Source: Aminobacter aganoensis
GTDB lineage: Bacteria; Pseudomonadota; Alphaproteobacteria; Rhizobiales; Rhizobiaceae
Direction of reading: 5' to 3'
Assembly (NCBI RefSeq): GCF_014206975.1
Contig: NZ_JACHOU010000008.1
Coordinates: forward strand, 62,001-126,000
Length of the DNA stretch: 64,000 bases
Below the pieces are notes generated by a model that saw only the letters and a list, made by a program, of their open reading frames with translations, was not told the origin of the DNA and did not search any database. Shown here piece after piece: positions 1 to 64,000 of the stretch. The position numbers were made by a program, and so were the translations under genes. The stretch's first letter is position 1. Each line of letters starts with the position of its first letter.

Positions 1-83
1 GCAGCCTTCCTGAGCGATGCATGATGTGCGGCGGGCGATGCTCCGGCATCGCTGCTGACGGCCGCGCCACGGACGAAACACGG

Positions 84-120
84 AAAGGCCGCGTCTTCGC
101 AAGAAAGCGCGGCCTTTTTT
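84..120 (+). terminator. Rho-independent terminator of a gene lying before the window
   Basis: A 10-bp perfect stem (AAAGGCCGCG at 84-93 with CGCGGCCTTT at 108-117) is followed by a T run through 120 on the plus strand. It probably ends a plus-strand gene upstream of the window. It also lies just past the stop of the minus-strand TadG-like gene, but on that strand only three T residues follow the stem. Confidence 0.75.
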
Positions 121-138
121 GATTCCTCGCCGTGCAGC

Positions 139-1545
139 CTACTTGGTCAGCGACAGCTGTTCGATGTTGCGGGCGATGGTCTGGAAGGCTTCGTCGAGTT
201 CCTTGCCCGTCGAGACTTCGAAATAGCGCTTCAGCGTGCCGCTATCCGGCGTCGCACAGTTCTTGAGCACGGCCTTGGCCGCATTCCTTTCGGACTTCGA
301 GGTGTCCTTGTTGTCGAGGTCGAAGCCGATGGTGAAGACCTCAATGCCGTCGTTCTTCATGTTGGTACAGATGCTTTCGGCATAGCTGCCGGACTTCGCC
401 GACTGGCTGCCCTGGGGCCTTCCCGTGACGCCTGCAAAGGCAGTGTTGAACAGGCCGTCGGTCATCAGGATGGCCACCTTCGCGACCTTCTTCGCATCGG
501 GATTGGCCGGGCCCGCACCGAGGTTCGCATCCTTGATGGCAGTGCGCCATTTGGGCGAAAGCATGTAGTAGCCCCACTGCGCGGCGATGCCGCCTGCGGT
601 CACTCCGTTGGCCCTGAACCCGCCGATCGCGGCCGTCAGCTTCGTCACATCGGCGGTCAGCGGTATCAGCTTCGCCGACGGGCATGACCCGACGCGGTCG
701 TCGCGATTGACCCTGGCGAGATAGATCTCGCCCTGGTTGTTCTCGCGCTCGGTGTAGGGGCCGTCGTCGCTGAAGTCGGCGGCGCCGTCCTTGTCCTTGC
801 GCTCGCTGGCGCAACCGTCGCCGCTGCTGGCAGAAACAGCCTGCCAGGCATCGATCGGGGGCGGCAGGTCCGACTTGCCCGGCTTCTCGACGAAGACGGC
901 GTCCGACAGCCCACCGGTGTTGACCGCCTCGGCATAGGGAACCAGCGCAATGCGTATGCGCGGCTTGTCGGCATCCTGGCCCGTGAGAAGGATATCGACG
1001 GCGTTCTGGGCGGCCGTCTTCAGATCCTTGATCTTCTGCCCGCCCATGGAGCCGGTGACATCTAGCATCATCGCAACTTCGATGCGCTTGTCGGAATAGA
1101 GCGACGCGGTCGTCGCCGAAACACGCTGCCGGTTGCCCTTGCCGAAAAGCGGGAAGAAGATGTCTACGTCGATCTCTGCGGTCGCCTCGACCGTGCCCGC
1201 CAGCCGGTCGACGGTGACGCTGCGCAGCACAACCTTCTCGCCGGGCGCCAGCAGGCTCGCAGCATTGACCTCAAGGAAAGTCCTGACGGACGCGTCGGCA
1301 TCCTCTGGCTTGATCCTCCCGGTCGTCAGGTCGCGCGCCGTCGATGTCACCGCCCCGTCGACCGCCAGCGCCAGGCCGGATTTTACATTGGACAGCTGGG
1401 CGATGTTGATCCCGAAGCCAGCGGCCATGGCCAGCAGGGAAATCGTCACGCCACCCAGGACGGCAAAATTGCCACGACGATCCCCGGCCAGGCGAAGTGC
1501 CGTCCGTCCCGCCTTCCGAAATTGCAACATGTCCCGCCCCGCCAT
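139..1545 (-). CDS. TadE/TadG-family pilus assembly protein with von Willebrand factor A domain
   Basis: The 468-residue product starts with a short basic segment followed by a hydrophobic stretch (about residues 27-50) of the TadE/TadG-like N-terminal type, GNFAVLGG..., which anchors such proteins in the inner membrane. From about residue 155 there is a vWA domain: the metal-binding motif DVTGSMGG gives the D-x-T-G-S form of the MIDAS site. TadG-like proteins belong to the Flp/tight adherence pilus system, where their exact role is unclear. No other tad gene is in the window, so this may be one of the stand-alone TadG paralogues common in rhizobia. A second in-frame Met at residue 6 is an alternative start. 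Family call is firm; function is inferred. Confidence 0.85.
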   Translation of the reverse strand: MAGRDMLQFRKAGRTALRLAGDRRGNFAVLGGVTISLLAMAAGFGINIAQLSNVKSGLALAVDGAVTSTARDLTTGRIKPEDADASVRTFLEVNAASLLAPGEKVVLRSVTVDRLAGTVEATAEIDVDIFFPLFGKGNRQRVSATTASLYSDKRIEVAMMLDVTGSMGGQKIKDLKTAAQNAVDILLTGQDADKPRIRIALVPYAEAVNTGGLSDAVFVEKPGKSDLPPPIDAWQAVSASSGDGCASERKDKDGAADFSDDGPYTERENNQGEIYLARVNRDDRVGSCPSAKLIPLTADVTKLTAAIGGFRANGVTAGGIAAQWGYYMLSPKWRTAIKDANLGAGPANPDAKKVAKVAILMTDGLFNTAFAGVTGRPQGSQSAKSGSYAESICTNMKNDGIEVFTIGFDLDNKDTSKSERNAAKAVLKNCATPDSGTLKRYFEVSTGKELDEAFQTIARNIEQLSLTK

Positions 1546-1847
1546 TCAATTGCCTCTGGCGAAGGCGTTGCAGGAAACTGGCCGTGTCGGCGCTCTGCTG
1601 GCCTCGTCAGGTCGACGGCACGACAAGTTATTGAATTTACAGGATTTCGAGTGGCATCAGGGTAAACGGAGCGTAAACGCAGTCCCCGCACGCACGGTTT
1701 ATTCACCACTCGCTAACCACGATGCATGCGGTTCGCCAGAGCCATTCGTGGAGCTGTCCCGTTTCGGTGCGCAGGGGTGTGCCAAATTCTGTCAGCACCA
1801 GGCGTGCCGGGTCAGACCTCGACATCCAAGCTTTAACCGGCCTCGGG
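1546..1847. other. Intergenic region, no gene recognised
   Basis: About 300 bases between the TadG-like gene and the PepSY gene. Open frames here are overlaps of other frames with no recognisable protein. It presumably holds the promoter of the TadG-like gene; I see no convincing -35/-10 pair, RNA gene or repeat. Confidence 0.5.
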
Positions 1848-2117
1848 TCAGAGCCGCGGTTCGCCCGTCACCGCGTCGATCTTGATTTCCACCTTGGCCT
1901 TGTCCGACGTGTAGTAGACGATGTCGTAATAGCCTTCGCTTTCCCATTCCACTTCGGAAAGATAGCGGAACTGATCGCGCTGCTCGATCTTGGCGATGAT
2001 CTCGGACAGCTTGAGCGAATTCTGCGGCGGCACCGCCGGTTCCTTGGTCTGCGCCTGCGCCGGCATGGTGCCCAGCAGGGCAGTAACTACGAGTCCGGTA
2101 ATTGACCACTTTGCCAT
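1848..2117 (-). CDS. Small secreted PepSY-domain protein
   Basis: An 89-residue protein with a signal peptide (MAKWSITGLVVTALLGTMPAQAQ) and then one PepSY-type domain: a helix-like KLSEIIAKIEQRDQF segment followed by the beta-strand pattern EVEWESEGYYDIVYYTSDKAKVEIKIDAVTGEP. PepSY domains are small periplasmic modules thought to inhibit peptidases or bind ligands. The start at 2117 is chosen because an AAAGGAG ribosome site lies five bases upstream; the open frame extends further (to 2156), but the extra residues spoil the signal peptide. Monocistronic as far as can be seen. Confidence 0.85.
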   Translation of the reverse strand: MAKWSITGLVVTALLGTMPAQAQTKEPAVPPQNSLKLSEIIAKIEQRDQFRYLSEVEWESEGYYDIVYYTSDKAKVEIKIDAVTGEPRL

Positions 2118-2238
2118 AATTGCTCCTTTCGCAACTCCCAGCGAAACGACCGGCACGGATTTCAGTTCCCGCTCCAGCGTTCCAGTTGATTAGTCGAATG
2201 CAATAATGACTAGATTGACGAAAAGACGGGAGGGGAAG

Positions 2239-2724
2239 ATGAAACGAAGAATAGACTTGGCATTAATTGTCGCGGCTATGCTGTTCTCGACAGGCTGCGT
2301 CCAGCAAATTCCGATACAAACGCAGTTCAACAATGCAGAACACGAATTCGCAAACAAGCCGGGCAAGGCGACCATCTCTGGCCAGGCATTCATGCGCCGC
2401 AATGATGGCGTGGTTGTTTATGCCGCCGGCAGCCCTGTCTACCTCACGCCTCAAACGTCATACACCATGGAGGCGTTCAATCGCAGCGCGTCTGCCACCG
2501 GCCCGGTTGTATTCACCAATCCGGACGCGCGTCTGAAGGACTACACACGCGTGACTCAGGCCAACGGCGAAGGCCGCTTCACTTTCGCGGGCGTGCCGGA
2601 TGGTCCATTCATTGTCGCCACCACGGTGCATTGGATGGCTGGCGACATGCGGCAGGGCGGCGACCTGACTAAGCTGTTCGTCGTCACCCACGGCCAGGGT
2701 CACGACATCATCATGACCCGCTGA
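2239..2724 (+). CDS. Putative lipoprotein of unknown function
   Basis: A 161-residue protein. The N-terminus MKRRIDLALIVAAMLFSTGC is a lipoprotein signal peptide ending in an FSTGC lipobox, so the mature protein is likely membrane-anchored at Cys20. The rest has the look of a carboxypeptidase-regulatory-like beta sandwich (GKATISGQAFMRR..., then TQANGEGRFTFAGVPDGPFIVATT), a fold used for extracellular binding or structural roles. Start 2239 is preceded by GGGAGGGG; the longer frame from 2206 lacks such a site. I do not recognise a named family. It diverges from the PepSY gene and ends just before the convergent SDHAF4-like gene. Confidence 0.75.
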   Translation: MKRRIDLALIVAAMLFSTGCVQQIPIQTQFNNAEHEFANKPGKATISGQAFMRRNDGVVVYAAGSPVYLTPQTSYTMEAFNRSASATGPVVFTNPDARLKDYTRVTQANGEGRFTFAGVPDGPFIVATTVHWMAGDMRQGGDLTKLFVVTHGQGHDIIMTR

Positions 2725-2731
2725 CGAAAGC

Positions 2732-2944
2732 TCAGAAGTCGCTGGTCAGGCCCTTGATTTCCCAGTCGCCGTAGCGTCCTGGTTCCTTGCCGCCACGGCC
2801 ACCGATCTCGCGCGGCAGCTTCGCCTCCTGCGCCCTGTAAGCTTCGCGGCGTGCCTCGGCCTCGGCCAAGGCGCGCCTGGCGGCCGGCGAAAGCTCCTTC
2901 GGTGCGGCCGTCTCGGCTTCGATTTGCGGCTTGGCGTCGTTCAT
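2732..2944 (-). CDS. DUF1674 protein, SDHAF4-like succinate dehydrogenase assembly factor
   Basis: A 70-residue protein ending in the DUF1674 signature: EIGGRGGKEPGRYGDWEIKGLTSDF matches the conserved E-x-G-G-x-x-G-x-E-P-x-R-Y-G-D-W-E pattern at the C-terminus. In mitochondria the homologue SDHAF4 binds flavinylated SdhA and helps it join SdhB; the bacterial role is inferred from that. The start at 2944 has a GAGGAA site; the open frame reaches 3103 but would overlap the divergent htpX. The head-to-head arrangement with htpX suggests shared promoter space between 2945 and 3050. Confidence 0.85.
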   Translation of the reverse strand: MNDAKPQIEAETAAPKELSPAARRALAEAEARREAYRAQEAKLPREIGGRGGKEPGRYGDWEIKGLTSDF

Positions 2945-3050
2945 GGGATTCCTCGGAAATGATTGAAACGCACCCTCGTGTTTCCCATCATATAGCGAAG
3001 CGCGCGACCGGGATCGACCCTGGCGCAGGCGGAAAAGGACGGAGCGGACG

Positions 3051-4067
3051 ATGAACATGATGCGGACGGCTATGCTTCTGGCGACCATGACGGCGCTGTT
3101 CATGGGCGTCGGCTACCTGATTGGCGGATCGGGCGGCATGACAATCGCCTTCCTGATCGCCGCCGGCATGAACCTGTTCAGCTACTGGAACTCCGACAAG
3201 ATGGTTCTGCGGATGAACCATGCCGTCGAGGTCGACGAGCGCAACGCGCCCGAATATTACGCCATTGTGCGCGGACTTGCCGCCAATGCCGGGCTGCCGA
3301 TGCCCAAGGTCTACCTGATCGACAATCCGCAGCCCAACGCCTTTGCCACCGGCCGCAACCCGCAGAACGCGGCGGTCGCGGCCACCACTGGCCTGCTGCA
3401 GCGCCTCAGCCACGAAGAGGTCGCGGCCGTCATGGCCCATGAACTCGCCCATGTCGAAAACCGCGACACGCTGATCATGACGATCACCGCGACGATTGCC
3501 GGCGCGATCTCGATGCTGGGCAACTTCGCCTTCTTCTTCGGCGGCAACCGCGACAACAACAATCCGCTCGGCTTCGTCGGTGTGCTGGTGGCGATGATCG
3601 TCGCGCCCTTTGCCGCCATGCTGGTGCAGATGGCGATCAGCCGGACGCGCGAATATTCGGCCGACCGGCGCGGCGCCGAGATCTGCGGCAATCCGCTTTG
3701 GCTCGCCTCCGCACTTGACAAGATCGCTCGCAACGTCGAACGCATCCACAACCCCGAAGCCGAGCGCAATCCTGCCATGGCTCCCCTCTTCATCATCAAT
3801 CCTCTATCCGGCGAGCGCATGGACAATCTCTTTTCGACCCACCCCAACACCGAGAACCGCATCGCCGCCCTGCAGGCGATGGCGAATGAGGGTGTCGGTC
3901 GACCTGCACAGCGCACGGCACCCCAGCCGACAGCCCAGCGCACGGCTCCTGCCGGTCAGCAGGGCCCGTGGGGCGGTCGCCCCGCTGACGAGGCGGCGCC
4001 CGAGCAACCGCGCCCGTCCGGCCCGTGGGGCCGCAATCCGACCGGGCCGAAGGGCCCGAGATCGTGA
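3051..4067 (+). CDS. htpX: Zinc metalloprotease HtpX
   Basis: A 338-residue M48 membrane peptidase that degrades misfolded inner-membrane proteins with FtsH. Two N-terminal hydrophobic segments (about residues 7-25 and 28-45) precede the zinc motif HELAH at about residues 130-134, with the third ligand expected in [14 protein letters not shown]. Two further membrane segments lie between them (about 143-190). The C-terminus carries a Pro/Gly/Gln-rich tail from about 285 that most HtpX proteins outside rhizobia lack. The stop codon overlaps the proposed GTG start of rsmB, implying translational coupling. Confidence 0.95.
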
Positions 4068-5467
4068 GCGCCGGCCAGCGCGACCGCTCGCGAAACCGCG
4101 CACGCACCGGCGACAGCAAGGGCAGCCGGCCGTCCATCGTTCCCGATGTCCCCGGCATCGCCGCGCGCATGGCCGCAGCGCGCCTGCTTGCAGCCACCAT
4201 CGACGCCAGGACGCCGCTCGACGGCTTGACCGATCACGAGCACGGCCATCCGCAGTTCCGGGCGCTCGACCTGCGCGACCGCGGGCTCGTCCGCGCCATC
4301 CTGGCCACCGCCCTTCGCTATCGCGTCACCATCGCCAAGCTGATCTCGCGCCGCCTGGAAAAGCCGCTCCCCGCCAACGCCACCGTGCTGACGCATATCC
4401 TGCATGTCGCGGCTGCCCAGATCCTGTTCCTCGACATCCCCGACAGCGCTGCCGTCGACCTCGCCGTCACCCACGCCAAGGCAGATCCGCGCACCGTGCG
4501 CTTCTCCGGCCTGGTCAACGGCGTGCTGCGTTCGCTCGCCCGTGCCAAGGATGCCGAACTGCCTGAGATGCTGGCTACGACGAACGACGCGCCGGACTGG
4601 TTCGTCGAGCGGCTGACCGCGGCCTACGGCGCGGAACACGCGAAGAATATCCTCGCCGCGCATCGCATCGAGGCGCCGGTCGATTTCACCGCCAAGTGCG
4701 ATCCCGCCAAATGGGCGGAGCAGTTGGGCGGCACCGTGCTGCCCACCGGCTCGCTGCGTATCGAGCGCCTCGCCGGACCGGTCGCCGAGCTGCCCGGTTT
4801 CGCTGAGGGCGCCTGGTGGGTGCAGGATGCCGCCGCAGCACTGCCCGCGCGGCTGTTTGGCGACGTCGCCGGCCAGCGCGTCGCCGACCTGTGTGCTGCG
4901 CCCGGCGGCAAGACCGCCCAGCTCGTGCTCACCGGTGCCAAGGTCACTGCGGTCGAGGCCTCGAAGAACCGCCTCGCGCGCCTTGCCGGCAATCTCGAGC
5001 GCCTTGGCCTCGACGCCGACAAGGTCAATGCCGACATCCTCGTCTACGAGCCGGAGGAGCTGTTCGACGCCGTGCTGCTCGACGCGCCATGCTCGTCGAC
5101 CGGTACCGTGCGCCGCCACCCCGACGTGTTGTGGACCAAGTCGCCTGAAGACATCGCCAAGCTCGCCGGCGTCCAGCGCGGGCTGCTCGACCGCACGGTG
5201 AAGCTGGTGAAGCCAGGTGGCCGGATCGTCTTTTCCAACTGTTCGCTCGATCCGCTCGAAGGCGAGGCGCTCGTCGCCGGCTTCCTCGCCGACCACAAGG
5301 GCAAGGTCGAACTCGATCCGATTCGCGTGGGCGAAGTCGCAGGAGCAGACGACTTCATCACCACGGAGGGTTTTCTGCGCACCACACCCGCAGGCCTCGA
5401 CCTCGGCAATCCCGCCATCTCCGGTCTCGACGGCTTTTTTGCCGCGCGCTTCCGCCGTCTCGCCTGA
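4064..5467 (+). CDS. rsmB: 16S rRNA (cytosine-967-C5) methyltransferase RsmB family
   Basis: A 467-residue RNA m5C methyltransferase. An N-terminal NusB-like RNA-binding region (about residues 25-155) is followed by the SAM-dependent domain: SAM motif [15 protein letters not shown] near residue 275, motif [18 protein letters not shown] near 340 and motif [14 protein letters not shown] near 392, with the two cysteines (PCS and NCS) used for catalysis and release. I chose the GTG at 4064 because it overlaps the htpX stop as GTGA; an in-frame ATG at 4025 inside htpX is the alternative. It modifies small-subunit rRNA. Confidence 0.9.
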
Positions 5468-5531
5468 TCCGCCCTCGCATTTACCAAAAATTCACCCTCG
5501 CGCCTGCCATTGAAACAACCTAATTTGAGCC

Positions 5532-7280
5532 ATGGCGTGGGTTGCGTCGGGAGGGATATTGTCGATTTCGGCGGACAACACGACGCGCCTGTGGACGCTC
5601 GTCGCCAAGGAGTTCTGGCGCAAGGCACGTCGGCGTTTGCGCGCCGGTCCGGCCTATCGCTGGCGCTACTCGGGGCGTACGCCCGAACGCGTGCTCATTG
5701 CTCCGCCCGACCTGCGGCTCGCCGATCCCCAGATCGCGCTTGAAATCTACTATGGCCGCTTTCCGCTGTCCGGCCACCTGGTCGAGACCGGCGGCCAGTC
5801 ACCCTTCACGGTCGAAGTGCCCAACAGGGGCTGGCAGCGCAGCCTGCACGGTTTCCGCTGGCTGCGCCACATGCGCGCCGCCGGCACCGAACTCGCCGCA
5901 GCGAATGCGCGGGCGCTGGTGTCCGACTGGATTGCCATGCACGGCAACCGCATCTCCGGCGTCGCCTGGGAGCCGGCCACCACTGCCAAGCGCATCATCG
6001 CCTGGCTCCAGCATTCCTCGGTCGTGTTGCAGGGCGCCGAATTCTCCTTCTACCGGTCGTTCCTGCGCTCGCTGGCGATGCAGATCCGCTACCTTCGCTC
6101 GATGGCGCGCGAAATGCCCGCCGGCAAGGACCGGCTCAGGGCGCGCATCGCGCTTGCCTTCGCCGCCCTGTCCCTGCCCGCGCCGGTCTCGGCCCTGCGC
6201 TCGGCGACGCGCAGCCTCGCCGAAGAGCTCGACCGCCAGATCCTGCCTGACGGCGGCCATGTCTCGCGCAACCCGATGGCGGTGCTGGAGATCCTCGCCG
6301 ACCTCCTGCCGCTGCGCCACACCTATGCCAACCAGGCCGAGCAGCCGCCGTTGGCGCTGATCAATGCGGTCGAACGCATGCTGCCCGCCCTGCGCTTCTT
6401 CCGCCACCAGGACGGCAGCCTTGCCCGCTTCAACGGCATGGGCGCCACCATCCACGACCGCATAGCGGCGATCCTGCGCCATGACGACACCGCCGGCTCG
6501 CCGCCGCTGCATGCCACCCACTCCGGCTACGAGCGGCTGGCCATGGGCGGCACCACCGTCATTGCCGACACCGGCACCGCCCCGCCCATCGACGTGTCGA
6601 ACCACGCCCATGCCGGCTGCCTGTCCTTCGAGATGTCGTCGGGCCGGCAGCACTACATCGTCAACGCCGGCGTCGACACCTATGGCATCGCCGAACTGCG
6701 GCCACTGGCCCGCGCCACCGCCGCGCATTCCACAGTCACGATCAACGACACCTCGTCGGCAAGTTTTGCCCATTCGCAGCGCGTCAGCGGCCTGCTCGGC
6801 AGCCCGCTTTTCGGCGGCCCCAAATCGGTGTCCACGCAGCGCCTCGACAAGCCCGGCATCCATGGCTTCATCGCCAGCCACGACGGCTACGCCCAGCGCT
6901 TCGGCCTCCATCACGAGCGCGAGCTCAGCCTGTCGGCCGGCGGCAGCATCCTGTCGGGCTGCGACCGCCTGCTGCGCGCCGGCAAGACGCCGATCCGGAA
7001 CGACGGCCGCGATCTCGTCAGCGTGCGCTTCCATGTCCATCCCGACATCCAGCTGTTCCGCGACCAGAAGGAGCGGCTGGTGCTGACCGGCCCCGACATC
7101 GACACCTGGGTCTTCATCTCGCCGGACATCCCCGCCGAGGTCGAGGAATCGATCTATTTTGCGGGGCTTGGCGGGCCACGCCGCTCGCACCAGATCGTGC
7201 TGTCGTTCAAGGCTTCGGAAGTGTCCGAGGTGCACTGGCAATTCTCCCGCACCCGCATCATCAGCCGCCTCGAAAACTGA
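5532..7280 (+). CDS. Heparinase II/III family protein
   Basis: A 582-residue protein with the heparinase II/III layout: an alpha-helical N-terminal half (to about residue 330), then a beta-rich domain containing SNHAHAGCLSFEMSSGRQHYIVNAGVDTYG and the following RATAAHSTVTIND, the usual His/Tyr-containing segment of the family. The family includes polysaccharide lyases, but this rhizobial type has no proven substrate and lacks an obvious signal peptide. It lies between rsmB and purH as in Mesorhizobium relatives. The start is uncertain: ATG 5532 has a poor ribosome site, whereas an in-frame TTG at 5559 follows GGGAGGG closely. Confidence 0.85.
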   Translation: MAWVASGGILSISADNTTRLWTLVAKEFWRKARRRLRAGPAYRWRYSGRTPERVLIAPPDLRLADPQIALEIYYGRFPLSGHLVETGGQSPFTVEVPNRGWQRSLHGFRWLRHMRAAGTELAAANARALVSDWIAMHGNRISGVAWEPATTAKRIIAWLQHSSVVLQGAEFSFYRSFLRSLAMQIRYLRSMAREMPAGKDRLRARIALAFAALSLPAPVSALRSATRSLAEELDRQILPDGGHVSRNPMAVLEILADLLPLRHTYANQAEQPPLALINAVERMLPALRFFRHQDGSLARFNGMGATIHDRIAAILRHDDTAGSPPLHATHSGYERLAMGGTTVIADTGTAPPIDVSNHAHAGCLSFEMSSGRQHYIVNAGVDTYGIAELRPLARATAAHSTVTINDTSSASFAHSQRVSGLLGSPLFGGPKSVSTQRLDKPGIHGFIASHDGYAQRFGLHHERELSLSAGGSILSGCDRLLRAGKTPIRNDGRDLVSVRFHVHPDIQLFRDQKERLVLTGPDIDTWVFISPDIPAEVEESIYFAGLGGPRRSHQIVLSFKASEVSEVHWQFSRTRIISRLEN

Positions 7281-7373
7281 GCGAAAGGCCCTGCGCGCCT
7301 TGATTTCCAAACGTCATATGGTACGCCGCCCGCACGCAGCTCCTCCCATCCAGCCGTGAAAGGCCCCCTCGCC

Positions 7374-8990
7374 ATGGCCGTCGTTTCCAAGAAGATCCCC
7401 GCTCCCGATCTGGTGCCGATCCGTCGCGCCCTGCTGTCGGTTTCCGACAAGACAGGCCTGATCGAGTTCGCCAAGTGCCTCGCCAATATCGGCGTCGAGC
7501 TTGTGTCGACCGGCGGCACGGCCAAGAGCATCGCAGCCGAAGGGATCGCGGTCCGTGACGTCTCCGAGCTGACCGGCTTCCCCGAGATCATGGACGGCCG
7601 CGTCAAGACGCTGCATCCGTCGGTGCACGGCGCGCTGTTAGGTGTCCGTGACGACCCCGAGCACGCTGCCGCCATGGCCGAGCACGGCATCGAGCCGATC
7701 GACCTCGTGGTGGTCAATCTCTATCCGTTCGAAGAGGTGCGCGATTCCGGCGCCCACTACGCCTCGATCGTCGAGAACATCGACATCGGCGGGCCGGCCA
7801 TGGTCCGTGCCTCGGCCAAGAACCACGCCTATGTCGCCATCGTCACCGACCCCGCCGACTACAAGGACGTGCTCGACGCCATCGTCGCCAACAATGGCAG
7901 CCTGCCCTACGAGATGCGTAAGAAGCTCGCCGCCAAGGCGTTCGCCCGCACCGCGGCCTATGACGCCGCGATCTCCGGCTGGTTTGCCGAAGCGCTCGAA
8001 ATCGAGATGCCCGACTGGCGCGCCTTCGGTGGCAGGCTCGAGAGCGTCATGCGCTATGGCGAGAACCCGCATCAGTCGGCCGGCTTCTACCTGACCGGCG
8101 ACAAGCGCCCCGGCGTCGCCACCGCCACCCAGTTGCAGGGCAAGCAGCTCTCCTACAACAACATCAACGACACCGATGCCGCCTTCGAGCTCGCCGGCGA
8201 GTTCGATCCGGTCCGCACCGCCGCGGTCGCCATCATCAAGCACGCCAATCCGTGCGGCGTCGCCGAAGGCGCCAGCCTTGCGGAAGCCTATGCCAAGGCA
8301 CTGGCCTGCGATCCTGTTTCGGCCTTCGGCGGCATCGTCGCGCTAAACCGCATCCTCGACGCCGAGGCGGCCGAGGAGATCGTCAAGATCTTCACAGAAG
8401 TCATCATCGCCCCCGCCGCCACGCCGGAGGCCCAGGCCATCGTCGCCGCGAAGAAGAACCTGCGCCTGCTGGTGACGGGTGGGCTGCCCGATCCGGACCG
8501 CGCCGGCCTGGCCGTCAAGTCGGTTGCCGGCGGCCTGCTCGTCCAGTCGCGCGACAACGCCGTCGTCGACGCGCTCGACCTCAACGTGGTCACCAAGCGC
8601 CAGCCGACCCAGCGCGAGATCGAGGACATGAAGTTCGCCTTCCGTGTCGCCAAGCACGTCAAGTCGAACGCCATCGTCTATGCCCGCGACCTGGCCACCG
8701 TCGGCATCGGCGCCGGCCAGATGAGCCGGGTTGACTCCTCCCGCATCGCCGCACGCAAGGCGCTCGACGCGGCCGAGGCCGCCGGCCTCGCCGAACCGCT
8801 GACCAAGGGTTCGGTCGTCGCCTCCGACGCCTTCTTCCCCTTCGCCGACGGCCTGCTGTCGGCCGTCGAGGCCGGCGCCACCGCCGTCATCCAGCCGGGC
8901 GGCTCGATGCGCGACGACGACGTCATCGCCGCCGCCGACGAGCATGGCATTGCCATGATCTTCACCGGTGTCAGGCATTTCAGGCATTGA
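7374..8990 (+). CDS. purH: Bifunctional AICAR formyltransferase / IMP cyclohydrolase
   Basis: Catalyses the last two steps of purine synthesis: formyl transfer from 10-formyl-THF to AICAR, then ring closure to IMP. The N-terminal MGS-like IMP cyclohydrolase domain ([20 protein letters not shown]..., STGGTAKSI) covers about residues 10-150. The AICAR transformylase domain follows, with the family motif [11 protein letters not shown] and the C-terminal [11 protein letters not shown] and [13 protein letters not shown]. At 538 residues it has the usual length. Start 7374 ([12 protein letters not shown]) is the family start; an in-frame GTG at 7356 would add six residues. Confidence 0.97.
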
Positions 8991-8995
8991 GGCCT

Positions 8996-9126
8996 TTACC
9001 CTCCCCCTTGTGGGGAGGGTCGATCCACGCAGCGGGGTGGGAGTCGCCAACGCTGTACCCAGCCACGTCTCGATCGTCTTACTCGGCAAAGCTTTCCCGC
9101 CGGCCCTTCCCGCAAGAGAAGGGTAA
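8996..9126. repeat. Palindromic intergenic repeat element
   Basis: A 131-bp element between purH and the convergent MFS gene. It is bounded by TTACCCT (8996-9002) and AGGGTAA (9120-9126). Inside lie a strong hairpin (ACCCTCCCC 8998-9006 with GGGGAGGGT 9012-9020) and a weaker one (CCCTTC 9104-9109 with GAAGGG 9118-9123). Similar CCCTCCCC/GGGGAGGG modules recur near 19.77-19.90 kb and 27.0 kb, so this belongs to a dispersed rhizobial-type repeat family. It may also end transcription from both sides. Confidence 0.7.
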
Positions 9127-9130
9127 CGCG

Positions 9131-10510
9131 CTACTTCACCTCATCAGCCGGGTAGGGCGTCCGCAATAGCACCGCCAGACCGATCACGAAGAAGATGATG
9201 ATCATCGCCATGCCGAGGCGTGGCGAACCGCTCAATGCGGTCACCGTCGCGACCGCGAAAGGCGCGACGAAGCTGGTCGCCCGGCCCGACAGCGCATAGA
9301 GCCCGAAATAACGCCCCGCCTCGTCGGCCGAGACGCTGCGCGCCATGTAGGATCGTGACGAGGCCTGCACCGGACCGAAGGCGATGCCGACCAGCAAGCC
9401 GAAGGCGATGTAGGCCTTTTCCGCCGGCGTGCCGAACAGCCCGCCGGTGTCGGCGCCAGGCATCTGCCAGATGCCGAACAGCGTGTAGCCCGGCCCGGTC
9501 GAGACGATGCCGATGGTGGCGATCGTCAGCAGGATGAGTGAGACCACGACCACCACCTTCGAGCCGAACCCGGTGTCGAGACGGCTGGCGACGAGACAGC
9601 CGAAGATGGCGACGACGTTGAGGATGATGCCGTAGATGCCGATCTCGGTGATGGTCCAGCCGAACATCGCCGCGGCGAATGCGCCGCCGAGCCCGAGCAG
9701 TGCGTTGACGCCGTCCTGGTAGATCATGCGGGCGACCAGGAAGCGGAAGATACCGGTGCGCTTGCGCACCTCGCCCAATGTCGACCTGAGCTCGCTCAGG
9801 CCCAGGCGCACGGCCGGGCGGATGGCGATGCCCTTGCCGCTGTCGGGCGTGAGCAGGAACATGGGCAGGATGAAGATCAGGTACCACAATGCCGAGATCG
9901 GGCCGGTGGCGCGTGCATCCTCGCCGAATTTCGGATCGATGCCGAACAGCGGGTCGGCGCCGATAATGGTCTTGCCGGTCTCGGGCGATGCCGCCAGGAA
10001 GCCGACGACGAAGACCAGAACGATCATGCCGCCGAGATAACCTAGACCCCAGGCGATGTTCGAAATCTTGCCGATCTCGTCCTTCGCCACCAGGCGCGGC
10101 ATCATCGAATCGTTGAACACGATCGAAAACTCCGCCGCTACCGAGGCGAGCGAAAAAAGCAAGACGATCGGCACCAATGGCGAGCCGGGTTCGGCGTACC
10201 AGAGCAGACACAGGCTGATGATCTTGATCGCGGCGAAGAAGGCGATCCATGGCTTGCGCGGCCCTGTCTGGTCGGCGATCGAGCCGAGCACCGGCGACAG
10301 GATGGCGATGACGAAGCCGGCAGCGGCGATGCCGTAGCCCCAGGCCGCCTGGCCCATGGCCGGATCGGTCGCCATGCGCGAGACGAAATAGGGGCCGAAG
10401 ATGAAAGTGGTGACCACGGTGAAGAAAGGTTGCGCCGCCCAGTCGAACAGCATCCAGCCCCAGACGCCACGCCGCGGCGTACGTTGAACCACCATCGTCT
10501 CAGCCATCAT
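9131..10510 (-). CDS. MFS transporter, UMF1/ATG22-like family
   Basis: A 459-residue integral membrane protein with about 12 hydrophobic segments. The opening GVWGWMLFDWAAQPFFTVVTTFIFGPYF is typical of the UMF1 (ATG22-like) branch, whose fungal members export amino acids from the vacuole; the bacterial substrate is unknown. The loop SIADQTGPRKPWIAFF is the A-like motif between segments 2 and 3. Two adjacent ATG codons follow a GGAGG site; the second (10507) has better spacing. The gene is convergent with purH and separated from it by the repeat element. Confidence 0.85.
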   Translation of the reverse strand: MMAETMVVQRTPRRGVWGWMLFDWAAQPFFTVVTTFIFGPYFVSRMATDPAMGQAAWGYGIAAAGFVIAILSPVLGSIADQTGPRKPWIAFFAAIKIISLCLLWYAEPGSPLVPIVLLFSLASVAAEFSIVFNDSMMPRLVAKDEIGKISNIAWGLGYLGGMIVLVFVVGFLAASPETGKTIIGADPLFGIDPKFGEDARATGPISALWYLIFILPMFLLTPDSGKGIAIRPAVRLGLSELRSTLGEVRKRTGIFRFLVARMIYQDGVNALLGLGGAFAAAMFGWTITEIGIYGIILNVVAIFGCLVASRLDTGFGSKVVVVVSLILLTIATIGIVSTGPGYTLFGIWQMPGADTGGLFGTPAEKAYIAFGLLVGIAFGPVQASSRSYMARSVSADEAGRYFGLYALSGRATSFVAPFAVATVTALSGSPRLGMAMIIIFFVIGLAVLLRTPYPADEVK

Positions 10511-10624
10511 CCCTCCACGCGCGCCGCATCTGCGCGTCGTTGCGAGCTATAACGCAGTTCGCTTGCGTGGTCCTTGAGGAAATGCCCGCCGCGATTTTCC
10601 GCGGCAGGCCGGTTTGATAGGCCA

Positions 10625-13600
10625 CTACCGGCCCGACAGGTCGCTCATCAGGCCGGCGGCAACCGTCAGCTTCGACACACTGATGTCGCCGCCCTCGGTC
10701 AGCGCCTGCAGCCTTTCGCGGGTACGGTTGATGCGCTCGCCACCGGCGTCGAGCCAGGCAGCGACAGGATCGGCAGCCGAGCCGAAGCCGGTAAGGGCTG
10801 CAACCGCGATGCCGCGCCGTGCCGCGCCGATCGTGTCCGACGCCCGGGAAAGAGCCAGCCCCTCATAATAGTCGGAGCTCGATATCGCATTGGCGGCGTC
10901 TTCGATGCGCGGAATGCGGAACGCCTCGCTGACGGCGAAGAACGACTTGGCTGCCGCGACGATGTCGGCCTTGGCCGTCTTGGCCACCAGAGCGATGTCA
11001 GGCACCAGTTCGCCGACTTCGAGCAGCGACAGCCGCTCGGCCAGTTTCTCGGGCGCACCGGCAGCCGCAAAGCCCGCCTTCCGCTTCTGGATGCGGTCCT
11101 GGGTGAAGGCAGGCAGCATGCCGGCAAACTTGTGCTCGAGCGCCGCCCGAGCCTGGTGCAGCTCGGCGATGCGACTTGCCAGCGGCGCGTCGCCGTGGTC
11201 GTTCCTGAGGTACCAGCCGCATGTCGCAAACAGCAGCCGGCTCACAGCCTGGTAGAGGTCGAGCTGCGTCGTGCCATCGACGACATTGTCCAGCGCGTCG
11301 ATCTCGGCATAGAGCCCGGGCAGCGCAAAGCCGTCGCGCACGACCGCAAAGACCCGCGCCACGTCCGCCGCCGACCGGCCGCTCGCTTCCTGCAGGCGGT
11401 TGACGAAGGACGGCCCGCCGCGATTGACGAGATCGTTCACCAGCACGCGCGTGATGATCTCGCGGCGCAGCCGGTGGCCGCCGATCTCCGCCTCGTATTT
11501 CCTGGCCATGCGACCGGGGAAATAGCCCATCAGGTCGCGTGCGAACTGGGCATCGTCGGGCAGGTCGCTGGCGACGATGTCGGAGAACAGCACGATCTTG
11601 GCATAGGCGAGCAGCACGCCGAGCTCGGGTCGGGTCAGCGCCTCGCCGCGCGTCTGGCGCTCGGCCAGCGCAGCCTGGCTCGGCAGGTTCTCTACCGCGC
11701 GGTCGAGCAGGCCGCGCGCTTCGAGCGCGCTCATGAAGCGCCCCTGATGCGCGATGTCCTGGATGCCGCGCCGGGCGGCGAGAGACAACGCCAGCGTCTG
11801 CTCGTAGTTGTTGGCCAGCACCAGCCCCGCCACCTCCTCGGTCATCTCGGCGAGCAGCTTGTTGCGCGCCAGGCGCTGGAGCGAACCGGAGCGCATCGCC
11901 GAAGCCAGGGCAATCTTGATGTTGACCTCGACGTCGGACGAATTCACGCCGCCCGAATTGTCGATGGCGTCCGAATTGCAGCGCCCTCCCTTGAGCCCGA
12001 ATTCGATGCGCGCCCGTTGCGTCGTGCCGAGATTGGCGCCTTCGCCGATGACCTTGGCGCGAACCTCGCTGGCCGTCGCGCGGATCGCGTCGTTGGCCCG
12101 GTCGCCGGCCTCCTGGTTCGTTTCGCCGGTTGCCCGGACATAGGTGCCGATGCCGCCGAACCACAACAGGTCCACCGGCGCCCGCAGGATGGCACTCATG
12201 ATCTCGGTCGGCGAAGCGGTGGTCTTCTCCAGTCCGATCGCAGCAGCAGCAGCCGCGGGCAGCGTCACCGATTTCTGCGTCCGTGGGACGATCACCCCGC
12301 CGACCGACAGCTTCGACTTGTCATAGTCCTGCCAGCTCGAACGCGGCAGGGCGAACATGCGCTTGCGCTCGGCAAACGACGCCGCCATGTCGGGATCGGG
12401 ATCGATGAAGATGTCGCGATGGTCGAAGGCCGCGATCAGCCTGGTCTGCTCGGACAACAGCATGCCATTGCCGAACACGTCGCCCGACATGTCGCCGACA
12501 CCGACGGTGGTGAACGGCGACGTCTGGATGTCGCGGTTCATCTCGCGGAAATGCCGCTTCACCGCCTCCCAGGCGCCGCGCGCGGTGATGCCCATCTTCT
12601 TGTGGTCGTAGCCGGCCGAGCCGCCCGACGCGAACGCGTCGTCGAGCCAGAAGCCATGCTTCTCGCTGATGCCGTTGGCAGTGTCCGAGAAGGTTGCGGT
12701 GCCCTTGTCGGCGGCGACGACGAAATAGGAATCGTCGACGTCGCGCCGCACCACGTCCTTTGGCGGCACGACCTTGTCGCCGTCGATATTGTCGGTGATC
12801 GACAGCATCGACGAGACGAAGTTGATGTAGGCCGCCCGGCCCGCCTCGAAGGTGGCATCGCGGCTGCCGCCGACCGGCAACCGCTTCGGGAAGAAGCCGC
12901 CCTTGGCGCCGACCGGCACGATGACGGCGTTCTTGACCTGCTGTGCCTTCACCAGGCCCAGCACTTCGGTGCGGTAGTCCTGTGCCCGGTCCGACCAGCG
13001 CAGGCCGCCGCGCGCCACCGGGCCAAAGCGCAGGTGCACGCCCTCGACCTCGGAACCGTAGACGAAGATCTCGCGCCACGGCCGCGGCTCGGGCAGGCCG
13101 TCAACGCTGCGCGAATCGAGCTTGATCGCCAGCGACTGGCCCCGTTCCTTCTTGCCGGCGACGAAGTGGTTGGTCCTGAGCGACGCCTCGATCAGGTTGA
13201 CGTAGCGACGGATGATGGTGTCGTCGTCGATGTTAGGGACCGCTTCCAGCGCATCCTTGATCTTGGCCTTGAGATGCTTGGCCGTGACCAGCCCGTCTTT
13301 TTCCTGCGCCGGGTCGAGCCTGGCGAGGAACAGCTGGTGCAGGCCGCGCGCGATATCGGGATAGCGGTTGAGCGCCGCGGCGATGAAATCCTGGCTCTGC
13401 GGAATGCCGGCCTGCTGCAGATAGCGGCCATAGGCGCGCAGGATGACGATCTCGTTGGCGCCGAGCCCCGCCGTCTGCGCCAGCGCGTTGTAGCCGTCAT
13501 TGTCGGCATCGCCGGTCCACACCGACAGGAATACCTCCTCGAACAGCAGTCCGCCGTCGGCGAGGTCGATCGGCTGGCCGTAGGCGTTCTCCAGCTCCAT

Positions 13601-15409
13601 GTCGTGAATGAAGATCTGGTCTTCGCCCTTTTCGCCGAGCTCGAAGGTACGCTCGCTGATCACCCGGAAGCCCATGTTCTCGAGCAGGGGCACGCGCCGC
13701 GACAGCGCCACCGGCGCGCCGTGGTGGTAGATCTTCAGCGAAGCCTGTTCCGGGGCCTGGCCGGCGTCGCGGTAGCAATCGATGACGATCGGGTTGGCGG
13801 CGCTGACGGTGGTGATCCGCTCGGCGTCGAGCAGGGCGGCCGTCGGCGAGAAACTGTTCTGGTAGTCCTGCGGAAAATGGCTGGCGACACTGACCAGCGA
13901 CGCGGGCGAACCCGCCTCCGCCGACGCTTCGCGCAGCCCGTCTTCCCAGGTCGTGACGATGTCGCGGATCGCCGCTTCGATTGCCGATTGCTCGACCTTG
14001 GGCGTCTTGCCGCCGGAGCGGCCGATGATGAAGTGCACACGCGCCAGCCCGCCTTCGGGGAAGGCCGGGTAATAGGCAGACAGGCGGCCTTCGAACACCT
14101 TCTTGAGATAGGCGCCGATCCGCTCGCGCGCGACCGAATCGTAGCGGTCGCGCGGCACGAAGACGAGAACCGAGACGAAGCGGTCGAACTGGTCGACGCG
14201 AACCAGCGCGCGAACGCGTGGCCGCTCGACCAGGCCGAGGATTGCCTCGGCATGCTTGCGCAACGTCGGCACCGCGATTTGGAAAAGCTCGTCGCGCGGA
14301 TAGGATTCAAGCACGTTGATCAGTGCCTTGCCGGAATGATCGGCGGGATCGAAACCCGATTTATGTATCACCGTCTCGGCCTTGGACCGCAGATAGGGGA
14401 TCTTCATCACCGACCGTGTGTAGGCCGTCGAGGTGAACAGGCCGACGATGCGCAACTCGCCCGAAAGCTGGCCCTTGGCGTCGTACGTCTTGACGCCGAT
14501 GTAGTCGAGATAGGCACGGCGGTGCACGGCCGACTTGGCATTGGCCTTGGTGACGATCAGCGGATCGGGGCCATGCAGGAAGACACGGATTTCCGGCGTC
14601 GTCGACATCGCAGCGACGGTGTCGCGGCGCAGAACCAGCACGTCGGGGTCGGCGAGGATACCCAGGCCCGGCTTGTCGGCGCGCTCCAGCGTTCCGCTCT
14701 TCTCGCCGCCCGAATATTTGAACTCGCGCATGCCGAGGAAGGTGAAATTGTCATCGCGCAGCCATTCGAGGAAGGCGATCGCCTCGAGCACCGCGTTCTT
14801 GTCGAGCGGGATCGGCGCATAGCGGAATTCCGAGATCGCCTGGTCGAGCCGAGCCAGCATCCGCTTCCAATCGGTCACGGCGGCGCGGACCTGGCCGAGC
14901 AGCTTCTTCAGCCGCTCGCGCAGCGCTTCCGCGGCGTCCTTGCCGAGCAGCGGGATGTGGACATGGATGACGCTCAGCTTGTCGGCACCCTGGTCGCCCT
15001 TGCCGTCGCTCAGGATCTCGTCGACGCCGGTACGGCCGTGGCGCACGCGCAGCACGGGATGGGTGACGAGTACCGGCTCGCCGGCTGCCTCGGTGATCTC
15101 GCCGAGGACCGAATCGAACAGGAACGGCATGTTGTCGTTGACGACGGTGACGACAGTCACCGGCCGGCCGTGCCGGATCACGCCCCCGCCGGTCTCGATG
15201 TCGATCACCGACGACCCCTTGCGGTGCTTGAGAACCGCCTGCTCGGCCAGGTGAGCCGCGCGCTCCAGCATGCCGGGTTCGTAGTCGGCCACATCCTCGG
15301 CAGGAGCGCGGCCAAGCAGGAGTTCAAGAATTTGTGGGGGTTTGGCGGAGGATTTGGAGGACGATGCAGTCTTGGCAGGTTTCGCCTTCGACTTCACTGA
15401 TGCGGCCAT
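10625..15409 (-). CDS. NAD-specific glutamate dehydrogenase, large (about 180 kDa) type
   Basis: A 1594-residue enzyme that converts glutamate to 2-oxoglutarate and ammonia with NAD, the catabolic GDH of proteobacteria (GdhB in Pseudomonas, GdhZ in Caulobacter). A long N-terminal regulatory half with ACT-like regions (LVRVDQFDRFVSVLVFVPRDRYDS) precedes the catalytic core, in which GAKGGFFPK near residue 836 carries the substrate-binding lysine. The dinucleotide-binding region follows (KVIGEGANLGTTQRARIEFGLKGGRCNSDAIDNSGGVNSSD). The start at 15409 (MAASVKSKAKPAKT) has GGGAGA upstream; the frame continues to 15523 but that extension looks untranslated. A long mirror-image open frame on the plus strand is a codon-bias artefact. 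Confidence 0.95.
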   Translation of the reverse strand: MAASVKSKAKPAKTASSSKSSAKPPQILELLLGRAPAEDVADYEPGMLERAAHLAEQAVLKHRKGSSVIDIETGGGVIRHGRPVTVVTVVNDNMPFLFDSVLGEITEAAGEPVLVTHPVLRVRHGRTGVDEILSDGKGDQGADKLSVIHVHIPLLGKDAAEALRERLKKLLGQVRAAVTDWKRMLARLDQAISEFRYAPIPLDKNAVLEAIAFLEWLRDDNFTFLGMREFKYSGGEKSGTLERADKPGLGILADPDVLVLRRDTVAAMSTTPEIRVFLHGPDPLIVTKANAKSAVHRRAYLDYIGVKTYDAKGQLSGELRIVGLFTSTAYTRSVMKIPYLRSKAETVIHKSGFDPADHSGKALINVLESYPRDELFQIAVPTLRKHAEAILGLVERPRVRALVRVDQFDRFVSVLVFVPRDRYDSVARERIGAYLKKVFEGRLSAYYPAFPEGGLARVHFIIGRSGGKTPKVEQSAIEAAIRDIVTTWEDGLREASAEAGSPASLVSVASHFPQDYQNSFSPTAALLDAERITTVSAANPIVIDCYRDAGQAPEQASLKIYHHGAPVALSRRVPLLENMGFRVISERTFELGEKGEDQIFIHDMELENAYGQPIDLADGGLLFEEVFLSVWTGDADNDGYNALAQTAGLGANEIVILRAYGRYLQQAGIPQSQDFIAAALNRYPDIARGLHQLFLARLDPAQEKDGLVTAKHLKAKIKDALEAVPNIDDDTIIRRYVNLIEASLRTNHFVAGKKERGQSLAIKLDSRSVDGLPEPRPWREIFVYGSEVEGVHLRFGPVARGGLRWSDRAQDYRTEVLGLVKAQQVKNAVIVPVGAKGGFFPKRLPVGGSRDATFEAGRAAYINFVSSMLSITDNIDGDKVVPPKDVVRRDVDDSYFVVAADKGTATFSDTANGISEKHGFWLDDAFASGGSAGYDHKKMGITARGAWEAVKRHFREMNRDIQTSPFTTVGVGDMSGDVFGNGMLLSEQTRLIAAFDHRDIFIDPDPDMAASFAERKRMFALPRSSWQDYDKSKLSVGGVIVPRTQKSVTLPAAAAAAIGLEKTTASPTEIMSAILRAPVDLLWFGGIGTYVRATGETNQEAGDRANDAIRATASEVRAKVIGEGANLGTTQRARIEFGLKGGRCNSDAIDNSGGVNSSDVEVNIKIALASAMRSGSLQRLARNKLLAEMTEEVAGLVLANNYEQTLALSLAARRGIQDIAHQGRFMSALEARGLLDRAVENLPSQAALAERQTRGEALTRPELGVLLAYAKIVLFSDIVASDLPDDAQFARDLMGYFPGRMARKYEAEIGGHRLRREIITRVLVNDLVNRGGPSFVNRLQEASGRSAADVARVFAVVRDGFALPGLYAEIDALDNVVDGTTQLDLYQAVSRLLFATCGWYLRNDHGDAPLASRIAELHQARAALEHKFAGMLPAFTQDRIQKRKAGFAAAGAPEKLAERLSLLEVGELVPDIALVAKTAKADIVAAAKSFFAVSEAFRIPRIEDAANAISSSDYYEGLALSRASDTIGAARRGIAVAALTGFGSAADPVAAWLDAGGERINRTRERLQALTEGGDISVSKLTVAAGLMSDLSGR

Positions 15410-15597
15410 GACGTTAGTTTCTCCCGTCCCGTCATATGCTTTTGCGACTATCGTAGCAGATGGCCCGCGTTTAGCGACAAAGGTTTGACGGAACGTTTGC
15501 AAAAATGCCTGCGCAGCGGGCACGCCGTGCCTGCTTTTGAGGCTGACGCAACGTCCTCAGGGCCTCCCGCTGCCAATCCCTGCCGAGAAAACCGGCA

Positions 15598-16209
15598 CTA
15601 TCTGGCGGCAATCGCCGCAGCCGCTCCAGCCATCGTCGTCGCGCTGACGCGATTGGCGATTCGCATTGCCCGATTGCTCCTCAGCAGCTTGCGCGCCTGC
15701 GCAGCCGCAAGCACCCAGCACAGGTCGATGGCGATCAGCACCGCAGCCATCGTCAGCGTCAGTTCCAGCCAGCCGACAACTGTGACGGAAGCGAGATCGA
15801 TGATGGTCGGCAGCAGCGCGAGGTAGAACATCATGATCTTGGGATTACCCAAGGTCACGGCCATGCCGGCAGCGAACAGCCGGACTGCCGAATCCTGGCG
15901 CGGCATCTCGCCTTCACGCGCCTCGACCGGTGCGGTCCACATCTTCCAGGCGAGGTAGACGAGATAGGCGACGCCAAGCCATTTCACGATCACGAACGCC
16001 AGGTGGAAAGATTGCGCCACGAATGCGAGCCCGAACACCGCCAGCGACAGCCAGATCGCCTCCCCCATCCACATCGCCGCCAGGAACGGCAGCACGTCGC
16101 GAAAACCCTTCGAGATCACCCGTGCAACCAGGGCGGCGATCGACGGGCCGGGCGAACCCGCCGCCACCAGCAATGCGCCGGCAAAGATCAGAAGCGAAGT
16201 CGTTTCCAT
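15598..16209 (-). CDS. LysE/RhtB-family amino acid exporter
   Basis: A 203-residue inner-membrane protein with six hydrophobic segments. It shows the family N-terminus LLIFAGALLVAAGSPGPSIAALVARVISKGFRDVLPFLAAMWMGEAIW and the mid-protein signature AAGMAVTLGNPKIMMFYLALLP (G-N-P-K). These carriers export amino acids or homoserine lactones by proton exchange; the substrate cannot be read from sequence. Start 16209 follows GGGGAAAAG; upstream sequence in the same frame is not coding. Confidence 0.9.
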   Translation of the reverse strand: METTSLLIFAGALLVAAGSPGPSIAALVARVISKGFRDVLPFLAAMWMGEAIWLSLAVFGLAFVAQSFHLAFVIVKWLGVAYLVYLAWKMWTAPVEAREGEMPRQDSAVRLFAAGMAVTLGNPKIMMFYLALLPTIIDLASVTVVGWLELTLTMAAVLIAIDLCWVLAAAQARKLLRSNRAMRIANRVSATTMAGAAAAIAAR

Positions 16210-16415
16210 CGTCTTTTCCCCTTGAACTGGCAGCCAGAACTTATGCCAACGGCAAGATCTTGCAACCGGCGGACGATGCCGGCCGCAATGGCGAGATTTT
16301 GACGGAACCGGGCACCGGACGGCGCTTGCCCGCGACAGGCTTCGGGCGGATGGTGCGTCCTGCGCTGGCAAGATGCCGGGTGGCCGGCCTGTCGGCACGC
16401 CACGGGAGGTATGTC

Positions 16416-16730
16416 ATGGCCAAGTTTCTCTTCGTCTATCACGGCGGTGCGATACCGCAGTCGCAGGAAGAAGGCGCAACGGTGATGAAGGCCTGGATGG
16501 ACTGGTTTGCCGCCCTGGGAGCGGCCGTCGTCGATGGCGGTGCACCGGTCGGCACGTCCCAGACGGTCGCCGCCAATGGCGCCGTCAGCAATGATGGCGG
16601 CGCCAATCCGGTGAGCGGCTACTCGGTCTTCGATGCGAAAGATGCCGCCGACGCTGCGCGCATCACCAAGGGTTGCCCGATCCTTGCCGCCGGCGGTTCG
16701 GTCGAGGTGGCGCCGATCATCGAGATGTGA
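16416..16730 (+). CDS. YCII-related domain protein
   Basis: A 104-residue protein (MAKFLFVYHGGAIPQSQEEGATVMKAWMDWFAALGAAVVDGG...) matching the YCII/DGPF-like dimeric ferredoxin fold. The segment NPVSGYSVFDAKDAADAARITKGCPILAAGGSVEVAPI is the usual C-terminal half, including the CP..AGGSVEV pattern. Members act as small metabolic enzymes or bind small molecules; no reaction is assigned here. The ATG at 16416 has a GGGAGG site seven bases upstream. It is a single gene ended by the strong terminator just downstream. Confidence 0.85.
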   Translation: MAKFLFVYHGGAIPQSQEEGATVMKAWMDWFAALGAAVVDGGAPVGTSQTVAANGAVSNDGGANPVSGYSVFDAKDAADAARITKGCPILAAGGSVEVAPIIEM

Positions 16731-16757
16731 CAATCGACGCGATCCTGTCTTGCAAAC

Positions 16758-16792
16758 AAAAAAGGGCGCCTCCAGTGGAGACGCCCTTTTTT
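16758..16792. terminator. Bidirectional Rho-independent terminator
   Basis: AAAAAAGGGCG on the left pairs with CGCCCTTTTTT on the right, with inner CTCC/GGAG pairing and an AGT loop. It has A- and T-runs on both sides, so it can end the YCII gene (plus) and typA (minus), which converge here. Confidence 0.85.
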
Positions 16793-16810
16793 GGTTCATG
16801 TCGGGTTGGC

Positions 16811-18631
16811 TTATGCCGCGCCCTTCGACTTTTCGAAGCGCTTGCGCTCGTTCGGGTCGAGATAGAGCTTGCGCAGGCGGATGGTCTTCGGCGTCACCTC
16901 GACCAGCTCGTCGTCCTGGATCCAGGCCAGGGCGCGCTCGAGCGTCATGCGGATCGGCGGCGTCAGGCGAACGGCTTCATCCTTGCCGGCGGCGCGGATG
17001 TTGGTCAGCTTCTTGCCCTTCAGCACGTTGACTTCGAGGTCATTGTCGCGGCTGTGGATGCCGATGATCATGCCCTGATAGACCTTGACGCCGGCGTCGA
17101 TGACCATCGGGCCGCGATCTTCGAGGTTCCACATGGCGAACGCCACCGACTCGCCCTGGTCGTTGGAGATCAGCACGCCATTGGTACGGCCGGGCAGCTC
17201 GCCCTTGTAGGGCTGGTAAGAGTGGAACAGGCGGTTCATGACGGCCGTGCCGCGCGTATCGGTGAGCAGCTCCGACTGATAGCCGATCAGGCCGCGCGTC
17301 GGCGCGTGGAACACCAGGCGCTGGCGGTTGCCGCCCGAAGGACGCAGCTCGACCATCTCGGCCTTGCGCTCCGACATCTTCTGCACGACGACGCCGGCAT
17401 GCTCCTCGTCGACGTCGATGACGACTTCTTCGACGGGCTCGAGCAGTTCGCCGTTCTCATCCTTCTGCATGACCACGCGCGGACGCGACACGGCCAGCTC
17501 GAAGCCTTCGCGGCGCATCGTTTCGATCAGCACCGCAAGCTGCAATTCGCCACGACCGGACACGAAGAACGAGTCCTTGTCCGGCGACTCTTCGATCCTG
17601 AGCGCGACGTTGCCTTCTGCTTCCTTCATCAGGCGGTCGCGAATGACGCGGCTGGTCACCTTGTCGCCCTCGGTGCCGGCCAGCGGCGAATCGTTGACGA
17701 TGAAGGACATGGTGACGGTTGGCGGATCGATCGGCTGCGCGGCCATCGGCGCGTTCACCGACGGATCGCAGAAGGTGTCGGCGACGGTGCCCTTCGAAAG
17801 ACCGGCAATGGCGACGATGTCGCCTGCGTGGGCCTCTTCGATCGGCTGGCGTTCGATGCCGCGGAAGGCGAGGATCTTGGTAACGCGGCCGTTTTCCAGC
17901 AGCGTGCCGTCATGGTGCAGCACCTTGACAGCCTGGTTCGGCTTCAGCGTGCCGGCCTCGATGCGGCCGGTGATGATGCGGCCGAGGAACGGGTTGGCCT
18001 CGAGGATGGTGCCGATCATGCGGAACGGGCCGGGATTAACCGTCGGCGCCGGAACATGCTTGAGCACGAGGTCGAACAGCGGTGCCAGGCCCTGGTCCTT
18101 CGGGCCTTCCGGATTCTCGGAAACCCAGCCATCGCGGCCCGAACCGTAGAGGATCGGGAAGTCGAGCTGCTCGTCGGTGGCGTCGAGCGCCGCGAACAGG
18201 TCGAACACCTCGTTGATGACTTCCTGGTGGCGGGCGTCGGGACGGTCGATCTTGTTGATGACGACGATCGGGCGGAGGCCGACCTTGAGCGCCTTGCCGA
18301 CCACGAACTTGGTCTGCGGCATCGGGCCTTCTGCAGCGTCGACAAGCACGATGGCGCTGTCGACCATCGACAGGATGCGCTCGACTTCACCGCCGAAATC
18401 GGCGTGGCCCGGCGTGTCAACGATGTTGATGCGGGTCTCTTTCCAATCGACCGAGGTCGCCTTGGCCAGGATGGTGATGCCGCGTTCTTTTTCGATATCG
18501 CCCGAGTCCATCGCGCGCTCGGCGACGCGCTGATTTTCACGGAAAGAACCGGATTGCTTGAGGAGCGCATCGACGAGCGTGGTCTTGCCATGGTCGACGT
18601 GCGCGATGATCGCGATATTGCGGAGGTTCAT
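16811..18631 (-). CDS. typA: Translational GTPase TypA/BipA
   Basis: A 606-residue ribosome-binding GTPase needed for stress and low-temperature growth and for 50S assembly. The N-terminal G domain has [10 protein letters not shown] (G1, about residues 10-19), [14 protein letters not shown] (G3) and NKIDRPDAR (G4). Domain II (beta barrel) follows, then the EF-G-like domains and the BipA-specific C-terminus ([21 protein letters not shown]). The start at 18631 is the standard [15 protein letters not shown]. The Rsm22-like gene lies upstream on the same strand with a 132-base gap. Confidence 0.97.
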
Positions 18632-18763
18632 ATGTCTACTCGGGAGCGTTGCGGGCACTGCCTGTCGACGCGCCGCGTTTCGTGTGGGCGGGCTCATACA
18701 GCTTTTTTCGCAAATGCGAAAGGGGGGCGGGCAAATCGACTGATTTTCCTTCGCCCCGCAAGG

Positions 18764-19720
18764 CTACAAAATGTCGCCCCAGTCGACCCGGCGCGCCGTC
18801 CTGAACTGGTCGCCGTCGCGCTTGGTCAGGAGTTTTTCGACGAGGGAGCCATCGCTCTGGCAAAGCTTCAGCTGGATCTTTCCCGAGCCGCCGCGCGCTG
18901 GCGCCAGCACCCGGGCGGCATGCGTGTCGGCGGGCAGGCGCGATGCCGCAAGGAAGATGTACTTCTCGTCTTCCCAGGGCACGTCGCCGCGCTTGGTCAG
19001 GCGATGAACGCGCGAGCGCGCCACGCGCCGCGAAAAATGGCACCAGTCGGGTTCGACGATCGGGCAGGCCTGGCTGTGCGGACAAGGTGCCGCCAGATGC
19101 CCACCCAGCTCGACGAGCCGCGACCGCACCCCGACGATCCGTCGCCAGCCGGCCGGCGTGCCCGGCTCGACGATGACCAAGAGCCCCGAGGTCGCAGCCC
19201 ACAGCCGCTCGATCAGGGTCAGCCCTTCGGCCGGCGAAAGCTCGTCCAGCACATAGGCCAGCGTCACCAGTTCGGCTTTTTCGGCGTCGAAGCTCTTGGA
19301 GGCATCCGCTGCTCGCCACTCGACATCGACACCCGCATGCGCCGAAAGCTCCTCTCCGACCTTCCGGATCGGCTGGCTGGCTTCGAGCATCGTCGCCGAG
19401 GCAAGCGTCGGCCAGCAGTCGGCGGCGGCCCAAAGTGCCGTGCCGGGCCCGGCGCCGACGTCGAGCAGGCTCTTCGGCTCGAAATCCGGCATAAGCTCGG
19501 CCGCGCTCTCGAGGCTCGCCCTGACCGCGGCAAATGTCGCCGGCAGCCGTGTCGCCAGATAGGCACGGGCAAACATCTCGTCGGACAGGTGCAGGCGGCC
19601 ATCGCGCGTCTCGGCGCGATAGCGGCTCGACAGCGTGTCGGCGGCGCACTGCAACTCGGCCAGCGGCACGCCTTCCAGCGCCCGGTCGACCGCCGCCCGC
19701 AATGCTGCCGGTAGTTCCAT
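18764..19720 (-). CDS. Rsm22-family putative rRNA methyltransferase
   Basis: A 318-residue protein resembling Rsm22/METTL17, SAM-dependent methyltransferase-fold proteins associated with the small ribosomal subunit. SLLDVGAGPGTALWAAADCWP (about residues 76-96) is SAM motif I. The cysteine cluster CPHSQACP...WCHFSRR (about residues 206-225) is the metal or Fe-S binding region of the family. Start 19720 (MELPAALRAAV) is preferred over the extended frame to 19819, which runs into repeat sequence. It may share a transcript with typA. The rRNA target is unproven in bacteria. Confidence 0.85.
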   Translation of the reverse strand: MELPAALRAAVDRALEGVPLAELQCAADTLSSRYRAETRDGRLHLSDEMFARAYLATRLPATFAAVRASLESAAELMPDFEPKSLLDVGAGPGTALWAAADCWPTLASATMLEASQPIRKVGEELSAHAGVDVEWRAADASKSFDAEKAELVTLAYVLDELSPAEGLTLIERLWAATSGLLVIVEPGTPAGWRRIVGVRSRLVELGGHLAAPCPHSQACPIVEPDWCHFSRRVARSRVHRLTKRGDVPWEDEKYIFLAASRLPADTHAARVLAPARGGSGKIQLKLCQSDGSLVEKLLTKRDGDQFRTARRVDWGDIL

Positions 19721-19766
19721 CTTTGTCCTATTCCTAATGCTCTTGGTGGTGTTGATACACCCACCC

Positions 19767-19890
19767 GTCCCCCACCCCACAAGGGGGACGCCCTCTCGCC
19801 ACCTCCGATGAAACGTCAAGGCAGTGCAAAGACATCAACGAAAGAGCTCGGCATGCGAAGCCCTCAAGTTCCGCTCCCCTTTGTGGGGAG
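19767..19890. repeat. Palindromic intergenic repeat modules
   Basis: Between the Rsm22-like gene and the M3 peptidase gene lie two hairpin modules: GTCCCCC (19767-19773) with GGGGGAC (19783-19789), and CTCCCC (19874-19879) with GGGGAG (19885-19890). They resemble the element at 8996-9126 (CTCCCC, short TTGT-type loop, GGGGAG). I read them as a second, more degraded copy or copies of the same repeat family. Confidence 0.55.
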
Positions 19891-19935
19891 GGGTTAGAGG
19901 TGGGGGCAGCCCGCAGTGCCTACCAAGCCTAAAAG

Positions 19936-21984
19936 TCAGTTCAACCCGCGCTTTTCCATCATCGCCTCGGGCGACGGCATCTTGCCGCGGAAGGCCTTGT
20001 AGAGCTCCTCCGGATCGGCTGAACCGCCGGCCGAGTAGATGTGCTTGCGCAGCTTCTCCGCCATTGCCGGATTGAACGCATCGCCCGTTTCCTCGAAGGC
20101 GGCGAAAGCGTCGGCATCGAGCACTTCCGACCACATGTAGGAGTAGTAGCCGGCCGAATAGCCTTCGCCTGAGAACACATGCAGGAAATGCGGGGTGCGG
20201 TGGCGCATGACGATCGCCTCTGGCATGCCGAGCTTTTCCAGCGTCTCGGCCTCGAAGGCCGCCGGTTCCGCCGGCGCATCGGGACGGGCGTGGTAGGCCA
20301 TGTCGACGAGCGCCGACGAGGTGAATTCGACGGTGGCGAATCCGGCGCCGAAGGTCTTGGCCGCCAGCATCTTGTCGAGCAGTTCCTTCGGCATCGGCCT
20401 GCCTGTCTTGTAGTGCAGCGCGTGCTTCTCCAGCACCGCCGGCACCGTCAGCCAGTGCTCGTAGAGCTGCGACGGCAGTTCCACGAAGTCGCGGCTGACC
20501 GAGGTGCCCGAGACCGACGGCCAGGTGACGTCGGTCAACATGCCATGCAGCGCGTGGCCGAACTCGTGGAACAGGGTCTTGGCCTCGTCGAGCGACAGCA
20601 ACGCCGGCTCGCCCGCCGCCGGCTTGGCGAAGTTCATGATGTTGTAGATGAAGGGCGTTGCCCCCTTGCCCAGCCTGTGCCCCGACTGCAGCGAACTCAT
20701 CCAGGCGCCGGAACGTTTCGACTGCCGCGCGAAATAGTCGGCCAGGAACAGGCCACGCTTGCTGCCGTCGGCGTTGAAAACCTCGAAAACCCTGGCATCC
20801 GGGTGCCAGGCGGCAATGCCCGGCTTTTCCTTGAAGGTGACGCCGAACAGCCTGGTCGCCACGTCGAAGCAGGCGTCTATGATCTTTTCGAGCTGGAGAT
20901 AGGGCTTCAGCTCGGCCTCGTCGAAGGCATACTTCTCGGCCCGCAGCTTCTCCTGGTAAAAGCGCCAGTCCCAGGCGGCGAGCTTGTCGTTGCTGCCGGC
21001 CGCTGCCGCCAGTCTCTGCAATTCTGCCTCGTCGGCGGCCGCCTTCTCGCGCGCCTTGTTCCACACCGGCTCCAGCAGTTCCATCACCGCCTTCGGCGTC
21101 TTGGCCATGGTGTCGTCGAGTTTCAGCGACGCATAGCTGTCGTAGCCGAGCAGCTTCGCCTTTTCCGCCCGCAGCCGCAGCGTATCGCGCACGACGCCGG
21201 CATTGTCGGTCGCGCCACCCGTTTCACCGCGTCCGGCAAATGCCTTGAAGGCCTTTTCGCGCAGGTCACGCCGCTCGGAGAAGGTGGTGAAAGGCTCATA
21301 GATCGAGCGTGACAGGGTGACGGCATACTTGCCCTTGTGGCCGCGCGTCTCCGCCGCCTGGGCCATCGCGCCGCGCACGAACTCGGGCAGCCCCGCAAGA
21401 TCGGCCTCGTCGAGGAACAGTACCCATTCCTTCTCGTCGGCGAGCACGTTCTGGCCGAACCTGGCGCCCAGCGAAGCCAGTTCCTCCTGGATCGCGGCAA
21501 GCCGCTGCTTGCCCTCGGGATCGAGCTTGGCGCCGGAGCGGACAAAGCCCTTCCAGGTCTTTTCCAGTACCCGCAGCGTCTCGGCATCAAGGCCGAGCGC
21601 GGCACGGCGCGCATAAAGATCGTCAATGCGGGCGAACAGCTTCTCGTTCATCGAGATGGCCGAGAAGTGCCGGGCCATCTTCGGCGAAATCTCGCGCTCC
21701 ATGGCCTGGATCGCGTCATTGGTGTGGGCGCCGGCCCGGCACCAGAAGATCGACGACACACGATCGAGCGCGTCGCCAGCGAGCTCTAGCGCTTCCAGCG
21801 TATTGGCAATCGTCGCCGGTTCGGCATTGGCCGCGATCGCATCGACTTCGGCGGCATGCGCAGCAAGTGCCGCGTAGAACACCGGTCCGAAATCGCCGTC
21901 CGCGATCCTGGTGAAATCCGGCAGGCCCAGCGGCCCGGCCCAATGGGTCAACGGATGGCGCGCGAGATCGATCGTGACGGACAT
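19936..21984 (-). CDS. M3-family oligopeptidase / peptidyl-dipeptidase
   Basis: A 682-residue zinc peptidase of the thimet-oligopeptidase family (Dcp/PrlC branch). The zinc site LFHEFGHALHGML is near residue 470, followed by the conserved SRDFVELPSQLYEHW and, further on, the substrate-binding FSGEGYSAGYYSYMWSEVLDADAF. No signal peptide, so it probably works in the cytoplasm on short peptides. The start at 21984 (MSVTIDLARHPLTHW) has AAGGA upstream; the longer frame to 22113 would run into the marR operator. It diverges from the marR gene. Confidence 0.92.
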   Translation of the reverse strand: MSVTIDLARHPLTHWAGPLGLPDFTRIADGDFGPVFYAALAAHAAEVDAIAANAEPATIANTLEALELAGDALDRVSSIFWCRAGAHTNDAIQAMEREISPKMARHFSAISMNEKLFARIDDLYARRAALGLDAETLRVLEKTWKGFVRSGAKLDPEGKQRLAAIQEELASLGARFGQNVLADEKEWVLFLDEADLAGLPEFVRGAMAQAAETRGHKGKYAVTLSRSIYEPFTTFSERRDLREKAFKAFAGRGETGGATDNAGVVRDTLRLRAEKAKLLGYDSYASLKLDDTMAKTPKAVMELLEPVWNKAREKAAADEAELQRLAAAAGSNDKLAAWDWRFYQEKLRAEKYAFDEAELKPYLQLEKIIDACFDVATRLFGVTFKEKPGIAAWHPDARVFEVFNADGSKRGLFLADYFARQSKRSGAWMSSLQSGHRLGKGATPFIYNIMNFAKPAAGEPALLSLDEAKTLFHEFGHALHGMLTDVTWPSVSGTSVSRDFVELPSQLYEHWLTVPAVLEKHALHYKTGRPMPKELLDKMLAAKTFGAGFATVEFTSSALVDMAYHARPDAPAEPAAFEAETLEKLGMPEAIVMRHRTPHFLHVFSGEGYSAGYYSYMWSEVLDADAFAAFEETGDAFNPAMAEKLRKHIYSAGGSADPEELYKAFRGKMPSPEAMMEKRGLN

Positions 21985-22080
21985 GGAAAGCTTCCTTGAT
22001 TGGCGTTCGGTGCGGACAGCTTCGATGTAGGGCCGGACCGGAAGCTGCGCAACCGCATTGACTCGTCGCCTACGGTAAAC

Positions 22081-22109
22081 TAAGTATTCCATATAATAAG
22101 GATTACTTA
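22081..22109. promoter_or_regulatory. Inverted-repeat operator upstream of marR
   Basis: TAAGTATTCC (22081-22090) and GGATTACTTA (22100-22109) form a 10-bp inverted repeat with one mismatch and a nine-base spacer. The spacer contains TATAAT (22092-22097), a perfect -10 hexamer about 17 bases before the marR start. A repressor bound here would block the promoter, so it is a good candidate for MarR autoregulation. It may also affect the divergent peptidase gene. Confidence 0.65.
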
Positions 22110-22113
22110 TCAA

Positions 22114-22590
22114 ATGCCGAACAGCAGCGAAACCGACACGTTCGGCTTCATCGTCAACGACCTGTCGCGCATCATCCGCGCCGAGATGGACCGCCGCACT
22201 GGCGAGGCCGGCCTCGGCCTGACCACTGGCGAAGGCCGCGTGCTGTTCAATGTCCGCCGCGCCGGCCCGCTCCGCCAGACCGCGCTTGCCGAGCGCCTCG
22301 GCATCGAGGCGATGACGCTGAGCGGGCTACTCGACCGGCTCGAAGGCAAGGGATATGTCGAGCGCCAGCCAGACCCGGCCGACCGGCGGGCCAAGCTCGT
22401 CAAGCTCACCGACGCGGGTTCGGCGGTGGTCGCGCAGATCGAACCCATCGCCGCCGGCATCCGCAGCGATGCCGCGCAAGGGATCGATCCCGACGACTGG
22501 CAGCGCCTTCTCGCCGCCCTCAGGTCCGCCCGCGCCAACCTGCTCGCCTCCCGGACCGAAGCCCAGTCGACCGAAAGCACGGCGGCATGA
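22114..22590 (+). CDS. MarR-family transcriptional regulator
   Basis: A 158-residue winged-helix regulator. Its DNA-binding domain spans about residues 45-105: GPLRQTALAERLGIEAMTLSGLLDRLEGKGYVERQPDPADRRAKLVKLTDAG, with the wing D-x-x-D-R-R-A-K typical of MarR. The helical ends form the dimer. It overlaps the following MFS exporter gene by four bases (ATGA), the classic arrangement of a repressor with the drug pump it controls. The palindrome just upstream is its likely operator. Start 22114 is preceded by AAGGAT at a slightly long distance. Confidence 0.93.
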   Translation: MPNSSETDTFGFIVNDLSRIIRAEMDRRTGEAGLGLTTGEGRVLFNVRRAGPLRQTALAERLGIEAMTLSGLLDRLEGKGYVERQPDPADRRAKLVKLTDAGSAVVAQIEPIAAGIRSDAAQGIDPDDWQRLLAALRSARANLLASRTEAQSTESTAA

Positions 22591-23840
22591 ACATGCGTCC
22601 TGACATTTCAGCCGCCGAACCGCTGGCAACCGTCTCCGCGCCGATCATGAGCGAACGCCGGGTGTCCCTGATCGGCGGCCTGATGGTTGCCATCGGCCCG
22701 ATCTCGCTCGCGCTCTTCACCCCGGCCATGCCCGAGATCGTCCAGGCCTTCGGCACCACCGAGGCGGCCGTCAAGATGACGCTGTCGCTCTATTTCGGCG
22801 GCTTCGCCTTCGCCCAGCTCGTCTGCGGCCCGCTTTCCGACGGCTTCGGCCGCCGTCCCATCACCCTTGTCTTCATGGCAATTTATCTCGCCGCATCGGT
22901 GCTGGCGCTGGTCGCGCCCAACATCGAAACCCTGATCGCCGCCCGTTTTCTCCAAGGGGTCGGCTCCGCTGTCGGCGTGTCGGTGTCGCGCGCGGTCGTC
23001 CGCGACGTCTTCACCAGCGAGCGCTCGACCCGCATCATGAACATGATCGGCATCCTGTTGGCGCTCGGCCCGGCCATCGCCCCGACGCTCGGCGGCCTGA
23101 CCATGGAATTCTTCGGCTGGCACGCCATTTTCGTCGTCATGGTGTTGCTCGGCATCGTCGTCATGCTGGTCACCATCTTCGCCCTGCGCGAAACGGTGAC
23201 CCGCGATCTCAGCCGCATCCGCCCGGCCGCGCTCGCCAGGTCCTATGGCTCGGTACTGCGCAGCCCGTATTTCGTCCTGTGCAGCCTTGTCATCGCCGGA
23301 ACCTCGGGCGCCATTTACACCCAGGCGACGGTGCTTGCCTTCATCCTGATGGACCGCGTCGGCCTGACCGCCACCCAGTTCGGCGTCGGAATGCTGATGC
23401 AGACCGCTAACTTCATGGCCGGCGCGCTGATCATGCGCAAGCTGATGCCGCGCTACGGCGCGGCGCGCATGGTGCCGGTCGGCCTGTTCTTCGTCGCCGT
23501 CGGCTCGATCGCCATGGCCATCGTGCTCAGGGCCTACGAGCCCACCTTCCTGCGCGTCATGGTCCCGGTCGGCATCTACGCCTTCGGCATCGCCATGGTC
23601 ATGCCGGCCATGATGACGGCCGCCCTTGCTCCATTCCCCGGCAATGCTGGCGCCGCCTCGGCAATGATGGGCTTCTTCCAGATGGGTGCCGGCATGGTCG
23701 GCGGCGCGGCGTCCGCCTGGATGGGCGACCCCATCAACGCGCTGGCCACGGTCATTCCGCTGATGGGGCTCACCGCCATCTTGTCATGGCTGATCTGGCG
23801 CCGGCTGCCCGAGCCGACGCTGATGACGCGCCTGAAATAG
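22587..23840 (+). CDS. MFS drug-resistance transporter, Bcr/CflA type
   Basis: A 417-residue 12-helix carrier. After a cytoplasmic N-terminus (to about residue 25) come PISLALFTPAMPEIVQAFGTTEAAVKMTLSLYFGGFAFAQLVCGPLSDGFGRRP, containing the MFS A motif GPLSDGFGRRP of the Bcr/CflA (DHA1) branch. QGVGSAVGVSVSRAVVRDVF is motif C-like region 4, also typical of this branch. It probably exports a toxic compound or metabolite by proton antiport. Translationally coupled to marR by a four-base overlap. Confidence 0.92.
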   Translation: MNMRPDISAAEPLATVSAPIMSERRVSLIGGLMVAIGPISLALFTPAMPEIVQAFGTTEAAVKMTLSLYFGGFAFAQLVCGPLSDGFGRRPITLVFMAIYLAASVLALVAPNIETLIAARFLQGVGSAVGVSVSRAVVRDVFTSERSTRIMNMIGILLALGPAIAPTLGGLTMEFFGWHAIFVVMVLLGIVVMLVTIFALRETVTRDLSRIRPAALARSYGSVLRSPYFVLCSLVIAGTSGAIYTQATVLAFILMDRVGLTATQFGVGMLMQTANFMAGALIMRKLMPRYGAARMVPVGLFFVAVGSIAMAIVLRAYEPTFLRVMVPVGIYAFGIAMVMPAMMTAALAPFPGNAGAASAMMGFFQMGAGMVGGAASAWMGDPINALATVIPLMGLTAILSWLIWRRLPEPTLMTRLK

Positions 23841-23842
23841 GC

Positions 23843-24247
23843 TCAGAAGCCGTCGCAGTTCTCGCCGATGGTCATCTGCGTGTTGGCGACGATGACGCCG
23901 TCCTTGGTGGTGAAGGTCTCACGCATGGTCATGTCGTTGTTGGGGAAGTCGTAGCAGGTCCGCACGGCAACCGTGTCGCCCATTTCGGCCTCGATCTTGT
24001 GTCGGATGGTGGCGCCCTTCACGGCCACCTGCCACTCGCCCATCGAGGCCAGAAACTCCTGCTTCGTCTGGGTCACGCCGATGTCGTCGAGCCGGATCGT
24101 GGCATTGTCGGCCAGCATTGCTGAAAGCGCCACTCCGTCGGCCTTGAGCAGCGCCGCGTACCAGCGGTCGACGATGCTCTCCTGCGCCACCGCACTGACG
24201 GTCGCCAGCAAGGCCAGGGCCGCCGCCATCGCACGAATGGGTCTCAT
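23843..24247 (-). CDS. Secreted NTF2/SnoaL-like protein
   Basis: A 134-residue protein with a cleavable signal peptide (MRPIRAMAAALALLATVSAVAQE) and a cone-shaped NTF2-like domain: WYAALLKADGVALSAMLADNATIRLDDIG is the common start of SnoaL/DUF4440 folds. Two cysteines (in RTCYDF and GENCDGF) could form a disulfide in the periplasm. No catalytic assignment is possible. A GGAGG site precedes the start. It follows the DUF429 gene by 27 bases on the same strand and could be the last gene of that operon. Confidence 0.8.
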   Translation of the reverse strand: MRPIRAMAAALALLATVSAVAQESIVDRWYAALLKADGVALSAMLADNATIRLDDIGVTQTKQEFLASMGEWQVAVKGATIRHKIEAEMGDTVAVRTCYDFPNNDMTMRETFTTKDGVIVANTQMTIGENCDGF

Positions 24248-24274
24248 CGCACGCCTCCGTGTCGGATGACGGCA

Positions 24275-25027
24275 TTAAACCCAGATCGCGACCGGAATGC
24301 CATGGCTATCCCGCCCGGGCGGCGACGGAAAGCTCATCGTTTCTCCGTGCCCGTGGCGCTGTGCAACCAGCATCATCGCGCAGGCATCGAGGAAATCGTC
24401 CGATGCAGCCCCGCGCGGCGGCGCTTGATCGAGGAAGCCGCGGTCATGACCGCAGCGTGCCAGCAGCGCCTTGCGCTCTTCCATGCCGGCGGCATTCACG
24501 CTGCCCTTGATCTTCTTCGGCAGGCTCATCGCCTGCCCGCCGTTCAGCCGCCAGAACGCCACCTCGGGATGCGATTCGATCACCCGCCCGCGCAGTTCCG
24601 GCCGGGCCAGCATCAGCGCATCGATCTCGCGGATCTTGGAAAAAATGCCGAACGCCTGGATCGACACGCCGCGCGGCGGTTCCGACGTTTGCATCGCCAC
24701 CTCGCTCGACTTGCGATGGGCCGCATACCAGCTCTCAAGGTCGGTGAAGGCTGCCGGCTCGGCATGGACAGCCGCCCGTGACGGGATCGAAAACACGCTC
24801 GACTGCCTTTGGCCGAGCAATGGCCGCACCAGCGCCTCAGGCCCGCGTCCGCCCCTGGTCGTGAAATCGGGAAGCCCGATCGGCATGTCGACGGCAACGA
24901 CCGCGTCATCGGGCAATGCCGCCAGCAGTCCCATGAATCTGCCAAAAACCTCGGCCTTCGTCGCAGCGTCGTTGCGGATCACCGCGATCCAGCCGGCCTT
25001 GCAGCCGTCGACGCCGACAATTGTCAC
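24275..25027 (-). CDS. DUF429-domain protein (predicted nuclease-like fold)
   Basis: A 250-residue protein beginning (M/V)TIVGVDGCKAGWIAVIRND, the DUF429 hallmark of an RNase H-like beta strand with Asp and Cys. Next come VAVDMPIGLPDFTTRGGRGPEALVRPLLGQRQSSVFSIPSRAAV and ESHPEVAFWRLNG, both conserved in the family, and a late acidic segment ASDDFLDACAMM. The acidic residues (D, D, E, D) suggest a metal-dependent hydrolase, but no activity is established. The GTG start at 25027 overlaps the pdxY stop as GTGA, so the two are translationally coupled. Confidence 0.88.
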   Translation of the reverse strand: MTIVGVDGCKAGWIAVIRNDAATKAEVFGRFMGLLAALPDDAVVAVDMPIGLPDFTTRGGRGPEALVRPLLGQRQSSVFSIPSRAAVHAEPAAFTDLESWYAAHRKSSEVAMQTSEPPRGVSIQAFGIFSKIREIDALMLARPELRGRVIESHPEVAFWRLNGGQAMSLPKKIKGSVNAAGMEERKALLARCGHDRGFLDQAPPRGAASDDFLDACAMMLVAQRHGHGETMSFPSPPGRDSHGIPVAIWV

Positions 25028-25929
25028 GCCCCAGAATCCTGATCGGGTTTTCGGCGCCTGGAGGGATGGATCAGCGTGCGCAGTTCGACCTGTGCCATCG
25101 GATGCGACAGGCTCTGCGCATCGGTTTCGAGCTGCAACTCGTCGCCGCCACGTTTCGACGTGCGCGCCAGGATCTCGTAGACCGACGCCGTGGTCGACTG
25201 CAGCGCCTTGGCTGCCGGCTGTCCGGCCAGGAGCCGCGCCAGGAACACCGCGGCACTCAGGTCGCCAAGCCCGTTGGGCGGGCGCTCGACGGTCCGGTGT
25301 TCGGCCAGCAGTGCCTGTGTCTCGGTGACCAGCAGGTTGCCGGTGCCGCCGGCCATCATTGCCGGGGCCGATGTCACCAGCATCGTCGGCGGCGGTGCTG
25401 CGAGCGCTGCCGCCATGGTCGTGCGCATGTCGTCGAGCGTGGTGCCGGTCAGCCATTCCAGTTCGTAGCGGTTGGGCGTGGCGATGTCCGCCAGCGGCAG
25501 CAACCGGTCTCGAATGCCCGACGCCAGCGCTTCCGCAACATAGAGCCCGCCCTTGTCGCCAATGACCGGATCGCAGATGTAGAGCGCCTGCGGGTTCCTC
25601 GCCTTCACCGTCTCGACCAGAGACGCGACCGCCTCCACCTGGCCGGCTTCGCCGAGATAGCCAGACAGAACGGCGGTTACCTCGCCCAGCCACGGCGCCC
25701 TTTCGAGATCGGCCATGAAGGCGGCAAACTGGTCGGTCGGCGGCACGATGCGCGTCGCCCGGCCATGCCCCGGATGCCAGGGCAACATGACGGTCGGCAC
25801 CGCCCAGACCGGGTGCCCAAGCGTTTCCAGCGCGAACACCGCCGCACGGTTGCCCACCGAGCCCCGCGCGACATGGCTCGACACCACGATCACCGCGCGT
25901 GGCGCGGCTGTCTCGCCTTGAATTATCAT
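25024..25929 (-). CDS. pdxY: Pyridoxal kinase PdxY-like
   Basis: A 301-residue ribokinase-fold enzyme phosphorylating pyridoxal in vitamin B6 salvage. Visible motifs are the N-terminal VVSSHVARGSVGNRAAVFALETLG, the central ICDPVIGDKGGLYVAE, TPNRYELEWLTG, and the anion-hole motif NGLGDLSAAVFLARLL (usually G-T-G-D; here G-L-G-D, keeping the catalytic Asp). The substitution PWHPGHG for the usual SNHTGYG is common in rhizobial forms as I recall them. Preceded four bases upstream by a small membrane protein gene and coupled downstream to the DUF429 gene. Confidence 0.9.
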   Translation of the reverse strand: MIIQGETAAPRAVIVVSSHVARGSVGNRAAVFALETLGHPVWAVPTVMLPWHPGHGRATRIVPPTDQFAAFMADLERAPWLGEVTAVLSGYLGEAGQVEAVASLVETVKARNPQALYICDPVIGDKGGLYVAEALASGIRDRLLPLADIATPNRYELEWLTGTTLDDMRTTMAAALAAPPPTMLVTSAPAMMAGGTGNLLVTETQALLAEHRTVERPPNGLGDLSAAVFLARLLAGQPAAKALQSTTASVYEILARTSKRGGDELQLETDAQSLSHPMAQVELRTLIHPSRRRKPDQDSGA

Positions 25930-25933
25930 GAAG

Positions 25934-26191
25934 TCATCCGCCTCGAACGAGATAGTTGATCAGCCACAGGACCAGGCCGACCGTCAGCACGAAGCCCAGG
26001 ATACGGCCGATGCGCGTCCCGAGGTGCTCGATCGGATCGGCCTTGTCGACATCGGCGGCCGCGAGATGGTTACGCATCTCGTCGGCCTTGCGCGCCACGA
26101 AGGAGGCGCCGCCCGGGTCGCTTTCGCGCGCGATGCGGTCGAGGATACGGCGCGATTCCTTTTCACCGTCGCTGTCTCTCGGCGAAGCCAT
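25934..26191 (-). CDS. Small membrane-anchored protein, unknown function
   Basis: An 85-residue protein: a charged N-terminal region (MASPRDSDGEKESRRILDRIARESD), a predicted helix, then one C-terminal membrane segment (RIGRILGFVLTVGLVLWLINYLV) ending in RGG, so the bulk should face the cytoplasm. I recognise no function. It is the first gene of the pdxY-DUF429 group, four bases from pdxY. The start at 26191 has GGGAGAG upstream; the frame to 26245 is an unlikely extension. Confidence 0.75.
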   Translation of the reverse strand: MASPRDSDGEKESRRILDRIARESDPGGASFVARKADEMRNHLAAADVDKADPIEHLGTRIGRILGFVLTVGLVLWLINYLVRGG

Positions 26192-26294
26192 CGTCAAAAC
26201 TCTCCCGGCATCATCGCCATGGCGCGAACGGTTTTCTCCGCGCATGTTTGTGATAATGCTGTGCCATCAGGCGCTTTGTCGAGGGGACATTCCA

Positions 26295-26930
26295 ATGCAG
26301 ATGCAAGCTTCGCCGGCACTTCCCGCTTTCCGTTTCCGTCCGGCGGCGATCCTCATGTTGCTTGTGATGCCGCTCCTGTCGGCTTGCGGCTACAACACCA
26401 TCCCGACGCAGGAAGAACAGGCCAAGGCCGCCTGGAGCGAGGTGCTGAACCAGTACCAGCGCCGCGCCGACCTGATCCCCAACCTCGTCGAAACCGTGAA
26501 GGGTTACGCCTCGCACGAGAAGGACGTGCTCGAAGGCGTTGTCGAGGCCCGCGCCAAGGCCACCCAGGTCACCGTGACGCCCGAGACGCTGACCGACCCC
26601 AATGCCTTCAAGGCCTTCCAGGAAAACCAGGCCGGACTGACCAGCGCGCTGTCGCGCCTGCTCGCCGTCGTCGAGAACTACCCCGACCTCAAGGCCAACC
26701 AGAACTTCCTCGCCTTGCAGGCGCAGCTCGAAGGTACCGAAAATCGCATCGCGGTCGCCCGCCGCGACTACATCGAGACCGTTCGCGTCTACAACACCTC
26801 GCTCAAGACCTTCCCCGCCATGCTCTGGAACACCTTCTGGTTCCGCAACGAGCCGTTCCAGAACTTCACCGTCGCCGAAGACAAGCTCGAGGCGCCGAAG
26901 GTGAATTTCGGCACCAAGCAGGGTGGGTGA
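26295..26930 (+). CDS. LemA family protein
   Basis: A 211-residue protein with an N-terminal hydrophobic segment ending LLSACGYNTIP, a possible lipobox (LSAC). It carries the LemA core EEQAKAAWSEVLNQYQRRADLIPNLVETVKGYASHEKDVLEGVVEARAKA, a long helical bundle, and NTFWFRNEPFQNFTVAEDKLEAPKVNFG at the end. LemA proteins are membrane-bound with an unclear role and are often linked to TPM-domain partners, as here with the two following genes. GAGGGG lies upstream of ATG 26295. Confidence 0.93.
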   Translation: MQMQASPALPAFRFRPAAILMLLVMPLLSACGYNTIPTQEEQAKAAWSEVLNQYQRRADLIPNLVETVKGYASHEKDVLEGVVEARAKATQVTVTPETLTDPNAFKAFQENQAGLTSALSRLLAVVENYPDLKANQNFLALQAQLEGTENRIAVARRDYIETVRVYNTSLKTFPAMLWNTFWFRNEPFQNFTVAEDKLEAPKVNFGTKQGG

Positions 26931-26982
26931 CGCGCGGCCGTCGGGAACCCAGCAGTGCATTTCTCGCTAACGGAAGAGCCAT

Positions 26983-27096
26983 GCCCCTCACCCTTACCCT
27001 CTCCCCGTAAACGGGGAGAGGGAGGCGCCGACGTGGCCGCTTGTCCCTTCTCCCCGTCCTTCACGGGGAGAAGGTGCCGGCAGGCGGATGAGGGGC
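26983..27096. repeat. RIME-like palindromic repeat (double hairpin with closing stem)
   Basis: A 114-bp element. The outer arms GCCCCTCA (26983-26990) and TGAGGGGC (27089-27096) enclose two 12-bp perfect hairpins: CCCTCTCCCCGT (26997-27008) with its complement (27011-27022), and CCTTCTCCCCGT (27046-27057) with its complement (27063-27074). The size and two-palindrome plan recall the RIME1 repeats described in rhizobia; that link is from memory. It sits between lemA and the first TPM gene, within a likely operon. Confidence 0.75.
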
Positions 27097-27110
27097 AGCG
27101 TATCCTTCGC

Positions 27111-27956
27111 ATGAGGACACTGTTCCGGCTGCTTGTAGCGCTTGCTGGCGCCTGGCTGCTGTTCGCAGCCCCTGCCCTCGCCGCCGAGCTTCCCGCCCTC
27201 ACCGGCCGTGTGGTTGACGACGCCAACATCATCGATCCCGCGACAAAGGTCGAACTCGTCCAGAAGCTCGAAGCCTTCCAGCAGAAGTCCTCCGACCAGA
27301 TCGTCGTCGCCACGATTCCCAGCCTCGACGGCGAAGAAATCGAGCCCTACGCCAACCGGCTGTTTCGCGCCTGGAAGCTCGGCCAGGCCGGCGAAGACAA
27401 CGGTGTGCTGCTGCTCGTCGCGCCCAACGACCGGCGCATGCGCATCGAGGTCGGCTATGGGCTGGAGGGCGTGCTGACCGATCTGCATACCAAGCTGATC
27501 ATCGAAAACACCATGGTGCCGGCCTTCCGCGCCGGCGATTTTTCCGGCGGCATCTCCAAGGCGGTCGACGACATCGTCATGGTGGTCGAGGGCGAAGGTG
27601 CCGAACTCGAGGCCCGTGCCAAGCGCAACGAGCAGACCGGCATCTCCGGCATGAGCGAAGACGACATCATCTTCTTCGTTTTCATCGCGCTGTGGGCGAC
27701 CCTGTTCTTCGGCGGCATGGCCATGGCCATCCTGCCGCGCATCTATGGCCGCAAGCTCGGTCCGGGCCGCTACGAATGGCTGGGCATGACCTTCAACTAC
27801 AACCAGCGCTCCGGCTCCTCGTCGCGCGGCGGCTGGACCTCGGGCGGAGGCGGCTGGTCTTCCGGCGGCGGTGGCGGCGGCTGGTCGTCGGGCGGAGGCG
27901 GCTTTTCCGGTGGCGGTGGCTCCTCCGGCGGCGGTGGCTCTTCGGGAAGCTGGTAG
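27111..27956 (+). CDS. TPM-domain (YgcG-type) membrane protein
   Basis: A 281-residue protein: signal peptide (MRTLFRLLVALAGAWLLFAAPALAAE), then a TPM domain (about residues 30-155: LTGRVVDDANIIDPATKVELVQKLEAFQQKSSDQIVVATIPSL..., RIEVGYGLEGVLTD), one membrane segment (about 185-210: FVFIALWATLFFGGMAMAIL) and a Gly/Ser/Trp-rich tail. TPM domains have been linked to phosphatase activity and photosystem repair in plants; the bacterial function is unclear. It groups with lemA and another TPM gene. The start is just after the palindromic repeat; an earlier frame from 26955 runs through the repeat and is not credible. Confidence 0.9.
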   Translation: MRTLFRLLVALAGAWLLFAAPALAAELPALTGRVVDDANIIDPATKVELVQKLEAFQQKSSDQIVVATIPSLDGEEIEPYANRLFRAWKLGQAGEDNGVLLLVAPNDRRMRIEVGYGLEGVLTDLHTKLIIENTMVPAFRAGDFSGGISKAVDDIVMVVEGEGAELEARAKRNEQTGISGMSEDDIIFFVFIALWATLFFGGMAMAILPRIYGRKLGPGRYEWLGMTFNYNQRSGSSSRGGWTSGGGGWSSGGGGGGWSSGGGGFSGGGGSSGGGGSSGSW

Positions 27957-27962
27957 GACAAC

Positions 27963-28601
27963 ATGACAGAAGCGACCCTCAATTCCGGCGACCACGAACG
28001 CATCGCAGCGGCGATCCGCGCGGCCGAGGCCGCAACGGCCGGCGAGATCTACTGCGTCGTCGCCCGCCGCAGCGACGGCTATTTCTTCGCCGCCGCCTTC
28101 GCCGTCACGTTGGGCATCCTGCTCGTCAGCCTCGCCGCTGCCTTCGCCCTCGAATACTGGTGGATCGCGGTCAGGCTGCCGCATTTCGTCGTCGTCCAGT
28201 TGCTGGCGGTCGCCGCCGCCTGCGCGCTTTTGTGGTGGCTGCCTGGCCTGCGCCTCTGGCTGGCGCCGCGCCGGCTGCTCTGGCGCGCGGCACATGCCAA
28301 TGCGCTCAGGCAGTTCCTCGCCCGCAACGTCCATCTGACCAGCGAACGCACTGGTGTCCTGATCTTCGTTTCGCTGGCCGAACGTTATGCCGAGGTCGTC
28401 GCCGACGCCGGCATCAACGCCAAGGTGCCGCAGGACACCTGGGACGGAATCGTCCGCGACCTCACCGCGCAAGCCCGCGACAACCGCCTCGCGGACGGCT
28501 TCGTAGCCGCCATCGCCACCGTCGGCGGCCTGTTGTCCCGGCATTTCCCCGTGTCGGCAAGCGACGTCAACGAGCTCGACGACCATCTCGTCGAAATTTG
28601 A
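27963..28601 (+). CDS. Second TPM-domain membrane protein
   Basis: A 212-residue protein without a signal peptide: a short N-terminal TPM half (HERIAAAIRAAEAATAGEIYCVVARRS), two membrane segments (about residues 43-62 and 76-96) inserted in the domain, then the rest (RTGVLIFVSLAERYAEVVADAGINAKVPQDTWDGIVRDLTAQARDNRLADGFVAAIATVGGLLSRHFP). The layout is like other rhizobial lemA-TPM-TPM triplets. Six bases after the first TPM gene, so co-transcribed. Function unknown; the three products may form one membrane complex. Confidence 0.88.
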   Translation: MTEATLNSGDHERIAAAIRAAEAATAGEIYCVVARRSDGYFFAAAFAVTLGILLVSLAAAFALEYWWIAVRLPHFVVVQLLAVAAACALLWWLPGLRLWLAPRRLLWRAAHANALRQFLARNVHLTSERTGVLIFVSLAERYAEVVADAGINAKVPQDTWDGIVRDLTAQARDNRLADGFVAAIATVGGLLSRHFPVSASDVNELDDHLVEI

Positions 28602-28731
28602 CACGGCCGGCATCAGCTGAGTCCATTCGGACACACTGCGCGCCGATCTCGTTCCCAATCCTGTGAAAGGCCCGTCGGCCCATCGGCGGACTCTTTGCAA
28701 CGGCCGAAACGCGGTTTATGGTTAAGAAACT

Positions 28732-29238
28732 ATGAACACGCTGACAATCGACATCAGGAAAGCCGAGCCCCGCGACGCGGATGCCATCGCCGAAGTGCAT
28801 CATGAGGCCTGGCGCGGCGCCTATTCCGGCATCATCCCGCATCGCGCCCTGACCGCCATGATCAACCGCCGCGGCGGCGAATGGTGGGCCAACGCGATCC
28901 GTCGCGCCGCCACCGTGCTGGTCATCGAGATCGGCGGCAAGATTGCCGGCTACGCCACCCTCGGCCGCAACCGCGCCCGCGAGCTCAAGCAGCAGGGCGA
29001 GATCTACGAACTCTACTTGCGCCCCGAATGCCAGGGCATCGGCCTCGGCAGCCGGCTGTTTGCCGCCGCCCGCCAGCGCCTCGCCGACCACGGCCTCAAG
29101 GGCATGGTGGTCTGGGCACTCGAGGAAAACGAGAACGCCTTGTCCTTCTACGCCGGCGCCGGTGGCCGCGACATCGCCGAGGGCGTCGAAGTCTTCGACC
29201 AGAAAGCACTGAAGAAAGTCGCTTTCGTCTGGGAGTGA
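28732..29238 (+). CDS. GNAT-family N-acetyltransferase
   Basis: A 168-residue acetyltransferase: IRKAEPRDADAIAEVHHEAWRGAYSGIIP at the start, the acetyl-CoA-binding stretch LYLRPECQGIGLGSRLFAAARQRLADHG (Q-x-x-G-x-G, about residues 93-120) and WALEENENALSFYAGAGG with the usual N-x-x-A-x-x-F-Y motif. The substrate is not deducible. It lies alone between the TPM genes and the pyrophosphatase gene. Confidence 0.92.
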   Translation: MNTLTIDIRKAEPRDADAIAEVHHEAWRGAYSGIIPHRALTAMINRRGGEWWANAIRRAATVLVIEIGGKIAGYATLGRNRARELKQQGEIYELYLRPECQGIGLGSRLFAAARQRLADHGLKGMVVWALEENENALSFYAGAGGRDIAEGVEVFDQKALKKVAFVWE

Positions 29239-29342
29239 TGGGAAAGGCTCGCCTTTCGTCGCAGCCTCCGGACATCAATATTGCATTGCACACGCGACCC
29301 AACGCGTTTATCGGGAGGCACCTTTAATCTGGAGCTTCCCTC

Positions 29343-29879
29343 ATGCGCATCGATGCAATCGCGATCGGCAAGAATCCACCCGAAGACGTCAACGTGATCA
29401 TCGAGGTGCCCGTTGGCGGGCAGCCGATCAAGTACGAGATGGACAAGGAAGCCGGCACGCTGGTCGTCGACCGCTTCCTCTACACCCCGATGCACTATCC
29501 GGGTAACTACGGCTTCGTGCCGCATACGCTTTCCGGCGATGGCGATCCGATCGACGTACTGGTCTGCAACACGCGCCAGCTCATCCCCGGCTGCGTCATC
29601 AATGTGCGCCCGATCGGTGTGCTGGTCATGGAAGACAATGCCGGCCAGGACGAGAAAGTCATCGCCGTGCCGTCGCCCAAGCTGACGCGCCGCTACGAGG
29701 ACGTGCACGAATACACCGACCTGCCCGAGATCACCCTCAAGCAGATCGAGCATTTCTTTGCGCACTACAAGGATCTCGAACCCGGCAAGTGGGTCAAGAT
29801 CGAGGGCTGGCACGATGCGGCCTACGCCAAGAAGATGATCGTCGAGGCGATCGAGCGCGCCAAGCAGCAGAAGGCCTGA
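29343..29879 (+). CDS. ppa: Inorganic pyrophosphatase (family I)
   Basis: A 178-residue cytoplasmic enzyme that hydrolyses pyrophosphate and so drives biosynthetic reactions. It has family I signatures: [45 protein letters not shown] (the D-G-D-P-x-D-V metal site, about residues 65-75) and the later [13 protein letters not shown] with further metal aspartates, then [16 protein letters not shown]. Length is normal. A GGAG site precedes the start. Confidence 0.97.
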
Positions 29880-29913
29880 GGCTTTTCGCTCCGGACCGGA
29901 GCCCGTCAATCTT

Positions 29914-29944
29914 AAGGCGCGGACGGTCCAGCCGTCCGCGCCTT
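29914..29944. terminator. Hairpin between convergent ppa and a hypothetical gene
   Basis: A perfect 13-bp GC-rich stem (AAGGCGCGGACGG at 29914-29926, complement at 29932-29944) with a TCCAG loop. It overlaps the stop codon of the convergent minus-strand gene and lies 34 bases after ppa. There is no T run, so it is an incomplete intrinsic terminator or an RNA-end stabiliser for both transcripts. Confidence 0.55.
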
Positions 29945-30548
29945 AGTTCGCCGTCCTGTCGACCGAGATGAATTCGGGAATGGGCTCGCCGACGAGCACC
30001 CGCTCGTCGGCCCCGCAAGCAAAATCACGGGCCTGTTCGTCGGCGATCTTTCGTGCCAGCTCGTTGGCATTGGGCTTTCCCGTCGCCAGCACAAGCCCGA
30101 CCGCGCAACCATCCGCCTTGCCCGGCTGGCCGACCTTGGCCACCACCAGCACCTCGATCTGCTTCGCATCGCTGGCCTCGTCCTGCACATACCAGCGATG
30201 GATGGTCGCGAACGGTACGGACAGGCCGTCATGGCTGGAAATACGCCACTCGATCCTGCCGCCGGTCGAATTGAAGGTACCGAAGCTCTGCCACGGCACG
30301 CCGTCGAGATTGGCTGGCGGAAAGCCGTAGTACATCGACTCCCTGAGGTCGCCGGTGAACATCAGCACCGGATAACCGCGATATCCCGCACAGGCGAAAT
30401 TGGCGAAATCGCCGTCGTCGGCGCCGGCCTTCTCGTAGGTCACGCAATCCTGCTCGGTCCTGATCTCGGTGTAGGCGCTCGAGATTTCTTCCGCCGCCGC
30501 CACGGGCCAGGGCATCGCCAGAACGCCAGCCAGAACCAGTTTCCGCAT
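29943..30548 (-). CDS. Secreted hypothetical protein
   Basis: A 201-residue protein with a signal peptide (MRKLVLAGVLAMPWPVAAAEE). The mature part contains four cysteines (DCVTYE, NFACAGY, DGCAVG, DFACGAD), suggesting two disulfides in the periplasm, and motifs such as YRGYPVLMFTGDLRESMYYGFPP and HRWYVQDE. I do not recognise a characterised family. The start at 30548 has GGGGAGG; the in-frame ATG at 30581 is too far from it. Convergent with ppa. Confidence 0.75.
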   Translation of the reverse strand: MRKLVLAGVLAMPWPVAAAEEISSAYTEIRTEQDCVTYEKAGADDGDFANFACAGYRGYPVLMFTGDLRESMYYGFPPANLDGVPWQSFGTFNSTGGRIEWRISSHDGLSVPFATIHRWYVQDEASDAKQIEVLVVAKVGQPGKADGCAVGLVLATGKPNANELARKIADEQARDFACGADERVLVGEPIPEFISVDRTAN

Positions 30549-30629
30549 CTCGGCCTCCCCGGCAATGGGCGATCTTGCCACGCCACCGGCCGCGAGTATG
30601 CCCCCTCGCCGCCGCCCGATCCAGGGATC

Positions 30630-30950
30630 TCAGGCTTTCCGTCCGGCCAGAAGGGCAAGCCCGGGCGCGAGGTCTCCCGGATGGCCAACGATCCGCACCG
30701 TCTTCAGTCGCGATGTGCCGCCGGCAACCACCGAGACCGATTTTTTGGGAATGCCGAGCGACGCGGCCAAAAGCCTTTCCAGCGCGGCATTGGCCTCACC
30801 CTTTTCCGGCACGGCGCGAACCCGTGCCGCAAGGTGGCTGCGTCCGTCGGCGGTCGTCTCAAGGCCTTCGACCGCATCTTTTGCGGCGCGCGGCGTCAGC
30901 CGCACGAACACCTCGACACCGTCACGGCATTCCCGGAAGAAGCCGGCCAC
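30630..30950 (-). CDS. DUF167 / YggU-family protein
   Basis: A 106-residue protein with the DUF167 fold: CRDGVEVFVRLTPRAAKDAVEG, LAARVRAVPEKGEANAALERLLAASLGIPKKSVSVVAGGTSRLKTVRIVG. The E-K-G-x-A-N segment and the final G-x-x-S-R-x-K are the family signature. It is nearly always downstream of yggT, as here (11-base gap). The start is not secure: GTG 30950 is the first plausible one, with no good ribosome site, so coupling to yggT is likely. Function unknown. Confidence 0.85.
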   Translation of the reverse strand: MAGFFRECRDGVEVFVRLTPRAAKDAVEGLETTADGRSHLAARVRAVPEKGEANAALERLLAASLGIPKKSVSVVAGGTSRLKTVRIVGHPGDLAPGLALLAGRKA

Positions 30951-30961
30951 CGGCAGGCCGC

Positions 30962-31252
30962 TCAGATGACGAGCGGCAGCACCGTCGTCAGGATGAACTG
31001 GCGCACGAAGAACAGCAGCAGCAAGAGGATGATCGGTGAAATGTCGATGCCGCCGAGGTCGGGCATGAAGCGGCGGATCGGCTTCAGCGCCGGTTCGGTC
31101 AGGCGGAACAGCATATTGCCGATGGTGCCGACGAACTGGTTGCGCGAGTTGACGACGTTGAAGGCATAGAGCCAGGAGAAGATCGCCGAGGCGATGATGA
31201 TCCACCAGTAGAGGTCGAGGGCCAGAACGATCGTCTGAATGAGGGCGAGCAT
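30962..31252 (-). CDS. YggT-family membrane protein
   Basis: A 96-residue protein with two hydrophobic regions ([26 protein letters not shown] and [25 protein letters not shown]) around the family loop [42 protein letters not shown]. YggT proteins act in membrane organisation or turgor/osmotic adaptation, with no defined biochemical role. A GGAG site precedes the ATG at 31252; the frame to 31345 is an artefact. Forms an operon with the DUF167 gene. Confidence 0.9.
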
Positions 31253-31526
31253 GCCGTTCTCCAATGTGTTGCCGACATTTAGCCATTGCATGCTTTTGCG
31301 GCAAGCCCCGGTCGCCTGGGCCGTGTCGATCGCAACACCGGCCATGGCCGGGACCAGGGGGTGCGCCCCGGTGGATCAGGCTGGAGCAGGGTCGCGAGAG
31401 GGAGGCGCTGCCGGCGCATGTTGAACGCCGACCTTCGCATAGCGGCCCGATCGGCCAACGCGCCCAAGGCCTGGCAATTGCCATTGCAATGCGCGTCGGC
31501 CATGCCGCCCCTGCGTCACGTGCCGC

Positions 31527-31555
31527 TTGACAGAAGCCGCCCACCGTCAATAAAT
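31527..31555 (+). promoter_or_regulatory. Probable sigma-70-type promoter of the tRNA-Ala gene
   Basis: A perfect -35 TTGACA (31527-31532) is followed after 17 bases by ATAAAT (31550-31555) as the -10. The tRNA begins 17 bases after the -10, leaving a short leader. Confidence 0.55.
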
Positions 31556-31572
31556 GCGGCCATCCGCTGGAC

Positions 31573-31648
<76 letters not shown>

Positions 31649-31761
31649 GCGGATTTTCATTTTTTCTCCTGGCAACTGATGCCCGGTGGCCGGCTATTGA
31701 CCGTCTGGATCGGGCCGTAGGCCGACAGCTGGTTGCCTCCCGTCTGCTCGCGTTGAAGGTC

Positions 31762-31796
31762 CGCAGGTGTCCATCAGCCTGTGATGGACATCTGCG
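31762..31796 (-). terminator. Long hairpin after the DUF1684 gene
   Basis: CGCAGGTGTCCATCA (31762-31776) pairs with TGATGGACATCTGCG (31782-31796), 14 of 15 positions matched, around a GCCTG loop. It lies 15 bases past the stop of the last gene of the seven-gene operon, so it probably marks the transcript end, though no T run follows. Confidence 0.55.
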
Positions 31797-31811
31797 TGCG
31801 ATCCGTGGGTA

Positions 31812-32702
31812 TCAGGCCGCGCCGTTTGTTCCGGTCTGGTAGGTCATCGTGCGCGCTATGTCCTGCGCCGGACGCTTCTCGCCGGCGAGGACCTCGAAAT
31901 CGAGTTGGTTCTCACGGGGGACCAGCGGACAGGTGACGAAGTTGGTGAAGGCACAGGGCAGCGCGACGGCGTAGTTGAAATCGATCCAGTCGATGCGGCT
32001 GTTTTTGTCATCGGCGAACTGCAACTCGATGACGCGGCCGGCACCATAGGTAACAGGGCCGCTGGTGCGGTCGCGAATGTGCGCGACAGGCTGCACGCCG
32101 GTCGCCGTGTCCTTGCCGATCAACTGGACGCTGTAGCTCTTGCCTTTGTGCTCGAACGTGAAGGTGCCGATGCGTGGCGTCGATTCACGCACGCCGGCTT
32201 CCACGGTTTCGGCCTCGTAGTCGGTGATCTCGGTCGGCGTGTAGATGCCGGGGACCCGCCAGGCAGGATCATAATCGAAAGCGGTGACGCCGGCGTCCTC
32301 CAGGCGCGTCGCCTCGCGCGGGTCGCGCACGCGCACGCCATAGAGGGACTGGCCGTCATGCTTGCTGCGCAGGATCGTCTCGACCTCGTTCACGCCGAAA
32401 TAGACCGGCTCGCTCTTGCCGTGGCCGTAGGTCTGGTTGCGACCCGGGATGATTTCGACCGGCTCTGTCGGATACCTGCCATTCACCGTGAGGGTCGGAC
32501 CGGAAGCCGGTGGCGTGAACATGACCCGGCCGTCTTCGACCGACCATGTGCCGGGCAACATGTCGAAGCTGACATCCTTGTCGTCGGCTTCGAGCCAGTA
32601 CTGGGCAACCAGCGAGGTCCAGCCATAGGGGCGGAACATCGTGGCGACATGAGCGTAGCGCCATTCACGCCACTGGCCTTCCAAATGTTCTTTTGTGGGC
32701 AT
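31812..32702 (-). CDS. DUF1684-domain protein
   Basis: A 296-residue protein without a signal peptide. The C-terminal part IDWIDFNYAVALPCAFTNFVTCPLVPRENQLDFEVLAGEKRP matches the DUF1684 signature (D-x-N-x-A-x-x-P-x-C-A-[FY]-x-x-x-x-x-C-P-x-P-P-x-E-N). The N-terminal half (EHLEGQWREWRYAHVATMFRPYGWTSLVAQYWLEADDKDVSFDMLPGTWSVEDGRVMFTPP) resembles the usual YxxEV-type start only loosely. Function unknown. It is the last gene of the operon, 22 bases after the BAAT-type hydrolase gene. AGGGAG precedes the start. Confidence 0.8.
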   Translation of the reverse strand: MPTKEHLEGQWREWRYAHVATMFRPYGWTSLVAQYWLEADDKDVSFDMLPGTWSVEDGRVMFTPPASGPTLTVNGRYPTEPVEIIPGRNQTYGHGKSEPVYFGVNEVETILRSKHDGQSLYGVRVRDPREATRLEDAGVTAFDYDPAWRVPGIYTPTEITDYEAETVEAGVRESTPRIGTFTFEHKGKSYSVQLIGKDTATGVQPVAHIRDRTSGPVTYGAGRVIELQFADDKNSRIDWIDFNYAVALPCAFTNFVTCPLVPRENQLDFEVLAGEKRPAQDIARTMTYQTGTNGAA

Positions 32703-32724
32703 GTTCGTCTCCCTTTCGAAGAAT

Positions 32725-34092
32725 TCAGCTGTCTGCTTGCGCATGGGGATTCCGGCTGGCTGCGCCTTGGCCGGCAGAACCGGCGGCCTCGCCCAGGAAG
32801 GCGAGCATGCCGCGCCAGGAGCCGTCATCGGCTCTGGTATTGCCGGAGGGCGTGCCGCCATTGGTGTAGGGCACCTTCGAGACCGGATGCAGGCGGCTAA
32901 GTTGCGTCGACGGCACGATCGGCAGGTTGATCGCGTGGCCGGCATCGTCGAAGTCGAGATGGCGGACCAGGTGAGGATGGTCATGCTTCCGCAGCGTCGA
33001 GACCACCATGCGGGAATAGAGACTGGACGGCCAGGCGCGGTCGTCGCGGCCCGAGATCAGCAGCACCGGGCCAGCGATGTTCTCGACCGGAATGCGCGCG
33101 CGCTCTGCCAGTGCTGTGTCCTTCAACCCTTCGAAGAAGACCGAGTGGTGCCGGCTGGGCGGGGTATCGCCAGCCCAGGGGTGCCAGTGCACGGCGGCAT
33201 TGTCCTGCCACAGATGCGGCAGCGGAATGCCGCCCCGGGTCCAGGTCGTGCCTTGCCAGCCGCCACGGGCGGGATCGCCGGCTCCTTGAGCACCGTGGAC
33301 CATGGCGCCGGGCACGAAGGCGATCACGGCGGAGACCAGATGCGGGAAGGTGGCGCCCAGCAGGAGTGCGAGTTCGCCGCCGCGCGACTGGCCGCTGACC
33401 GCAACGAAGCCGTCCTTTGGCTTCAGTTCCCGGTGCGCCCAGCGCAGGCCGGTCTCGAGATATTCGAGCGGCGTCTCGGTGATGAAGGGTGACAGGCCCG
33501 GTGCCTTGAAATAGCCGAGCGCGAAAGCCCGGTAGCCGCGCGACGCAAGAAGTGCCGCGCGCGGTTCGTTGATGCCGCCGCCCGAGCCGTTGAGCACCAC
33601 CACGACCGGATGAGGGCCCGGTCCCGCCGGCGTGAACAGCGTGCCCACCAGTCCGTTCTCGCGAACTTCCCGCCGCTCCACGCCAGCTGCGGCAAATCCC
33701 TGGGCGAGCTTGCCCTCGGCCCGGACGCCATCTGCGGTTTCTGCCGTCAGCGTCGTTTGCAGGGGCTGCATGACGTCGTCGGGAAAGAGCTCGGCGCTCG
33801 TGCTGTCGACTGGTTGCTGGCCCCAGATCAGGCCCATGGCCGAGACTTCCGCATAATCGCCGCCGACGGGGGCGTCACGCTTCAGGTCGACCACGCCCTC
33901 GGCGTCGGCCATGAAGGTCGCCTGGCTCATCCAGGTAACGCCGCGTGCGCGTGCCGTACGGGCGGAAATGGCAACGAGTTCGTCGGGAGCAAGACCGGAG
34001 ACGACGATCCGGCGCGGCTCATCGATCAGGCCATCGACCGGTTCGATGGAAAACACAGGTGCGGAAACTGGCTTTGTCGTCATCTGGGTCAC
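32725..34092 (-). CDS. Acyl-CoA thioesterase/BAAT-type alpha/beta hydrolase
   Basis: A 455-residue protein with the two-domain plan of bile-acid-CoA:amino acid N-acyltransferase/acyl-CoA thioesterases. An N-terminal beta-sandwich (about residues 12-140: SIEPVDGLIDEPRRIVVSGLAPDELVAISARTAR..., GLIWGQQPVD) is followed by an alpha/beta hydrolase domain (GTLFTPAGPGPHPVVVVLNGSGGGINEPRAALLASRGYRAFALGYF). The nucleophile elbow is SGQSRGGE, so the nucleophile is Ser, not the Cys of mammalian BAAT. The conserved late His is in DFDDAGHAINLP. Likely hydrolyses a thioester or ester within the operon's pathway. Confidence 0.88.
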   Translation of the reverse strand: MTQMTTKPVSAPVFSIEPVDGLIDEPRRIVVSGLAPDELVAISARTARARGVTWMSQATFMADAEGVVDLKRDAPVGGDYAEVSAMGLIWGQQPVDSTSAELFPDDVMQPLQTTLTAETADGVRAEGKLAQGFAAAGVERREVRENGLVGTLFTPAGPGPHPVVVVLNGSGGGINEPRAALLASRGYRAFALGYFKAPGLSPFITETPLEYLETGLRWAHRELKPKDGFVAVSGQSRGGELALLLGATFPHLVSAVIAFVPGAMVHGAQGAGDPARGGWQGTTWTRGGIPLPHLWQDNAAVHWHPWAGDTPPSRHHSVFFEGLKDTALAERARIPVENIAGPVLLISGRDDRAWPSSLYSRMVVSTLRKHDHPHLVRHLDFDDAGHAINLPIVPSTQLSRLHPVSKVPYTNGGTPSGNTRADDGSWRGMLAFLGEAAGSAGQGAASRNPHAQADS

Positions 34093-34120
34093 AATCTCTG
34101 CAGGTGGAGCGCCGGCGCGA

Positions 34121-35035
34121 TCATCGGCCCGGCTGGCCGGTCATGCGGGCGAGACAGGCGTCGAGACGCTGCGCGAAATCATCTTCCAGCACGGCTTGGG
34201 CCGACTGCCTGCCGCCGCGTGGCCAGTGACCGCCGCCATTCGTCCAGTCGCTCTTCAGCCTGGCGAGCTTGGCATTCCAATCGACACCTTCGCCGGGCCG
34301 GACGGGATCGAAGGCGAGGATGAACACGCCCCGACCCTTCGGGTCACCCCGGCCCCCGCCGGCGACACCGGCCATGAGCTCGACCACGAGCCCCAGCAGC
34401 GAGCCGACCTGGCCGCCGCGTGGCAGCAACGCTGCAACATCAGTGGCGAGGCTGGTCGGTCGTCCGTCGCCGTCCAGGGCGATCCCGTCAGGCAATGGCG
34501 TGCCGGAGGCGCGGGCATTGCGGATATCCGCCATCGTGGCGGTGCTTGTGGCGACGTCGATCACGACCCGATCGCTGCCCTGTCCCATGGCGAGTGCCAG
34601 CGGGTTGGTGCCGATAACCGGGCGGGTGCCGCCATGCGGCGCGACGAAAGGCGGCCCTTCAGCGCCAGCAATGCCGAGCAGGCCGGCATCGGCGAGATGG
34701 CGAACGAAGGGGGCGAGCCGGCCAAAACCCCTGACGCCGTGCAGGAAGACAGCGGCGATGCCGAACTGCCGGGCCGCCTCGGCCACGTCGAGCGTGGCGC
34801 TGGCGACAGCGAGCGGCGCAAAACAGGAGGAGGCATCTACCCAGCTTATGGCCTGCGGACTCGCGCCCGTCGGCACCGGGGCCGCATCGGCCGTCCACTC
34901 GTCGAGCATGGCGATGCCGAAGCGTGGCAGGCCGAGCGCATCGGCCTCGACCAGGGCCGAGGCCGCGAACTTGGCTGCCGGGCTGCCGCCCAGCGCCACG
35001 GCCAGCCGGCCGACCGCATCGGGAAATGCAATCAT
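34121..35035 (-). CDS. LDH2-fold oxidoreductase (malate/L-lactate/ureidoglycolate dehydrogenase family), probably degenerate active site
   Basis: A 304-residue member of the LDH2 family of NAD(P)-dependent 2-hydroxyacid or imino-acid enzymes. Recognisable segments are PPFVAPHGGTRPVIGTNPLALAMGQGSDRVVIDVATSTAT (cofactor and substrate region) and GGQVGSLLGLVVELMAGVAGGG near the C-terminus. It is shorter than the usual 330-350 residues. The family's N-terminal S-H-G motif reads LPRFGI here, and the catalytic N-H-F-G reads RGFG, so both usual histidines appear to be missing. It may be non-catalytic or mechanistically different. Overlaps the GntR gene by four bases. Confidence 0.8.
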   Translation of the reverse strand: MIAFPDAVGRLAVALGGSPAAKFAASALVEADALGLPRFGIAMLDEWTADAAPVPTGASPQAISWVDASSCFAPLAVASATLDVAEAARQFGIAAVFLHGVRGFGRLAPFVRHLADAGLLGIAGAEGPPFVAPHGGTRPVIGTNPLALAMGQGSDRVVIDVATSTATMADIRNARASGTPLPDGIALDGDGRPTSLATDVAALLPRGGQVGSLLGLVVELMAGVAGGGRGDPKGRGVFILAFDPVRPGEGVDWNAKLARLKSDWTNGGGHWPRGGRQSAQAVLEDDFAQRLDACLARMTGQPGR

Positions 35036-35745
35036 TCGCCCGGGCTCCGTGCTGCGGCGCCAAGCTGGATTTCATTTTCCGAGAGGTAACCCAGCGTCAT
35101 CAGCCGCTCGATCAGGAATTCCCTGGCGTGCTTGATATGGGCAAACTCGATGGCGGCGGCCTTCTCGCCGTCGCCGGCTGCAATCGCATCGACGAGCGCC
35201 GTGTGCTCGTCGGAATGCTCGCCTGCCTTTACGGTGAAATCGATGGCAAAGCGCAGCAGGCGCTCGAGCTCGTCGAACAGGCTCTCCGACAGCGCAACGA
35301 CTCGCTTGTTGCGGCTGCAGCGGGCGATAGCGAGGTGAAAGCGCCGCGCCACCTGTTGCATGGTGCCGATGTCCATCGGCGCGGCGTATTCCCTGACGAT
35401 CTGGCGCAGCAGGGCGATTTCGGCCAGCGTGGCATAGCGTGCCGCCTGCCGCGCCGCATGCGGTCCGATCGCCGCGCGCATGTCGAGAATGTCATGCACG
35501 GCCTGGAACGTGATCGGGGCGACGCGATAGCCGCTGCGCGGCAGGATGGTCACCAGACCGTCGGCGGCGAGCTTTTGCATCGCGTCGCGCACCGGCGTCT
35601 TCGACACCTCGTATTGGCTGGCGATGGACGCCGCGTCGAGCGTCGTGCCCGGCACGATCTCGCAGCGCATGATCTCCTGGCGCAGCGCCAGGTAGATGCG
35701 CTCCGAAACCGGTGCGTGGGCGGTTGCGTCAGCCTCGACGGTCAT
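35032..35745 (-). CDS. GntR-family regulator, FCD type
   Basis: A 237-residue repressor-like protein: winged helix-turn-helix (about residues 13-78: SERIYLALRQEIMRCEIVPGTTLDAASIASQYEVSKTPVRDAMQKLAADGLVTILPRSGYRVAPI) and an all-helical FCD ligand domain (about 88-215) with metal-binding residues of the FadR type (D in ILDMRAAIG, H in RRFHLAI, H in EHSDEHTAL, and H in IKHARE). It probably senses the organic acid handled by this operon. It sits in mid-operon between the transporter and the enzymes. Confidence 0.92.
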   Translation of the reverse strand: MTVEADATAHAPVSERIYLALRQEIMRCEIVPGTTLDAASIASQYEVSKTPVRDAMQKLAADGLVTILPRSGYRVAPITFQAVHDILDMRAAIGPHAARQAARYATLAEIALLRQIVREYAAPMDIGTMQQVARRFHLAIARCSRNKRVVALSESLFDELERLLRFAIDFTVKAGEHSDEHTALVDAIAAGDGEKAAAIEFAHIKHAREFLIERLMTLGYLSENEIQLGAAARSPGE

Positions 35746-35765
35746 GGCGTCTGCTCCTCAGCCCC

Positions 35766-36578
35766 TCAGTGCTTGGCCCAGGGCACGAAACGCCGCTCCA
35801 GCGCCTCGAGCGCGAGAATGGTGAGATAGCCCATGGCCGAGATGGCGACGATGCCGACAAACATGCGCGACACGGCAAAGGTCTGCCACGACGCCCAGAT
35901 GAAGAAGCCGACGCCGCTGCGCGCGCCAAGAAACTCGGCGGCCGCGATGATGATGTAGGACGAACCGGCGGCGAGCTTAAGCCCGGTGAATACGCTCGGC
36001 AACGCCGCCGGGAAGGCGATGCGCCGGAAGATCTGCAGCCTGGTCGCGCCGGCATTCTTGGCGACGTCCATGTAGATCTGGGGCGTCTGCATCACCCCGC
36101 CCATGGTGTTGTAGAACATCAGGAAGAACACGCCGATGGCGATGACGACGAATTTCGATGCATCGCCGACGCCGAAGATCAGCAGGATCAGCGGCAGGAT
36201 GGCGATCTTCGGCACGGGATAGAGCGCCGAGAAAATCGGACCCAGCAGCCGGCGAGCCGGTCGCGACAGGCCCAGGATCAGTCCCATGACGATGCCGGGC
36301 ACCGCACCCATGACATAGCCGATGCCGACGCGGCGCAGCGTAGCACCTATGTGCTCGAACAGTTCGAAGCTTACGATCATGCGCCAAGCGGTGCCGGCAA
36401 TCGCGCTCGGCGCCGGGAAGAAGCGCCGGTCAATCAGGTTGAACTGGCTCGACAGTTCCCACAGCAGCAACAGCAGCAGCGGGCTGAAATAGGAGGCAAT
36501 GCGGAATATCCGTTCCCGGCGCGCCGGTGCCTTGAGCCGACGCCACTGTTCTTCCGTCAGAGTGGGAGTGACGCTCAT
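35766..36578 (-). CDS. ABC transporter permease, NitT/TauT (SsuC/TauC) type
   Basis: A 270-residue inner-membrane protein with about six membrane segments: RIASYFSPLLLLLLWELSSQF first, then the core with the EAA loop DVAKNAGATRLQIFRRIAFPAALPSVFTGLKLAAGSSYIIIAAAEFLGARSGVGFFI, which contacts the ATPase. It forms the channel for an anionic or aromatic organic substrate in this class. One base separates its start from the ATPase gene stop. Confidence 0.92.
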   Translation of the reverse strand: MSVTPTLTEEQWRRLKAPARRERIFRIASYFSPLLLLLLWELSSQFNLIDRRFFPAPSAIAGTAWRMIVSFELFEHIGATLRRVGIGYVMGAVPGIVMGLILGLSRPARRLLGPIFSALYPVPKIAILPLILLIFGVGDASKFVVIAIGVFFLMFYNTMGGVMQTPQIYMDVAKNAGATRLQIFRRIAFPAALPSVFTGLKLAAGSSYIIIAAAEFLGARSGVGFFIWASWQTFAVSRMFVGIVAISAMGYLTILALEALERRFVPWAKH

Positions 36579-36579
36579 C

Positions 36580-37383
36580 TCAGTCCCTCGCAGGCGAGGC
36601 CAGCAGACGCCAGACCTCGTAAGTCATGTCCCAGAACCGCTTGTCGCGGCGCATCTCGACAACGTCGCGCGGCCGCTCGAAGGGAACCATCAGATTGGCG
36701 ACCAACGTGCCGGGACGCGGCGACATGACGAGCACACGATCGGCCAGCGTCAGCGCTTCGTCCACACTGTGGGTAATGAAGACCACGGTCTTGCCGGTCG
36801 TCTCCCATATCCGCAGCAGCTCCTGTTGCAGGACCAGGCGGGTCTGCTCGTCGAGCGCACCGAAGGGTTCGTCCATGAGCAGGATATCGCGGTCGTCGAC
36901 CAGGGCGCGGGCCACCGAAACGCGCTGCTTCATGCCGCCGGAGAGCTGGTGCGGGCGGGCCTTGGCAAATTCAGTGAGGCCCGTCAGCGCCAGGAGGTCG
37001 CGCACGCGCGCTTCCTGCTCCGCGCGGGACACGCCCTTCAGGCTCAGCGGAAAGGCGATGTTCTCCGACACCGTCAGCCAGGGCAGAACGGAGGCCTCCT
37101 GGAAAACCATGGCCGGCGGGGTCGTGCTGTGCAGCTTCACCGTGCCGCCGAGCTTCTCTTCGAGATCGGCCAGGATGCGGAGTACCGTGGTCTTGCCGCA
37201 GCCGCTCGGGCCGACGATGCAGACGAATTCACCGCGCGCCACCGAGAAGCTGACATCGGAGACGGCCACGGTCACGCGGTCACCTTCGCTGTCGTAGAAG
37301 GCCTTGGTCAAATGGCTGACCTCGATGGCCGGCGGCAGCGCTTCCGCCGCAGCCGCATGCATCTCGCGCACGATTTCCATCAC
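36580..37383 (-). CDS. ABC transporter ATP-binding protein, NitT/TauT type
   Basis: A 267-residue ATPase with Walker A GPSGCGKTT (about residues 50-58), Q loop MVFQEASVLPWL, signature LSGGMKQRVSVARALVDDRDILLMDEPFGALDEQTR (signature, Walker B and D loop) and H loop FITHSVDEAL. It energises uptake with the permease and binding protein of the same operon. Its start overlaps the binding-protein stop by four bases. Confidence 0.95.
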   Translation of the reverse strand: MMEIVREMHAAAAEALPPAIEVSHLTKAFYDSEGDRVTVAVSDVSFSVARGEFVCIVGPSGCGKTTVLRILADLEEKLGGTVKLHSTTPPAMVFQEASVLPWLTVSENIAFPLSLKGVSRAEQEARVRDLLALTGLTEFAKARPHQLSGGMKQRVSVARALVDDRDILLMDEPFGALDEQTRLVLQQELLRIWETTGKTVVFITHSVDEALTLADRVLVMSPRPGTLVANLMVPFERPRDVVEMRRDKRFWDMTYEVWRLLASPARD

Positions 37384-38399
37384 TTCTTGCTTGCAAGCAG
37401 GTCGTTGGCGCTCTTCAGCAGGTCGAGACGATAGACGGCGTCGATCTTGGCCTGGCCTTCATATTCGAGCGCGCCGCGCTTGCGGAAGAATTCCTCCTGC
37501 TCGCGCACCGAAGCCATGTCGATGGCGCCGTCCTCGGAACGGACGGTATAGGGGATGCCGCGCAGCGTATCGGGCTCGGTGCCGGTGTATTTCGACACGA
37601 CCTCGACGACCTTGTCGTCCTTCCATCCGCCATTATCGAGCAGCCGGGCAGCCTTGAGATAGCCCGCCATGAAGCGCACCACCGCCTCCTCGTTCGCGGC
37701 GACGAAATCCTGGTTGAAGGCGATCAGGCCAAGCTCGGTGCCGAAGGTATGATCCTCGACCAGCCGGCGGCCAAACCCCTGCTTTTCGAGTTGCTGGGCG
37801 AAGGGCTCGATGCTCCACCCCGCTTCGAGGGCGCCATTGGCGAAGGCGGCTGCAGTGGCGGGGGGCGGCAGGAAGACCGCCTCGACGTCCTCGATCGTCA
37901 GCCCGCCCTTCTCCAGGGCCTTGGCGACGGAGTACATGCCAAAGCCTCCCGGGCCGGGAATGCCGACGCGCTTGCCCTTGAGGTCGGCGACGGTCCGGAT
38001 CCCTGCGTCCCAGGCCGCCTGCGAGACCATGAAGGGCGATGGCGACGGAACCGTGGCCGGCATCCGGGCCAAGGTAGCGATGATCGCGACGGTTGCGCCT
38101 CGATCGAGCGCGTTGAAGAGGCTGGCGCCCCAGGTCGCGCCGCCGGCCTCGATGTTGCCGGAGGCGAGCATCTGGATGGTCTCCGCCGTGTCGCCCTTCG
38201 GCGAGAGCGTCACCTCGACGCCGAACTCATCGAAGAATCCGAACTCCTTGGCGACGAAGAACGGCGCGTAGTCGGCATAGGGCGAATAGAGGAACTCCAG
38301 CTTCGGCTGCTCTTGCGCCCAGGCCGGCAGGGCGAATGAGGACGCCAAAGCGACGGCAGCCGCGGCAGCCATGAGATCACGACGATTGATTGAAGACAT
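37380..38399 (-). CDS. ABC transporter substrate-binding protein, NMT1/SsuA-like
   Basis: A 339-residue periplasmic binding protein. The N-terminus MSSINRRDLMAAAAAVALASSFALPAWAQ has a twin-arginine-like motif, so export may be by Tat. The mature part is an NMT1/THI5-SsuA fold: LEFLYSPYADYAPFFVAKEFGFFDEFGVEVTL, GNIEAGGATWGASLFNALDRG, DLKGKRVGIPGPGGFGMYSVAKAL. Related proteins bind sulfonates, nitrate, pyrimidine precursors or aromatic acids; the ligand here is unknown. First gene of the seven-gene operon. The frame upstream to 38504 is not credible, since GGGGGAG precedes the ATG at 38399. Confidence 0.9.
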   Translation of the reverse strand: MSSINRRDLMAAAAAVALASSFALPAWAQEQPKLEFLYSPYADYAPFFVAKEFGFFDEFGVEVTLSPKGDTAETIQMLASGNIEAGGATWGASLFNALDRGATVAIIATLARMPATVPSPSPFMVSQAAWDAGIRTVADLKGKRVGIPGPGGFGMYSVAKALEKGGLTIEDVEAVFLPPPATAAAFANGALEAGWSIEPFAQQLEKQGFGRRLVEDHTFGTELGLIAFNQDFVAANEEAVVRFMAGYLKAARLLDNGGWKDDKVVEVVSKYTGTEPDTLRGIPYTVRSEDGAIDMASVREQEEFFRKRGALEYEGQAKIDAVYRLDLLKSANDLLASKK

Positions 38400-38898
38400 G
38401 CGCGAGACTCCCCCCTCATGCACCAGTGCGGCTTTCGGGCCGGCACCAAACGATCCTGTCACTCCCGAAGCCAGGTTTTCGCCGCGGGTGAGCCGATGAT
38501 CCATCGGAAAGACTGCTTACAACTGATGCATCAGATGCGCAACCTGATATTTCGATGACGTACCGCTGATCATCCACCGGCACTGGCATCCGCAACTTTC
38601 AGACTGCTGGAAATCATGAAGGATGAGGTTTTATGGCGGACATGGTCAGCGCCGGTGTGTACGCCTTGGGCGTGCTCGACGCGCAGCCGGCCCCGCCTCG
38701 GCGGGACCAACCTCGACTGACGAGGTTTGGTGGAAAGCAGAACGCGGCCGGCCAATGGTCATGACTGTGCGTCTCAACCGCTTGACCAAGCGTCCCAAGC
38801 TATTGACTGCTCCGATAGTTGCAGATCACCTCATATTGCTTGATCGGCGCTGCCGATGCAGGGGGATGAAAGAAGTCAAACCGGGGCTTGGAGCGACC
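38400..38898. promoter_or_regulatory. Divergent regulatory region between the ABC operon and the AraC gene
   Basis: About 500 bases without a convincing gene. Two inverted repeats stand close together: CCCGCC (38692-38697) with GGCGGG (38700-38705), and AACCTCG (38709-38715) with CGAGGTT (38721-38727). They could be a leader hairpin or operator for the AraC-type regulator. The open frame running upstream from the AraC gene through this region has no family resemblance. Confidence 0.4.
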
Positions 38899-39924
38899 AT
38901 GGCAACGCCACAGCGACAGGAATGGCCATTTCCGCCTGGCGCGGAGTGCTTCGCCGCCTGGAAGAAGGCGATTTCTCTGCTTGTCGACTGCTCCTTGCCC
39001 GAGGACGCCGACCCCGCGCTTTTTGATTTCCATGGCTCCAGCTGGCAGCTTCCGGGTGCCTTTCTGCACGTGAGCGGCGGCTCGGCGATGGCGATGTCGC
39101 GGACGCAACAGGTCATCGACGAGCGGCCGACGCCGCATATGGTGTTGTTCATGGTCCTGTCGGGACGGGTGACGAGCAATTACGACGGACTGGTCCAGGA
39201 GCATGAGCCCGGAGACATCGTCGTCGTCGACTATTCGTTGCCGTACGAGAGCCAGACTTCAGGCTTCGAGGCCATCACGCTGACATTCGACAAGGCCAGC
39301 GTGCCGGCCGAGCTTCAGAACAACGCGCATGGTCTCGTGCTGACGGCAAACGACCCCACCGGCGCCATGTTGGGAACCCAGATCAAGGCGTTGGCGGAGC
39401 ACATCGACGGGCTCAGCGTCCACCAGGGCCAGGTGACGGTCGACGGCATCCTGCAATTTGCCGCGGCCGCCTATGCCACCCCGACGACGCGGGAGAGGCG
39501 CGACAGGCGCTTCCTCTTCCAGCGCGCGTCATCGACCGCGCGACAGAGCCTGTCCGATCCCGACTTCGGCCCGGATGAGCTGGTCAACGCCCTGGGTGTC
39601 TCCCGATCGAAGCTGTTCCGCCTGTTCGAGCCGTATGGCGGCGTTCAGCGCTGGATGCTCGCCGAGCGGCTGAGGGGCAGCTTGCAGAGCATCCTGCGCT
39701 CGACACCGGACCACAAGATTGCCGCCATCGCCCGCAATCATGGATTTCGCAGCGAGGCCCACTTCAGCCGCGCCTTCCACAAGCGATATCAGATCAGCCC
39801 GAGTTCCGTCCGCACCCTCGCCGGAGAATCAATGCGGATGGCGACATACGAGACCATGCTGAGGCACGGCGGTGGCAACGGAGGAGCAATCGTCGAAGCC
39901 TGGCTCGCGGCGGCCCGCGCCTGA
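38899..39924 (+). CDS. AraC-family transcriptional regulator
   Basis: A 341-residue activator-like protein. The N-terminal two thirds is a cupin-like AraC-binding domain (HMVLFMVLSGRVTSNYDGLVQEHEPGDIVVVDYSLPYES). The C-terminal double helix-turn-helix covers about residues 235-320: DPDFGPDELVNALGVSRSKLFRLFEPYGGVQRWMLAERLRGSLQSIL and KIAAIARNHGFRSEAHFSRAFHKRYQISPSSVR. ATG 38899 has GGAG five bases upstream; ATG 38866 is the alternative. It diverges from the NitT/TauT operon and probably controls it together with the internal GntR gene. Confidence 0.88.
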   Translation: MATPQRQEWPFPPGAECFAAWKKAISLLVDCSLPEDADPALFDFHGSSWQLPGAFLHVSGGSAMAMSRTQQVIDERPTPHMVLFMVLSGRVTSNYDGLVQEHEPGDIVVVDYSLPYESQTSGFEAITLTFDKASVPAELQNNAHGLVLTANDPTGAMLGTQIKALAEHIDGLSVHQGQVTVDGILQFAAAAYATPTTRERRDRRFLFQRASSTARQSLSDPDFGPDELVNALGVSRSKLFRLFEPYGGVQRWMLAERLRGSLQSILRSTPDHKIAAIARNHGFRSEAHFSRAFHKRYQISPSSVRTLAGESMRMATYETMLRHGGGNGGAIVEAWLAAARA

Positions 39925-39951
39925 GATGCGCGAGCTGCGGACGGTCGTGCC

Positions 39952-39977
39952 AAACTAAAGGCGGCCTGAAGGCCGCC
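39952..39977 (-). terminator. Terminator of the outer-membrane protein gene
   Basis: GGCGGCC (39960-39966) pairs with GGCCGCC (39971-39977) around TGAA. On the minus strand the hairpin is followed by TTTAGTTT, so it ends the beta-barrel gene. The AraC gene converges on it from the other side. Confidence 0.6.
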
Positions 39978-39999
39978 TCGTCATCTCCTGCGACCCGGC

Positions 40000-40719
40000 T
40001 CAGAACTTGTAGTTCAGGCCGGTCTTGAGCGTATGGAAGGCGGTATTCATTTCGATCCGATCTCCAGTGAACATGAGATTCGTCGACTTCAGGCTGCCGA
40101 GATCGACATAAAGATATTCGGTCTTCAGCGTGATGTCGCTGGTGATGCCATGTTCGACGCCGGCGCCGGCGGTCCAGCCCAGACTGGTGTCGCTGAGCGA
40201 TTCGTTGTAGCCGTCGCTAGTTTGGTCGGAATACGCAATCCTGCCATAGGCGGCGCCGCCCGTGCCGTAGAACAGGACATTGTCCTGGGTGTAACCGAGG
40301 CGGCCGCGCAGCGTCCCGAACCAGTCGATCTGGATCGCATAGTTAGAGCTGTAGTCGTCAGTCGTCTCGCTGTGCTCGGCCTTGATCCCGGACAAGGAGA
40401 AGTCTGCTTCAACGCCAGCCATCCAGTTGGGAGCGATCTGGTGGTTGTACCCAACCTGGACACCGCCGAAACCACCGAACGCCCGGTCGCTGGCGAAGTA
40501 GCCGATCGGGCCAACCTCGGTGGCGATGACGTAGGAATTGTCAAACTCGCCACCGCCGATGCCGCCTGCCACGCCGATATAGAAGCCGCTCCAGTCACGG
40601 GCGAAGCGTTCCTCAACCGGCGCCGGCACCGGCTCGCTGAGGACATCGGCGGCTTGCGCCGAAGCTTGCCCCAGGAAAAAGATGGCGGAAATCGCAGTAA
40701 TTCTGGAAGGATTTTTCAA
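40000..40719 (-). CDS. Outer-membrane beta-barrel protein, Omp25/Omp31-like
   Basis: A 239-residue porin-like protein. A signal peptide (KNPSRITAISAIFFLGQASAQA) precedes a linker DVLSEPVPAPVEERFARDWSGFYIGVAGGIGGG, the common start of rhizobial/brucellar Omp25-type eight-strand barrels, and the protein ends in the terminal-aromatic barrel signal LKTGLNYKF. I prefer a TTG start at 40719 since it gives a normal 23-residue signal; the in-frame ATG at 40779 would add 20 residues with Cys and His. Role: envelope integrity, inferred from the family. Ends at a good minus-strand terminator. Confidence 0.85.
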   Translation of the reverse strand: MKNPSRITAISAIFFLGQASAQAADVLSEPVPAPVEERFARDWSGFYIGVAGGIGGGEFDNSYVIATEVGPIGYFASDRAFGGFGGVQVGYNHQIAPNWMAGVEADFSLSGIKAEHSETTDDYSSNYAIQIDWFGTLRGRLGYTQDNVLFYGTGGAAYGRIAYSDQTSDGYNESLSDTSLGWTAGAGVEHGITSDITLKTEYLYVDLGSLKSTNLMFTGDRIEMNTAFHTLKTGLNYKF

Positions 40720-40785
40720 AACAGGCCCCAAGATTTGCAAGTGAGAACACGAATGATCTCTACATGAGACGGCGGCCATCTACCT

Positions 40786-40856
40786 TGACCGACCGTCTCA
40801 TCTTGATGACCGGACGTCCCAATGTGCCCGGCGGCTCGGTTCCGGGCAGTGACACC
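40786..40856 (+). repeat. Direct repeat, copy 1
   Basis: About 70 bases beginning TGACCGACCGTCTCATCTTG recur at 41007 with few differences; the first 42 bases differ at one position. ATGAGACGG (40764-40772) just upstream is an inverted match to CCGTCTCAT (40793-40801) inside it. Possibly a dispersed intergenic repeat or a decayed duplicated gene end. Confidence 0.6.
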
Positions 40857-41006
40857 GCCATCCGGCGGTGCGAAACCTTCGGCGGCAGTTCACCGAATGC
40901 TCTGCCGGTGGCTGGCGCGCGCAATGTATGCTTCTTGCGTTGCGCCAGCCTCTTTCACGCTGTCCAGGCGTTTGATCGAGCCGGCACCATCCACCCGCCA
41001 AACTCA
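40857..41006. other. Spacer between the two direct repeats, no gene recognised
   Basis: Short open frames on both strands cross this stretch, but none shows a family resemblance or a good start. The whole interval 40780-41197 is best treated as non-coding. Confidence 0.4.
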
Positions 41007-41077
41007 TGACCGACCGTCTCATCTTGATGACCGAACGTCCCAATGTGCTTGGCAGCGCTCCTCGGGGCAGTGACAGC
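41007..41077 (+). repeat. Direct repeat, copy 2
   Basis: Second copy, 221 bases after the first: TGACCGACCGTCTCATCTTG and onward to GGGGCAGTGACAGCTCGG. Both copies read in one frame as TDRLILMT(G/E)RPNV on the plus strand, which might be a trace of an old coding duplication. Confidence 0.6.
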
Positions 41078-41197
41078 TCGGTCGAGTTCGCCGACAGATA
41101 TTCTGGGTTCTGGCCGCAAGCCTGCTTGCCATGCGCAACGACCGGCAGGTCAGGACCGTCGCGGAACGTTGGAGCGAGCGCCAGGGAGGGTACGAGC

Positions 41198-41419
41198 ATG
41201 CCAGACGAAGCAGTTCAGATGCAGCAGATCGGGGAAGTGCTGGCGGAGCAGCCTGCCCCCGGACACTCCTCGTATCTGGGACAGGTGATCGGCAGGGCAT
41301 GGGCTCGTCTCACGGCGGCTGGCCCACGCCGACAGCAGTCGCCGCGGCCGGATGGCCTGGAAGCATTTGATATGCTCGGCGGCTGGAAGGGGTCCGATGC
41401 CCGGCAGCGCATCCCCTGA
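41198..41419 (+). CDS. Possible small hypothetical protein
   Basis: A 73-codon frame (MPDEAVQMQQIGEVLAEQPAPGHSSYLGQVIGRAWARLTAAGPRR...) preceded at a good distance by GGGAGGG (41184-41190). There is no recognisable domain, signal or membrane segment. The ribosome site is the only positive evidence, so this may be spurious. Confidence 0.3.
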   Translation: MPDEAVQMQQIGEVLAEQPAPGHSSYLGQVIGRAWARLTAAGPRRQQSPRPDGLEAFDMLGGWKGSDARQRIP

Positions 41420-41559
41420 AAGTCCGCGTCTACGTTATCCGACGCCGATGACTGAACATCCGGCCTGAACCGGCAGAGCGACTTTCGGCGCACCGAACGC
41501 TCCCGGAGGCGCACTGCGCCTGTATTGGCTGCCTGAAAACTGAACATTTCGAGGGGAAA

Positions 41560-41958
41560 ATGCCCAGCATTGCCAAGATGTATTTTATGACTGCGATCTT
41601 TTTTCTGGTCGCTGGAATTCTGGTCGGCCTGCAGATGTCGATCGCTCATGACTACGCCGCAACTGGCGCGCACGCGCATATCAACCTGCTCGGCTGGGTA
41701 ACCATGTCCATCTTCGGCACGTTCCACGCGCTCAACCCGCGCGGAGCCGCAACCCGTTTGGCCAGGGCGCAGTACTATGTCTACACCGGCGGTGTGATTG
41801 TGATGACGCTCGCTCTCTATTTGCTCCTGACCGGCAACCCTTCACTGGAGCCGGTTGTTGCCGTCTCATCCCTTGTGGTTTTCGTTGGCGTGCTGATGTT
41901 CGCCGCGATCATTTTTCGCGCCCGCGCAGGCCAGGTCGACCCGCTCGCACAAACCTAG
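41560..41958 (+). CDS. Small four-helix membrane protein with heme-copper-oxidase-like motif
   Basis: A 132-residue protein with four hydrophobic segments (about residues 7-27, 42-56, 72-92, 98-118). The sequence [21 protein letters not shown] in the second segment resembles the His-containing helix of CcoN/NnrS-type proteins, so heme or metal binding through the histidines is possible. GAGGGG precedes the ATG. Its stop overlaps the stop of the convergent ModE-like regulator by four bases. I know related small rhizobial proteins only as cytochrome-oxidase-subunit-I-like; function is inferred. Confidence 0.75.
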
Positions 41959-43031
41959 TCCGCCGTCCGGAACACCTCGCGCACGGTCTTGATCGCGCCG
42001 GCGTCGTTGACGCGGTAGCCGGGCAGTTGCGAGATCGCCGCGTGGAACTCTTCGCCGCGCATGATCGACAGCACGCGCTTGATGGCGTCGAGTTCGAGGA
42101 TCTCCTTGCGGCAGACGAAGAAGTAGTCCTCGGTCACCAGCCGGACGAAGTCGAGATCGAACTGCCGCGCCGCAGCCTCGACGCCGAAGGCAACGTCCGC
42201 CATGCCGCTGGCCACATAGGCCGCAACGGCGGCATGGGTGAATTCGGCGTGCTCGTAGCCATTGATGCGGGAGCTGTCGATGTGGTGCTGGGCCAGCAGG
42301 TGACCGAGCAGCATCCGCGTGCCGGAATCCGGGTCGCGGTTGACGAAGCGGATCTGCGGATCGAGCAGGCGCTCGAGCGATGTGATGCCGAGCGGGTTTC
42401 CGCGCGCTACCATCAGCCCCATTTCCCGCGTCACGAAGCCGATGACACGGTGCGCGCTCGGCGTCAGCCAGCCCTTGCTCGCCGCGATGGCGCGCTTGCG
42501 CAACTCGCCCTGCGGCAGGTGCATGCCGGCAAGGTCGCAGCCGTCATGCGCCAGCGAGGCCAGCGAATTCTGGTTGCTGACATAACGGAAATCGACCCCG
42601 ATGTCGGGCTCGCGGCTGAGCAGTTCCCTCAGCTTCGGCACCGCGAAGCCATGGCTGGCATGCACCCGCAGGATCAGCGGCCCATGTGGCAGCAACTGGT
42701 TGATTTCGGTCTCCAACTCCTGCGACAGGTTTTGCAGCAGCGGTCCGAGCCGCGCCTCCAGCCTCTGGCCGGCCCACACCAACTTGTCGCCGAACGGCGT
42801 CAGGCTGGTGCCGCTGCCCTGCTTGCGCACCACCAGAGGCGTGTCGAAAAAGGCCGACCATTTCTCGATCAAATTCCAGGCGTGGCGGTACGAAACGCCG
42901 GCGAGATCGGCAGCCTTGGTGATTTTGCCGCTCGACCGTATCTCGGCCAGGAAACCGAGCATGATCTGCATGGATTGTGAATCCGCACTGCGCCTGAAAC
43001 GCCAGACGGGATCGATCTCGATACGGATCAT
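41955..43031 (-). CDS. ModE-like helix-turn-helix regulator with periplasmic-binding-protein-like domain
   Basis: A 358-residue regulator. Residues about 20-90 are a LysR/ModE-type winged helix ([65 protein letters not shown]). From about 115 a PBP-like domain follows ([20 protein letters not shown]..., [51 protein letters not shown]), as in proteins sensing molybdate or small organic ligands. It diverges from the ALDH gene across 232 bases holding repeated ATATCTT motifs, so it probably controls the ALDH/hydrolase pair. Confidence 0.88.
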
Positions 43032-43059
43032 CGCAACCTCCCAACCGCTGCAGCCAAAT

Positions 43060-43085
43060 AAGATATGACTTTCATATCATATCTT
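43060..43085. promoter_or_regulatory. Inverted-repeat operator between ModE-like regulator and ALDH
   Basis: AAGATATGA (43060-43068) and TCATATCTT (43077-43085) form a perfect 9-bp inverted repeat with an eight-base spacer. ATATCTT recurs at 43143-43149 and 43164-43170. The half-site length and spacing are like ModE-type sites (two TATA-rich arms about 6-8 bases apart), which fits the adjacent regulator. Confidence 0.6.
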
Positions 43086-43150
43086 GTCGGGTTCCAAACC
43101 GGCAGTCGGGATCATGTCTCAGGCCAAAAAGTTAGGCAACATATATCTTA

Positions 43151-43162
43151 TTCCCATGGGAA
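43151..43162. promoter_or_regulatory. Twelve-base perfect palindrome upstream of ALDH
   Basis: TTCCCATGGGAA, flanked on both sides by ATATCTT motifs, about 100 bases before the ALDH start. Possibly part of the same operator array. Confidence 0.4.
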
Positions 43163-43263
43163 AATATCTTTCCTACGGTGAGATCAGTCTCCCGGCGGTG
43201 GTTGGAGGAATCGATGCTCCGATCGGGAAATAGGAAATAAAGTTCATATGTGGAGGATGACCC

Positions 43264-44718
43264 GTGGTATACGCCTTTTCCGACTGGACCCAGAAGCTGT
43301 TGATTGACGGCAAGCGGGTCGACGCGCTTTCCGGCCGCACCTTCGACACGCTCGACCCCTCGACAGGCAACGTCATCGCCAGGATCGCCGAGGCCGACGC
43401 CGCCGATGTCGACGTTGCCGTACGCTCCGCCCGCGCCGCCTTCGAGGGCGAATGGGGCCGGATGCGCGCCAGCGAGCGCGGCCTGCTGATGCTCAAGCTG
43501 GCCGAGCTGATCCGCCAGAACGAGGACGAGCTGGTCAACCTGGAAAGCCTCGACAGCGGCAAGCCGGTGTCGGCCATCCGCCGCCAGGACCTGCCGGCGG
43601 TCATAGACACGCTGGTCTACTATGCCGGCATGGCCGACAAGATAAACGGCCAGGTCATCCCGGCGCGCCAGGACGCGCTGACCTACACCGTGCGCGAGCC
43701 CCTCGGCGTCGTCGGCGCCATCATCCCGTGGAACTTCCCGCTGATGATCGGCATGTGGAAGATCGCGCCGGCGCTGGCCTGCGGCTGCACCGTGGTGCTG
43801 AAGCCGGCCGAGATCACGCCGCTCACGGCGCTGCGCATCGGCGAACTGGCACTCGAGGCCGGCTTCCCCGCCGGCACGCTCAATGTCGTGCCGGGCTTCG
43901 GCAAGATCGCCGGACAGGCGATCGTCGACCATCCCGACATCGACAAGGTCACCTTCACCGGCTCGCCCGTCGTCGGCCGCCAGATCCTGCAGGGTGCCGC
44001 CAGCAACCTGAAGCGGGTTACGCTGGAACTCGGCGGCAAGTCGGCCAACATCATCTTCCCCGACGCCGACCTCGACGCCGCGGTCAAGGCAGCCGGTGCC
44101 GGCATCTTCTTCAACACCGGCCAGGTCTGCTCGGCGGGGTCGCGCATCCTCGCCCATGAATCCGTCTATGACGAGGTCGTCGAGCGCCTGGCAGCGCGTG
44201 CCGCGTCCACCCGCATCGGCGACCCGCGCGAGACCTCGACCGCCATGGGCCCGTTGGTCTCGGAAGTGCAGATGAAGCGCGTGCTCGACTACATCGAGAT
44301 CGGCAAGAAGGAAGGCGCTGCCCTGGTCGCCGGCGGCAGCCGCCATGGCGACACCGGCTACTACGTCCAGCCGACCGTCTTTGCCGGCGTCGAACACGAG
44401 ATGCGCATCTCGCAGGAAGAGATTTTCGGCCCGGTCGCCACCGTCATCAGGTTCAAGGACGACGACGATGCCCTGCGCATCGCCAACGGCACCGTCTACA
44501 GCCTCGCCGCAGGCGTCTGGACCGGCGACATCGCCCGGGCCCATCGCTTCACCCGGCGCCTGAAGGCCGGAACCGTGTGGGTCAACACCTACGGCCCGAC
44601 AGACATCAGGTTGCCATGGGGCGGCGCCCGCGATTCCGGCTTCGGCCGCGAGCATGGCGACATGGCGATCGAGAATTTCACCGAGCCCAAGGTCGTCTGG
44701 ATCAACACCGGCCGCTGA
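43264..44718 (+). CDS. NAD(P)-dependent aldehyde dehydrogenase, possibly 10-formyl-THF dehydrogenase module
   Basis: A 484-residue ALDH-superfamily enzyme. PWNFPLMIGMWKIAPALACGCTVVLKPAE binds the cofactor; the general base is E255 in LELGGKSAN and the nucleophile C289 in NTGQVCSAGSR; the C-terminal EEIFGPVATVIRF and PWGGARDSGFGREHG are conserved. In isolation it could oxidise betaine aldehyde or another aldehyde. The next gene encodes an ALDH1L1-like hydrolase module, so I infer a joint role in oxidising 10-formyl-THF to THF and CO2. GTG start with a GGAGGA site. Divergent from the ModE-like regulator. Confidence 0.92.
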   Translation: MVYAFSDWTQKLLIDGKRVDALSGRTFDTLDPSTGNVIARIAEADAADVDVAVRSARAAFEGEWGRMRASERGLLMLKLAELIRQNEDELVNLESLDSGKPVSAIRRQDLPAVIDTLVYYAGMADKINGQVIPARQDALTYTVREPLGVVGAIIPWNFPLMIGMWKIAPALACGCTVVLKPAEITPLTALRIGELALEAGFPAGTLNVVPGFGKIAGQAIVDHPDIDKVTFTGSPVVGRQILQGAASNLKRVTLELGGKSANIIFPDADLDAAVKAAGAGIFFNTGQVCSAGSRILAHESVYDEVVERLAARAASTRIGDPRETSTAMGPLVSEVQMKRVLDYIEIGKKEGAALVAGGSRHGDTGYYVQPTVFAGVEHEMRISQEEIFGPVATVIRFKDDDDALRIANGTVYSLAAGVWTGDIARAHRFTRRLKAGTVWVNTYGPTDIRLPWGGARDSGFGREHGDMAIENFTEPKVVWINTGR

Positions 44719-44831
44719 CACGGCGCCTCGCCTGAGGGCGGGGCGCTCCCCAATCCCTGAGGAAATCCGGCAGCCCTGTCCACGGCAGGGACCGGAGAAG
44801 CTTTGCCAAGATTCTGGAGGAGTACAGCATC

Positions 44832-45821
44832 ATGCGAATTGCAATCATCGGACAGCAGGCATTCGGACAGAGCGTGTTGGAGGCGTTCCTGGCGCGCGGC
44901 GATGAGGTCGCCGGCGTCTTCTGTGCGCCGGAAAAGACGGGCGCCAGGCCAGACCCGCTGCGGCTTGCGGCGGAAAAGGCCGGCCTGAAGGTGTTTCAGC
45001 TTCCGAGCCTCAAGGGCGAGGCGGCGGAAAACGCGCTGCGCGCGCTCGATGTCGATCTCGCCGTCATGGCCTATGTGCTGCAGTTCGCACCGCAGGCTTT
45101 CATCAACATCCCCCGGCACGGCACCATCCAGTACCACCCCTCGCTGCTGCCCAGGTACCGCGGCCCGAGCTCCATCAACTGGCCGCTGATCAAGGGCGAC
45201 ACCGAGACCGGCCTCACCATCTTCCGACCGACCGACGGCCTCGATGAGGGCCCGGTGATCCTGCAGAAGACGGTCGGCATCGGTCCCGACGACACGCTCG
45301 GCAGTGTCTATTTCGACTGGCTGTTCCCGCTCGGCGTCGACGCCATGCTGGAGGCGGCGGACCTGGTCGTCGCGGGCAAGCACAGCGAAACCGAGCAGGA
45401 CGAGAGCCAGGCCTCCTACGAGGGCTGGTGCAAGGACGGCGAAGCCAGGATCAACTGGAGCGCCCACATCGACGCCGTGCACAATCTCATCCGAGGCTGC
45501 GACCCCGCGCCGGGCGCATGGACCACGGTCAACGGCACCAAGGTGCGGCTGTTCGAGGCGCGCAAGCATCTCGTTCGCCGGTTCGAGGACGTCACCGGCA
45601 AGCCCGGCAAGATCGTCTCGATCGGCGAGCGCAGCATCGGCATATCGGTGCAGGGTGGCGTGGTGGAGATCTTCAAGGTCCGCACCGAAGCCGGCCAGAA
45701 GCTTTCCGGTGCAGGCCTCGCCGAGGCCCTCGGCCTGAAGCCGGGCATGAAGCTCGGCACCGACACACCGGCACCAGTGCAGGCCCCTGCGCCATCGAAG
45801 ACAGCCGAACCGGTCAGCTGA
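44832..45821 (+). CDS. 10-formyltetrahydrofolate hydrolase-domain protein (ALDH1L1 N-terminal-like)
   Basis: A 329-residue formyltransferase-fold protein. YHPSLLPRYRGPSSINWPLIKGDTETGLTIFRPTDGLDEGPVILQKTVGIGPDD resembles the hydrolase domain of ALDH1L1 more than Met-tRNA formyltransferase. H102 (in HPSLLPR) and D138 (in GLDEG) stand 36 residues apart, matching catalytic His106 and Asp142 of that enzyme. The C-terminal OB-like part has ASYEGWCKDGEARINWSAHIDAVHNLIRGCDPAPGAWT, also ALDH1L1-like. No acyl-carrier domain follows; the end is a Pro/Ala tail. It sits 113 bases after the ALDH gene on the same strand. Confidence 0.88.
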   Translation: MRIAIIGQQAFGQSVLEAFLARGDEVAGVFCAPEKTGARPDPLRLAAEKAGLKVFQLPSLKGEAAENALRALDVDLAVMAYVLQFAPQAFINIPRHGTIQYHPSLLPRYRGPSSINWPLIKGDTETGLTIFRPTDGLDEGPVILQKTVGIGPDDTLGSVYFDWLFPLGVDAMLEAADLVVAGKHSETEQDESQASYEGWCKDGEARINWSAHIDAVHNLIRGCDPAPGAWTTVNGTKVRLFEARKHLVRRFEDVTGKPGKIVSIGERSIGISVQGGVVEIFKVRTEAGQKLSGAGLAEALGLKPGMKLGTDTPAPVQAPAPSKTAEPVS

Positions 45822-45834
45822 ATATTTCCCCCGC

Positions 45835-45850
45835 GTCGGCCGAGGCCGAC
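45835..45850. terminator. Short hairpin between convergent genes
   Basis: GTCGGCC (45835-45841) pairs with GGCCGAC (45844-45850) just after the hydrolase-domain gene and before the convergent torT. No T run, so termination is uncertain. Confidence 0.35.
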
Positions 45851-45909
45851 CATCCTCCCGCGAAGCCGCCGACGATCGCCTCCCCTGACTGTTACGCGGT
45901 CACGCCGTC

Positions 45910-46992
45910 TCACTGGACCTGGAAGGTCGGCTTGAACCAGGCCGGCGCCAGGCTTCGCTCGAGGTCGAGCGACTGCACATTGGTCCGGTCGACGATCTCG
46001 ACCGGCGGGCCAACATGGCGATAGCGCAGCGTGCCTTCGATCGCCCGGATCGCCTGGTCGATGGCGATGCGGCCCTGCAGCGGCGGCGAGTCGGTCGGCG
46101 CGGCTACGACCTTGCCACGGTTGATTTCGCGGAAGGTGCCGTGGGTGAAATAGTCGGCCAGGATCCGCACCTGGTTTGCCCGGCCCTGCGCCCTTAGGAT
46201 ACTGACCGCGGCGTCGGCCGTCGGCGCGCTGCCGACGATGTAGTCGATGTTGGGCTGCGTCTCGAGCAGTTCCTCGATCAGCAGCAACTGGATCTCCACG
46301 CCCGTGTCGCCCCATTTGACGGCTGCGATCTCGGCCGAGCTCTGCTTCAGCGCATCCCGGAAACCAGCTTCGACGAACTTGACCCAGCCGGCCCCCTTGG
46401 GACCTGGAAACCAAGCCACCCTGACCGGCATGGTCCCGGCCGGGTGAAGGCGGGCAAGATAGGCGCCGATCGACCGGCCCATCTCCTCCCACGAAACCCC
46501 CGACTTTGCCGTGATTCCGGCGTCGTCGATGTCGTTGACCGAGGCGATGACCGGGATGCGGCGGGCGATTTCCTTGATTGTCGGCGTCAGCCCCTCATAG
46601 GACACGGTCCCGACGATCAGGGCGTCGGCGGTGGCGCTGCAGGTCCGGATCTGCTCGATCTGGCGGTCGAGATTGGGGTAGCCTCCGGCCTCGACGACGG
46701 TCAGCCTCACGCCCGCCGAACGCGCCTGCTCGACCATGCCGTAGTTGACGCTGACCCAGTAGGAATCCTTGAGATGCGGATAGGAAGCGCAGATGCGCCA
46801 GGCTTTCGCGGCCTTCGCCACCGGCTGGTAGTCGATCGTCGTCGCCGGCCGGGAATAGCCGAACGGCTCCGCCCACGCGTTGAGCTTCCATGTGCCGGCG
46901 ACATCCTCGGCCATGGCCTGCTGGCCGCAACCAAGCGCCAGGAAGACGGCGGCGAGGAAGCTGAAGCGATCAGGGCGTGCCGGCAATTTCAT
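45910..46992 (-). CDS. torT: TorT-like periplasmic TMAO-binding protein
   Basis: A 360-residue periplasmic protein with a signal peptide ([28 protein letters not shown]) and a type I binding-protein fold. The segment [52 protein letters not shown] is very close to E. coli TorT, and [17 protein letters not shown] and [24 protein letters not shown] follow in the same order. In E. coli TorT binds TMAO and passes the signal to the TorS sensor domain. Here it diverges from torS with only 44 bases between the start codons. Confidence 0.9.
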
Positions 46993-47036
46993 CGGCGCAA
47001 GCTAGACAGCTTACGCCGGCAGCGCAAATATGGACC

Positions 47037-49955
47037 ATGCTTCATCGTTTCGGCATCGGCGGAAGGCTGTTCCTCGCCTTCCTGTGCATCACGGGATTGT
47101 CGCTGTCGTCGGGCATCGCCAGCTGGCTGATCCTGCGCAACATCGCCGACGCCCAGGCCGTGGTGAACGCCCAGGCGCTGCCCGCGGTGGCGGCAACCCA
47201 GCACACCGCCGAACTGAGCGCGAAGCTGATCGCCACCGCCCCCGCCCTTGCCGCCGTGCGTTCGCCCGACGAATTGCTGGCCGAGCAAGGCAAGCTCTCG
47301 ACGCTGTCGCAGGAACTCGTCAAGTCGCTGACCGAGGTCAGGCGGTTGTCGATCGATCCCCGGCTCGTCGAGGAATTTGCCGGCTCGGTCGAAAAGATGC
47401 TCGCCAACCTCAAGCAGAACAACGAGCTGGTGCGGCAGCGGCTGGACGAGGACAAGGCCTACCGCGAGGGCGCCGAAGCGGCGGCAACAGCTGCCCAGTC
47501 GATCCTGCTGCTGTCCGAGACCTTGATCTCCAACGCATCTGCCGGTGCCTCGGCGGTGACGGCCAATCTCTACGGCCTGATCGGCGATCCCGCGCGCCGG
47601 GAAGACGCCTACACCGCCGTCGACCGGCTGATCGAGCACGACATCTATCTGATGGAGCGCATGTACGAGCTGCGCCACCGCAGCGCACAGGTCAGCCTGC
47701 TGATCAACCGGCTCGGCCGGGCGGAGTCGCGTTCCGAAATCAGCGAGATCAGCGGCATCTTCCAGGACCACATGAAGGTCATCCGCCGTCGCATCCTGAG
47801 CATCGACGATCCGGTGCGGCGCAAGCAGGGTGTCGCCTTCTTCAGCGCCATCGAGGCGGCCGCCGGCGAGGTGCCGGTTTCGGGCTCCATCTTCGGCCGC
47901 CGCCAGCAGGTCATCGACCTCGCCGACAGGCTCGACGCCATGGCCCAGGCCAATCGCGATCTCGCCGTGACCCAGAACCAGGTCGCCCGCGACATCCTCG
48001 ATCGCTCCGACGAGTTCGCGAGGACGACGGCCGACCGCGCCGACGACGCCGTCCGCATCGGCGTCATCGTGCTCGTCGTGACTTTGCTCGGCGCCATCCT
48101 CGCCTCGGGCGCGATCGTCTGGCTCTATGTCGAGCGCAACCTTGTCCGCCGGTTGAGCGGCCTGTCGCGCGCCATGCAGCGGCTGACCGCAGGCGATCTC
48201 GATGTCACAGTCACCGATACCGGCGACGACGAACTGCGCACCATGGCGGTCGCCGTCAACCAGTTCCGCGACGAGTCGCGCCGCCGCCTCGAACTGGAGC
48301 AGGAGCGCGAACGCATCACCGACGAACTCCGGCGCCACCGCGAGGAACTCCAGCAACTGGTCGAGGAGCAGACCGAGCAGATCAGGCAGGTCAACACCCG
48401 CCTGCGCCAGGAGGCGATCGACCACGACCAGGCGCGAGCGCGAGCCGAACAGGCAAGCAGCGCCAAGTCGGCATTCCTCGCCACCATGAGCCACGAGATA
48501 CGGACGCCGATGACCGGCATGCTCGGCATGATGCGCCTGCTGGCCGACACCCGGCTTGGTCCGAGGCAGCGCGAGCACCTTTCGGTGGCGGCGAATTCGG
48601 GCGAGGCGCTGCTCGGCATCCTCAACGCCATCCTCGACTACTCCAAGGTCGAGTCGGGCAATGTCGCCGTCGAGAAGGTCGACTTCGACCTGTCGAAGCT
48701 GGTCACCGGCGTCGTCGCCTTCATGCGCCCGATGGCGACGGAAAAGGGCCTCGACCTGTGGCTCGAAATCGACCCGAAGCTGGCGCCTGCCTTTAGCGCC
48801 GACGCCGGCAAGATCCGCCAGGTCCTGTTCAACCTGGTCAGCAACGCGATCAAGTTCACCGAGCAGGGCCATGTCCGGGTCAAGGTAACGGTCGCCGCCG
48901 GCGCCAGCCAGGCGCAAACGGTGCGTCTCGCCGTGTCGGACACCGGCATCGGCATTTCGCCGAAGCGCCAGGAAGACATCTTCCAGGCCTTTACCCAGAT
49001 GGACGCCTCGATCACCCGACGCTTTGGCGGCACCGGACTGGGGCTGGCGATCAGCCGCGAATACGCCCGGCTCATGGGCGCCGATCTCTCGGTCAGTTCG
49101 CGCCAGGGCGCAGGCAGTATCTTCACGCTGGAGGTGCCATTGCGGAGGGCCGCCATCGAGGCCGGCCTACCCGCCGTCAAAAGCCGCCGCTCGCGCAAGG
49201 CCGCGGCCTCGCCGCGCAATATCCTGCTGGTCGAAGACGACGACGCCACCCGGCTGGTCTCGACCACGTTGCTGTCCCAGGCCGGCCACCGTGTGAAGGC
49301 GGTAAGCTCAGGCTACCTTGCCCTGGAAGCCATCGCCGACTTCCGGCCCGACATCCTGGTGATGGATGTCAGCCTGCCCGGCATCGACGGCATCGAGACG
49401 ATGAAACGGCTGCGCGCCGCGCTCTCGGCGCCCGACCTCCCCGTCGTTGCGATGTCGGCGCATGTGTTCAGGTCGGACATCGACCGCTATCTCGACTCGG
49501 GCGTCGATGCCTTCGTGGCAAAACCCATCGTCCACGAACAGCTGCTCGACGCCGTGGCAGCACTTGCCGGCCGCCCGGCCTCGGCCAGAAAACCCGTCGC
49601 CGCCTTCGACGCCGCCGCCTGCCAGGCCGATCTCGACGCACTCGGCCCCGAGACGGTGCGGCGGCTGCATCGCATCGCCCATGACAGCCTGCCCGGACGC
49701 TTCAAGTCGATGCACGATGCGCTGGAAGCCGGCGACCGCAAGACCATCGGCGACCTCGCCCATGCGACGCGAAGCTCGGCCGGATCGCTCGGTTTTCCGC
49801 GCCTGCTGCAGGCGGCCGAGGCGCTCGAAGCAGCGGCGGCCGACGAACCCGTCGCCGGGCTGAAGCGCAGGGTCAAGGACTGCGAGGCGGCCTTTGCCGA
49901 GGGCACGAAGCAATGGCAGACGTTGCTGGAGGCCGACCCGGCGCATTCGGCCTGA
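47037..49955 (+). CDS. torS: TorS-like hybrid sensor histidine kinase
   Basis: A 972-residue unorthodox kinase. TM1 is at about residues 10-32, the periplasmic helical TorS-type sensor at about 33-339, TM2 at about 340-365 and HAMP at about 366-420, then a coiled coil. The HisKA domain has phospho-acceptor H486 (MSHEIRTPM); HATPase has [16 protein letters not shown] and FGGTGLGLA; the receiver domain has D777 (VMDVSLPG); the Hpt domain has H909 ([13 protein letters not shown]). This matches E. coli TorS (914 residues), which relays phosphate to TorR in response to TorT-TMAO. ATG 47037 gives the TM1-ready N-terminus. torR converges downstream, 15 bases away. Confidence 0.92.
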
Positions 49956-49970
49956 CGGCAGGCCCTGGCC

Positions 49971-50705
49971 TCAGAAGCTTGCCGACGCGCGCACCATCTG
50001 GTGTGCATCCGGCGCGAAGAAATAACCCTCGCCATGGGCGGTGACGATGATGCGCGGCGTGCGCGGATTGTCGTTCAGCTTCTGCCGCAGCCGTCTGACC
50101 AGCACATCGACCGTGCGGTCGCTGGCGTCCCATTCGCGCCGCGAGATCTCGTGCAGAAGGCGTTCGCGCGACAGCACCTGTCCCGGATTGGCGGTCAGCA
50201 CCGATAAGAGCTTGAATTCGGCGCCGGTCAACTCGATGAAAGTGCCGTCGTCAGCCTGCAGCGTGCGCCGCGCGACCTCCAGCGTCCAGCCGTAGAAATG
50301 GCGAGTGCCCGAGGCCACGGGGGCCAGCCGTCCCTTGCCGACGCGGCGCAACAGGCCCTTGACCCGGGCCAGCAGCTCGCGATGTTCCACCGGCTTGGTG
50401 ACATAGTCGTCGGCGCCGATCTCGAGCCCAACGATGCGGTCCACCGTGTCGGTCCGGCCGGTGACCAGGATGATGCCGACGTCGGAGCGTTCGCGCTGCT
50501 CGCGGGTCAGCTTGAGGCCGTCCTCGCCGGGCAGATTGATGTCGATCATCAGCAGATCTGCCGGATGCCTGCCCATGATGGCCCGCATCTGCTCGCCGTC
50601 GCCCGCCTCGCTGACCTTGTAGCCCTCGGCCAGGAAGTAGCCGGCAAGCTTCGCCCGCGTGACCGGGTCGTCCTCGACGATCACGATGTGGTGCTGAGCC
50701 CGCAT
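49971..50705 (-). CDS. torR: TorR-like response regulator
   Basis: A 244-residue OmpR-type regulator. The receiver domain (about residues 6-118) has acidic E11/D12/D13, phospho-acceptor D55 (MIDINLPGEDG) and ILVTGRTDTVDRIVGLEIGADDYVTKP, nearly identical in style to E. coli TorR. The winged-helix domain (about 140-238) has ELTGAEFKLLSVLTANPGQVLSRERLL and RTVDVLVRRLRQKLNDNPRTPRIIVTAHGEGYFF. E. coli TorR turns on torCAD; no such genes are here, so its target may be the divergent ABC importer, 185 bases away. Confidence 0.93.
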   Translation of the reverse strand: MRAQHHIVIVEDDPVTRAKLAGYFLAEGYKVSEAGDGEQMRAIMGRHPADLLMIDINLPGEDGLKLTREQRERSDVGIILVTGRTDTVDRIVGLEIGADDYVTKPVEHRELLARVKGLLRRVGKGRLAPVASGTRHFYGWTLEVARRTLQADDGTFIELTGAEFKLLSVLTANPGQVLSRERLLHEISRREWDASDRTVDVLVRRLRQKLNDNPRTPRIIVTAHGEGYFFAPDAHQMVRASASF

Positions 50706-50737
50706 GCCATCTTATCCTCCCAAGCCCTGATTAACAT

Positions 50738-50790
50738 CTTTTCACAAGTCAGACCACGACTTTTACACCCCGCCCGACACCGGTTCACTT
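50738..50790 (+). promoter_or_regulatory. Possible TorR boxes upstream of the importer
   Basis: CTTTTCACAA (50738-50747) and CGGTTCACTT (50781-50790) each match the E. coli tor box CTGTTCATAT at seven of ten positions and lie in direct orientation between torR and the binding-protein gene. Weak matches of this size can arise by chance, so the call is tentative. Confidence 0.25.
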
Positions 50791-50890
50791 CTCACGGCTA
50801 TGTTTGCTGGGCTGGAGTGGAAACAGGTCCACAGAGACCGACCTCCGCATCCCGTGGGAACAATCGCAACACAAAGGAAAGGGAGGTTCA

Positions 50891-51844
50891 ATGAGGAATT
50901 TCACGAAGTCCGCAACTATGGCCACGATTCTGGCTTTTGCTACGGGCACGGCATTCGCCGAGGATTCCACTGACCCCATCAAGATCCCGACGCACAACTG
51001 GTCGAGCCAGATCGTCGGCGCCCACATCGTCGGCAAGCTGCTCGAAAAGGGCGGCGCCAAGGTCGAATACGTTTCCGCCGACAGCCAAGTCGTCTACACC
51101 GCGCTCTGCGAAGGCGACGTCAGCCTCGTGCACGAAGTCTGGGAAGGCGCCTTCGGCGTCGCTTTCCAGAAGGTGGTCAAGGAAGGTTGCGTCGTCGATG
51201 CGGCCACCCACGACGCCAAGACACGCGAGGAATGGTGGTACCCGACCTATGTCGAGGAAGTCTGCCCCGGCCTGCCGGCATGGGAAGCGCTGAATGCCTG
51301 CGCCGACAAGTTCGCCACCGCCGAAACCTCGCCGAAAGGCCGCTTCCTCGGCGGTCCGGTCGACTGGCTGAAACATGACTCCGAACGCGTCGAAGCCCTC
51401 GCCATGAATTTCGAGGTCGTCAACGCCGGTTCGGCTGCAGCCCTCTGGGCCGAGCTCGATTCCGCCGTCAAGCGCAAGGAGCCGATCGTCCTGTTCAACT
51501 GGACGCCGAACTTCGTCGAAGCGCTGTACGACGGCAAGTTCGTCGAATTCCCGGCCTTCGACCCCAAGTGCAAGGACGATCCGGCCTGGGGCAGCAACAA
51601 GGACCTGAGCTACGACTGCGGCAACCCGAAGGACGGCTACCTGAAGATCGCCGCCTGGAAGGAATTCCCGACCAAGTGGCCCAAGGCCTACGCCATCCTG
51701 CAGAAGATCAACTTCTCCAACATGGACATCGCGGTTCAGGCAAAGCTTGCCGACATCGACAACATGGAGCCCGAGCAGGCCGCCGACAAATGGCTGGCCG
51801 ACAACGAGGCTCGCTGGAAGGCCTGGCTGGGTTCCGCCAGCTAA
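50891..51844 (+). CDS. ABC transporter substrate-binding protein, betaine/TMAO class (TmoX/ProX-like)
   Basis: A 317-residue periplasmic binding protein with signal peptide MRNFTKSATMATILAFATGTAFAE. The OpuAC-type fold is visible: PTHNWSSQIVGAHIVGKLLEKGGAKVEYV, HEVWEGAFGVAFQKVV, EEWWYPTYVEEVCPGLPAWEAL, GPVDWLKHDSERVEALAMNFEVVNAGSAAALWAELDSAVKRKEPIVLFNWTPN. Tryptophans 37, 84, 115/116 and 204 could form the aromatic cage that binds a trimethylammonium or N-oxide group. Position next to torTSR favours TMAO, but betaine, choline or carnitine are possible. GGGAGG precedes the start. Confidence 0.88.
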   Translation: MRNFTKSATMATILAFATGTAFAEDSTDPIKIPTHNWSSQIVGAHIVGKLLEKGGAKVEYVSADSQVVYTALCEGDVSLVHEVWEGAFGVAFQKVVKEGCVVDAATHDAKTREEWWYPTYVEEVCPGLPAWEALNACADKFATAETSPKGRFLGGPVDWLKHDSERVEALAMNFEVVNAGSAAALWAELDSAVKRKEPIVLFNWTPNFVEALYDGKFVEFPAFDPKCKDDPAWGSNKDLSYDCGNPKDGYLKIAAWKEFPTKWPKAYAILQKINFSNMDIAVQAKLADIDNMEPEQAADKWLADNEARWKAWLGSAS

Positions 51845-51948
51845 CCCTGCACCAAACGACATCGCGTGGTGAAAGTGGCGCTTGCAGCAGCAGGCGCCAC
51901 CTCGCCCCTGCACACCCATCGGCCACCTTGGCGAGAGGCAAACTCGAC

Positions 51949-52977
51949 ATGACCGAAGCAAAAATCGCATGCCGCAATCTCTGGAAGCTCTACGGCGCCG
52001 ACCCTGCCGGCTTCCTGAAACGCCACGCCGGCAACCCCTCGATCGAAACCATCAGGGCCGAAGGCTACGTTCCCGCCGTCCGCAACGTGTCGTTCGAGGT
52101 CATGCCGGGCGAAATCCTTGTCGTCATGGGCCTGTCGGGCTCGGGCAAGTCGACACTTCTGCGCTGCCTCGCACGCCTGGTCGAGCCGACCTCCGGCGAG
52201 GTCATGTTCGAGGGTCGCGACATCCTTGCCGCCAGCGAGCGCGAGCTGATCGAGATCAGGCGCCACAAGATGGGCATGGTCTTCCAGCACTTCGCCCTGC
52301 TGCCGCACCGCACCGTGCTCGACAATGTCGCCTTCCCGCTCCAGGTCCGCGGCACCGACCGCCAGAAGCGCGAGGCCCGCGCCCGTGAAGTGATCGAACT
52401 GGTCGGTCTGAAAGGCCGCGAGGCCTACTATCCGCGTGAGCTCTCCGGCGGCCAGCAGCAGCGTGTGGGCATCGCCCGTTCGCTCGCCGTCGGTCCCGAC
52501 GTCTGGTTCCTCGACGAGCCCTTCTCGGCACTCGACCCGCTCATCCGCCGCGAGATGCAGGACGAGTTCCTGCGCCTGCAGAAGATGCTCAACAAGACCA
52601 TCGTCTTCATCACCCACGATTTCGACGAGGCGATCCGTGTCGCCGACCGCATCGCCATCATGAAGGATGGCGTCGTCGAACAGCTTGGCACCGCAGAAGA
52701 ACTGGTCACCTCCCCGGCCACGCCCTACGTCGCCGAATTCACCCGCAACGTTTCTCACGACCGCTTGCTCTCGGTGGGCGCCGTCATGGCGCCGGCAGCC
52801 GCCCGCAAGCCGGATGCGGCAGCCGTCCAGGTCGAGGCGCTTCTGGCGAGCGTCGCCCGCCAGGTGCTGTCGTCGGAACGCCCGGTCGACGTCGTCGACG
52901 ACGGCGGCGCCCTTGTCGGCACCCTCAGCCGCGACAGCCTGCTCGATGCACTCTACGGCAAGGAACAGCACGCATGA
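51949..52977 (+). CDS. ABC transporter ATP-binding protein, ProV/OpuAA type
   Basis: A 342-residue ATPase. The N-terminal KLYGADPAGFLKRHAGNPSIETIRAEGYVPAVRNVSFEV insertion is typical of glycine-betaine/TMAO importers. It has Walker A GLSGSGKST (about residues 65-73), Q loop MVFQHFALLPHRT, signature LSGGQQQRVGIARSLAVGPDVWFLDEPFSALDP and H loop FITHDFDEAI. After about residue 270 there is a short CBS-like remnant (PVDVVDDGGALVGTLSRDSLLDAL). The last four bases overlap the permease start (ATGA). Confidence 0.93.
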   Translation: MTEAKIACRNLWKLYGADPAGFLKRHAGNPSIETIRAEGYVPAVRNVSFEVMPGEILVVMGLSGSGKSTLLRCLARLVEPTSGEVMFEGRDILAASERELIEIRRHKMGMVFQHFALLPHRTVLDNVAFPLQVRGTDRQKREARAREVIELVGLKGREAYYPRELSGGQQQRVGIARSLAVGPDVWFLDEPFSALDPLIRREMQDEFLRLQKMLNKTIVFITHDFDEAIRVADRIAIMKDGVVEQLGTAEELVTSPATPYVAEFTRNVSHDRLLSVGAVMAPAAARKPDAAAVQVEALLASVARQVLSSERPVDVVDDGGALVGTLSRDSLLDALYGKEQHA

Positions 52978-54959
52978 GTGCCGCGATCCTGACCCGCGCC
53001 ACCGAGATGGAGCCGCAAAAACCCCTGGCGTCCCTGACAAAACCGCTGCTCGTGGTGCTGCCCTTCATCATCCTGCTGCTGGCAGCCTCGCTGCTGCCCG
53101 GCTGGGCGGTCAGGGTTCCCGCAGGCTGGACCGTCCCGTTCGTCGACTGGGCGAACACGCTGATCGAGCACATGCGCGATGACGCCATATTCGGGCTGTT
53201 TTCGTTCCGCGACCTGACCCGCGCCATCGCCGAACTCATCACCTGGCCTCTGGCCTTCGTCGAGGGCCTGCTGGTTTCGGGCTTTCCGAAGATCGGCCTG
53301 GCAGCGATGCCATGGGTCATGACCGCAGGCCTGTCCGGCGTGCTCGGCTGGTATCTGAAGGACTGGCGCCTCGGCCTGCTCTCAGCCGGATGCGTGGCCT
53401 ACATGGCGATCTTCGGCAAGTGGGAGCTGTCGATGATCACCCTTTCAGTGGTTCTTGTCGCGGCCCCGATCGCCGGGCTCATCGGTTTCCTGATCGGTAT
53501 CCTCGCGGTCAAGAAGCCGTGGTTCGAGGCACTCGTCGTGCCGCTGCTCAACGTGTTGCAGTCGCTGCCGCACTTCTCCTACCTGATCCCGATCGCCGTG
53601 TTCATCGGCGTCGGCCACAAGGCCGGAACGATCGCCACCGTCATCTTCGCCATCCCGCCCATGGCGCGCCTTACCATCCTCGGCCTGAAGGGCGTTGCCG
53701 AGGAAGTTCGCGAGGCCGGCAAGATGGCCGGCTGTACCCGCTTCCAGACATTGTGGATGGTCGAGATCCCGTCCGCTCGCCAGCCGCTCCTGGTCGGCGT
53801 CAACCAGGTCATCATGCAGTGCCTGGCAATGGTGGTGATCGCATCCTTCGTCGGCGCCCGCGGCCTGGGACACGATCTCCTGTTCCGGCTCCAGGCGCTG
53901 AAGATCGGCCAGGCGCTGGAAAGCGGCGTCGCCATCGTCCTGATGGCGATCACGCTCGACCAGTTGAGCCGCGCTGCCGCCCACAAGGAGCCGTCGCATG
54001 TCGCGGACGCCACTCTCCTGCAGCGCTTTCCGTTCCTCGTGGCTTCCGTGCTGGTCGTCATGGCGTCGCTCCTGCTGGCCGCGATCACGCCCTATGCCCA
54101 GGCCTGGCCGTCCGAACTTGCCCTCAGCACCGCACCGCTCTGGGATGCGCTGGTCGACTGGGTCACCGTCACCTTCTACGACCCGCTGCAATATGTCCGC
54201 AACGCCATGCTGCTCTACGTGCTGATCCCGGTGCGCGACCTGTTCCAGAGCATTCCCTGGACGGCGATGGTCGCGCTCGTCGCCGCGGCAGGCTGGTCGC
54301 TCGGCGGCTTGCGCCTCGCGCTCACCGTCTCCGGCTTCGTGCTGTTCATCGCCTTCGCCGGCTACTGGGAGCGGTCGCTGATCACCGCCTACATGGTGAC
54401 GGTCGCCGTGCTGATCTGCATCCTGGTCGGCCTTCCGATCGGCATCTGGGCATCGCGCAGCGAACGCCGCACTGCCATCGTCAAGCTGCTGTGCGACACC
54501 TTCCAGACCTTCCCGTCCTTCATCTACCTGATCCCCGTGATCATGCTGTTCAAGGTCGGCGACGTCGCGGCGATTTCAGCGATCATCATCTACGCGATGA
54601 TCCCGATCGTCCGCTACACGATCTTCGGGTTGCGCAACGTACCGTCCGAAATCGTCGAGGCCGGCATCACCTCGGGCTGTACCAGGCGGCAGCTGCTGTG
54701 GAACATCCGCATGCCGCTCGCCTTCCCCGAGATTATGCTCGGCATCAACCAGACAATCATGTTCGCGCTGTTCATGGTCATCATCGCTGCCTTCATCGGC
54801 ACCAAGGACATCGGCCAGGAGATATTCCGCGCCCTGACCTTCAACGATGCCGGCAAGGGGCTGGTGCTCGGCCTCTGCGTCGCCTTCATGGGCCTCACCG
54901 CCGACCAGCTGATCACCGCCTGGGCGGCCCGCCGAAAGCAGCGGCTCGGCCTGTCCTAG
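52974..54959 (+). CDS. Fused double-domain ABC permease, ProW/TmoW type
   Basis: A 661-residue inner-membrane protein made of two permease units. Each has its own EAA loop: EEVREAGKMAGCTRFQTLWMVEIPSARQPLLVGVNQ near residue 242 and SEIVEAGITSGCTRRQLLWNIRMPLAFPEIMLGINQ near residue 557. Each is preceded by the class motif L-P-H-F-S-Y-L-I-P or F-P-S-F-I-Y-L-I-P. Usual ProW has one such unit and dimerises; here one chain supplies both. About 14 membrane segments are likely. It completes the importer with the preceding two genes. Confidence 0.92.
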   Translation: MSAAILTRATEMEPQKPLASLTKPLLVVLPFIILLLAASLLPGWAVRVPAGWTVPFVDWANTLIEHMRDDAIFGLFSFRDLTRAIAELITWPLAFVEGLLVSGFPKIGLAAMPWVMTAGLSGVLGWYLKDWRLGLLSAGCVAYMAIFGKWELSMITLSVVLVAAPIAGLIGFLIGILAVKKPWFEALVVPLLNVLQSLPHFSYLIPIAVFIGVGHKAGTIATVIFAIPPMARLTILGLKGVAEEVREAGKMAGCTRFQTLWMVEIPSARQPLLVGVNQVIMQCLAMVVIASFVGARGLGHDLLFRLQALKIGQALESGVAIVLMAITLDQLSRAAAHKEPSHVADATLLQRFPFLVASVLVVMASLLLAAITPYAQAWPSELALSTAPLWDALVDWVTVTFYDPLQYVRNAMLLYVLIPVRDLFQSIPWTAMVALVAAAGWSLGGLRLALTVSGFVLFIAFAGYWERSLITAYMVTVAVLICILVGLPIGIWASRSERRTAIVKLLCDTFQTFPSFIYLIPVIMLFKVGDVAAISAIIIYAMIPIVRYTIFGLRNVPSEIVEAGITSGCTRRQLLWNIRMPLAFPEIMLGINQTIMFALFMVIIAAFIGTKDIGQEIFRALTFNDAGKGLVLGLCVAFMGLTADQLITAWAARRKQRLGLS

Positions 54960-54965
54960 AAACTC

Positions 54966-54999
54966 GGGCCCGGCGGGCGCTTGCGCCTCCGCCGGGCCC
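54966..54999. terminator. GC-rich hairpin after the importer operon
   Basis: GGGCCCGGCG (54966-54975) pairs perfectly with CGCCGGGCCC (54990-54999), extended by inner GCGC pairing. It lies seven bases after the permease stop and four bases from the convergent TetR stop. No T run, so it may be a shared barrier between convergent transcripts. Confidence 0.5.
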
Positions 55000-55002
55000 A
55001 CC

Positions 55003-55470
55003 TCAGCGTTCGCGCAGCATCAGCCGGTTGGCAAAGCCGCAGGTCAACGCCAGTCGCGTCGTCCGCTGACCGCTGCCGCCAGGCCCGGTGCACCGGATCC
55101 CGATCCGCGAGTTGATCGTTTCGAGCAGCGCCGTATCCTCTGCCGCCGCGACCAAGGCCGCGACAGCCAAGGGATCGACGTCGTCGGGCGCCCCTTGGTC
55201 TGCTCCGCCAGCCTTCACCATGTTTCCGTCATCGGCTGCGTCGGCATAATGCCTTAGCATCGCCCGGATCAGCTCGCCCTTGGTCGAGAAGTGGTGCAGC
55301 AGCCCGCCCTTGCTGATGCCGGCCTGGCGGGCAACGGCATCGAGGGTGACCTTGCCGAAGCCGTTTTCCAGCGCCACGCAAACCGCCGCATGGAACAGGC
55401 GCTCCTTTTGCTCGAGCCGTCGCACGAGTGCTGTCCGTCCGGATGCCGGCCGGCTGGCGGAACCGGTCAT
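55003..55470 (-). CDS. Short TetR-family regulator
   Basis: A 155-residue protein: the TetR helix-turn-helix region at about residues 17-65 (ERLFHAAVCVALENGFGKVTLDAVARQAGISKGGLLHHFSTKGELIRAMLRHYAD) and a C-terminal part of only about 85 residues, shorter than the usual 120-150, so the ligand pocket may be reduced. The ATG at 55470 overlaps the RND pump stop as ATGA, so it is translated as the last gene of the pump operon. The longer frame to 56058 lies inside the pump gene and is an artefact. Confidence 0.85.
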   Translation of the reverse strand: MTGSASRPASGRTALVRRLEQKERLFHAAVCVALENGFGKVTLDAVARQAGISKGGLLHHFSTKGELIRAMLRHYADAADDGNMVKAGGADQGAPDDVDPLAVAALVAAAEDTALLETINSRIGIRCTGPGGSGQRTTRLALTCGFANRLMLRER

Positions 55471-58400
55471 TCCGCCGGCACCCGTTCCGCCTCGGACGCA
55501 TCTGTGCCCGCCTGCGCTTCCGCCTTGCCCCGCCGCGTCAGCTTCATGACGGCGACGAAGAACACCGGCACGAAGAACACGGCAAGCACGGTCGCCGAGA
55601 TCATGCCGCCCAGCACGCCGGTACCGATCGCGTTCTGGCTCGCGGCGCTGGCCCCGGTGGCGATGGCCATCGGCACGACGCCGAGGCTGAAGGCCAGCGA
55701 CGTCATGATGATCGGCCGGAAGCGCAGCTTGGCCGCTTCCACCGTCGCATCGAGCAGCGACATGCCCTCCTTGCGCAGGTCCTTGGCGAACTCGATGATC
55801 AGGATCGCGTTCTTGGCCGACAGGCCGATGATGGCGATCAGGCCGACCTTGAAGTAGACGTCGTTGGGCATGCCCATGACCATCACCGCCAGCACCGAGC
55901 CAAGCACGCCCAGCGGCACGACGAGGATCACCGACACCGGGATCGACCAGCTCTCGTAGAGTGCCGCCAGAAGCAGGAACACGAACAGGATGCTGAGCAC
56001 GATCAGGGCCGGCGCCTGCGAGCCGGACTGGATTTCCTGCAGCGACTGGCCGGTCCATTCATAGCCGAAGCCGGCCGGCAACTCGTCCGCCAGGCGCTCC
56101 ATCTCCGTGATCGCCGCACCCGAGGAATGGCCCGGCGCCGCCTGGCCGCTGATGCGCACCGCAGGATAGCCGTTGTAGCCAACGACCTGCGCCGCGCCCT
56201 TCTGCCATTCGACGCTGGCGAACGACGACAGCGGCACCATACCGCCATGGGCGTTACGCACGTTGAGGCTCATGAGGTCCTCGGTTTGCATGCGCCGCCC
56301 TGCATCCGACTGCACCGTCACGCGCTGCATCCTGCCGGCATTCGGGAAGTCGTTGACATAGGCCGAGCCGAGATTGGCCGAGATCGTCGAATTGATATCG
56401 GCGAAGCTGACGCCGAAAGTGTTCGCCTTCTCGCGGTCGATCAACAGGTTGACCTGCGCCGCATCGGGCATGCCTTCGACGCGCAGGCCGGTGATGACGT
56501 CGCTGTCCGCCGCGGCCGCCATCAGCTGGTCGCGCGCGGCAGCCAGCGCCGCCTGGCCCCGTCCCGACCTGTCCTGCAGCCGGAAGGTGAATCCGTTGGA
56601 CGTGCCGAGGCCCTGGATCGGCGGCGGCGACAGCGCGAAGGAAACGGCGTCCTTCATCTGGAACAACGCCTTGTTGGCCCGGCCGGCGATGGCCGCAGCC
56701 GAGTTGTCGTCGTCGCGTTCGCTCCAGTCGTCCAGCGTCACGAAGGCCAGGCCGGCGTTCTGGCCGGCGCCCGAGAAGCTGAAGCCGTTGACCACCACCA
56801 TGCGGTCGACCGCCTCCTCGCCCATGAAGATCGTCTCGACATTCTCGGCGATCGCCCGAGTGCGGTTGCTGCTCGATTCCGGCGGCCCCTGGATGTCGAC
56901 GATCAGGAAGCCCTGGTCCTCATTGGGCAGGAACGACGTCGGCAACTGGATGAAGGACCAGCCGAGGCCGACCAGCAGCGCCAGGTAGATGACCATGAAG
57001 CGGCCCGTACGCTTGACGATCCATCCAACGCTGGAAGTATAGCTGCGCGTCGTCCGGTCGAAGCCACGGTTGAACCAGCCGAAGAAACCCTTCTTCTCAT
57101 GGTGCCCCTTGGCGACCGGCTTCAGGAAGCTGGCACAGAGCGCCGGCGTCAGCGACAGCGCCAGGAAACCGGAGAACAGGATCGACACCACCATCGTCAG
57201 GCTGAACTGCCGGTAGATGACACCGACGGCTCCCGGGAAGAACGCCATCGGCACGAACACCGCCGTCAGCACCAGCGTGATGCCGATGATCGCACCGGAG
57301 ATCTGCTTCATCGCCTTGCGCGTCGCCTGGCGTGGCGACAGCCCCTCTTCGGCCATGATGCGCTCGACATTTTCGACCACCACGATGGCATCGTCGACCA
57401 GGATGCCGATGGCCAGCACCATCGCAAACATCGTCAGCACGTTGATCGAGAAGCCGGTCGCCAGCATCACCGCGCAGGTGCCGAGCAGCGCCACCGGCAC
57501 GACCAGGGTCGGGATGACCGTGTAGCGGAAGTTCTGTAGGAACAAAAACATCACAGCAAAGACGAGCAGGATCGCCTCGATGAGGGTGCTGATCACCTTC
57601 TCGATGGACACCTTCACGAAAGGCGAGGTGTCGTAAGGGATCGCGTATTCCAGCCCCTCGGGGAAGAAGCGCGACAGCTCCTCCATCTGCGCCCGTACCG
57701 CTTCCGATGTCGCCAGCGCATTGCCTGTCGGCGACAGCTGCACGGCAATCGCCGCGCTCGGATTGCCGTTCAGCCTGGTCGAGAAATTGTAGTTCTCGGC
57801 GCCGACCTCGATCCGCGCCACGTCGGACAGCCGCACCGAAGAGCCGTCGGGATTGGCGCGCAGCACGATCGAGCCGAACTCCTCGGCGGAGGTGAGCTGG
57901 CCCTTGACCAGGACGGTAGCCGATATCTGCTGCGTGATCGGGTTGGGGTCGGCGCCGATGCGGCCGGCGGCGACCTGCGCGTTCTGGGAGCGGATCGCGT
58001 TGGTGATATCGTCCGACGTCAGGTTCAGGCCGACCATCTTGTCGGGGTCGATCCAGATGCGCATCGCGCGCTGCGTCGCAAACAGCTGCGCCCGGCCGAC
58101 GCCGTCGATGCGGCGGATTTCGCTGAGCACGTTGCGGCTCAGATAGTCGCCAAGGCCGACGACGTCGAGCGAGCCGTCCGTCGAGGTCAGCGCCACCATC
58201 ATCAGGAAGCCGCTGCCGGCCTCCTCGATGCGGATGCCGACCTGCTTGACGACCTGCGGCAGCCGCGGCTCGACGCGGCGAACCGCGTTCTGGATGTCGA
58301 TCGAGGCCTGGCCGCTGTCGGTTCCCGGCGCAAAGGTCGCGGTGATGCTGACCATGCCGGAGGAATCTGAAGTCGATTCGAAATAGAGCAGACCGGGGAC

Positions 58401-58613
58401 GCCGTTCAGCTCTTCCTCGATCGGCCGGGTGACGCTCTGGTAGATATCTTCAGGCGCAGCGCCGGCATAGGTCGCGTTGATCGAGACCTGTGGCGGCGCG
58501 ACGTTCGGATATTGCGCCACCGGCAGGAACGGAATGGCGATGGCGCCGGCGAGCATGATGAAGATCGCCACGACCCATGCGAAGATGGGTCGATCGATGA
58601 AGAACTGAGGCAT
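55467..58613 (-). CDS. RND efflux pump inner-membrane transporter, HAE1 (AcrB-like) family
   Basis: A 1048-residue transporter of the usual length. The start MPQFFIDRPIFAWVVAIFIMLAGAIAIPFLPVAQYPNVAPPQVSINATYAGA is characteristic of AcrB/MexB. TM4 carries GILVDDAIVVVENVERIM (the proton-relay aspartates), the porter loops follow, and the C-terminal half has GLSAKNAILIIEFAKDL and TSLAFSLGVVPMAI. It exports drugs or toxic organics by proton antiport with the membrane-fusion protein encoded just upstream; no outer-membrane channel gene is in the window. Coupled to the short TetR gene downstream. Confidence 0.95.
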   Translation of the reverse strand: MPQFFIDRPIFAWVVAIFIMLAGAIAIPFLPVAQYPNVAPPQVSINATYAGAAPEDIYQSVTRPIEEELNGVPGLLYFESTSDSSGMVSITATFAPGTDSGQASIDIQNAVRRVEPRLPQVVKQVGIRIEEAGSGFLMMVALTSTDGSLDVVGLGDYLSRNVLSEIRRIDGVGRAQLFATQRAMRIWIDPDKMVGLNLTSDDITNAIRSQNAQVAAGRIGADPNPITQQISATVLVKGQLTSAEEFGSIVLRANPDGSSVRLSDVARIEVGAENYNFSTRLNGNPSAAIAVQLSPTGNALATSEAVRAQMEELSRFFPEGLEYAIPYDTSPFVKVSIEKVISTLIEAILLVFAVMFLFLQNFRYTVIPTLVVPVALLGTCAVMLATGFSINVLTMFAMVLAIGILVDDAIVVVENVERIMAEEGLSPRQATRKAMKQISGAIIGITLVLTAVFVPMAFFPGAVGVIYRQFSLTMVVSILFSGFLALSLTPALCASFLKPVAKGHHEKKGFFGWFNRGFDRTTRSYTSSVGWIVKRTGRFMVIYLALLVGLGWSFIQLPTSFLPNEDQGFLIVDIQGPPESSSNRTRAIAENVETIFMGEEAVDRMVVVNGFSFSGAGQNAGLAFVTLDDWSERDDDNSAAAIAGRANKALFQMKDAVSFALSPPPIQGLGTSNGFTFRLQDRSGRGQAALAAARDQLMAAAADSDVITGLRVEGMPDAAQVNLLIDREKANTFGVSFADINSTISANLGSAYVNDFPNAGRMQRVTVQSDAGRRMQTEDLMSLNVRNAHGGMVPLSSFASVEWQKGAAQVVGYNGYPAVRISGQAAPGHSSGAAITEMERLADELPAGFGYEWTGQSLQEIQSGSQAPALIVLSILFVFLLLAALYESWSIPVSVILVVPLGVLGSVLAVMVMGMPNDVYFKVGLIAIIGLSAKNAILIIEFAKDLRKEGMSLLDATVEAAKLRFRPIIMTSLAFSLGVVPMAIATGASAASQNAIGTGVLGGMISATVLAVFFVPVFFVAVMKLTRRGKAEAQAGTDASEAERVPAE

Positions 58614-58625
58614 GTCTGATGATCC

Positions 58626-59843
58626 TTAGCCGGCCTTGGGCTTGCTGGCGGGCGTTGCCGCGCCGCTGCTGCCGGTTGCTGACGTCTTGTCCTGCGGCTT
58701 CCACGCCTGGGCCGCCACCTCGGCGCCCGGCCTGACCTTCTGGAATCCTTCGACGACAACCTTGTCGCCCGCCTCGACGCCGTCTTCGACGACCCAGCGG
58801 TCGCCGACCACGCGCCCGACCCGGACCTGGCGACGCTCGGCCACGTTCTTGTCGTTCACCACATAGATCTGGGCGCTGCCGCCGGAATCGCGCTGGATCG
58901 CCTGCTGGGGGATGGCGATGGCGTTCTGCTGCACACCCTGCTCTATCAGCACCCGGACGTACATTCCAGGCAGCAGGTCGCCCTCGGGATTGGGGAACTC
59001 GCCACGCAGCGTCACCTGCCCGGTCATCGCGTCGACCGCGGCTTCCAGGAACAGCAGCTTGCCCGGATGGGCATATTCGCTGCCGTCGTCGAGACGAAGC
59101 CCGACGCGCGCGGCCCCTGCCTCGTCATTCGTCAGCGCGCCGTCTTCGAGCTCGCGCCGCAGCCTGAGAAGCTCGTTCGCCGACTGGGTGAAGTCGGCAT
59201 AGACCGGATCGATCTGCTGGATCGTCGCCAGGCTTTCGGGACCGTTGGCGCTGACGAGCGCACCCTCGGTGACCATGGCACGGCCGATGCGCCCGGAGAT
59301 CGGCGCCTTGATTTCGGCATAGCCGAGATTGAGCTGCGCCGTCGCAAGCCCCGCGGTGGCGATCGCCACGTCGGCGTCGGCCTGCGCAAGGGCGGCGACG
59401 GCATTGTCGAGTTGCTGGCCGCTGGAGACATTGCGCTCGCGCAGTTCGCTCTGGCGCTCGGACTGCTGGCGCGCCTGGAGTTGCACGGCCTGCGCGCGTT
59501 GCAGCGTCGCCTCGGCGCTTGCCACCTGCGCCTGGAACAGCGCCGGGTCGATGCGGTAGAGCACGTCGCCCTCCTTCACCAGGCTGCCCTGTTCGAAGAC
59601 GCGCTCCAGCACGATGCCCGAGACCCGCGCCCGCACCTCGGCGATGCGGGTCGGGGCAATGCGCCCCGGCAGCTCGTTCAGGATGGGTAGCGCTTCGGGA
59701 ACCACCTCGATCACGCTCACCGGCGATGGTGGAGGGGCTGACGGCTTCGGTTCGGACGAGCTGTTGGCATCGCTGCATCCGGAGACCAGGGCGAGCAGGC
59801 TGATGGCCGCTGCAAGTTTCAGCGGCAGGGCGGGTATACGCAT
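58626..59843 (-). CDS. RND efflux membrane-fusion (AcrA-like) lipoprotein
   Basis: A 405-residue periplasmic adaptor. The N-terminus RIPALPLKLAAAISLLALVSGCS has a lipobox (LVSGC). The chain then shows the barrel-sandwich start (PGRIAPTRIAEVRARVSGIVLERVFEQGSLVKEGDVLYRIDPALF), an alpha-hairpin of about 100 residues (QARQQSERQSELRERNVSSGQQLDNAVAALAQADADVAIATA) and beta-barrel and proximal domains (GPESLATIQQIDPVYADFTQS). ATG 59843 is preferred; GTG 59855 adds four residues. The RND gene follows after 12 bases. Confidence 0.93.
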   Translation of the reverse strand: MRIPALPLKLAAAISLLALVSGCSDANSSSEPKPSAPPPSPVSVIEVVPEALPILNELPGRIAPTRIAEVRARVSGIVLERVFEQGSLVKEGDVLYRIDPALFQAQVASAEATLQRAQAVQLQARQQSERQSELRERNVSSGQQLDNAVAALAQADADVAIATAGLATAQLNLGYAEIKAPISGRIGRAMVTEGALVSANGPESLATIQQIDPVYADFTQSANELLRLRRELEDGALTNDEAGAARVGLRLDDGSEYAHPGKLLFLEAAVDAMTGQVTLRGEFPNPEGDLLPGMYVRVLIEQGVQQNAIAIPQQAIQRDSGGSAQIYVVNDKNVAERRQVRVGRVVGDRWVVEDGVEAGDKVVVEGFQKVRPGAEVAAQAWKPQDKTSATGSSGAATPASKPKAG

Positions 59844-59921
59844 GGGAAAATCCACAAAAGGTTGACGGTGGCCGGAACGGCGAGTGATGGTTTGATGATG
59901 GGATGGCTTGATCGGGAGCGA

Positions 59922-60500
59922 TCAGTCGCCGGCGTCTCTGGGTGGTTTCAGGTGATCGGCGTCGATCAGCCAGCCTATGTCGCGCAGCATGTCCGCGCGT
60001 TCGGCATCCGACCAGGGATGCAGATTGTGCATCTCCAGGCGCTTGAGCCCTTCAAGCGCCAGGAATGCGAGAATGGCGCCGCGGGGGTTTTCCGCAGTCT
60101 CGGTGACCGAGGCGATTATCCTGGTATAGACCGCTTCAATGATGCCGCGTGCTTCGGCATCCTGGGCTAGGGCCGAGACCAGGTTGACCGCCACGGCGCG
60201 GGCATGGTCGCGCGGCCGCTCGGCAGCCGCTGCAATGAGCCCGTTGATTGCCGGGCTTGCAATAGGGCCCAGGCCAGCCGTCACCGCCTGGACGCGCTGC
60301 TCCTCGTTCTCCACGCGCCGCCGGATGACGGCGTTGATGAGCTCGCGCTTGGATTTGTAGTCGTAGACGACGCTGGCCTTGCCGATCCCGGCCGCCGTGG
60401 CGACAGCGTCGAGCGTCAGATGCGCGGCGCCTTCGCGCACGACCACGAGTTCCGCCGCATCCAGAATGTCGCTCTGTTCGATTACCCTGGGACGGGCCAT
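59922..60500 (-). CDS. TetR-family regulator upstream of the RND operon
   Basis: A 192-residue repressor: TetR helix-turn-helix at about residues 10-56 (QSDILDAAELVVVREGAAHLTLDAVATAAGIGKASVVYDYKSKRELINAVIRRR) and a helical ligand domain with the TetR_C-like tail GAILAFLALEGLKRLEMHNLHPWSDAERADMLRDIGWLID. It lies 78 bases upstream of the membrane-fusion gene on the same strand, with a 24-base palindrome just upstream of its start, so it probably represses itself and the pump. ATG 60500 is preferred over 60527, which would lie inside the palindrome. Confidence 0.9.
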   Translation of the reverse strand: MARPRVIEQSDILDAAELVVVREGAAHLTLDAVATAAGIGKASVVYDYKSKRELINAVIRRRVENEEQRVQAVTAGLGPIASPAINGLIAAAAERPRDHARAVAVNLVSALAQDAEARGIIEAVYTRIIASVTETAENPRGAILAFLALEGLKRLEMHNLHPWSDAERADMLRDIGWLIDADHLKPPRDAGD

Positions 60501-60526
60501 ACGTTCACGCCTGCACTGCTTCGACA

Positions 60527-60550
60527 ATTACCGAACAACCGGTCGGTAAT
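60527..60550. promoter_or_regulatory. TetR operator palindrome
   Basis: ATTACCGA (60527-60534) and TCGGTAAT (60543-60550) are perfect inverted arms with the spacer ACAACCGG. The 24-base length is like AcrR-type sites. It lies 26 bases before the TetR start codon, over the expected promoter. Confidence 0.7.
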
Positions 60551-60840
60551 GGATAATAGGTGCGGTGCAGCGATAACTTCAATTCACCAATATGTGTGCG
60601 GAGACGGCCACGCCCCTGCCTCCGACCAGATTCGAGATCCCCGTTTGCATCGATTTTCCGGTAGGATCCGCCGCTGCGGATCCCCGATGTCGCGTCCGTC
60701 CGCGGCAAAGCTTGCCACGGCCGGAAGCCTTCGAAACCGGGGCTTGCAGGCTGGTTTTTGGAACCGGCCGCCCGGGCTTTCGATTGCCAAAGCAGACACG
60801 ACAGAGCCGTCTCGCAGCCCTGTCCGCAACCTCGCGTCGT
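60551..60840. other. Intergenic region between the TetR operator and the receptor gene end
   Basis: No gene seen. One perfect hairpin is present: GGATCCGC (60664-60671) with GCGGATCC (60676-60683). It lies about 160 bases past the stop of the receptor gene and might be its transcript end, though it lacks a T run. Confidence 0.4.
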
Positions 60841-63006
60841 CTAGAAGTTCGAGGTCATGCTGACCCAGAGCCGTCGCCCTTCCATCACGGCATTGTGTTC
60901 CGCGGTCTCGACCCTCTCGTCCATCAGATTGTAGACGGCGGCGTTCATGACGAAGCTTTCGCTGAAGGCATAGGTCGCCCCAACATCGATGGTGGCATAG
61001 GCGTCGTACTTCCTCCCGACTGCGCCGTTGCGGATCACCGGCGTACCGATGATGCCGACGCGCGGCCCGGCATTGATCTCCGAGCCGTGGTAGTTGGCCG
61101 CCGCCCATGCCGACAGCCCGTCGACCGGCGTCGTCCAGTCGGCACGGATGTTGGCGAGATGCGCCGGCGTGCGTGCCAGCGGGAAGCCGGCATAGACGCC
61201 CGTCTGCTGCTCCGAATGGGTGTAGGTATAGCTGCCGCGCAAGGTCAGCGTGTCGGTCGCCTCCCAGCCCGCCGTCAGCTCGACGCCCTGGATGACGGCA
61301 TCGTCGATATTGTAGTTGTACCAGAGCCGGTAGTTCGGATCCTCGCTCCAGCGCACCGGATTGCCGGCACCGTCGAGCACCAGCGAATTGGCGATCTTGT
61401 CCTTGAAGTCGGTGTAGAAATAGGTCGCCCCCAGCGTGATGCCGTCATGGCTGTCCCACAGCGCGCCCAGTTCGTAGCTGGTGCTGGTTTCTGCCCTGAG
61501 GTTCGGATCGGCAATGATCACCCCGCAAGTGCCGTTCGGGCCGTAGGTGCAGCCGCCACCGCCAGTCGTGTAGGCGTAGCCTGGGGCGATGGCGCGTATC
61601 TCCGGCGCGCGGAAGCCCGTCGAGATGCCGCCCTTCAGCGTCAGATGGTCGGTCGGGTTCCAGACGCCATAGAGGCGCGGGCTGAAATGCGAGCCGTATT
61701 CCTGGTGCTGGTCGAAGCGCAAGCCACCGGTCAACGCGAAACTGTCGCTGATCTTCCACTCGTCCTCGGCAAACAGCGCCCATTGCGCGATCTGGAACTG
61801 CTCGTCGCGGCCCGTTCTGCGGCCCGGATTCTGGTCGGTCAGCAGCGCGTCGAAGAACTGGCCGCCGGTCACCAGCGTGTGCGAACCGAAAAGCTCGAAC
61901 GGCGTCGTGAACTTGCCGTCGATCACCGAGTTGCGCACCTCCGGAGAGCGCGCCTGTTCGAGGTAGCTGCGCCGTGTGCTGTCCCAGTTGAAATTGGTAC
62001 GCTCGGCCCATTCCTGCATGATCGAGAATTCCGACGTCGTCCAACCCCAGTCGCCGACATGCGACAGCGACCAGTGGTCCCGGTCGTTGTAGTTGTAGGT
62101 CGAGGTGCCGTTGGCGGCGAGCGTCTCGCCGGCATTCGCATCGCGCCTGAGCCGCGCCGTGCCGCCTTCGAGGCGGAACTCGTGGTTCTCGTTCGGCACG
62201 AAGGTCAGACGACCGCCGAGCGTACCTTCCTTGGCGCCGGTGATGCCGCCCAGAAACTGGTCCTCGTCACGCTTCAGGCCCTTGCCCCAGACCTGCAGGC
62301 CGAGCGTGTCGGTGACGACCGGTCCGTTCAGGTAGAACGAGCCCTGCCCGGAATTGCCGAACTCATCGTGCTGCTGCATGGTGCCGTCGGCGGTGAACGA
62401 GCCTGACCACGTCTCCCCGACCTTGCGGGTGATGATGTTGATGACGCCGCCCATCGCATCCGAGCCGTAGAGCGAGGACATCGGCCCACGCACGACCTCG
62501 ATGCGCTCGATCGCCGCGAGCGGCGGCATGAAATTCTGCTCGAAGCCCGAATTGCCGTTGGTGCGCGCATCGCGCGTGCTCTGGCGCTTGCCGTCGATGA
62601 GGATCAGCGTGTACTGGCCCGGCAGGCCTCGGATGAAGATGTCCTTTTCGTTGGCCGGTCCCGTCACCGCCACGCCCTGCACGTCGCGCAGGGCATCTGT
62701 CAGGTCGCGATACGTCCCCTTCTCCAGCTCCTCGCGCGAAACCACCGTGATGCTGGCCGGGGCGTCCTTGACGTTCTGCTCGAAGCCCGACGCCGTCACC
62801 ACCAGTTGCTGCAGCACCAGCGCATCGCTTTCCGCGCCCGTCTTTTTCTGGGCGGCCTGCGCGAATGCGGCCGAGGATGCCATCAGCGCTATGCCCGAAA
62901 GGCAGGTGCAGGCGAGCAACGCGCGCCCGAACGGGCCAAAGCCCGTGCCTGGCCAGCAGCGGGCAGGGTGACGCTCCACGATTGCATCCGGGTTGAGAAA
63001 ATTCAT
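60841..63006 (-). CDS. TonB-dependent siderophore receptor, FepA-like
   Basis: A 721-residue outer-membrane receptor. A long N-terminal signal (about residues 1-50, ALLACTCLSGIALMASSAAFAQA) is followed by a TonB-box-like LQQLVVTASGFEQ and the plug domain (about 75-185: DAPASITVVSREELEKGTYRDLTDALRDVQGV, IFIRGLPGQYTLILIDGKRQSTRDAR, IERIEVVRGPMSSLYGSDAMGGVINIITRK). The 22-strand barrel ends in VSMTSNF. The plug motifs and length resemble catecholate (enterobactin-type) or colicin I receptors. Start 63006 follows GGGG; 63021 is an alternative. It diverges from the HTH-TrpD2 gene. Confidence 0.92.
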   Translation of the reverse strand: MNFLNPDAIVERHPARCWPGTGFGPFGRALLACTCLSGIALMASSAAFAQAAQKKTGAESDALVLQQLVVTASGFEQNVKDAPASITVVSREELEKGTYRDLTDALRDVQGVAVTGPANEKDIFIRGLPGQYTLILIDGKRQSTRDARTNGNSGFEQNFMPPLAAIERIEVVRGPMSSLYGSDAMGGVINIITRKVGETWSGSFTADGTMQQHDEFGNSGQGSFYLNGPVVTDTLGLQVWGKGLKRDEDQFLGGITGAKEGTLGGRLTFVPNENHEFRLEGGTARLRRDANAGETLAANGTSTYNYNDRDHWSLSHVGDWGWTTSEFSIMQEWAERTNFNWDSTRRSYLEQARSPEVRNSVIDGKFTTPFELFGSHTLVTGGQFFDALLTDQNPGRRTGRDEQFQIAQWALFAEDEWKISDSFALTGGLRFDQHQEYGSHFSPRLYGVWNPTDHLTLKGGISTGFRAPEIRAIAPGYAYTTGGGGCTYGPNGTCGVIIADPNLRAETSTSYELGALWDSHDGITLGATYFYTDFKDKIANSLVLDGAGNPVRWSEDPNYRLWYNYNIDDAVIQGVELTAGWEATDTLTLRGSYTYTHSEQQTGVYAGFPLARTPAHLANIRADWTTPVDGLSAWAAANYHGSEINAGPRVGIIGTPVIRNGAVGRKYDAYATIDVGATYAFSESFVMNAAVYNLMDERVETAEHNAVMEGRRLWVSMTSNF

Positions 63007-63042
63007 GAAAAGCCCCATCACCTAAACTTGAGTATAAAAGTC

Positions 63043-63070
63043 TTCTTATTTATCGAATAGGGACGGTCAA
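63043..63070 (-). promoter_or_regulatory. Tentative promoter of the siderophore receptor
   Basis: On the minus strand TTGACC (63070-63065) is followed after 16 bases by TAAGAA (63048-63043). The region is AT-rich relative to its surroundings, as expected for an iron-regulated promoter, but I see no clear Fur or Irr box. Confidence 0.3.
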
Positions 63071-63166
63071 CTCGGGTGTTTGAGAGCGATTCCAAATTCA
63101 GAAAAGCGCAATTTGGACTGGTGCCTGCACGTGCCCGGATGGTTTTCGCAGGCGATGAAGGAACAG

Positions 63167-64000
63167 ATGGATAGGACTGACGCGCACGAAACCAGGCCGC
63201 CGGCGGAAGCACGCGGCGCCGTGGCGGAGCCGCGCCTCGGCCAACTGCGCCTGCTGGTGGCGTTGGATGCGCTCTTGGTCGAGGGCAGCGTCGGCAAGGC
63301 CGCCGCGCGCATGGGCCTTGGCGCTCCGGCCATGAGCCGGCTTCTGAAGCAGATCCGCGAACTCTACGGCGACCCGATCCTGGTGCGGACCGCGCGCGGC
63401 ATGACGCCGACCCCCTTCGCCGAGACGTTGCGCCTGCGCCTGCGCGCCGTGGCGGCGGAGACCGAAGACCTCATCGCCCCGCGACGTGAAGCAGCCGAGA
63501 AGGCACGTACCGAGACCAACGGCTGGAACCAGACCACCATCATCGACGCCCCGCCGCTGGCCATGCGACCCAGCCTCTATCTCGAGGACGAGCCGTTTCC
63601 AGAGGACTTTGCCCGCAGGCTGCGCTCGATCGGCAAGGATGCCGCGCCGCGGCAGAGGCTGGCCAGACACATCGCGACCATAGGCGCCGGCGTCGGCGGT
63701 GCCCGGCCGCTGACCCTCGATGAGGCCGACGACGCCTTCTCCTTGCTGCTCGAAGGCGAGGCCGACCCGATACAGGTCGGAGCACTTCTGGTCGTTCTGC
63801 AATATCGCGGCCTGACGGCGATCGAGCTTGCCGGGTTGACCAGGGCGAGCCGGCGCCATCTCGGCTGCCCCGTCCATCCCGGACTGGCTGACCTCGACTG
63901 GCCGGCCTATGTCTCGCCGAGATCGAGGTCGGCGCCGTGGTTCCTGCAGGCGGCCAGGCTTGTCGCCGACGCCGGCCACCGCGTGCTCCTGCACGGCAAC
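63167..64000 (+). CDS. LysR-type HTH fused to anthranilate phosphoribosyltransferase-like (TrpD2/YbiB) domain, partial
   Basis: An open frame of 278 codons running off the window end. Residues about 23-85 are a LysR-type helix-turn-helix (RLGQLRLLVALDALLVEGSVGKAAARMGLGAPAMSRLLKQIRELYGDPILVRTARGMTPTPFAETL). From about 145 the sequence resembles the N-terminal helical domain of glycosyl transferase family 3 / TrpD2 (QRLARHIATIGAGVGGARPLTLDEADDAFSLLLEGEADPIQVGALLVVLQYRGLTAIELAGLTRA). TrpD2/YbiB proteins bind nucleic acid rather than make tryptophan. ATG 63167 has AAGGA upstream; ATG 63155 is in frame too. The catalytic half lies outside the window. Confidence 0.8.
   Translation, partial: MDRTDAHETRPPAEARGAVAEPRLGQLRLLVALDALLVEGSVGKAAARMGLGAPAMSRLLKQIRELYGDPILVRTARGMTPTPFAETLRLRLRAVAAETEDLIAPRREAAEKARTETNGWNQTTIIDAPPLAMRPSLYLEDEPFPEDFARRLRSIGKDAAPRQRLARHIATIGAGVGGARPLTLDEADDAFSLLLEGEADPIQVGALLVVLQYRGLTAIELAGLTRASRRHLGCPVHPGLADLDWPAYVSPRSRSAPWFLQAARLVADAGHRVLLHGN

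What the first reader, a model, noticed from the sequence alone, without database searches (positions are those of the whole stretch)
45910..54959. TorT-TorS-TorR sensing system tied to an ABC importer instead of a TMAO reductase
torT, torS and torR are clear by motif and domain order, yet torC, torA and torD are absent. Beside torR lies a betaine/TMAO-class importer (binding protein with several tryptophans, ProV-type ATPase, fused permease) resembling the marine TmoXWV TMAO importer as I know it. Upstream are C1-folate genes. The most economical reading is a TMAO-sensing circuit rewired from respiration to uptake and catabolism of methylated amines.
Basis: partly seen in the sequence, partly recalled or inferred. 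Interest (0 to 1): 0.8.

Follow-up and report, generated by a model that had tools for sequence, protein, structure and literature searches.

The report
TMAO sensor wired to TMAO importer
A sensor system known from bacteria that breathe the fish osmolyte TMAO sits, in this soil methylotroph and in relatives from several families, in front of genes that seem to import TMAO as food, and the switch region keeps the spacing of the E. coli original.

Summary
Window 45910-54959 encodes TorT, TorS and TorR (curated cut-offs met) and, divergent from torR, a TmoXWV-type importer; TmoX is 57% identical to PDB 4XZ6 with all seven published pocket residues. Among six PF00384 proteins of the genome (probably Aminobacter) none is TorA-type; Tmm, Tdm, Dmm-type and N-methylglutamate-pathway genes lie on other contigs.

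The torR-tmoX gap (50728-50804) carries four tor-box-like decamers at the E. coli torC spacing 0/10/31/53 and a -10 at the same place. Over 23 chosen representatives that spacing ranks first of 6336, though it is weak in three of six clades. Of 30 TmoX loci from an evenly drawn class sample, the array is in the 3 beside torTSR and in none of 27 others. Of 49 complete torTSR loci, ranked by likeness to this TorT, 37 carry tmoX and 8 torA; in the class sample the combination is sparse, 3 of 385 genomes.

Open PubMed Central searches found no description. TMAO sensing and TorR activation are inferred. New variant of a known kind.

The parts
45910..46992 (-). torT, periplasmic partner of the sensor kinase, TMAO-binding by homology
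   Evidence: TIGR02955 and NF008185 over cut-off; PDB TorT 3o1h 213 bits; 38% identical to E. coli TorT
46977..49955 (+). torS, hybrid sensor kinase (sensor, HAMP, HisKA, HATPase, receiver, Hpt); an ATG at 47037 is an alternative start
   Evidence: TIGR02956 over cut-off; Pfam domains incl. PF21689; H506, D797, H929 align with the E. coli phosphorelay residues (E. coli positions recalled)
49971..50705 (-). torR, OmpR-family response regulator; D55 phospho-acceptor
   Evidence: NF008034 over cut-off; 55% identical to E. coli TorR
50728..50790 (+). tor-box array of four decamers: 50728-50737, 50738-50747, 50759-50768, 50781-50790 (offsets 0/10/31/53, as at E. coli torC)
   Evidence: 32.5 bits, next best in the 64 kb 3.6
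50799..50804 (+). -10 element TATGTT, 18 bases after the start of box 4, reading towards tmoX
   Evidence: TA at this offset in 38 of 40 promoters incl. E. coli torC
50891..51844 (+). tmoX, TMAO-class substrate-binding protein; pocket W37 W84 F88 E113 W159 F202 W204 of its own numbering
51943..52977 (+). tmoW, ProV-type ATPase
   Evidence: TIGR01186 347 bits over cut-off
52974..54959 (+). tmoV, fused permease with two BPD_transp_1 stretches
   Evidence: TIGR03416 376 bits over cut-off
45822..45909 (.). junction after torT: 14 bases past the stop codon (after 45896) the sequence departs from A. niigataensis L062, three bases before that locus's second tor-box array, which precedes tdm
44832..45821 (+). 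neighbour: formyltransferase-fold protein nearest the N-terminal part of 10-formyl-THF dehydrogenase
43264..44718 (+). neighbour: aldehyde dehydrogenase, possibly the other half of a split 10-formyl-THF dehydrogenase
   Evidence: PF00171 612 bits; the pairing is inference

Best explanation
This is a TorTSR phosphorelay whose target operon is the TMAO importer tmoXWV instead of the TMAO reductase torCAD. TorT with TMAO switches on TorS; phosphate passes H506 to D797 to H929 to TorR D55. TorR~P occupies four tor boxes in the torR-tmoX gap; box 4 lies where the -35 would be and RNA polymerase is recruited to the conserved -10, so tmoXWV is made when TMAO is outside. Imported TMAO is demethylated by Tdm and its products are used through the Dmm and N-methylglutamate routes. 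Shown here: genes, conserved catalytic and pocket residues, promoter layout, recurrence, and the catabolic genes. Inferred: TMAO as ligand of this TorT, TorR binding, activation, and aerobic use.
For: Gene identities. No TorA-type enzyme. tmm, tdm, Dmm-type genes and gmaS cluster in the genome. TmoX pocket 7 of 7 in the window; over 41 rows W55, W102, E131 and W177 in 41, F106 in 31, F220 and W222 in 40 with one gap. E. coli-only template: 27 of 39 gaps match with at most 2 of 200 shuffles as good. E. coli spacing first of 6336 over 23 representatives that I chose, the window among them. A motif trained on 20 loci outside the window's family gives 32.5 bits in the window, runner-up 3.6. In 80 loci, 52 sites of 20 bits or more: 39 at tmoX (20 of them in training loci), 4 at tdm, 3 at torC, 1 at tmoW, 5 unlabelled; shuffled control 3 in 7.2 Mb. 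-10 at a fixed place in 38 of 40. Class sample: array in 3 of 3 torTSR-linked tmoX, 0 of 27 others. Where about 4 kb separates torR from tmoX (L063, L064), the array is at tmoX.
Against: No binding, expression or ligand data. The window's boxes are diverged from the E. coli consensus (23 of 40 matches; 1 of 200 shuffles as good), and for the window alone 23 of 6336 spacings, the E. coli one included, score as well or better. The spacing test is weak in three of six clades (ranks 24, 203 and 1051 of 6336), and 12 of 39 gaps are not significant with the E. coli template. Training sites for the motif were picked with the E. coli template, so its finding of E. coli torC (35.5 bits) is not independent; the shuffled control reached 26.7 bits, above the sites of L093/L152 and L096/L144 (21.1 and 21.6). 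The genome's tmm/tdm contig stretch has no array (best 2.1 bits in L016), so tdm is not visibly under TorR here. In R. pomeroyi the TMA genes are reported under TmaR and TmoR, and TmoR answers TMAO as a minor effector (PMC13390433; passages and Discussion). The 80-locus set is ranked by likeness to this TorT, which favours the same wiring; in the class sample only 3 of 385 genomes have it.
Confidence: 0.85

Rival explanations
1. The circuit is as described but the signal or cargo is another methylated solute (glycine betaine, other N- or S-oxides), and TMAO is incidental.
For: Curated betaine/choline models are the ones met by the ATPase and permease; no ligand was measured.
Against: SBP scores 401 bits against 4xz6 and 40 or less against the other solved binders listed; pocket 7 of 7; TorT residues recalled as the TMAO site are invariant in 41 tmo-linked and 11 tor-linked rows; tdm is within the fetched stretch in 12 of 37.
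Confidence: 0.07
2. The array serves torR autoregulation only; tmoXWV is under another regulator such as a TmaR-type AraC protein, and linkage is hitch-hiking.
For: torR and tmoX share the gap; R. pomeroyi uses TmaR and TmoR for the TMA genes (PMC13390433).
Against: In L063 and L064 the array is at tmoX, about 4 kb from torR, where 8.8 and 1.2 bits are the best left; the -10 reads towards tmoX; a second array of 31-40 bits stands just after torT in six relatives, before tdm in the four where tdm was matched; 27 tmoX loci without torTSR lack the array.
Confidence: 0.05
3. The organism still respires TMAO with an unrecognised reductase and the importer is secondary.
For: The sensor family is defined by a respiratory pathway; three of the six PF00384 proteins pass no NCBIfam cut-off among the families shown (L002, L005, L006).
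Against: L002, L005 and L006 score 93, 157 and 76 bits on TIGR00509 (cut-off 1018) and 49, 90 and 25 on TorA TIGR02164 (cut-off 1465); no torCAD in the window.
Confidence: 0.02

Closest known systems
TorTSR-torCAD of Escherichia coli K-12 (NC_000913.3; L061)
   Same: TorT, TorS, TorR homology (38, 29, 55% identity); target operon divergent from torR; four boxes at 0/10/31/53 and -10 at box4+18
   Different: Target operon is tmoXWV, not torCAD; no TorA-type enzyme; torT and torS are divergent in both but have swapped places relative to torR
TmoXWV of Ruegeria pomeroyi DSS-3
   Same: SBP 57% identical to 4xz6 with all seven pocket residues; SBP, ATPase and permease genes
   Different: There the TMA genes are reported under TmaR and TmoR (PMC13390433); here the operon sits behind a TorR-type promoter
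torTSR-tmoX loci in other genomes (40 of the 80 loci L062-L141)
   Same: Same order and array; 35 of 49 complete torTSR loci with 1.5 kb or more beyond torR have tmoX directly divergent
   Different: Some carry tdm after tmoV or after torT, in the latter case with its own array in four; L063 has what reads as another two-component system between torR and tmoX; L093 lacks tmoW in place

Membership tests
TorTSR TMAO-sensing system | TorT, hybrid TorS and TorR encoded together | tested here: met
TorTSR TMAO-sensing system | Phosphorelay residues H-D-H-D | tested here: met
   E. coli positions recalled
TorTSR TMAO-sensing system | tor boxes with the four-site layout at the target promoter | tested here: met
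   box sequences also in PMC9239176 (passages). Binding not tested
TorTSR TMAO-sensing system | Responds to TMAO through TorT | not testable with these tools
   No ligand assay; residues conserved, their role in the pocket recalled
TorTSR TMAO-sensing system | Controls torCAD (TMAO respiration) | tested here: not met
   No torCAD in the window, no TorA-type enzyme in the genome
TmoXWV TMAO importer | SBP of the TmoX subfamily with TMAO pocket | tested here: met
TmoXWV TMAO importer | ProV-type ATPase and permease genes following | tested here: met
TmoXWV TMAO importer | Transports TMAO | not testable with these tools
   no assay
TMA/TMAO oxidation pathway | Tmm, Tdm, Dmm-type and GmaS genes present in the genome | tested here: met
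   by family and PDB match; substrates not assayed

The most novel reading that the evidence does not exclude
TorTSR with its four-box promoter is a portable TMAO-sensing module, not a respiratory regulator. The spacing of the cis-element has been kept to the base in many Alphaproteobacteria and in E. coli while the operon behind it was exchanged (reductase in E. coli, Pseudovibrio and others; importer in 40 of the 80 loci fetched; importer and tdm, each with its own array, in several Aminobacter relatives). It would give terrestrial and marine methylated-amine users a direct sensor for external TMAO, different in logic from the regulators reported in R. pomeroyi (TmaR, answering a late catabolite; TmoR, answering DMA and, less, TMAO).
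Probability: 0.7. Interest if true: 0.8.

Novelty: new variant of a known kind. Interest (0 to 1): 0.72.

Why it matters
How bacteria sense TMAO for use as food, rather than as an electron acceptor, is known for few cases: in R. pomeroyi the master regulator TmaR answers a downstream catabolite and TmoR answers DMA and, as a minor effector, TMAO (PMC13390433, Discussion). Here a textbook anaerobic sensor appears to do that job in part of the Alphaproteobacteria, including Aminobacter, a genus studied for methylated-amine use (PMC5520151 and PMC9699525, passages). It also offers an example of promoter layout outlasting the operon it drives, with natural variants (a second array, genes inserted between torR and tmoX, a missing torT-side tdm) that make it testable.

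Tried and rejected
Considered and rejected: (1) TorT identity from NF008185 alone; a protein without TorS beside it scores higher. (2) A TorA-type enzyme elsewhere; the six PF00384 proteins include NuoG, NapA and FdhA over cut-off and three without a family over cut-off, none near TorA. (3) An array at tmm or tdm in this genome: best 2.1 bits in L016; in the gmaS, dmm and second HODM stretches L181-L183 the best is 6.8. (4) The window as a unique oddity; it recurs. (5) A single switch event: the TorR tree of 57 rows needs 3 changes for the tmo label (shuffled mean 14.1); the direction of change was not settled. (6) TorT in viral contigs: none.

Led nowhere or weak: E. coli phosphorelay numbering first used with the wrong offset, corrected. 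The per-clade spacing test is weak for L093 and L097 (rank 1051), L081 and L087 (203) and the Aestuariivirga group (24). L097 is the one of 20 held-out tmoX loci below 20 bits (11.4). L085 (torT beside tmoW, no tmoX on the contig) was counted as 'neither'.
Full report
Observation. Window 45910-54959 lies on contig C8 of a 5.76-Mb assembly rated 100% complete. torT (-), torS (+), torR (-) and, divergent from torR, tmoX-tmoW-tmoV (+) are present at the stated places; TorT, TorS, TorR, the ATPase and the permease each pass a curated NCBIfam cut-off and TorS has the full hybrid-kinase domain set. The SBP passes no NCBIfam cut-off but is 178 of 311 residues identical to PDB 4xz6, which PMC8918994 (passages) names as TmoX of R. 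pomeroyi DSS-3. The seven TMAO-pocket residues given there are all present; across 41 TmoX rows of torTSR-linked loci W55, W102, E131 and W177 are invariant, F106 is F in 31 of 41, and F220 and W222 are kept in 40 of 41 with one gap. TorT and TorR are 96% and 97% identical to those of Aminobacter niigataensis DSM 7050, so the organism is probably an Aminobacter (inference).

No reductase, but a catabolic route. PF00384 finds six proteins in the genome; none is near the TorA or BisC cut-offs. tblastn of E. coli TorC, TorA and TorD finds nothing in the window; TorC and TorD were not sought elsewhere. On contig C13, Tmm (832 bits to PDB 5ipy) and Tdm (1208 bits to 9q59, 'trimethylamine N-oxide demethylase') lie 2.4 kb apart, with FolD and two amino-acid permeases nearby. 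C39 encodes a haem-dependent N-demethylase-like, a DmmA-like and a GCV_T protein; C19 encodes GmaS (TIGR03105 665.7, cut-off 469.6) with sarcosine-oxidase-like and glutamate-synthase-like subunits. Of two DUF1989 matches only one, with an open frame of 802 aa, is Tdm-sized.

Recurrence. A scan of the GTDB species genomes with a TorT alignment gave 258 relatives, of which the best 80, ranked by likeness, were kept. Of these, 49 have TorS, TorR and at least 1.5 kb beyond torR: 37 carry tmoX (35 directly divergent from torR), 8 torA, 4 neither; 12 of the 37 also carry tdm in the fetched stretch. The other 31 lack a TorS or TorR match over threshold (26) or end within 1.5 kb of torR (5). Ranking by likeness favours the window's wiring. 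An evenly drawn sample of 385 genomes of the class had 21 with NF008185 matches, at 23 places. I fetched 20 of the 22 places in other genomes, leaving out G162 (same genus as two fetched) and G313. Three of the 20 have full-length TorS and TorR beside TorT: L051 and L053 with tmoX, and L052, with a molybdopterin oxidoreductase beside torT. The L052 contig (L076 in the named set) ends 290 bases beyond torR, so its divergent gene is unseen, but an array (37.1 bits) is there. The other 17 lack a full-length TorS; two of them (L054, L055) have kinases matching the TorS core only, and 8 have an ABC ATPase next to TorT. So the torTSR-tmoX combination is in 3 of 385 genomes, the window's included: spread over families, but sparse.

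Promoter. I noticed repeats in the close relatives first, then took the template from E. coli alone. The E. coli torR-torC gap holds boxes at offsets 0, 10, 31 and 53; the box sequences agree with PMC9239176 (passages). Scoring 39 torR-tmoX gaps with this template, 27 reach a score met by at most 2 of 200 shuffles; 12 do not. Over 23 representatives that I chose, the E. coli spacing ranks first of 6336 (mean 23.26; all spacings 18.49, s.d. 0.57). By clade the rank is 1 (Paracoccaceae/Roseobacter), 1 (Rhodospirillales-like), 2 (Phyllobacteriaceae), 24, 203 and 1051. A 40-column motif trained on 20 loci outside the window's family gives 32.5 bits at 50728 and 3.6 for the next site in 64 kb; on E. 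coli's 16-kb tor region it gives 35.5 at torC and 6.4 next, but training sites were picked with the E. coli template, so this recovery is not independent. In the 80 loci it finds 52 sites of 20 bits or more: 39 before tmoX (20 in training loci, 19 of 20 held-out loci), 4 before tdm, 3 before torC, 1 before tmoW and 5 without a labelled gene, four of which sit beside torT or torR near contig ends; shuffled sequence gives 3 in 7.2 Mb, the highest 26.7. Eighteen bases after the start of box 4 stands the TA of a -10 element in 38 of 40 promoters, E. coli included.

Controls and natural variants. One search matched TmoX in 43 of the 385 genomes and delivered 30 loci. The three beside torTSR have the array (32.5, 21.6, 21.1 bits) and the 27 others do not (highest 11.0); four of the 27 are short and may lack the upstream region, and absence of torTSR there rests. 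In L063 and L064 about 4 kb lie between torR and tmoX; in L063 it reads, by eye from the translations, as another response regulator and kinase plus a further ORF (L064 was not inspected). The array is at tmoX (30.9, 36.3 bits) and not at torR (8.8, 1.2). A second array of 31-40 bits stands just after torT in L062-L065, L067 and L071 (16.4 in L068), before tdm in the four loci where tdm was matched. In the window the sequence leaves that of A. niigataensis 14 bases after the torT stop, three bases before that locus's second array, so this genome lacks the torT-side tdm and keeps the C13 copy, where no array was found. Eight relatives carry one to four tdm matches each, some of them pieces.

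Mechanism. The simplest account is TMAO-TorT switching TorS, phosphate to TorR, TorR on the four boxes, and transcription of tmoXWV. Phosphorelay residues are conserved. TorT D76, Y78, W79, Y105, W168 and Y281, recalled as the TMAO site, are invariant in 41 tmo-linked and 11 tor-linked rows; W168 is F or Y in all 17 homologues without a full-length TorS. Ligand, binding and activation are inferred.

Prior art. Nine searches of the open PubMed Central library (rows shown of papers found: 4 of 4; 20 of 21; 20 of 97; 25 of 58; 13 of 13; 30 of 125; 1 of 1; 2 of 2; 10 of 20) listed no paper that I could see tying TorTSR to tmoXWV or tdm; most were seen as listings only. The one TorR+TmoX hit was a chance match, and in PMC7574528 'TorS' was 'Torstensson'. 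The other TorS+TMAO demethylase paper, PMC4949985 on E. coli, I saw in listings only. PMC3925955 lists a TorS in Paracoccus aminophilus as controlling the reductase operon (passage). Subscription papers were not searchable.

Verdict.

Noticed in passing
L041-L050, L054-L060: 17 proteins that pass the NCBIfam TorT model NF008185 without a full-length TorS nearby; 8 have an ABC ATPase next door and are likely importer SBPs that this model would name TorT.
   Followed up: partly
L063:2434-4775: What reads as a second response regulator and histidine kinase pair between torR and tmoX in Aminobacter carboxidus (by eye, no family search).
   Followed up: partly
Photobacterium rows among L118-L141: torT and torS without a TorR match over threshold in the fetched stretch; only L139 of these showed torA/torC matches.
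   Followed up: no
L103: A record titled Enemella evansiae (actinobacterium) carries a Roseobacter-like torTSR-tmoXWV locus; contamination of that assembly is likely.
   Followed up: no
L093 / L051 (same contig): A torTSR-tmoX-tmoV locus with no tmoW match; a methyltransferase-like ORF lies next door (by eye).
   Followed up: partly
window 32725-34092: Protein with both BAAT domains (bile-acid/acyl-CoA thioester hydrolase type), unexpected in a soil bacterium.
   Followed up: no
window 41955-43031: ModE/LysR-like DNA-binding domain fused to a PBP-like domain, a one-component anion-sensing candidate.
   Followed up: no
window 55003-60527: RND efflux genes (AcrB-type permease, MexC-like adaptor) with TetR-type regulators on either side, opposite to and just after tmoV.
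   Followed up: no
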